Shown in pieces: positions 1 through 25,202 of a stretch of 25,202 bases of DNA. The DNA lies in the IMG/VR virus record IMGVR_UViG_3300011013_000084, positions 1-25,202 of that record; one strand, written 5' to 3'. The position numbers and the translations under genes are program-made. Below the pieces are notes generated by a model. It did no database searches and was not told the DNA's origin. It was given only the letters and a program-made list of their open reading frames with translations. This DNA comes from a virus. Every line of letters begins with the position of its first letter. The first letter of the stretch is position 1.

Positions 1-98
1 AATATGTTGTCAATAACATTTTTTTCGGGAACTTTTAATAAACAAAAGACATACCTCGAGATATAAGCGGTGATAATACAATGTTTTCTTTCTTTTAG

Positions 99-235
99 CA
101 ATGTATTAAAGCCAACAATTAAATTCAAAAAAATTAAACATGAAATATGTATAAACGAATTAAACATGAAGGTAATACAATGTATTAAGCCAACAATTAA
201 ATTCAAAAAAAATTAAACACGAAACATGTATAAAC
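99..235. repeat. 58-bp direct repeat, two copies 79 bp apart
   Basis: Copy 1 is 99-156 and copy 2 is 178-235. They differ by a few substitutions and a one-base shift in each of two A-runs. A partial third trace (AATACAATG) sits at 75-83. Read leftward, copy boundaries contain CATTGTATTA(C/T), and TTGCTA-17-TATTAT can be read between 101 and 73, so the repeat may carry weak leftward promoters. No coding frame runs through it. Confidence 0.75.
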
Positions 236-476
236 ATGAATAACATAATATCTTTTTACCGGAGCATTTTTCTGTGTGCCTTCACCGTGATTTTTTTTAT
301 ATGGTTAAGTTCCATATGAATCTGTTGTAAACTTTAAAAGTATCACCTTTTAACCATCACAGCCAACGTAACCATGATGGCTCTCAGAGCCGGTATTATT
401 CATTCGAGACCAATTTTAGAAAGTATAAATACTATTTAGAAATGGCCTTATAGACATGTCCGCATTGTTTTAAATC

Positions 477-639
477 TTATTTGAAAGACATGTCTTGAGG
501 TCGTTCTCGATTATCATCACCATCTCCAGATTTATCCCTAACGCTATCCTTAATCGCCGTTAGATAATGTAATGTATCCGACCAAATATTATGGTTTTTA
601 ATATTATTTTCAAGATTACTTTTTGCTTACTACATGCAT
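477..639 (-). pseudogene. Possible frameshifted small ORF (about 53 aa)
   Basis: Leftward, an open stretch of 49 sense codons ends at 477-479 and encodes a charged, hydrophilic peptide with a GDGDD segment near its end. It has no in-frame start: the in-frame ATG is followed at once by TAG TAA. An ATG at 637-639 is in a neighbouring frame, and removing one A from the A5 run after AGC would join it to the open stretch. An open run this long is uncommon by chance in such A+T-rich DNA, so this may be a gene broken by a one-base indel, or a sequencing error. No family is recognised. Confidence 0.25.
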
Positions 640-743
640 TATTTTATATAACACATGTCAAATATTGCAGTCCTCTAAATTTTTAAAGTGGAACATCAAG
701 AGTCCTGGAACCCATATCCACTATGTTTGTTTCTTGAAAACAA

Positions 744-818
744 TGGAAGCAGAGGAGGGAATCGAACCCCCTACTTCTAGGTTATGAGCCTAGCCATCTA
801 CCAATGATATACTCTGCA
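744..818 (-). tRNA. tRNA with anticodon CAU (Met type, or Ile2 if lysidinylated)
   Basis: The leftward strand folds as a cloverleaf. The acceptor arm has GCAGAG (2-7) pairing with CTCTGC. The D-arm is TATC/GATG with GG in the loop. The anticodon arm is CTAGG-CTCATAA-CCTAG, giving CAU. The variable loop has 5 nt and the T-arm is GGGGG-TTCGATT-CCCTC. CCA is encoded at 746-744. Position 1 (T) faces position 72 (T), so the first pair is mismatched. The anticodon stem lacks the three G:C pairs of initiator tRNA, so an elongator tRNA or tRNA-Ile2 is more likely than fMet. A consensus promoter lies just upstream. Confidence 0.9.
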
Positions 819-834
819 TTTATTTATGACACGC

Positions 835-863
835 ATTATACAGTAAAGTTCATTACATGTCAA
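835..863 (-). promoter_or_regulatory. Consensus sigma70 promoter for the tRNA
   Basis: Leftward TTGACA (863-858), a 17-bp spacer and TATAAT (840-835) match both hexamers perfectly. The predicted +1 is near 828, 10 nt before the tRNA 5' end. The -35 box overlaps the stop codon of the upstream 72-aa gene. The -35 is followed by TGT, as in the promoter at 3481-3509. Confidence 0.85.
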
Positions 864-1078
864 GATTTATTTTTTAATTGTTCATTTTCAAATTCATAAT
901 ATGCAACGACACTAGCAAAAGGCCAAGCAATAATAAATGTTAAGTAAATACTAATTGCAATAAAAAGATTTTTTAAGTTTGAAAGTTTTGTGTATTTATT
1001 TTGTGCTACAATACTTATCCAAAAACCTAACAACACTCCAATAGTTATATATATGAATGTAAATATTACGATTAACAT
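860..1078 (-). CDS. Small two-helix membrane protein (72 aa)
   Basis: An unrecognised small protein with two predicted transmembrane helices (about residues 3-24 and 38-60), a short polar linker with several Lys/Asn, and a charged C-terminal tail. The first helix contains IYITIG and the second ends in a Trp-Pro, as in the proteins at 1088-1339 and 1531-1710, so the three look like diverged paralogues. An AGGA Shine-Dalgarno lies 7 nt before the ATG. It is the last gene of a leftward cluster, with 9 nt between it and the preceding gene. Phages often carry such inner-membrane proteins of unknown role. Confidence 0.7.
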   Translation of the reverse strand: MLIVIFTFIYITIGVLLGFWISIVAQNKYTKLSNLKNLFIAISIYLTFIIAWPFASVVAYYEFENEQLKNKS

Positions 1079-1087
1079 GTACTCGTC

Positions 1088-1339
1088 CTAATTATCGTGT
1101 TTGCTGTTTCTTAATAGAAAATAATTAAAGTCGTCACTTACATTATGATATTTATTAAATGCTATTGGAATAGAAATAATCCAGAAAAACATGTTTAACA
1201 TATAAGCTAGGATTTTTTTCTTCATTCCACTATTTCTTAAGCTTTGTTGTTCATAACAAAAAGCTCCCCAAATTAAACCAACAATTACATAAATTATTAA
1301 TAATAATACTTTAATAGCAATTATACTTGCTGTTGTCAT
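1088..1339 (-). CDS. Small two-helix membrane protein (83 aa)
   Basis: The N-terminal helix (about residues 5-27) contains the run YVIVGLIWG. A basic linker with MKKK follows, then a second helix (about 45-62) with FFW and a Pro, then a polar tail. The YxxxGL(I/L)W plus FWxxS pattern matches the 59-aa protein at 1531-1710. A positively charged linker suggests a cytoplasmic loop with both termini outside. The Shine-Dalgarno is weak. It lies 5 nt downstream of the zinc-ribbon gene, suggesting co-transcription. Function unknown. Confidence 0.7.
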   Translation of the reverse strand: MTTASIIAIKVLLLIIYVIVGLIWGAFCYEQQSLRNSGMKKKILAYMLNMFFWIISIPIAFNKYHNVSDDFNYFLLRNSKHDN

Positions 1340-1344
1340 GTTGT

Positions 1345-1521
1345 TTATCCATTTTTATACCATCCAGTACCTTTTAAAATAAAATTACCCTGTTGAATCA
1401 CACGTTTAAATAATCCCATAACGTTACATTTGGGACATCTATCAATCGGATCATCCGTCATTTTTTGTTTAATTTCTTCGGTATGTTCACAAAGATCACA
1501 TTTATACACATATGTAGTCAT
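1345..1521 (-). CDS. FmdB-type zinc-ribbon protein (58 aa)
   Basis: A small protein with two CxxC knuckles (C8/C11 and C29/C32) separated by an acidic stretch, followed by a Gly-rich end (KGTGWY). This is the layout of the FmdB/CxxC_CXXC_SSSS zinc-ribbon family, whose members are 60-110 aa and open with a tyrosine before the first CxxC. The family is widespread but its biochemical role is poorly defined; transcription-linked roles have been proposed. The start is supported by a GAGAAG Shine-Dalgarno. It lies 9 nt after the preceding small membrane-protein gene. Assignment rests on visible motifs only. Confidence 0.75.
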   Translation of the reverse strand: MTTYVYKCDLCEHTEEIKQKMTDDPIDRCPKCNVMGLFKRVIQQGNFILKGTGWYKNG

Positions 1522-1530
1522 AATTACTTC

Positions 1531-1710
1531 TCAAATTGATGTAAATTTACTTCTTAATTGAATATAAATTGATATAGGCCAGAATATAAAATTACAAAAA
1601 AACAGGAATATATCATATGTAATATTCGACTCTGATGTTGTTCCCATTTTTTGAAACATTTTATATATTGTCCATAAAAGACCTATTACTATATAAATTA
1701 TCAAATACAT
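1531..1710 (-). CDS. Small two-helix membrane protein (59 aa)
   Basis: Translation from 1710 gives a hydrophobic helix at residues 2-16 containing YIVIGLLW, a polar linker rich in Ser/Thr, and a second helix (about 34-50) containing FWP, ending in a basic tail. The motif pair recurs in the proteins at 1088-1339 and 860-1078. No clear Shine-Dalgarno is seen. A leftward TATAAATA box (1725-1718) ends 7 nt before the ATG, so any transcript starting there would be almost leaderless. It sits in a run of four tiny membrane proteins and one zinc ribbon. Function unknown. Confidence 0.6.
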   Translation of the reverse strand: MYLIIYIVIGLLWTIYKMFQKMGTTSESNITYDIFLFFCNFIFWPISIYIQLRSKFTSI

Positions 1711-1720
1711 AATAACATAT

Positions 1721-1846
1721 TTATAAGTTTTTTTGTATATTTTCTTTCATTATTTTAATATTGGCGATATTATATAACATTGTCCCAGCTATTGCAATCC
1801 AAAATATTAATGATGTTACTATTATTATTAAAATAATCTTTTTCAT
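1721..1846 (-). CDS. Single-helix membrane peptide (41 aa)
   Basis: A very short ORF encoding a Lys-Lys start, one strongly hydrophobic helix (about residues 4-25, Ile/Leu/Val-rich with a Trp) and a basic, Asn/Lys-rich C-terminal tail. An AAGAG Shine-Dalgarno lies before the ATG. It starts 44 nt downstream of the methyltransferase stop and ends 10 nt before the next gene, in line with the packing of the cluster. It could be a small phage membrane effector, but nothing identifies a role. Confidence 0.5.
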   Translation of the reverse strand: MKKIILIIIVTSLIFWIAIAGTMLYNIANIKIMKENIQKNL

Positions 1847-1890
1847 ATTAATCTCTTATCACTACCATGTATGTGGGCAGGCTGGTATAT

Positions 1891-2664
1891 TTATCCCCTG
1901 ACAACTTCTAAAATATCAATAACGTTTTTATCAACCATTTTAAGTTTATTAATTCTATCTCTAGCATTTTTACAATATTCTTCTGAAATATCGAATCCTA
2001 TATAATTTCTAAATGTTTCTTTCGCCATAAAAGGTGTTGTCCCACTTCCACACATTGGATCAAAAACTAAATCACCTTCATTACTCCATGTCAAAATATT
2101 ATCTTTTGCTAATTTTTCAGGAAAAACCGCAGGATGACCTGTTTTTTTATTAAAACTTGTAGTATATTTCCATATATTATTTCTGGGAGAAGTGTTAGGA
2201 ACTGGTGGAACTTTGCCATCAAATGAACTTACCCCTGCCCATTTATTAATTTTATCACATAAAAGATTAGCAGTTTTTGGCACACCTTTACTAAAAATAA
2301 ACATGTATTCAAATATTTGTGAATATCTATTTCCGGTTCGTTTAGCAGGAAATGCAGGACTATTTTTTTCATATATCATGGTATCATGAATATTAAATCC
2401 TATTTCTTGAAAATATAATGCCTGACGAAAACTACTACCGCTTTCACTATTGTTTATAACAGCATCACCAACAACCCATACTACTACACCACCCGGTGCA
2501 GTAATATTAAATAAACCATCAATTACTGCTTTGTAGTCAAATTCGTAACCATTGTACTCGCGTAAATTATCATAAGGTGGAGATGTTACAGTTAAATCTA
2601 CTAAAACATCCATATTTTTCATTAAATCTACTGCATTACCATGATATATGGTATTAATATTCAT
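1891..2664 (-). CDS. DNA methyltransferase, SPPY type (N6-adenine or N4-cytosine), 257 aa
   Basis: Transfers a methyl group from S-adenosylmethionine to an exocyclic amino group in DNA. The catalytic motif IV is TSPPY (residues 27-31). The AdoMet-binding motif I is FDPMCGSGTT (about 201-210), with GFD shortly after. Motif IV before motif I is the beta-class order. SPPY leaves N4-cytosine versus N6-adenine open. The ATG at 2664 is preferred over the ATG at 2673: it overlaps the upstream stop as ATGA and has AAGGA 8 nt before it, whereas the upstream ATG overlaps that Shine-Dalgarno. The gene before it encodes a PD-(D/E)XK nuclease, so this may be half of a restriction-modification-like pair, or it may protect phage DNA from host restriction. 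Confidence 0.9.
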   Translation of the reverse strand: MNINTIYHGNAVDLMKNMDVLVDLTVTSPPYDNLREYNGYEFDYKAVIDGLFNITAPGGVVVWVVGDAVINNSESGSSFRQALYFQEIGFNIHDTMIYEKNSPAFPAKRTGNRYSQIFEYMFIFSKGVPKTANLLCDKINKWAGVSSFDGKVPPVPNTSPRNNIWKYTTSFNKKTGHPAVFPEKLAKDNILTWSNEGDLVFDPMCGSGTTPFMAKETFRNYIGFDISEEYCKNARDRINKLKMVDKNVIDILEVVRG

Positions 2665-3146
2665 GTTATCCATCCTTCGTGTATAGGTGATTCAAATTCG
2701 TCAATTCCAAAACATATTTTTATGGGATTTGAAAAATCTTTAGTTTCTTCTTGTAATTCTTTGAATTTATTTATGATAAATAACCTCATACCATCACCAT
2801 TGAATGGACCTAAAAAAACCAACACACCTTTTGATACACCATTACCAGAAAACTCTAATACATCACTAAAGTTTTCATTTACATTTTTTGTTGTTATATC
2901 CTTCAAGGTAGAATATGTTCCTTCTAATTTTTCATCTACTGTTCCACTGGTCATTTGTCTTTTGATTTCTATGACTACATTATTATATGTTAATGCATCA
3001 ACATTAACTCGTTTTTTAAAAAACCCAAATTTACCCACTAAATCTTTTTGTGGCATGTATTTAATATTATGATTAGCAAGACTTTCATATATTAAGTGTT
3101 CACCACATTTGCCTGATTCATTCGCGTTATTTGCTTTTTTGTTCAT
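2661..3146 (-). CDS. PD-(D/E)XK-superfamily nuclease, small (161 aa)
   Basis: The protein shows a compact restriction-nuclease core: E16 in an early helix (GEHL), D50 (VNVDAL) and E60-x-K62 (VIEIK), then TSGTVDEKL. This E...D...ExK layout is that of PD-(D/E)XK nucleases, which use Mg2+ to cut DNA. No recognition domain is obvious. Its stop overlaps the methyltransferase start by four bases (ATGA), implying translational coupling. Its own start overlaps the preceding gene by 20 nt. Likely roles are a restriction partner of the methyltransferase, a Holliday-junction or repair nuclease, or a host-DNA degrader; the sequence does not choose between them. Confidence 0.65.
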   Translation of the reverse strand: MNKKANNANESGKCGEHLIYESLANHNIKYMPQKDLVGKFGFFKKRVNVDALTYNNVVIEIKRQMTSGTVDEKLEGTYSTLKDITTKNVNENFSDVLEFSGNGVSKGVLVFLGPFNGDGMRLFIINKFKELQEETKDFSNPIKICFGIDEFESPIHEGWIT

Positions 3147-3450
3147 ATATCATGTCTTTTAAAATTGATTGTGGTTGAATTTCTTCAGGTTTAATATTAA
3201 GACCCGGTTTTTCATTAAGTACGATTTTTGGTTTTTTTCCATTAGTACGGGGAATAATTTCAGTCGTCCATGTTGATTGATTGAATTTTTTTAGACACAT
3301 CAAATTAAGATTTTTGAAAACCATTATTTGCCATGGATCTAAATTTTTTTCATTTAATTTAAAGAAAAACAATAAATCCGACCAGTCACAAAGATTTATA
3401 TATGGTAAACCTTTACATAAAATATTTTTTATTTTTTCAGGTAATTGCAT
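3127..3450 (-). CDS. Hypothetical protein (107 aa)
   Basis: No family is recognised. The first half is mixed hydrophobic with a WSDLLFFFKLN segment and a Trp-Gln; the second half is Pro/Lys-rich and probably extended. It is the first gene after the sigma70-type promoter at 3481-3509, with a leader of about 24 nt and no strong Shine-Dalgarno. Its end overlaps the nuclease start by 20 nt, so it belongs to the same transcript as the nuclease and methyltransferase. A partner or regulator of those two is possible from position alone. Confidence 0.6.
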   Translation of the reverse strand: MQLPEKIKNILCKGLPYINLCDWSDLLFFFKLNEKNLDPWQIMVFKNLNLMCLKKFNQSTWTTEIIPRTNGKKPKIVLNEKPGLNIKPEEIQPQSILKDMIYEQKSK

Positions 3451-3480
3451 GTTTTTACAAAATTTTATTTAGATAGTAAT

Positions 3481-3509
3481 ACTATAGCAAATTTTGTGTT
3501 ACATGTCAA
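3481..3509 (-). promoter_or_regulatory. Extended sigma70 promoter for the nuclease/methyltransferase unit
   Basis: Leftward TTGACA (3509-3504), a 17-bp spacer and TATAGT (3486-3481), with TG one base before the -10 (extended -10). It starts immediately after the resolvase stop codon. The predicted +1 is near 3474, 24 nt before the ATG at 3450. The TTGACATGT core is shared with the tRNA promoter. Confidence 0.8.
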
Positions 3510-3510
3510 A

Positions 3511-3987
3511 TTACATTTGAGATATCCAGAAAGAGTCTGTTAGATCATAAATTCCCGTTGACTTTTTAGCACCGGTAGCTTCAAATGCTTTTAATACATC
3601 TGCTGGCAAGGCATTTTTCATTTTTTCTTTATCAGCTTTTCCATCGCCCGTAGCTTTTAATTTACATGCACGGGGTGTAATTATTGTTGGTGTAACATAA
3701 TCAGCTTGTATTATTTTACAAAATATAACTGCTTGTAAGCCAGCCAAATCTCTAGTACTATTGGAATTCGTCATGCCAAATGGCAAACCTTCTATGATAA
3801 TTTTATTAGGTTTATATTGGGTTATTATTGTTACAATTTCATGGGCAATAAATTCCATTCTATGAAATTTTGTTTCGAAGTCATCTTTATTTGTCTTTAG
3901 ATGTTTATAAAATATTAATTTTTTATTTTCGTCAGTTATTACTATACCTGTAATTCCTAAAGCTTGATCTATTCCCATGTTTAACAT
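3511..3987 (-). CDS. RuvC-like Holliday-junction resolvase (158 aa)
   Basis: An RNase H-fold endonuclease expected to cut branched DNA during recombination and before packaging. The four acidic positions of the family are visible: D7 in MGIDQALGITG, E66 in IIIEGLPFG, and D148/D151 in YDLTDSFWI. Between them is the GDGKADKEKM segment typical of RuvC. Length (158 aa against about 170 for bacterial RuvC) is normal. M1 and M4 are both possible starts and neither has a clear Shine-Dalgarno. T4 uses endonuclease VII instead, so this is a different solution to the same task. Confidence 0.85.
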   Translation of the reverse strand: MLNMGIDQALGITGIVITDENKKLIFYKHLKTNKDDFETKFHRMEFIAHEIVTIITQYKPNKIIIEGLPFGMTNSNSTRDLAGLQAVIFCKIIQADYVTPTIITPRACKLKATGDGKADKEKMKNALPADVLKAFEATGAKKSTGIYDLTDSFWISQM

Positions 3988-4010
3988 GAAAGTATTTAGG
4001 TTTTATTTTG

Positions 4011-4289
4011 TTATGTGTTCCATTTTTTGTTAAATTCTAATTTACATTCCCACCTTGGTTTACCAATAATTATATTAATTTTTTGTTTACATTGTGTAGG
4101 TAACCATTTTGATTTTCCTATAAGTGGATATTTGACCAATTTTTCTGTTTTCATTTTTGTAAATGGTAATGTTATTTGTAACATTCGTATCATAGTAAAT
4201 TCGTCAGATTTCACTAATGAAAGTAAAATCCATGCATTTTCCGTACTTTTTTGACCTAAATCTCTAATATCTTTATGAAAAAGTTTCAT
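4011..4289 (-). CDS. Hypothetical protein (92 aa)
   Basis: No family is recognised. It is a basic, soluble-looking protein with a helical first half (MKLFHKDIRDLG...) and a C-terminal part rich in Lys, Trp and beta-forming residues; WECKLEFNKKW near the end may form a strand pair. Its ATG overlaps the stop of the preceding gene as ATGA, so the two are translationally coupled. 23 nt separate it from the resolvase. Confidence 0.6.
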   Translation of the reverse strand: MKLFHKDIRDLGQKSTENAWILLSLVKSDEFTMIRMLQITLPFTKMKTEKLVKYPLIGKSKWLPTQCKQKINIIIGKPRWECKLEFNKKWNT

Positions 4290-4861
4290 TTTTGTAAAAT
4301 TTTTGATAATAATTCACGTAATCCAAATCTCCATCGTGGTTTTTTATGGAACAAATAGTAATGAGCATCGCTGGTTTCATGCCCTAATGTGTTAATTTGT
4401 TCCATTTCTTCATATTTAAATTCTTTTTGAATTTTTCTAACTAATGCTTTTAGTAGTGTTTCGTGTCGTCGTTTACCCATTCCTGAATGGTGACTATTAC
4501 CCGAAATTGTGAAAGATATAAGATTAGGTTTATTTTTAATAATATATTGTCGCAACTTGTTGATTACTGTGGACATAACTTCAAGTCCATGTTTGGATGT
4601 CCGTTTACCATAGTAATTTTTATTTAATATAAATCTTATATCAGCACCATCAACTTGTATTTCTTGTTCATTTGTATCTTTTAATGCTGTATACTTAACA
4701 GGATCGATGTAATTGACTGTATCTTTAATGTAAATTTTATATTCATCACCGCCACTATCAGAAAATTGACTAACTTGTGTTTTTTCACCTTTTTGTGTGT
4801 CTTCTATATCAGGCAAGTCTTCTGTATCACGTGGTCTGTCAAATAATTCTTTAATAAACAT
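4286..4861 (-). CDS. Hypothetical protein (191 aa), possible acetyltransferase-like C-terminal half
   Basis: It begins with MFIKELFDR, an opening seen in many T4-type phage proteins, then has an acidic, Asp/Glu-rich linker to about residue 40. The second half contains a predicted strand ending in SFTISGNSHHSG, a helix rich in Arg/Lys (KRRHETLLKALVRKI) and a strand with YYLFHKK. This order is reminiscent of phage proteins annotated as putative acetyltransferases, but no cofactor-binding motif is certain, so the function stays open. It has an AAAGGA Shine-Dalgarno and starts one nt after the preceding stop. Confidence 0.6.
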   Translation of the reverse strand: MFIKELFDRPRDTEDLPDIEDTQKGEKTQVSQFSDSGGDEYKIYIKDTVNYIDPVKYTALKDTNEQEIQVDGADIRFILNKNYYGKRTSKHGLEVMSTVINKLRQYIIKNKPNLISFTISGNSHHSGMGKRRHETLLKALVRKIQKEFKYEEMEQINTLGHETSDAHYYLFHKKPRWRFGLRELLSKILQK

Positions 4862-4862
4862 G

Positions 4863-5462
4863 TTAATCCTTTATTACGATTTCTTTTTCAAAATAAATTC
4901 CATTTAAGAAGTCCATTTTTTTACTAAAGTCCGCCGGTGTATATTCATTTGATGGTTTAGATTCTGACAAAATCCCCATTCTTTGATATGCTTCAGATAA
5001 CATTTCGCTACAAAATAGGCTTGTTAAATCTTCTTCGTTATCACCTAACCATCCATCATATGCAGATTTAATAAGTTCAATAGTACTTTCTTCATAATGT
5101 TTATCTTTAGATTCTGCTCTGAAATCTCTTAATTTTTCTTCTGTTTCTCTGGTTGGTGTATAATGTAGTTTTCTTAATGCTACGCCACCATCATAAGATA
5201 ATACTCTATCTCTAAGAAGTGTCATTTGAACACCTTTTTTCAATTTACCAGACTCTATATCTTTCTTGTCGCCAAGTTGTGTAGATTCCCATAAAACATT
5301 CATATCCCACTCTTTTATATATACAACCATCCCTAGATGTGACCATTTGCTGCGTGTAAAAAATTTTATTGCTTCACTTATAGCACCTTTTCCAGAGAAC
5401 AAAATTATATCACCGGTTTTTAATTCATCCCTAATATCATCATATTTATTCATCGCTGACAT
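4863..5462 (-). CDS. YiiX-like permuted NlpC/P60 hydrolase (199 aa)
   Basis: Permuted papain-fold hydrolase of the YiiX/YebB (peptidase C92) type. Visible hallmarks are LKTGDIILF (GD at 17-18), the catalytic His in WSHLGMVV (H42), E59 in the WESTQ strand, and the catalytic Cys near the C-terminus in SLFCSEML (C151). Known relatives hydrolyse amide or thioester bonds in cell-wall or lipid substrates; the phage target is unknown. There is no signal peptide. The start is fixed by an AGGAGG Shine-Dalgarno 5 nt before the ATG. It is the first leftward gene, divergent from the gp13 homologue. An AATAAATA box (5509-5502), one mismatch from the T4 late box, might drive it. Confidence 0.8.
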   Translation of the reverse strand: MSAMNKYDDIRDELKTGDIILFSGKGAISEAIKFFTRSKWSHLGMVVYIKEWDMNVLWESTQLGDKKDIESGKLKKGVQMTLLRDRVLSYDGGVALRKLHYTPTRETEEKLRDFRAESKDKHYEESTIELIKSAYDGWLGDNEEDLTSLFCSEMLSEAYQRMGILSESKPSNEYTPADFSKKMDFLNGIYFEKEIVIKD

Positions 5463-5491
5463 GCAAACCTCCTGTTTGGATTATGATTCAA

Positions 5492-5499
5492 TATAAATA
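5492..5499 (+). promoter_or_regulatory. T4-type late promoter box before the gp13 homologue
   Basis: TATAAATA, the T4 late (gp55-dependent) -10 element, lies 48 nt before the ATG at 5548. Predicted +1 is about 5505, giving a leader of about 43 nt that contains AAGGA (5538-5542) as ribosome-binding site. Chance matches occur in such A+T-rich DNA, but position and neighbour fit. Confidence 0.7.
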
Positions 5500-5547
5500 C
5501 TTATTTATTAGTAATACTGATAAATATTAAAAATATAAAGGAATAAT

Positions 5548-8526
5548 ATGTCAACATTTGATAGTTTTGCAGATGCACCCAACCAAATAAGAACCGAAGG
5601 ACAAGAAATAACCATTCGGTTTGATAGAACTGGTCCTAATACAGGTAGGATTTCTTGGAATATACCTACGCCCGCACAAGGTTGTTCTGCTGATACACAA
5701 GCATATAATGGTATTGTAATAACATTAGATAATAAAAATGTTTCTTTAGAGACAAATCCTTCAAATGGAACTGTCTATATACCAGACCCAACCGGCGATA
5801 GAGATTTACATGCAGGTGATTCTATAAGTACAGCATTGGTTATTGGTGCCTTTTATGATGATAAAGAAACTACTATATTAGATATTACTGGACTAAATCC
5901 TAATACGCCATATTATATATCAGGATATGCAGTTGATGATCAATTTCGTTATCATACAGAAGGTGTACATGCATATAGCCTCGATTATGGTACTTTAAAA
6001 ACACCAGATTCCGCAGGATCACAACTTATTTGTTTTAATAATGGCGATGGGGTTTTAGGAACTGATGCAACAGGTTTAGTTGCTGGTTTTGTTTATGAAT
6101 TCGATATTTGTATAGATGGTGAATGTTATAAGGTTGTTTTAAACGGTACTGACGCCGCAACATATGATGACCTTATAGAAGCTATCAATAATGCATTTGA
6201 ACGCCTGTCAGGGGCTTTAGAAAGCCCTGTACCACCAAATACTGGAGGGTATTGGTGGGATAATGATAACCAAAAATTATTTTTATGGAATGGTTCACAA
6301 CATGTCGAAGTACCTGTTATTGTCGAACTAACCGATCCAACAATTCCCGCAATTGGTGATTATTGGTATCAACCCGTAACACAAGTATTATCTATATGGA
6401 TGGGGTCACCCGGTGGATGGGTCATTGTTCCTAATGTAATTAGATTTTGTAAGGATCCACTTAAACCTGCATGTGATGATTATTGGTATCAACCTGGTTC
6501 ACCATCTATGGCATTTATGTGGAATGGTAGTGTTTGGTGTCCATTAAACCTTTTTGACCAAGAAAATGATCCTGCTATTGCTGTACCACCTATTTGTGGT
6601 TCATACTGGTATAATCCAAATACGGGTATTGTAAGTTGTTGGAATGTAGAAAATTGTATATGGGTAGATGCTACTAATGATGTAGTTTTTTGGCCTACAG
6701 ATCCTAATAATTTACCACAAGGTACATATTGGTATGATACTGACGATAGTAATTTATATATTAGAAAGTTAACTGGTTCACCACCAACATTGCCTTTAGA
6801 ATGGATATTGATACCAGAATCTAATATTTCATCTGATCCATGTGTTCCACCATTAATAATTTCTCCTACGGAACCTTCACCTACTTTAGCACACATGTTA
6901 TGGTTTGATACTACTAATGAAAAATTATTTCAGCGTGATATTACTAATACAATTTGGGTAGAATTGCCAGTATTACTATTTGATAGAGATCCAACAATTC
7001 GTGAATCTTGTGATTATTGGTGGGATTCTGATAGTCCTAATGATCTTTATACATGGTCTGTAAATAATAATATATGGGTTTTAGTAGCTTCTTTTATTCA
7101 AAGCCCTATAGACCCTGCACTAGATCCCATATTAACCGAAGCTGCATGGTATAAACCATCTACAATGGAATTGCGTATTTGGACTGGAACCGGATGGGAG
7201 TTAGTTAAATTTATTAATCATCCAACCGATCCTACTATTGTTGCTGTGGGTGATATATGGTTTGATGATACTAATAATACATGGTATGAATGGTCAGGTA
7301 GTGCATGGGTAGTATTTAACCCAGTGGATTCAGTAACAGATCCAACAATGTTACCTTTAAACTCACTCTGGTACGATACAACAAATAATTTATTATTTAC
7401 ATGGAATGGTGTTTCATGGTTGCCAGTAGCTTTTTCAACTGTACCATTTACACCAATAAAAGGTGAATTGTGGTATGACAGTATTAATAATAATTTAATG
7501 ATGTGGAATGGTACTGCATGGGTAATTGCAATACCACTTGCTATGGCAGAATTGAATGCAGATGGGCATATAGTAATTACTAGTTCAACAGTAGGAAGTT
7601 TTTCTGATATTGATTTGTTATCAAGAACATGTACAGAATCATTAAAATCACCATTTTGGCAAGATACACCATTAAACGGAATTATTCAAACTAGAGTTGA
7701 GGGTATTGATGGAAATGAAGGGGAACCTTCATATGCACAGGTTGGTGTCGGTGACGATGGAACGCCAGATGAAAGACGTGAGTTAGCTGATAGTATACGT
7801 GCACAATTAGGATATCCTGTTGTACAAGTAGAATTAACTAAATATCAAATGGACACTGCAATAACTGGTGGTTTGGAAGAATTGCGTCGTCGTAGTTCTA
7901 TTGGTTTCCGTCGTGGATTTGCTGTATTGAATATAAAACCGGGCATCCAGCGATACGAGTTGACTAATAAAAGCATGGAATACAATCAAATTGGTGCTAT
8001 CAGTGGTTTAACTAGACTTTCATCTGCGTTTTTAACATCAGCACATGGATCAGGTATTTTTGGACAAGTTGTATTACAACACTTATACAATATGGGTACA
8101 TTTGATCTTTTGTCATTTCACATGGTGAATGAGTACACAGCGCAGTTAGAACATTTATTTGCTAGTAGATTAGCATTCAATTTTAATGAAACCAGTAGGG
8201 TATTGACTATTCATAGTGTATTTTCGCAAGCAGAAACTATATTGATGGATGTTGCATTAGAAAGAACAGAGCAAGATTTATTAAATGATCGTTATGCCAA
8301 AGTTTGGATTGAGCAATGGGCTTTAAGTGAATGTAGATTGATGTTATCACATATCCGTGGTAAATATGCATCTTTGCCCGGTGCAGGTGGTGGCGTAGCC
8401 TTAGATGCAGCCGAATTGGGTGCTAGGGCAGATGCCGAAAAAGAACGTCTGTATTCGGAATTAGATGATTATGTAGTTAATAATGTGGAAGAATGGGGAA
8501 TAGGTGCTGAATTCACTTGGGGTTGA
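5548..8526 (+). CDS. Neck protein gp13 homologue with Fn3-like and Trp-rich repeat extension (992 aa)
   Basis: The last third (about residues 737-992) matches the T4/cyanophage gp13 neck-protein layout: an LGYPVVQVELTK opening helix, a YNMGTFDLLSFHMVNEYTAQLEHLF stretch (read in parts), strands, and a helical end with IRGKYASLPGAGG. In T4, gp13 closes filled heads together with gp14 and joins them to tails. Ahead of it are an Fn3-like domain (about 20-150) and 11 repeats of 35-45 aa (about 226-661), each with a (Y/L)W(Y/F) strand, an LxxW strand and a final aromatic. T4 gp13 is only about 310 aa, so this is a large N-terminal extension. It probably displays binding modules at the neck. The late promoter and AAGGA Shine-Dalgarno support the start. 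The last 58 bp overlap the opposing endonuclease gene. Confidence 0.8.
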   Translation: MSTFDSFADAPNQIRTEGQEITIRFDRTGPNTGRISWNIPTPAQGCSADTQAYNGIVITLDNKNVSLETNPSNGTVYIPDPTGDRDLHAGDSISTALVIGAFYDDKETTILDITGLNPNTPYYISGYAVDDQFRYHTEGVHAYSLDYGTLKTPDSAGSQLICFNNGDGVLGTDATGLVAGFVYEFDICIDGECYKVVLNGTDAATYDDLIEAINNAFERLSGALESPVPPNTGGYWWDNDNQKLFLWNGSQHVEVPVIVELTDPTIPAIGDYWYQPVTQVLSIWMGSPGGWVIVPNVIRFCKDPLKPACDDYWYQPGSPSMAFMWNGSVWCPLNLFDQENDPAIAVPPICGSYWYNPNTGIVSCWNVENCIWVDATNDVVFWPTDPNNLPQGTYWYDTDDSNLYIRKLTGSPPTLPLEWILIPESNISSDPCVPPLIISPTEPSPTLAHMLWFDTTNEKLFQRDITNTIWVELPVLLFDRDPTIRESCDYWWDSDSPNDLYTWSVNNNIWVLVASFIQSPIDPALDPILTEAAWYKPSTMELRIWTGTGWELVKFINHPTDPTIVAVGDIWFDDTNNTWYEWSGSAWVVFNPVDSVTDPTMLPLNSLWYDTTNNLLFTWNGVSWLPVAFSTVPFTPIKGELWYDSINNNLMMWNGTAWVIAIPLAMAELNADGHIVITSSTVGSFSDIDLLSRTCTESLKSPFWQDTPLNGIIQTRVEGIDGNEGEPSYAQVGVGDDGTPDERRELADSIRAQLGYPVVQVELTKYQMDTAITGGLEELRRRSSIGFRRGFAVLNIKPGIQRYELTNKSMEYNQIGAISGLTRLSSAFLTSAHGSGIFGQVVLQHLYNMGTFDLLSFHMVNEYTAQLEHLFASRLAFNFNETSRVLTIHSVFSQAETILMDVALERTEQDLLNDRYAKVWIEQWALSECRLMLSHIRGKYASLPGAGGGVALDAAELGARADAEKERLYSELDDYVVNNVEEWGIGAEFTWG
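6224..7540 (+). repeat. Eleven Trp-rich coding repeats in the gp13 homologue
   Basis: Each unit reads roughly as DPT...P..GD-Y/L-W-Y-D...N-x-L-x-x-W-N/x-G-x-x-W-V. Units differ in length (about 35-45 aa) and are diverged at DNA level, so this is an old protein repeat rather than a recent DNA duplication. A single related copy is visible near the C-terminus of the gp14 homologue (about residues 490-526). The pattern suggests small beta modules strung along a fibre. Confidence 0.75.
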
Positions 8527-10307
8527 TGCCATTCCCATACTGAATTACCACAATCATATACTCTTAACCAATTATTATTTAACATGTTTTTATGTGCAGA
8601 TAATAAAGGATTAAAATCATCCAAAAACATATGTTGTTTATGTTTTTGTGCTTGATATCTACTTTTTATTATTGAATTTTTTACATAAATAAAATTGGGT
8701 GGTGATGTTCTGATTTTTTTAAAATTTAATTTTTCGTATATAGTCCCCGTACCATATTGTAAATCACAATAAGAAATAATTGATGTTGGCATATATTTTT
8801 TTAAAAAATATATGAATAATTTACTGGCACCACCAATCACATTAGTATTTAATTCTGAAGAGAATCGTAATAATTCATATTCATAATCAGATTTGAATCT
8901 AGGTGTACCAAAAGTCATTACTAAAACTAAATTATCATTATAAAAGAGACCTATTCGTATTTTAGATACACTATTTCCTTGTAAATGTGTTCTGTTTAAA
9001 AATAGTTTACTTTCTTTATATGATATTTCTTTTATATTACATTTTCTTGCAAATATTTTAGTATTTTTACCCAACATTGATTTTAATCGGGATTTAACTA
9101 TGTTTGTTTTAAATGTCCATTCATGTTCAAAAATATGTATTAATTGAATATCTTGTTCATGACATAATAAAGTTTTGTCAATATGATATGATTTTTCTTT
9201 AAACAATTCAGAGTGCCAATATAAACCGTTGTATTCAATAGCAATTTTTTTATTAGGCAAATATATATCTATCTCTTTTGGTGGTATTATAGTTTTTGTA
9301 TTTGTTAGAATATTAGATTCTATTCCTTTAATAAATTCATTGATTTCTTTTTCAGCAAAAGAATAACTATAATAATGTGCTTTTATATTATGCTTTTTTA
9401 AATATGTTACTGCTGTTGACGGTGCAATTTTTAAATCATATGCAATTTGTGTTAAGGATTTTTGTTTTGTTATATGTTCATTATACATCCATTTTTTATC
9501 ATTTAGAAATGACATAATGGATAACATATGTTTTTGGTTTTCGCATTCAACACCATATCGCTCAATGTTGGTTTGTTTGATTTTATCTTGACATTCTTTG
9601 GTTTTGGAATAACTGTCAACACCATATCGTTCAATGCTAGTTTGTTTGATTTTATCTTGGCATTCTTTGTTTTTTGAATAATGATTTATGCCATATCGCT
9701 CAATGTTGGTTTGTTTGATTTTATCTTGACATTCTTTGGTTTTGGAATAATTGTCAACACCATATCGTTCAATGTTAGTTTGTTTGACTTTATCTTTTAT
9801 ATCTTTTGATTTAAATACATTATCAACACCATATCGTTCAATGCTAGTTTGTTTGACTTTATCTTTAAATTTTTTGGTTTTGGAAAAACTATCAACGCCA
9901 TATCGTTCGAGATTTGTTTTTCTTGTTTTATCTTTAAATTTTTTGGTTTTGGAAAAACTATCAACGCCATATCGTTCGAGATTTGTTTTTCTTGCTTTTT
10001 TTTGTGCTACAGAATTATGTGAACATGCATTACATAGCTGGGCATAATTGTTTTTATATGTGTTAAATTTTATATATGTAGTACATTGTTTGCAAGTAAT
10101 TTTTGTATTAATATCATTGATAACACAAAATATTCGTTCTTTTATTTTAGCATTTTCGTTTAAAAATGTTGTACAATTTATTATTTTATTTATTTTTTCG
10201 TGATTAATTTTGGTTTGTAAATAAATGTTTAATCGTGGTGAAGATGATATCTCTAATGCTATATTTTTTGTTTCTGTAGAATACATTGTTTTTTTAGACA
10301 AAATCAT
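8469..10307 (-). CDS. Homing-endonuclease-like protein: zinc cluster, 23-aa repeats, HTH, Vsr-like nuclease, acyltransferase-like domain (612 aa)
   Basis: Domains in order: CxxC...CxxC zinc cluster (C72, C75, C92, C95); seven 23-aa repeats built on TNIERYGVD...KxK (about 106-267); helix-turn-helix (about 283-312, SLTQIAYDLKIAPSTAV); Vsr-like/EDxHD-type nuclease core (about 318-405: E in SFAEKE, D in EIDIYLP, IEYNGLYWHSE, later H); then a domain with VMTFGTPRF, GGASKLF and YEKLNF that resembles GNAT acyltransferases (about 410-560). Relatives end at CGNSVW; this one runs on for about 19 residues antisense to the 3' end of the gp13 gene. Its ATG lies inside the last codons of the preceding gene (14-nt overlap), so it probably shares that gene's promoter. 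Expected to cut DNA at a site lacking the element. Confidence 0.8.
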   Translation of the reverse strand: MILSKKTMYSTETKNIALEISSSPRLNIYLQTKINHEKINKIINCTTFLNENAKIKERIFCVINDINTKITCKQCTTYIKFNTYKNNYAQLCNACSHNSVAQKKARKTNLERYGVDSFSKTKKFKDKTRKTNLERYGVDSFSKTKKFKDKVKQTSIERYGVDNVFKSKDIKDKVKQTNIERYGVDNYSKTKECQDKIKQTNIERYGINHYSKNKECQDKIKQTSIERYGVDSYSKTKECQDKIKQTNIERYGVECENQKHMLSIMSFLNDKKWMYNEHITKQKSLTQIAYDLKIAPSTAVTYLKKHNIKAHYYSYSFAEKEINEFIKGIESNILTNTKTIIPPKEIDIYLPNKKIAIEYNGLYWHSELFKEKSYHIDKTLLCHEQDIQLIHIFEHEWTFKTNIVKSRLKSMLGKNTKIFARKCNIKEISYKESKLFLNRTHLQGNSVSKIRIGLFYNDNLVLVMTFGTPRFKSDYEYELLRFSSELNTNVIGGASKLFIYFLKKYMPTSIISYCDLQYGTGTIYEKLNFKKIRTSPPNFIYVKNSIIKSRYQAQKHKQHMFLDDFNPLLSAHKNMLNNNWLRVYDCGNSVWEWHQPQVNSAPIPHSSTLLTT

Positions 10308-11385
10308 GTTCCCAAATAGTAATTAAATTATAACCTAATTTTTTTATGATTTGTTCACGTTTCATTGTTTTTATATATAAACTACCGGCAGATTCATCAG
10401 AAAATGGATGACATTGTTCATTTTCGTTAAATAATTTTAAATTTCCGTGAAATTTATCACCGTAAAACTCATAAATTGTATTATTGGCTTCACAATATCC
10501 ATCAGCTTTGTATTTTGTTCCTGGTATTGAATATTCACCATCATTCTCTGCATGTTGAATGAATATTCCTTCAGTATTCATTATTGAGTCCAACCAAGAT
10601 ATTGCCTTTTGTGAATAGTGTGGTGTATTAAAACATTGGGGACATCCATTTCTATCACATGTATGTGATTTGGGTCGCTGAAAGAATTCTCCATGTATTG
10701 GGCATATAATTTTTATTTTTTTACAGGAATGTGTATATTGGACTGGATATGTGTATTTTTCACCATGTATTAAACATGCATCATTTAAAAATTGGTCATG
10801 TGTTTTTGTTATTTTAGCAATTTCTATTTTACATTTTGAACAGCCTTTTCCTGACAAATGACTACCAGGGTTTTGTTTAAATTCTCCATGTATTGGACAT
10901 GTAATTCTAATAGACGTTATAGAATTCACATATTTATCAGGATAATCATATTTGTTATTATGAACAGTATTAGCTTTATTAATAAATTCTTTTGTTGTTA
11001 ATTTTTTTGATTTATTACATTTAGGACATCCACTTTTTCCTAAGTGTGAACTGGAACGTTGAAAGAATTCACCGTGTTTTGGGCATATAATTCTTATTTT
11101 ATCTTTGTTACAAATGTACTCATCGGGATAATCATATTTGTTATTATGGGCTTTATTTGCTTTATTAATAAATTCCTTTGTTGTTAATGTTTTTGTTTTA
11201 TTGCAGTTTTTACAACCTCTTCCAGATGTATGACCATTAGGACTTTGATAAAATTCACCATGTATAGGGCAAATTATTCTAATGGGTGTTATAGCATTCA
11301 CATATTCATCAGGATAAGTGTACTTATCACCATGTATATTTTTACATTTTTCAAGAAATTCAGTATTTGTTAGTTTTTTAGACAT
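10294..11385 (-). CDS. Homing-endonuclease-like protein with four zinc-ribbon repeats and Vsr-like nuclease (363 aa)
   Basis: Four repeats of about 60 aa, each with a (N/D)KYxYPxxY segment, CPxHGEF, a conserved H and GCxxC, resemble the DUF723-type zinc-binding repeat found in phage endonucleases. The C-terminal 100 residues contain YKADGY, YEFYGDKFHGN and LITIWEHDF, a Vsr-like/EDxHD nuclease core with candidate D, E and H. It lacks the acyltransferase-like domain of its neighbours. The ATG at 11385 is chosen because AGTGAGAG precedes it; the longer frame back to 11433 uses TTG and falls in the -35 box. The promoter at 11405-11433 drives it leftward, against the structural genes. It overlaps the downstream endonuclease gene by 14 nt. 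Confidence 0.8.
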   Translation of the reverse strand: MSKKLTNTEFLEKCKNIHGDKYTYPDEYVNAITPIRIICPIHGEFYQSPNGHTSGRGCKNCNKTKTLTTKEFINKANKAHNNKYDYPDEYICNKDKIRIICPKHGEFFQRSSSHLGKSGCPKCNKSKKLTTKEFINKANTVHNNKYDYPDKYVNSITSIRITCPIHGEFKQNPGSHLSGKGCSKCKIEIAKITKTHDQFLNDACLIHGEKYTYPVQYTHSCKKIKIICPIHGEFFQRPKSHTCDRNGCPQCFNTPHYSQKAISWLDSIMNTEGIFIQHAENDGEYSIPGTKYKADGYCEANNTIYEFYGDKFHGNLKLFNENEQCHPFSDESAGSLYIKTMKREQIIKKLGYNLITIWEHDFV

Positions 11386-11404
11386 TTTTTCACTCTCACT
11401 TAAT

Positions 11405-11433
11405 AGTATATACTGAAATTTATATAATGTCAA
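11405..11433 (-). promoter_or_regulatory. Sigma70-type promoter for the leftward endonuclease pair
   Basis: Leftward TTGACA (11433-11428), a 17-bp spacer and TATACT (11410-11405). The predicted +1 is near 11398, 13 nt before the ATG at 11385. It is back to back with the rightward TATAAATA box at 11439-11446. Confidence 0.8.
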
Positions 11434-11438
11434 TATAT

Positions 11439-11446
11439 TATAAATA
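11439..11446 (+). promoter_or_regulatory. T4-type late promoter box before the gp14 unit
   Basis: TATAAATA ends 5 nt before the ATG at 11452. With the spacing used by T4 late promoters, +1 falls at or next to that ATG, so the 65-aa frame would be leaderless and the gp14 homologue would have a leader of about 200 nt. It would give gp14 its own promoter now that two opposing endonuclease genes separate it from gp13. Confidence 0.6.
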
Positions 11447-11451
11447 AGTAT

Positions 11452-11649
11452 ATGAAACTTTATGAACTAGATACTAATCGCACAATTGCTAATCGGAATA
11501 TGACTCCTGGTGAAAATAGGGATTCAGAAATACAGTTACCTAGTGAATTTTGCCGTGATAGAACATGGTGTGAAAAAGGTTCAAAAGGTAAAAAAATCCG
11601 CAAAGATGAATCTAAAATTGGTAGACCTATAAGAAAGGGGCGTATTTGA
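11452..11649 (+). CDS. Small basic protein upstream of the gp14 homologue (65 aa)
   Basis: A short, highly charged protein opening with MKLYELD, a start common in T4-type phage proteins. It has an Arg/Asn-rich middle, two Cys (about residues 34 and 40) and a Lys/Arg-rich tail. No family is recognised. The ATG has no Shine-Dalgarno and lies directly behind the late-promoter box, so translation would have to be leaderless; the next ATG (11500) is an alternative. Its TGA overlaps the ATG of the gp14 homologue (TGATG), suggesting coupling. A small nucleic-acid-binding or structural accessory protein is possible. Confidence 0.55.
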   Translation: MKLYELDTNRTIANRNMTPGENRDSEIQLPSEFCRDRTWCEKGSKGKKIRKDESKIGRPIRKGRI

Positions 11650-13328
11650 TGAGCACAAAAGAAGTTTGCGAGGGAACGTATGTACCCGGTGATTTGCCAG
11701 CTAATAATACGCCTACTAATCCATTAGACCCTAATTGCACCGTACAACCTGTAACAAGTTTGCCTGGCCCGACTTCTTGTCCTACGCCCTCTACTTCAAC
11801 GTGTAGTGATTTTCAATTAACAAAATTTGATGATACATGTTTTATTAATGGGGTAATTGAAGAGCATTTAAATATTGGTGCGGCAGACATGTTGGTATAT
11901 AAGTTATTAGGCGTACATGAACAAGGCGAGTTAATTGATTTAGTTGGGAATGGCAATCCTATTTCTAGTGGAGCGGCAATAAATTTCCCTGCGAAGAATG
12001 CTTTTACTACATTTGTTACTGAATGGAGAACTTTACAAAAGGGACAAGGAATTATAGATTCTGGATACATTGGATATGATTTTGGTTCGATAAAGTTACC
12101 TAATGGTCGCGAACGTTATGGGGTTGATACATCAGTTAACAATAGTATTTCTACTATTAAAATTAAGCAGGGAAACAATTCACAGAACCGCGTAACGCGT
12201 GCAAGAATAGAGAGATCATTTGATGGTTTTAAATGGTTTGGTGCCGCTGTAATTGAATTGCCAGATGATAATTGTTTAAATACGATTCATTTTCGTGCTT
12301 CTGTAGCTAATCGATATTGGAGAATACGTCCAATAGCATTTAATGGTAGTTCTAATGATTACTGGGCAGTACAAGCCTTAGAAATGATGGATTATTCATT
12401 AACACAGTTAAATAATATAGAAGATCATATATGGTTAGAAAATCGCAATCGAGATTATTCTGAAGAGGCTGTTTTATTAAAAGGGACTTATGATTTGTTA
12501 GATTCTACAACTGATTTGAGTCGATTTGGTATTGAATTACCTAATCAACAAATGTATATTCAAATGTCGTTTAGTGCAATGGTTGCTGGTTTAGGACGCC
12601 CAGTGGTTATTGGTGATATTTTTGAAGTTCCTAGTGAAACTCAATATAATAGTAAATTAGAGCCTATTAAAAAGTATATGGAAATAACAGACGTGGGCTG
12701 GAGTACAGAGGGATTTACACCCGGATGGATTCCGACAATTTTGAGATTAGTTGCAATGCCTATGTTGGGAACACCTGAAACGGCTGACATATTTGGTGGT
12801 TTAGAAGAGACGCCTGATGAATCTGGTTTAGTAAAATATGGTTTGTTAGATTTAGATGGTATTCGTGGTGAACAACCACAAGTACAAGATTTATCTGAAA
12901 CTACACATGCAATACAGTCAGAAGCTATAACTAATACTCCTGAATTGGGATCTGATATGGCCGATATACAGGAGTTTGATCAACATCAACGTGATGTGGT
13001 AAAAGAACAAACTGGAGCTAATTTGGGCATAATAAGTTCTAACAAAAATCAATTATATGTAGAAGACGCTCTACCTCCGAACCACTTACCTTACACAGAA
13101 GCAGATGAATTCCCTGATTTACCTAAAAATGGTGATTATCATAGGCTTACATATAATCAAGTAGGTACTAATATAGCACCACGATTGTTTAGATGGTCAA
13201 ATGCTAAAGATAGATGGATATGGATAGAAACAGATTTGAGGAAGGCACATAATGAGCAAAAGCCTATATTAAGTGAATTTTTGGCTAGTTCTAATAGAGT
13301 TTCATCAGAAAAAGTAGGCAAAAAGTAG
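11649..13328 (+). CDS. Neck protein gp14 homologue with F5/8C-like domain (559 aa)
   Basis: In T4, gp14 forms the neck ring that joins head and tail. The match is the core at about residues 262-385: ENRNRDY, YDLLDSTTDLSRFG, a strand pair, GDIFEVP, and KYMEITDVGW. T4 gp14 is about 256 aa. The extra parts are a Cys/Pro/Thr-rich N-terminus (1-55); an F5/8C (discoidin-like) domain at about 85-250 (WRTLQKG, YIGYDFG, IERSFDGFKWFG, YWRIRPIAFNG), a fold that usually binds sugars; and a C-terminal Trp-rich module (about 490-526) like the gp13 repeats. The start at 11649 is set by AGGGG 9 nt upstream and the TGATG overlap; the frame also opens at TTG 11646. Confidence 0.78.
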   Translation: MSTKEVCEGTYVPGDLPANNTPTNPLDPNCTVQPVTSLPGPTSCPTPSTSTCSDFQLTKFDDTCFINGVIEEHLNIGAADMLVYKLLGVHEQGELIDLVGNGNPISSGAAINFPAKNAFTTFVTEWRTLQKGQGIIDSGYIGYDFGSIKLPNGRERYGVDTSVNNSISTIKIKQGNNSQNRVTRARIERSFDGFKWFGAAVIELPDDNCLNTIHFRASVANRYWRIRPIAFNGSSNDYWAVQALEMMDYSLTQLNNIEDHIWLENRNRDYSEEAVLLKGTYDLLDSTTDLSRFGIELPNQQMYIQMSFSAMVAGLGRPVVIGDIFEVPSETQYNSKLEPIKKYMEITDVGWSTEGFTPGWIPTILRLVAMPMLGTPETADIFGGLEETPDESGLVKYGLLDLDGIRGEQPQVQDLSETTHAIQSEAITNTPELGSDMADIQEFDQHQRDVVKEQTGANLGIISSNKNQLYVEDALPPNHLPYTEADEFPDLPKNGDYHRLTYNQVGTNIAPRLFRWSNAKDRWIWIETDLRKAHNEQKPILSEFLASSNRVSSEKVGKK

Positions 13329-13335
13329 TTTTTAT

Positions 13336-13344
13336 GTTATAATT
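13336..13344 (+). promoter_or_regulatory. Extended -10 promoter with +1 on the endonuclease ATG
   Basis: TGTTATAAT: TG at 13336-13337 and TATAAT at 13339-13344. No good -35 box is seen, as is common for extended -10 promoters. Standard spacing puts +1 at 13351, the A of the ATG of the next gene, so its mRNA would be leaderless. Confidence 0.65.
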
Positions 13345-13350
13345 ATTTAC

Positions 13351-15465
13351 ATGTTTTTAGAAACAGAATTACGATTGATTGGTGTTATCACAAAATCTGG
13401 AAGACTTAGCAAAAATGCCAAAAAAATATTAAGAAAAAATCCGGTGCTGAATGATTATATTTTGTGTAATTCACCACAACATGCAGATTCTTTAAAAGAA
13501 CAAATTTTTTGTATTATTAATAATATAAAAAGTCAACCTATTTGTGACAGTATTAAATGTACAAACACTATAAAATTTAATGAACGATTAAGAAAATATA
13601 GTTTATGTTGTTCTGTTTCATGTATAGGATTCTCTAAAAGTGTGGAACAAAAAAGAAAAACCACATGTAAAAATAATTATGGTGTTGATGTACCATTAAA
13701 ATCTAAAAAAATTAGAGATAAGGTGAAAACTACCAATTTAGAGAGATATGGGGTCGAACATGTATTGCAATCAAAAGAAGTTAAAGATAAAATCAAAAAA
13801 ACTAATTTAGAGAGATATGGTGTTGATAATACATTTAAATCTAAAAAAATTAGAGATAAGGTAAAGCTGACCAACTTAGAAAAATACGGCGTTGATAATC
13901 CATTAAAATCGACAGAGATACGTGAAAAATCTAAACAAACCAATTTGAAAAGATATGGTGTCGAAATTCCTTCACAATCAAAAGAAGTTAAAGAAAAATC
14001 TAAACAAACCAATTTAGAAAGATATGGTGTTGATAGTTATACGATGTCAGATGACTTTAAAGAAAAATCTAAACAAACCAATTTAGAAAGATATGGCGTT
14101 TATAGTTATTCGATGTCAGATGACTTCAAAGAAAAATCTAAACAAACCAATTTAGAAAGATATGGCGTCGAATATGTATTTCAATCAAAAGAAGTTAAAG
14201 ATAAAATCAAAAAAACCAACTTAGACAAGTATGGTGTCGAAAATGTATTTCAATCAGAAGAAATTAGAGCAAAGGTAAAACAAACCAACTTAGATAAATA
14301 TGGTGTTGATAATACATTTAAATCGACAGAAATTAAAGATAAAATAAAACAAATCAACTTAGAAAGATATGGTGTTGATAGTTATATGATGTCAGATGAC
14401 TTCAAAGAAAAATCTAAACAAACCAATTTAGAAAGATATGGCGTTTATAGTTATTCCCAAAAACATATACCAGAAGATGTATTAAATAAAATGGAGAATG
14501 ATAAATGGTTATATATTAAACATGTTTTAGAAAAAAGAAATTTATTAAATATATCACAGATTTTAGGAATTTCTGATACTACGGTAAAGCGGCATTTAGT
14601 TATACATGATATACCACAATTTTATTATAGTTATTCTAATGGCGAACGTGAAGTAGCACAATTTTTAATAGATGCAGGGGTTTATATTTCGCGAAATGAT
14701 AGAACAATAATAAAGCCATTAGAGTTAGATATAGTAATTCCTGACAAAAAAATAGCTATAGAATATTGTGGTTTATATTGGCATTCTGAATTTTTCAAAG
14801 ATAAAACATATCATTTTAATAAAATGAAGATGTGCAATGAGGCGGGATACAGATTAATAACTATTTTCGCGGATGAATGGATTTATAGAACGAATCAGGT
14901 TCGGTCTGCATTATTATCTAAACTTGGAATTGATAACAGACCAAGAATTTATGCTAGAAAAACTGATATTATAATACCTAATAAACAACAAAAGAAAGAT
15001 TTTTTTGATAAGTATCATATACAAGGTGATGCTAATAGTAGTATAGAGATAGGTTTATTATATCAAAATGAAATTGTTGCTATAATGTTGTTTACCAAAA
15101 ATAAAACTTCATATATTCTAACACGATATGCTACTAAAAATCGTGTTGTTGGTGGTTTTAGTAAAATATTATCACATTTTAAAAAAATATATACACCTAA
15201 AAAAATAATTAGTTTTGCAGATAGGAGATGGTCAGAAGCAAACATGTATTTGTCTACTGGTTGGGTTATAGATAGTATATTAGCACCAGATTATAAATAT
15301 GTAATAGGCGATAAGCGTTTGCATAAATTTGGTTTTAGACATAAACATTTAAAAAATAAATTATCTGTATATGATGAAAAATTAACTGAGCACGAAAATA
15401 TGATAAATGCTAAAAAATATAGAATTTATGATTGTGGACTTATAAGGTTAAAATATGGCATTTAA
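13351..15465 (+). CDS. Homing-endonuclease-like protein with twelve 23-aa repeats (704 aa)
   Basis: Domains in order: Cys cluster (CDSIKC...CCSVSC, about residues 66-92); twelve 23-aa repeats with YGV cores (about 104-370); helix-turn-helix (about 395-425, NISQILGISDTTVKRHL); Vsr-like nuclease core (about 430-515: GEREV, ELDIVIP, IEYCGLYWHSEF, H after it); acyltransferase-like domain (about 530-690: HIQGDA, IGLLYQNEIVAIM, VVGGFSKIL, ISFADRRW). IEYCG, GGFSK and the ending YDCGLIRLKYG define a subgroup shared with the gene at 24057-25076. It has no Shine-Dalgarno; the extended -10 promoter places +1 on the ATG. Its last 11 bases overlap the gp15 homologue start. It lies 22 nt after the gp14 stop. 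Confidence 0.8.
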   Translation: MFLETELRLIGVITKSGRLSKNAKKILRKNPVLNDYILCNSPQHADSLKEQIFCIINNIKSQPICDSIKCTNTIKFNERLRKYSLCCSVSCIGFSKSVEQKRKTTCKNNYGVDVPLKSKKIRDKVKTTNLERYGVEHVLQSKEVKDKIKKTNLERYGVDNTFKSKKIRDKVKLTNLEKYGVDNPLKSTEIREKSKQTNLKRYGVEIPSQSKEVKEKSKQTNLERYGVDSYTMSDDFKEKSKQTNLERYGVYSYSMSDDFKEKSKQTNLERYGVEYVFQSKEVKDKIKKTNLDKYGVENVFQSEEIRAKVKQTNLDKYGVDNTFKSTEIKDKIKQINLERYGVDSYMMSDDFKEKSKQTNLERYGVYSYSQKHIPEDVLNKMENDKWLYIKHVLEKRNLLNISQILGISDTTVKRHLVIHDIPQFYYSYSNGEREVAQFLIDAGVYISRNDRTIIKPLELDIVIPDKKIAIEYCGLYWHSEFFKDKTYHFNKMKMCNEAGYRLITIFADEWIYRTNQVRSALLSKLGIDNRPRIYARKTDIIIPNKQQKKDFFDKYHIQGDANSSIEIGLLYQNEIVAIMLFTKNKTSYILTRYATKNRVVGGFSKILSHFKKIYTPKKIISFADRRWSEANMYLSTGWVIDSILAPDYKYVIGDKRLHKFGFRHKHLKNKLSVYDEKLTEHENMINAKKYRIYDCGLIRLKYGI
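13660..14458 (+). repeat. 69-bp coding tandem repeat (12 units)
   Basis: A strict 69-bp period encodes 23-aa units. TNLERYGV and a closing KxK are nearly invariant, and the six to ten residues between them vary in recognisable classes (DSYxMSDDF, EHVLQSKEV, DNTFKSKKI). Some unit pairs are almost identical at DNA level, showing recent unit duplication or conversion. Confidence 0.85.
15292..15299 (+). promoter_or_regulatory. Possible late promoter box inside the endonuclease gene
   Basis: TATAAATA lies within codons for Tyr-Lys-Tyr, about 155 nt before the gp15 homologue ATG. It could supply late transcription to gp15, which otherwise has no promoter of its own. Because it also encodes protein and such boxes arise by chance in A+T-rich DNA, the call is weak. 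Confidence 0.3.
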
Positions 15466-16246
15466 TAATCATTATTATGATGAACAAATAAAGAAGTATA
15501 TAATTCAGTTTATGATGATATTTGGTAATATGAAGGTTAAAATAGGTAAAAATGAACGTGAGCCAACCTCTCATTTAATATCTGTTCCGATATTTTTTGG
15601 TAATAAAGATAGGGTAGTAGCACACATACTTAATGATAACACACAAAATAAACTTTTGCGATTGCCTGCTATGAGTTGTGTCATTCAAAATATAGAAATG
15701 GCACCAGAAATGCGTAAAGGAATAGGGAATGTACGTAGACAAACATTTGCACCTGTTGGTGGTGTAGTCCCCGATGATGTAAAAGTTGTAAAACAACAAA
15801 TGCCAATTCCATATTCTATGACGGTAGAATTAGCAATATGGACATCTAATATGGACGAACGATATCAAATATTAGAACAAATATTAATGTTATTTGATCC
15901 TATTGTTCAGATTCAAAAAAATGATGCATTATTTGATTGGACGAAATTGAGTATGATAGAACTATTGTCAGTTAATTATGAAGATAATTATCCTATAGGA
16001 ACTGATACCAGAATAATTGTATCCAATTTGACATTTAAGTTTCCGATATGGATTTCGGCACCAGCTAATGTAAAAGATGATTTTGTGCAAGATATTTATG
16101 CAAGAATCGGTGCAGTTGATTTTGATTCTATGAGTTCAGAAGAAATTATCGCTGATCTTGATCAACAAGGAGTTCATTATAATCTTATAGCTTCACTTGA
16201 TTCTATTAATATACCAGAATTTGGTACTGGTTCACCACAAACTTAA
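15455..16246 (+). CDS. Tail sheath terminator/stabiliser, gp15 homologue (263 aa)
   Basis: In T4, gp15 caps the finished sheath and tube and docks the tail to the neck. The similarity is in layout: an N-terminal aromatic stretch (NNHYYDEQIKKYI), then an FGNMKVK strand, a mid-protein MPIPYSMTVELAIWTSNMDERYQILEQIL segment (read in parts; T4 has IKMIYELSIFTRYEDDMFQIVEQIL in the same place), and a FKFPIWI strand. Length (263 against 272 aa) is normal. AAGG 7 nt upstream supports the ATG, which lies inside the last codons of the endonuclease gene (11-nt overlap). Its stop is 8 nt from the stop of a convergent endonuclease gene. Confidence 0.85.
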   Translation: MAFNNHYYDEQIKKYIIQFMMIFGNMKVKIGKNEREPTSHLISVPIFFGNKDRVVAHILNDNTQNKLLRLPAMSCVIQNIEMAPEMRKGIGNVRRQTFAPVGGVVPDDVKVVKQQMPIPYSMTVELAIWTSNMDERYQILEQILMLFDPIVQIQKNDALFDWTKLSMIELLSVNYEDNYPIGTDTRIIVSNLTFKFPIWISAPANVKDDFVQDIYARIGAVDFDSMSSEEIIADLDQQGVHYNLIASLDSINIPEFGTGSPQT

Positions 16247-16254
16247 AAGGTTTG

Positions 16255-17826
16255 TCAATGTTTTGAATATGTCCATACGGAATTACCACAATCCCAAAAC
16301 CTATTCCATCCATTATTCTGCATGTTTTCCCATTCCGTAAGATTTTCATCAAAAATAGGTAATAATTTTTTTAGTTTGTGTTTTTGGAATTTTATTCGAG
16401 AATAAACATTCAAACAATCATTTTTATTAAAATACCAATAATTTGGCTTGGTTATGTGTGATATTTCAAAATCTAATTTCTTATATACATTTCCTGTACC
16501 ATATCGGATATCACAATAACTTATTACGGATTTAGGCTTGTGCGTTTTTGTGAAATGTTTGAATAATTTACTAGCACCACCTACTATGGTATGATCTAAT
16601 AAAGAACAAAATCTTAATAATTCGTAATCATGCATTTTATTAAATCTAGGTTCCCCAAATGTCATTAAACTTACTAAAACACCTTTATTATATAATCCAT
16701 AAGAATATTTACATCCAACATTACCTTGTATATGATTATTGTTAAGGAATGTTTTAGAATCTATTTTAGATACCAATTTAATAATACAATTTCTAGCATA
16801 TATTTTAGTCGTATTATTTAATAATGAGTTTATTCTCGACTTTATTATATCCTGTTTAAGTAACCATTCATGTTCGAAAATATGTATTAATCTAATTCCT
16901 TTTTCATTACATAACTTCGTTTTATTTAAGTGATAATCTTTATTTTTGCCAAATAATTCAGAATGCCAGTATAATCCATTATATTCAATCGCAAGATTTA
17001 ATTCGGTAATTAATATATCTAATTCATAAGGTGGTATAATGTTCCTGCAATTAGATTGTATATTTAAATTTGTTGCTTCACATATTTTTCGCAATTGAAT
17101 TTCAGATGTAGAACTTTTATTTGGCTTATAAAAATTATGTTTTTTAATATACAAATATACAGTAGAATGCGAAATATTTAATTCTTTGGATATATCTAAT
17201 ATAGACATGTTTTCAGTTACATATTTATCTTTTAACCATTGTGTATTATTTAATTTGTCTAGTGTTTTTTGAGTTATATTTTTATATGAAAAATGCTCTA
17301 CGCCATATTTAGATAAATTGGTCTTTTTTATTTTATCTTTGACTTCATGTGATTGTAATACACAATTTGTTCCATATTTTTTTTGTGATGACTTCTTTTT
17401 CTGATTTTTTATTTCTTCTGATTGTGAAGGATTTTCTACACCATATCGCTTTATATTGCTTTGTATTATTTGCTTTTTTATTCGCTTAGATTGAAATACA
17501 TTCTTAACACCATATTTTTCGATATTTGTTTTTTCAACTTTGGCTAGACGATGTGCATCTTTATTTGCACATGTTTTTGAACAATAAGTTCTATACATCT
17601 TCTCCTTCCATCTAGTATGTGTTTTATTACAATGAAGACATAGCGGCGGATTTTTAGTGTTTAAAATATGCCATATTCGTTGACGTAACGGGGCTGTGTT
17701 TAGATATGCAGTCTCTTTTATTATATCTTTATATAATTGTCCATGTATTGTTATTATCGGGCGTAAGTCTTCTGTAAGGTCAATTTCATTTAATTGGTCT
17801 TTAATATTCACTTTAAATATGTCCAT
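16255..17826 (-). CDS. Homing-endonuclease-like protein with four 23-aa repeats (523 aa)
   Basis: Domains in order: zinc cluster (CLHC...CSKTC, about residues 63-87); four YGV/YGT repeats (about 97-185); helix-turn-helix (about 205-232, SILDISKELNISHSTVYLYI); Vsr-like nuclease core (about 240-325: SEIQLRKI, ELDILITE, IEYNGLYWHSE, YHLNKT); acyltransferase-like domain (about 340-480: HIQGNVG, VSLMTFGEPRF, VGGASKLF, YGTGNVYKKLDF); ending CGNSVWTYSKH. Its ATG lies in another frame inside the last codons of the preceding endonuclease gene (19-nt overlap), so the pair is one transcript. The last 121 bp match the 3' end of that neighbour with one mismatch. Confidence 0.8.
   Translation of the reverse strand: MDIFKVNIKDQLNEIDLTEDLRPIITIHGQLYKDIIKETAYLNTAPLRQRIWHILNTKNPPLCLHCNKTHTRWKEKMYRTYCSKTCANKDAHRLAKVEKTNIEKYGVKNVFQSKRIKKQIIQSNIKRYGVENPSQSEEIKNQKKKSSQKKYGTNCVLQSHEVKDKIKKTNLSKYGVEHFSYKNITQKTLDKLNNTQWLKDKYVTENMSILDISKELNISHSTVYLYIKKHNFYKPNKSSTSEIQLRKICEATNLNIQSNCRNIIPPYELDILITELNLAIEYNGLYWHSELFGKNKDYHLNKTKLCNEKGIRLIHIFEHEWLLKQDIIKSRINSLLNNTTKIYARNCIIKLVSKIDSKTFLNNNHIQGNVGCKYSYGLYNKGVLVSLMTFGEPRFNKMHDYELLRFCSLLDHTIVGGASKLFKHFTKTHKPKSVISYCDIRYGTGNVYKKLDFEISHITKPNYWYFNKNDCLNVYSRIKFQKHKLKKLLPIFDENLTEWENMQNNGWNRFWDCGNSVWTYSKH
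16266..16386. repeat. 121-bp direct repeat, copy 1 (endonuclease 3' end)
   Basis: Matches 17816-17936 with one mismatch, offset 1550 bp. It encodes the C-terminal 40 or so residues (KLLPIFDENLTEWEN...CGNSVW) of the endonuclease gene at 16255-17826. Confidence 0.9.
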
Positions 17827-19499
17827 ACGGAATTACCACAATCCCAAAACCTATTCCACCCATTATTCTGCATGTTTTCCCATTCCGTAAGATTTTCATC
17901 AAAAATAGGTAATAATTTTTTTAGTTTGTGTTTTTGAAATTTTATTCTGGAATATACATGCATAGAGTTTTTATTAAAATACCAATAATTTGGTTTAGTT
18001 ACATGTGAAAAATTCATTCCTATTTGTTTATATACATTACCAGTTCCTAATCGTAAATCACAGTAGCTTATTATGGATTGAGGCGAATGTGTCTTAATGA
18101 AGTGTCTATATAGTTTACTTGCACCACCTACTACCGTATGGTTTAATATTGTACAGAATCTTAATAATTCATATTCATGTGTCTTATTGAATCTAGGTTT
18201 ACCAAATGTCATAATACTAATTAATTTATTGTTATAATATAATCCATATGAATATTGAAATCCTATGTGGCCTTGCATATGATTATTATTTAAAAATTCT
18301 TTTGTATCAGCCTTTGATACGCTGGCAATTGTACACTTCCGTCCATATATTTTAAATGTGTTATGTAATATCGAATTTAGTCTCGATTTAATAATATTTT
18401 GTTTATATAACCATTCATGTTCGAAAATATGAATTAATCTAATATTCTTTTCTAAACATAAAGTAGTTTTGTTTATATGATAATTTTTATCTTTACCACA
18501 TAATTCGGAATGCCAATATAATCCATTATATTCTATTCCTATCTGTTCTTGTTCAAAGTATAAATCAATTTCATATGGTGCTATTATTTTTTTGGAATTT
18601 AAAATAATTTTACTAGAATACATGTTTTGACAGAATTCTAAAACATCCTGTTCTGCTTGGGATCGACTCTTGTTTCTAAGTGTTATATTTAGTTTTCTAC
18701 AATATTTGCTCAATGTTGCAGGTGATATATTCAATTCCTCACTTATACTAATTAAAGTTTTTTCTTTTAATTCATTTTCTAACCAGTCTTTATTATTCAG
18801 TTTTTTTAGTATTTCTTTTGGAATGCGTTTTTGTAATGCATGTTCGACACCATGATTAATTAACATGGTTTTCTTCATTTTATCTTGAATTTCTTTATTT
18901 TGTAATGCATGTTCGACACCATGATTAATTAACATGGTTTTCTTCATTTTATCTTGAATTTCTTTATTTTGTAATGCATGTTCGACGCCATGATTGATTA
19001 ACATGTTTTTTTTAATTTTATCCTTAATTTCTTCATTTTGAAATGGATTGCTAACACCATACTTGTCTAAATTCGTTTTTTTAATTTTTTCTTGACATTC
19101 TTTAGTTTTAGAATAATTATCAACGCCATACTTGTCTAAATTCGTTTTTTTGATTTTTTCTTTAATTATTTCATTTTGAAATGGATTTTCTACCCCATAT
19201 TTTTTTAGATTTGTTCTTTTTATTTTTTTTAATCTAGTAATATTTTTTGCTGCACAAATGTTTGAACAATTAATCAAGTACGCTTTCTTATTCCATTTTG
19301 TATAATTAATTTTGCATGTTGCACATAAAGGTGGTGTTTTTGTATTATTCAGAATATGCCATATTCGTTGACGTAGTGGTGCTGTTTTTAAATATGGCGT
19401 TTTAGAAATTATATCATTATATAGGATACTATTACGTGGTATGTGTTTTTGTAAGTTATCAGTATAATTAATTTTTTTTAGTTGTTCTATTATATTCAT
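17808..19499 (-). CDS. Homing-endonuclease-like protein with six 23-aa repeats (563 aa)
   Basis: Same plan as its downstream neighbour: zinc cluster (CATC...CSNIC, about residues 58-84); six repeats (about 94-230), of which the last three are HGVEHALQ units and two are identical at DNA level; helix-turn-helix (about 250-278, SISEELNISPATLSKYC); Vsr-like nuclease core (about 283-370: AEQDVLEF, EIDLYFE, IEYNGLYWHSEL, YHINKT); acyltransferase-like domain (HMQGHIG, ISIMTFGKPRF, VVGGASKLYRHF, LGTGNVYKQIG); ending CGNSVWTYLK. The promoter at 19506-19534 places +1 on the A of its ATG. It is divergent from the sheath gene and runs against late transcription. Confidence 0.8.
   Translation of the reverse strand: MNIIEQLKKINYTDNLQKHIPRNSILYNDIISKTPYLKTAPLRQRIWHILNNTKTPPLCATCKINYTKWNKKAYLINCSNICAAKNITRLKKIKRTNLKKYGVENPFQNEIIKEKIKKTNLDKYGVDNYSKTKECQEKIKKTNLDKYGVSNPFQNEEIKDKIKKNMLINHGVEHALQNKEIQDKMKKTMLINHGVEHALQNKEIQDKMKKTMLINHGVEHALQKRIPKEILKKLNNKDWLENELKEKTLISISEELNISPATLSKYCRKLNITLRNKSRSQAEQDVLEFCQNMYSSKIILNSKKIIAPYEIDLYFEQEQIGIEYNGLYWHSELCGKDKNYHINKTTLCLEKNIRLIHIFEHEWLYKQNIIKSRLNSILHNTFKIYGRKCTIASVSKADTKEFLNNNHMQGHIGFQYSYGLYYNNKLISIMTFGKPRFNKTHEYELLRFCTILNHTVVGGASKLYRHFIKTHSPQSIISYCDLRLGTGNVYKQIGMNFSHVTKPNYWYFNKNSMHVYSRIKFQKHKLKKLLPIFDENLTEWENMQNNGWNRFWDCGNSVWTYLK
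17816..17936. repeat. 121-bp direct repeat, copy 2 (endonuclease 3' end)
   Basis: Second copy of the repeat at 16266-16386, encoding the C-terminus of the endonuclease gene at 17808-19499. Further upstream the two genes are clearly diverged, so this block was copied or converted more recently than the genes split. Confidence 0.9.
18832..19038 (-). repeat. Three tandem 69-bp coding repeats (HGVEHALQ units)
   Basis: Units at 18832-18900 and 18901-18969 are identical by eye; the third (18970-19038) is diverged. They lie in the repeat domain of the endonuclease gene at 17808-19499 and show recent unit expansion. Confidence 0.85.
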
Positions 19500-19505
19500 T
19501 ATATT

Positions 19506-19534
19506 AGTGTAACATATTATGATAATTATTGCAA
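19506..19534 (-). promoter_or_regulatory. Extended sigma70 promoter with +1 on the endonuclease ATG
   Basis: Leftward TTGCAA (19534-19529), a 17-bp spacer and TACACT (19511-19506), with TG one base before the -10. Standard spacing puts +1 at 19499, exactly the A of the ATG. The ATGTTAYAMT string is shared with the boxes before the endonuclease genes at 13351 and 21866. Confidence 0.7.
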
Positions 19535-19538
19535 TATG

Positions 19539-19546
19539 TATAAATA
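19539..19546 (+). promoter_or_regulatory. T4-type late promoter box before the sheath gene
   Basis: TATAAATA at 19539-19546; predicted +1 is about 19552, giving a leader of about 78 nt with AAGGAG (19617-19622) 7 nt before the ATG at 19630. It is divergent from the leftward endonuclease promoter a few bases away. Confidence 0.75.
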
Positions 19547-19629
19547 TAATTGAAGCCAGTTCAGTTTAGAGTTTACTGAATCCACGGCACAAACAAAACT
19601 CGATGGAAACATATATAAGGAGATTTCCA

Positions 19630-21771
19630 ATGGCACAATTAGTTAGCCCAGGTGTATCAGTAACAGTCAATGATGATTCTTTCTTCATACCCAGTGCTGC
19701 CCCCACGGTCCCTTTGTTCTTTATTGCAACAGAAGAAGACAGATTTCAAGCGGATGGAATCACAACAGCCCCAGGCACATTTGAACATAGTATTATTCGA
19801 ACAGTAACATCATTAAGACAATCACAAGAATTATATGGCGTTCCACGTTTTTTACGTGACGCAAGTGACAATCCCCATCACGGTGATGCGAGAAATGAGT
19901 ATGGTCTTTTTGCATTAAATCAATTTTTATCACAGGGTTCCTTAGCATATGTAGTTCGTGTTAATGTAAACTTGAATGATGATATTAATTATATTCGTGA
20001 TCTTTGGGATCGTAAAATAACAGAAGCATCTTTTGCATTAGAGAATGCTGTTAACATATTGATACAGGAAACGAACGCTATTTCTAGTAAGTTTCCAGGT
20101 GATGGACCATGTGCTGGATATCAAGAAGTATTATTTGGAACGGTTGGTTCACCAAGTATACCTATTCCTAAAGCACTTACCGACCTTGCTGGTTGGATTC
20201 CAATGGTTTCGGGTTCGCCTGCATTACCTGTACCTGTAACAGCAACAATTACGATTGATGGTATTGGTGTACCTATTTCATATAGTCCAGTACTTGGTAC
20301 AGAAACTATACAGGATGTATTAAATATCCTTAATATACAATTAGCTGGTGCTGGGACTGCGACGTTAGTTTTGGGTAAGATTCACATAGAAAGTGCTACT
20401 ACTGGTTTAACTTCTTCAGTGTTCATCGTAGATGGTACAACTAATCCATTCTTTGGTACATTAACAGATTTTAGCGGATTTGCTGCTCCCGTTGGTGGAT
20501 TGAATGGTTATAAAGAAACTGTTACGGTTGCTGAATATATTTCATTAGTTAATCAGGTTATGACTGATATCGTTTATACTTCATATACCTTTAGAACTGT
20601 AGAAAATGATTTTGAAGATGACCATACTGCATTGCCATTACCTATTTTTGAAAATGGTTTTGATTTTCCATCTACTGGTGGTTTTCTGGGTGTTGCTGGT
20701 GATGCAGCGGCGTTTGCAGCGGCACTATTAGGAAGCAATCCATCATTTCCTGATGAGTTTACCCCTCAAGATGCATCTGATACTTTGGTATCGTCTGCTG
20801 ATGATTTTAAATTCACACAGGAATTTGCTAATAATACAAGCTTAGGTGCTAATGATGCAGCACGTAGAACAGCTATTACTGTAGCTTTTCAGGCAGAAAT
20901 TAATAGCAATCTTGATATTCGTTCAGAAAACTTTGAATTTAACTTGGTATTAACACCTGGTTACTGGGAAACAGTTGACGAAATGTTATCATTGGTTGTT
21001 GGCGTTGACGTTAAAGAAGAAGCTTTAATTATTGCTGACACACCAAGCACTTTCACACCTGCTGAAGTTGTTGCTTGGGCAGGAACTACGGCACGTCAAA
21101 CTTCTGAACATATTGCGTATTATTACCCATGGCAGTTAGCTTCTAATTTGGATGGATTTAATGTTTTAGCTGCTCCTTCTGGAACAGCACTTCGCGTGTA
21201 TTCTTTTAGTGATAATGTTGCATTTTTGTGGTTTGCACCTGCTGGTACACGACGTGGCTTAGTAGTTGGTGTTACAGATTTGGGTATTGCTAGTGGTACT
21301 TTGGGCGAACCTACCGAGTTTGTTCAAGTTTATACAAACCAAGGTCAACGTGATGATTTATACAAGTATTTTACTAACATTAATCCAATTGTATTCTTCC
21401 CAGGCCGTGGTATTTTGGTTTGGGGTCAGAAAACGGTAGCACCAAACGCTAGTGCAGTAGATAGAGTCAATGTAAGTCGTTTAATAAGTTATATTCGTCG
21501 TCAATTACGTAAGAACACTTTATCTTTTGTATTCGAACCTAATGATCAGCTTACTCGGGATAACTTGAAGGCTGTTGTGGATGCATTCTTGAGTGATATT
21601 CTGGTTAAACGTGGTTTATTTGATTTTGCGACCATATCTGATGAAACTAATAACACACCAGATAGAATAGACAGAAATGAGATGTACATTGACGTTGCTT
21701 TGAAACCAGTACGTGCGGCGGAATTCATTTTTATACCTATAAGGATTGTAGCTACAGGTGCAACAATTTGA
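19630..21771 (+). CDS. Contractile tail sheath protein, gp18 homologue (713 aa)
   Basis: The sheath protein polymerises around the tail tube and contracts to drive infection. The N-terminus MAQLVSPGVSVTVND followed by PTVPLFFIAT is the classic sheath opening. The C-terminal third contains WGQKT, NVSRLISYIRRQL, FEPND and LVKRGLFDF, then a closing strand with PVRAAEFIFIPIRI, as in T4 gp18 (659 aa). The start is set by AAGGAG at 7-nt spacing; an in-frame ATG at 19603 lacks a good Shine-Dalgarno. A strong terminator follows 27 nt after the stop. gp19 (tube), next in T4, does not follow; two endonuclease genes lie there. Confidence 0.95.
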   Translation: MAQLVSPGVSVTVNDDSFFIPSAAPTVPLFFIATEEDRFQADGITTAPGTFEHSIIRTVTSLRQSQELYGVPRFLRDASDNPHHGDARNEYGLFALNQFLSQGSLAYVVRVNVNLNDDINYIRDLWDRKITEASFALENAVNILIQETNAISSKFPGDGPCAGYQEVLFGTVGSPSIPIPKALTDLAGWIPMVSGSPALPVPVTATITIDGIGVPISYSPVLGTETIQDVLNILNIQLAGAGTATLVLGKIHIESATTGLTSSVFIVDGTTNPFFGTLTDFSGFAAPVGGLNGYKETVTVAEYISLVNQVMTDIVYTSYTFRTVENDFEDDHTALPLPIFENGFDFPSTGGFLGVAGDAAAFAAALLGSNPSFPDEFTPQDASDTLVSSADDFKFTQEFANNTSLGANDAARRTAITVAFQAEINSNLDIRSENFEFNLVLTPGYWETVDEMLSLVVGVDVKEEALIIADTPSTFTPAEVVAWAGTTARQTSEHIAYYYPWQLASNLDGFNVLAAPSGTALRVYSFSDNVAFLWFAPAGTRRGLVVGVTDLGIASGTLGEPTEFVQVYTNQGQRDDLYKYFTNINPIVFFPGRGILVWGQKTVAPNASAVDRVNVSRLISYIRRQLRKNTLSFVFEPNDQLTRDNLKAVVDAFLSDILVKRGLFDFATISDETNNTPDRIDRNEMYIDVALKPVRAAEFIFIPIRIVATGATI

Positions 21772-21798
21772 TTTTTTATAATATTGTTTTATAAGTAA

Positions 21799-21826
21799 AA
21801 AAAGCCGATTTTTTAATCGGCTTTTT
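21799..21826 (+). terminator. Rho-independent terminator after the sheath gene
   Basis: A perfect 12-bp stem (arms 21799-21810 and 21815-21826, core GCCGATT/AATCGGC, TTTT loop) flanked by A- and T-runs, so it could act on both strands. It ends sheath transcription just before the next endonuclease promoter. Confidence 0.95.
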
Positions 21827-21827
21827 A

Positions 21828-21855
21828 TTGCTTTTTTTAAGAAATATGTTATAAT
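21828..21855 (+). promoter_or_regulatory. Extended sigma70 promoter for the endonuclease gene at 21866
   Basis: TTGCTT (21828-21833), a 16-bp spacer and TATAAT (21850-21855), with TG at 21847-21848 (TGTTATAAT). Predicted +1 near 21862 leaves a 4-nt leader before the ATG, with no room for a Shine-Dalgarno. Confidence 0.7.
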
Positions 21856-21865
21856 AGATATATAT

Positions 21866-23923
21866 ATGAAAAAATATTCAAATGAACTTAAAAATTTATT
21901 TCTTGATATTAAAATCAAAAGACCATCTTCTAAATGTAGAGAAGGTTCACCTTTGGGCGACTTATTGAGAAAAGAAACTTCGTTTTTGGTTGGCAATCCT
22001 AGATTATCAGTTAGATTGTGGTATGTACAAAATGATATTTTTGAACAGGTTAAGTGTCTTAATTGCGAAACATGTACTGATATAAATATCACTAAGAATG
22101 GTGCTAAAATTCGATTTTGTTCATTAAAATGTAGAAGTGAGTATAAAGATGAATCCGGTTTAACTATTCAACAAAAAAATGGCATAAAACAATCATTAAC
22201 CAAAAAAAAAATTAATAAAACTGGATTGTCTATATCTCAAGAAGGTGCTATAAAAGCCTCTAAAACTATGAGAATAAAGGACACACAGGGATTATCTATT
22301 TATGAAAAATCTTCCGCGAAACAACGTAAAACAAAGGCTATTATAAATAATAATACAGGACTAACTAAAGCACAAGAGATTGGATTAAAAGCCAAAAATA
22401 CTTTATCTAAAATAGATCCTAAAACTGGGTTAACGGGTTTTCAAGAGATTGGATTGAAAACCAGTAAAACATTACTAAATAATCCAGAAATATCTAAAAG
22501 CCGCGTGAAGAAACGCGAAAAAGTTTTATCTAAAATAGATCCTAAAACTGGGTTAACTGGTTTTCAAGAGATTGGATTGAAAGTAAGTGAAGTATTAAAT
22601 ACATTAAATTCGGAAACAGGATTAACTAAAGCACAAGAGATTGGATTAAAATCTAAAAATACTTTATCTAAAATAGATCCTAAAACTGGGTTAACTGGTT
22701 TTCAAGAGATTGGATTAAAATCTAAAAATACTTTATCTAAAATAGATCCTAAAACTGGGTTAACTGGATATCAAGTAAATGGATTGAAAATAAAAGAAAC
22801 ATTAAATACATTAAATTCGGAGACAGGATTAACTAAAGCTCAAGAACTTGTTTTGAAATCAAGTGAAACAAATAAAAGAAAGTATTATAAATTTTTAGTA
22901 AAATCGTTTCCTGTTGATTACGAACTATTAACTACAGAAAACGAATATATTTCAGATACAGAATATAAATTTAAATACAAGCATCTAAAATGTGGTAATA
23001 TAGGATTTAAAGTGGGACAAGAGGATATTAGATGTATTAAATGCTATCCTTATAATAGATCAATAGCAGAAAAAGAAGTTTTTGAGTTTTGTCAATCTTT
23101 GACTGATAACGTAGTTTCAAATACAAGAAAGATAATAAATCCCAAAGAATTGGATATTTATTTACCTGAATATAATTTGGCTATTGAATACGATGGTTTA
23201 TATTATCATTCGACGGATTGTATTGAAAATGAACGTAGTGATTATCATTTAAGAAAAACACAAATGTGTTTGAATAATAATATACAATTATTTCATATTT
23301 TCGAAAATGAATGGAATGATATAGTAAAACAAGATATTTGGAAGTCTATTATTGCAAATAAAATAGACAAATCTAATAAAATTTATGCTAGAAAATGTGA
23401 AATAAAACATGTCTCGTCTAAAGAAAGTAAAGAATTTCTTATAGATAATCATCTTCAAGGCTCGGTTAACAGTTCTATTAGAATAGGTCTTTACTATAAT
23501 AATGAACTTGTGTCTATAATGACATTTGGCAAATCACGATATAATAAAAAAGTGGATTGGGAGCTTGTGCGTTATTGCAATAAGAAATATAATTCCGTTA
23601 TTGGTGGTGCTTCTAAACTATTCAAATATTTTAAACGGAGTCATAATGGAATAATTATTTCATATGCAGACATGCGAAAATCTAATGGTAATTTATATAA
23701 ACAATTAGGATTTAAATTGGATCATATATCTAAACCAAATTATTGGTATTATTGTCATAACCGTACAGGATTATTATTGGAATCACGTTTAAAATATCAG
23801 AAGCACAAATTAAAAAATATATTAGGAAATTTTGATCCGTGTTTAACTGCATCAGAAAATATGTATAATAATGGTTTTAGAAAAATATATGATTGTGGTA
23901 ATCAAGTTTGGATTTATGGCTGA
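21866..23923 (+). CDS. Homing-endonuclease-like protein with a different repeat class and second zinc ribbon (685 aa)
   Basis: N-terminal zinc cluster (CLNCETC...CSLKC, about residues 60-88), then 22-25-aa repeats of a different kind (TGLTxxQExGLKxxxTLxKIDPK, about 100-335). Instead of the helix-turn-helix comes a zinc-ribbon-like segment (YKHLKCGNIGF...CIKC, about 371-393). The Vsr-like nuclease core follows (about 400-490: SIAEKEVFEF, ELDIYLP, IEYDGLYYHS, DYHLRKT), then the acyltransferase-like domain (HLQGSVN, VSIMTFGKSRY, VIGGASKLFKYF, SYADMRKSNGNLYKQLGF), ending CGNQVWIYG. YYHS replaces the usual YWHS. Almost no leader precedes the ATG. It lies just behind the sheath terminator. Confidence 0.8.
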   Translation: MKKYSNELKNLFLDIKIKRPSSKCREGSPLGDLLRKETSFLVGNPRLSVRLWYVQNDIFEQVKCLNCETCTDINITKNGAKIRFCSLKCRSEYKDESGLTIQQKNGIKQSLTKKKINKTGLSISQEGAIKASKTMRIKDTQGLSIYEKSSAKQRKTKAIINNNTGLTKAQEIGLKAKNTLSKIDPKTGLTGFQEIGLKTSKTLLNNPEISKSRVKKREKVLSKIDPKTGLTGFQEIGLKVSEVLNTLNSETGLTKAQEIGLKSKNTLSKIDPKTGLTGFQEIGLKSKNTLSKIDPKTGLTGYQVNGLKIKETLNTLNSETGLTKAQELVLKSSETNKRKYYKFLVKSFPVDYELLTTENEYISDTEYKFKYKHLKCGNIGFKVGQEDIRCIKCYPYNRSIAEKEVFEFCQSLTDNVVSNTRKIINPKELDIYLPEYNLAIEYDGLYYHSTDCIENERSDYHLRKTQMCLNNNIQLFHIFENEWNDIVKQDIWKSIIANKIDKSNKIYARKCEIKHVSSKESKEFLIDNHLQGSVNSSIRIGLYYNNELVSIMTFGKSRYNKKVDWELVRYCNKKYNSVIGGASKLFKYFKRSHNGIIISYADMRKSNGNLYKQLGFKLDHISKPNYWYYCHNRTGLLLESRLKYQKHKLKNILGNFDPCLTASENMYNNGFRKIYDCGNQVWIYG

Positions 23924-23990
23924 ATAATATTTATAAAGACTCTAGCGGAAGTCTGCTACAATATTGATTTATAATACCAAAGGCATAAAT

Positions 23991-24019
23991 TTGACTTAAC
24001 TAAATAATCCTTGTATAAT
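23991..24019 (+). promoter_or_regulatory. Sigma70 promoter for the endonuclease gene at 24057
   Basis: TTGACT (23991-23996), a 17-bp spacer and TATAAT (24014-24019). The predicted leader is about 31 nt with AAAAGG 9 nt before the ATG. The rest of the 133-bp gap holds only a weak 5-bp hairpin (23937-23954) and a second TATAAT (23970-23975). Confidence 0.85.
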
Positions 24020-24038
24020 GATGTATGAGGATTATTTA
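24001..24038. promoter_or_regulatory. 11-bp inverted repeat around the -10 box (candidate operator)
   Basis: Perfect arms TAAATAATCCT (24001-24011) and AGGATTATTTA (24028-24038) flank a 16-bp centre that contains the -10 TATAAT and the predicted +1. There is no T-run after it, so it is unlikely to be a terminator. Binding of a dimer here would block transcription, so an autoregulatory operator is a reasonable guess. Confidence 0.5.
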
Positions 24039-24056
24039 AAGAAAAGGTAAAAAATA

Positions 24057-25076
24057 ATGCAAGAAAAATATGAACGAGATATACCTAAACATATTTTGGA
24101 TAAATTAAATGATAAAAAATGGATGTATGATGAACATGTAGTACAAGAAAAACAATTATCACAAATTTCGAGAGAATTGAATGTATCTTATGATATGGTA
24201 GAGAGATATTTACATTCACACGGAATACAAAATTTTATGTTTTCTATGGACGAAAAGGAATTGGGTGATTATATTGAATCATTGGGCGTAGAAGTTATTA
24301 GGAATGATAAAACAATCATAAACCCATTAGAATTAGATATTGTAATTCCTTCACAAAAATTGGCTATAGAATATTGTGGATTGTATTGGCATACTGAGTT
24401 TAAGGGCAAATCAAGTATCTATCACAAATATAAACTGGATAGATGTAACGAAAATGGTTACAGATTGATAACATTATTTGAAAACGAGTGGTTAAATAAA
24501 AAGGAATTAATAAAGAAAAAAATAAAACATATAATTTTTAAAACTAAAGACCGGCCTATATATGCTAGAAAAACACAAGTTAAGCTTGTTAATTCTAATA
24601 TTAAAAATGATTTTATGAATCAACATCATATACAAGGTAAAGGATTAGGATCTATATCATTGGGATTATATTTTGAAAATGAACTTGTATCACTTGTAAC
24701 GTTTGTAAATAATAAGAATAATTATGTTTTAAATAGATTTGCTTCAAGTAAACAGGTTGTTGGTGGTTTTTCTAAGTTATTAAAATATTTTATTAATAAT
24801 TATCCAAAAAAAGAAATTATTACTTTTGCAGATTTACGATGGAGTGAAGGTAAGTTATATGAAAAAACAGGATTTAAATTAGATAAAGAACTCGAACCAG
24901 ATTATTACTACATATATAATGGCGAATTACGCCATAAATTTGGATTTAGGCGTAAAGCTTTGGCAAAAATGTTACCCAATTTTGACCCAACTTTAACTGA
25001 ATATGAGAATTGTATAAATCATGAAATATACAGGATATGGACTTGTGGTTTAAAACGATTTACATATACGGTGTAA
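24057..25076 (+). CDS. Short homing-endonuclease-like protein without repeats (339 aa)
   Basis: The protein starts where its relatives enter the helix-turn-helix region (KWMYDEHVVQEKQLSQISRELNVSYDMV, about residues 22-52, read in parts) and lacks the zinc cluster and repeats. A Vsr-like nuclease core follows (about 60-145: MDEKEL, ELDIVIP, IEYCGLYWHTEF, H after it), then the acyltransferase-like domain (about 160-320: HIQGKG, LGLYFENELVSLVTF, VVGGFSKLLKYF, FADLRWSEGKLYEKTGF). It ends WTCGLKRFTYTV. It belongs to the IEYCG/GGFSK subgroup with the gene at 13351-15465. It has a promoter, a Shine-Dalgarno and a palindrome over its -10 box, and is convergent with a partial gene at the right edge. 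Confidence 0.8.
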   Translation: MQEKYERDIPKHILDKLNDKKWMYDEHVVQEKQLSQISRELNVSYDMVERYLHSHGIQNFMFSMDEKELGDYIESLGVEVIRNDKTIINPLELDIVIPSQKLAIEYCGLYWHTEFKGKSSIYHKYKLDRCNENGYRLITLFENEWLNKKELIKKKIKHIIFKTKDRPIYARKTQVKLVNSNIKNDFMNQHHIQGKGLGSISLGLYFENELVSLVTFVNNKNNYVLNRFASSKQVVGGFSKLLKYFINNYPKKEIITFADLRWSEGKLYEKTGFKLDKELEPDYYYIYNGELRHKFGFRRKALAKMLPNFDPTLTEYENCINHEIYRIWTCGLKRFTYTV

Positions 25077-25082
25077 ATTGTT

Positions 25083-25202
25083 TTAATATTTTGACCATAT
25101 TAATTTAAGTTTTCCGCAGTCCCATATTTGTTTATACCCTAATTTATTGAGTATATCTTTTTTTGATAATGTATTGTCGTGTCCGTTTTCGATAAGATGT
25201 TG
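25083..25202 (-). CDS. Partial: C-terminus of another homing-endonuclease-like protein
   Basis: A leftward open frame enters from beyond the right edge and stops at 25083-25085. Its 39 visible residues end in LGYKQIWDCGKLKLIWSKY, matching the C-terminal signature of the family (W/Y-DCG-x-x-x-W/Y near the end). Only the tail is visible, so domain content is unknown. It ends 6 nt from the stop of the convergent gene at 24057-25076. Confidence 0.6.
   Translation of the reverse strand, partial: QHLIENGHDNTLSKKDILNKLGYKQIWDCGKLKLIWSKY

Follow-up and report, generated by a model that had tools for sequence, protein, structure and literature searches.

A T4 gp13-type neck adaptor with a probable built-in arm of fibre-type modules in jumbo myoviruses of the XacN1 group

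What would a phage neck adaptor do with an N-terminal extension of 734 residues? The question is raised by a plus-strand gene (5548-8526) in the window, the 25,202-nucleotide stretch analyzed here, which comprises positions 1 to 25,202 of the IMG/VR virus record IMGVR_UViG_3300011013_000084. The gene starts with an ATG, ahead of which a ribosome-binding site can be read (AAAGGA, 5537-5542, plus strand), ends with a stop codon within the same range, and translates to 992 amino acids. The whole protein is matched by PHROG 211, 'head-tail adaptor Ad2' (E 6e-207, residues 1-979; profile length 976), so that long forms are evidently already inside this family, but only under the name 'Ad2'. The protein is a neck adaptor of the T4 gp13 type, from a jumbo myovirus belonging to the XacN1 group, and probably carries its neck appendage in the adaptor chain itself.

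The adaptor portion lies at the C-terminus (residues 735-992; 7750-8523, plus strand). The initial annotation of this DNA had proposed a gp13 neck domain in the last 255 of the 992 residues and had named a lack of profile similarity there as grounds against it. Compared with the PDB by itself, this domain matched T4 gp13 (9mkb, 9lu4; E about 1e-6), so both the identity and the C-terminal position stand, while the length is corrected to 258 residues. An AlphaFold2 model made with 49 homologues in the alignment (mean pLDDT 84, pTM 0.46, the latter value meaning that the model speaks to single domains and not to their mutual arrangement) has the gp13 fold order of helix pair, swing domain and helix pair, and it fits T4 gp13 both by Foldseek (1.2e-9) and by VIA (Z 13.7, rmsd 4.1 over 117 residues). 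In the alignment, most of T4 gp13 residues 190-239 (domain III) are represented by gaps in the window protein and in all RaK2-like gp13 proteins. The latter (e.g., those of RaK2, 121Q, PA5oct, Atu_ph07, and SCTP-2) have an orthologous neck domain but are 249-268 amino acids long and lack the extension. Judged by sequence and predicted fold, the window protein has an ordinary neck domain of the gp13/Ad2 type.

The extension itself has no Pfam match, and the model there consists mostly of strands, without a long helix. An Fn3-like domain had been suggested from the sequence, and the model agrees, since residues 11-148 (5578-5991, plus strand) fit many Fn3 domains at Z 9-10 and approximately 2.2 Å over approximately 91 residues, even though the Pfam fn3 score of the window protein (13.2 bits) is below the cut-off of 25. 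Weak Pfam fn3 matches occur in 9 of 28 family members, and a literature search for neck proteins together with fibronectin type III returned nothing beyond a siphophage neck-tail complex. This Fn3-fold domain is followed by a small alpha/beta domain (residues 151-226; 5998-6225, plus strand; model strands at 156-163, 182-189, and 192-199, helix at 206-219), by an array of Trp-rich modules (residues 233-666; 6244-7545, plus strand), and, between the array and the neck, by another small domain that is the least conserved of the protein (residues 667-733; 7546-7746, plus strand; model strands at 665-669 and 675-682). Neither of the two small domains is matched by Pfam.

The module HMM identified exactly 11 modules, the number originally proposed, of approximately 37-40 residues each (residues 233-269, 270-309, 310-346, 351-391, 392-431, 450-487, 488-528, 532-567, 568-604, 605-637, and 639-666), and every one is modeled as a three-stranded beta-meander. 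The region spanning residues 227-664 accounts for 34 of the 40 Trp residues in the protein. A search for a known family of the module gave no useful Pfam match, no match among PDB sequences, and fold matches that are weak. The structural matches of Z 2-4 (collagen XV/XVIII trimerisation domain, CBA120 TSP3, the Mtd N-terminus, and JBD30) are largely trimeric fibre domains, and one of 45 family members has a weak Mtd_N match (E 0.14). Lectins head the Foldseek list, but with E values of 0.04 or worse and an rmsd of about 20 Å, so a beta-propeller is unsupported and was discarded. Similar modules or arrays are found in minor tail and tail-fibre proteins of other phages, and single modules occur elsewhere in the XacN1 genome (ORF325, which adjoins the baseplate wedges, and the ORF232-237 paralogues). 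In both sequence and predicted fold, the modules thus resemble phage fibre modules, with which they appear to belong. As a separate observation, XacN1 ORF232-237 (L155 2049-11105) are six tandem paralogues of PHROG 15511 (function unknown) with one Trp-module-like stretch each near residue 90; these are perhaps tail-associated or receptor-binding proteins.

A fusion of this kind could be an artefact, either because two genes were run together by faulty assembly or read-through or because the neck domain is translated separately from an internal start. A scan of viral contigs with the single protein found no relative, and a three-sequence profile was needed, with which a scan of IMG/VR yielded 80 loci. 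Taken over all loci, the Fn3 domain and at least four modules are present together in 75 distinct complete proteins, of which nearly all come from IMG/VR; a search for other gp13 homologues with the extension, recommended by the initial annotation, has therefore succeeded. Full-length homologues with the same architecture are present in Xanthomonas phage XacN1 and Stenotrophomonas phages RAS14 and CM1, where they are known only as 'hypothetical protein' (the GenBank label in XacN1 and RAS14) or lack annotation. XacN1 ORF268 and the RAS14 protein (WAX21693) align end to end with the window protein at 39% identity and also contain 11 modules. Because the whole architecture is kept in one open frame in approximately 75 distinct proteins, including those of the cultured phages XacN1 and RAS14, the fusion is real and a chance or assembly join is ruled out; the order read from a single sequence as a natural fusion, with the adhesion-type part first and the neck last, is that of the entire phage clade. 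Separate frames for this region are seen in loci L064, L067, and L079, where two or three overlapping frames, produced by sequencing error or real breakage, take the place of the one long neck gene. Production of a free neck protein from an internal start was also rejected, since no ATG with a ribosome-binding site is present near the neck domain in the window gene, and such a site is seen in 6 of 95 family members. With family-wide conservation refuting it, an artefact can be considered extremely improbable.

It is also conceivable that the extension is an assembly aid or a propeptide, cleaved off or left unstructured, and that mature virions lack it. Several head proteins are trimmed by the T4-type prohead protease, which lends this explanation some plausibility. 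However, prohead proteolysis precedes packaging. T4 gp13 joins after packaging (PMC12270204), and the model of the window protein shows good order along almost the entire chain, making a transient role for the extension very unlikely.

The surroundings of the gene are those expected for a neck protein of a T4-type phage. The order in relatives is capsid protein, small gene, gp13 fusion, gp14-slot gene, gp15, and sheath, with which the window agrees by its PHROG matches: the next structural gene, in the gp14 position, encodes 560 amino acids (11646-13328, plus strand; PHROG 11591), and is followed by the gp15 tail sheath stabiliser (15455-16246, plus strand; PHROG 227 / 11196) and the gp18 tail sheath (19603-21771, plus strand; PHROG 10581 / 23). 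The gp14-slot gene was placed by synteny only, because profile comparison gave no match to T4 gp14, and homology to the latter was rejected as a candidate. It has an extra N-terminal F5/8-type-C-like region (PF00754 scores above the cut-off in the XacN1 orthologue) that is apparently absent from the 364-amino acid Atu_ph07 homologue, and the two adjoining neck genes (the gp13 fusion and the gp14-slot gene) are thus both seen with added surface-type domains.

A T4-type late-promoter-like motif, TATAAATA, is located 56 bp ahead of the start codon of the neck gene (5492-5499, plus strand), and the same motif precedes the fusion gene in 20 of 86 relatives, compared with 2.1 expected by shuffling. 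Within the window, copies on the plus strand at 5492, 11439, 15292, and 19539 lie at most 210 bp upstream of all four plus-strand structural genes, an arrangement reached in none of 2000 shuffles, and over the window as a whole the motif is not enriched. Approximately 45% of the window is taken up by seven HNH / homing-endonuclease-type genes (PHROG 3339 / 559) between and after the neck, sheath-stabiliser, and sheath genes (8469-10307, minus strand; 10294-11433, minus; 13351-15465, plus; 16255-17826, minus; 17808-19499, minus; 21866-23923, plus; 24057-25076, plus), the first of which shares 58 bp with the 3' end of the neck gene. Similar genes occur in relatives at other gaps of the same structural cluster. 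A divergent block on the minus strand (1891-5462) encodes a DNA methylase, a PD-(D/E)XK nuclease, a RuvC-like resolvase, and a C92-type amidase-like gene.

The pattern of conservation also bears on what the extension does. Exactly 11 modules are present in 59 of the 75 proteins, with 8, 9, 10, or 12 in the remainder. Each of the 11 module positions scores 30-47% against the same position in other phages versus approximately 25% against other positions, and since same-position modules are more alike than those at different positions, the array predates the diversification of the group and has seen no later reshuffling. At the sequence level, the modules are positional orthologues with a near-fixed count and no free duplication. 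Mean pairwise identity is 50.3% for the neck and 46.7% for the Fn3 domain, falling to 35% in the array and 27% in the domain ahead of the neck. An Fn3 tip nearly as conserved as the neck, orthologous modules, and a count that is mostly 11 fit a fixed structural arm better than a fast-evolving receptor binder; moreover, a conserved distal tip on an arm whose length hardly varies points to a conserved partner, most likely a part of the virion. The term 'adhesion modules' used in the initial annotation is consequently apt for the likeness to tail-fibre modules but doubtful in the sense of receptor binding.

A model for such an arm is available in phage T4, where collar and whiskers consist of twelve fibritin fibres anchored on as many copies of gp13, with domain III (190-239) of gp13 binding fibritin (PMC12270204). 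The window protein shares with this system the neck domain and the gene neighborhood 13-14-15-18. However, domain III is present in T4 gp13 and lacking here, and the appendage of the window protein is covalent, N-terminal, and composed of beta-meanders and Fn3, whereas T4 fibritin (wac) is a separate coiled-coil protein. No Fibritin_C domain (PF07921) was found in XacN1, RAS14, Atu_ph07, or 121Q by a search that did find the T4 protein. The T4 gene order is wac, 13, 14, 15, 16, 17, 18, and in cyanophage P-RSM6 the gene upstream of 13 encodes a 2538-amino acid protein with an Mtd_N fibre domain; by analogy of place, the extension would occupy the slot directly ahead of 13 that holds a fibre gene in other T4-type phages. 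No sequence kinship of the extension with fibritin or the P-RSM6 upstream fibres was found, nor were Trp modules found in the proteins upstream of 13 in P-RSM6 and S-CAM9. The gp13 of cyanophage S-CAM9 (373 amino acids) was considered as a shorter version of the extension and rejected, because its neck helix begins at about residue 4 and its extra residues are therefore not N-terminal. A decorated collar has also been described for phAPEC6, which has a neck protein of approximately 30 kDa and a collar bearing twelve elongated proteins (PMC7247149).

Based on sequence and predicted structure, the likely role of the extension is that of a covalently built-in neck arm, probably present in 12 copies per virion, in which beta-meander modules of the fibre type lead to an Fn3 tip and which would resemble a whisker or collar, in line with the whiskers or collar fibres proposed in the initial annotation. 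The gp13 domains would form the usual dodecameric ring under the portal, from which twelve arms of fixed length would leave the neck, possibly in bundles of three like those that similar modules form in phage fibres; the weak fold matches to trimeric domains make such trimerisation possible. These arms would act as built-in whiskers or collar struts and stand in for fibritin, which in T4 is a separate protein docked on gp13 domain III. The Fn3 tip would most likely bind a conserved virion partner (the capsid vertex, the sheath, or retracted fibres), with the host surface as the second choice.

If that second choice were correct, the arms would be host-binding adhesins making the first reversible contact with the cell surface, a role implied by the initial annotation. 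Fn3 domains are common among phage surface proteins, and both the Trp-rich modules and the F5/8-C-like region in the next neck gene look like carbohydrate binders. Additionally, XacN1 was reportedly seen by microscopy to have no tail fibres and none were detected in its genome (PMC5852040), so that another adhesin would be useful to this phage. Set against these points are a tip domain that, in widely differing phages, is conserved to about the same degree as the neck and a module number that does not freely expand or contract, as well as the finding that a carbohydrate-binding module at the neck-fibre tip of A-1(L) did not bind the host (PMC10966104). A role in adsorption is accordingly possible but appears unlikely.

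The constancy that speaks against an adhesin is also compatible with an extension that does not project at all, but wraps the neck together with the capsid vertex or upper sheath as a fixed, joint-strengthening collar, like the sheath-like collar of Milano and 7-7-1. The near-constant module number, the positional orthology, and the conserved Fn3 domain would all fit fixed contacts inside the virion, and the XacN1 paper, in which the words 'neck' and 'whisker' are absent, describes no neck whiskers. There is also precedent in the collar sleeve that surrounds the neck of Milano and 7-7-1, beta-rich in Milano. Both this sleeve and the neck fibres of A-1(L) are likewise appendages at the neck; they are, however, separate proteins on 15-fold rings, and no sequence link to the window protein was found. 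The modules are most like fibre modules and unlike the jellyroll collar protein of Milano, no counterpart of which was present among the fold-search matches listed (such a geometry could still apply), and single modules occur in other proteins of the XacN1 genome, including the one next to the baseplate wedges. A wrapped collar is therefore an improbable, if coherent, alternative to the projecting arm.

A quick version of the neck-domain tree, in which T4 sits on a very long branch, contains three groups, i.e., proteins with no extension (RaK2-like and T4), with 2-3 modules (RsoM2USA-like), and with 8-12 modules, for which two changes suffice. The intermediate group takes its name from Ralstonia phage RsoM2USA, whose neck protein ORF401 has 494 amino acids and which is placed with XacN1 on other genes (PMC8504454). 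The module number of ORF401 was deduced from its length, which falls in a size class whose IMG/VR proteins contain Fn3, 2-3 Trp modules, and the neck domain. Six two-module proteins (L090, L102, L107, L108, L112, and L113) are approximately 90-220 residues above the usual 500 owing to insertions inside the extension. Of the four neck-1 classes proposed in 2023, the last (class 4, approximately 310 residues) is T4 gp13 (PMC10491603), and the window protein would extend this scheme beyond its four classes. A more specific proposal, put forward tentatively, is a further neck-1 adaptor class with the neck fibre built in, whose twelve arms, each with an Fn3 tip and mostly 11 fibre-type modules, may be gathered into four whiskers of three and would act as rulers of fixed length between the neck and a conserved virion partner.

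The proposed neck arm leads to a clear prediction for cryo-EM, and a 'hypothetical protein' of jumbo phages infecting plant and clinical bacteria gains a name and a testable role. The series of 0, 2-3, and 8-12 modules shows how such an arm may have grown. Neck proteins set head sealing and whisker attachment, and in these phages the adaptor itself appears to have taken on the function of the whiskers.
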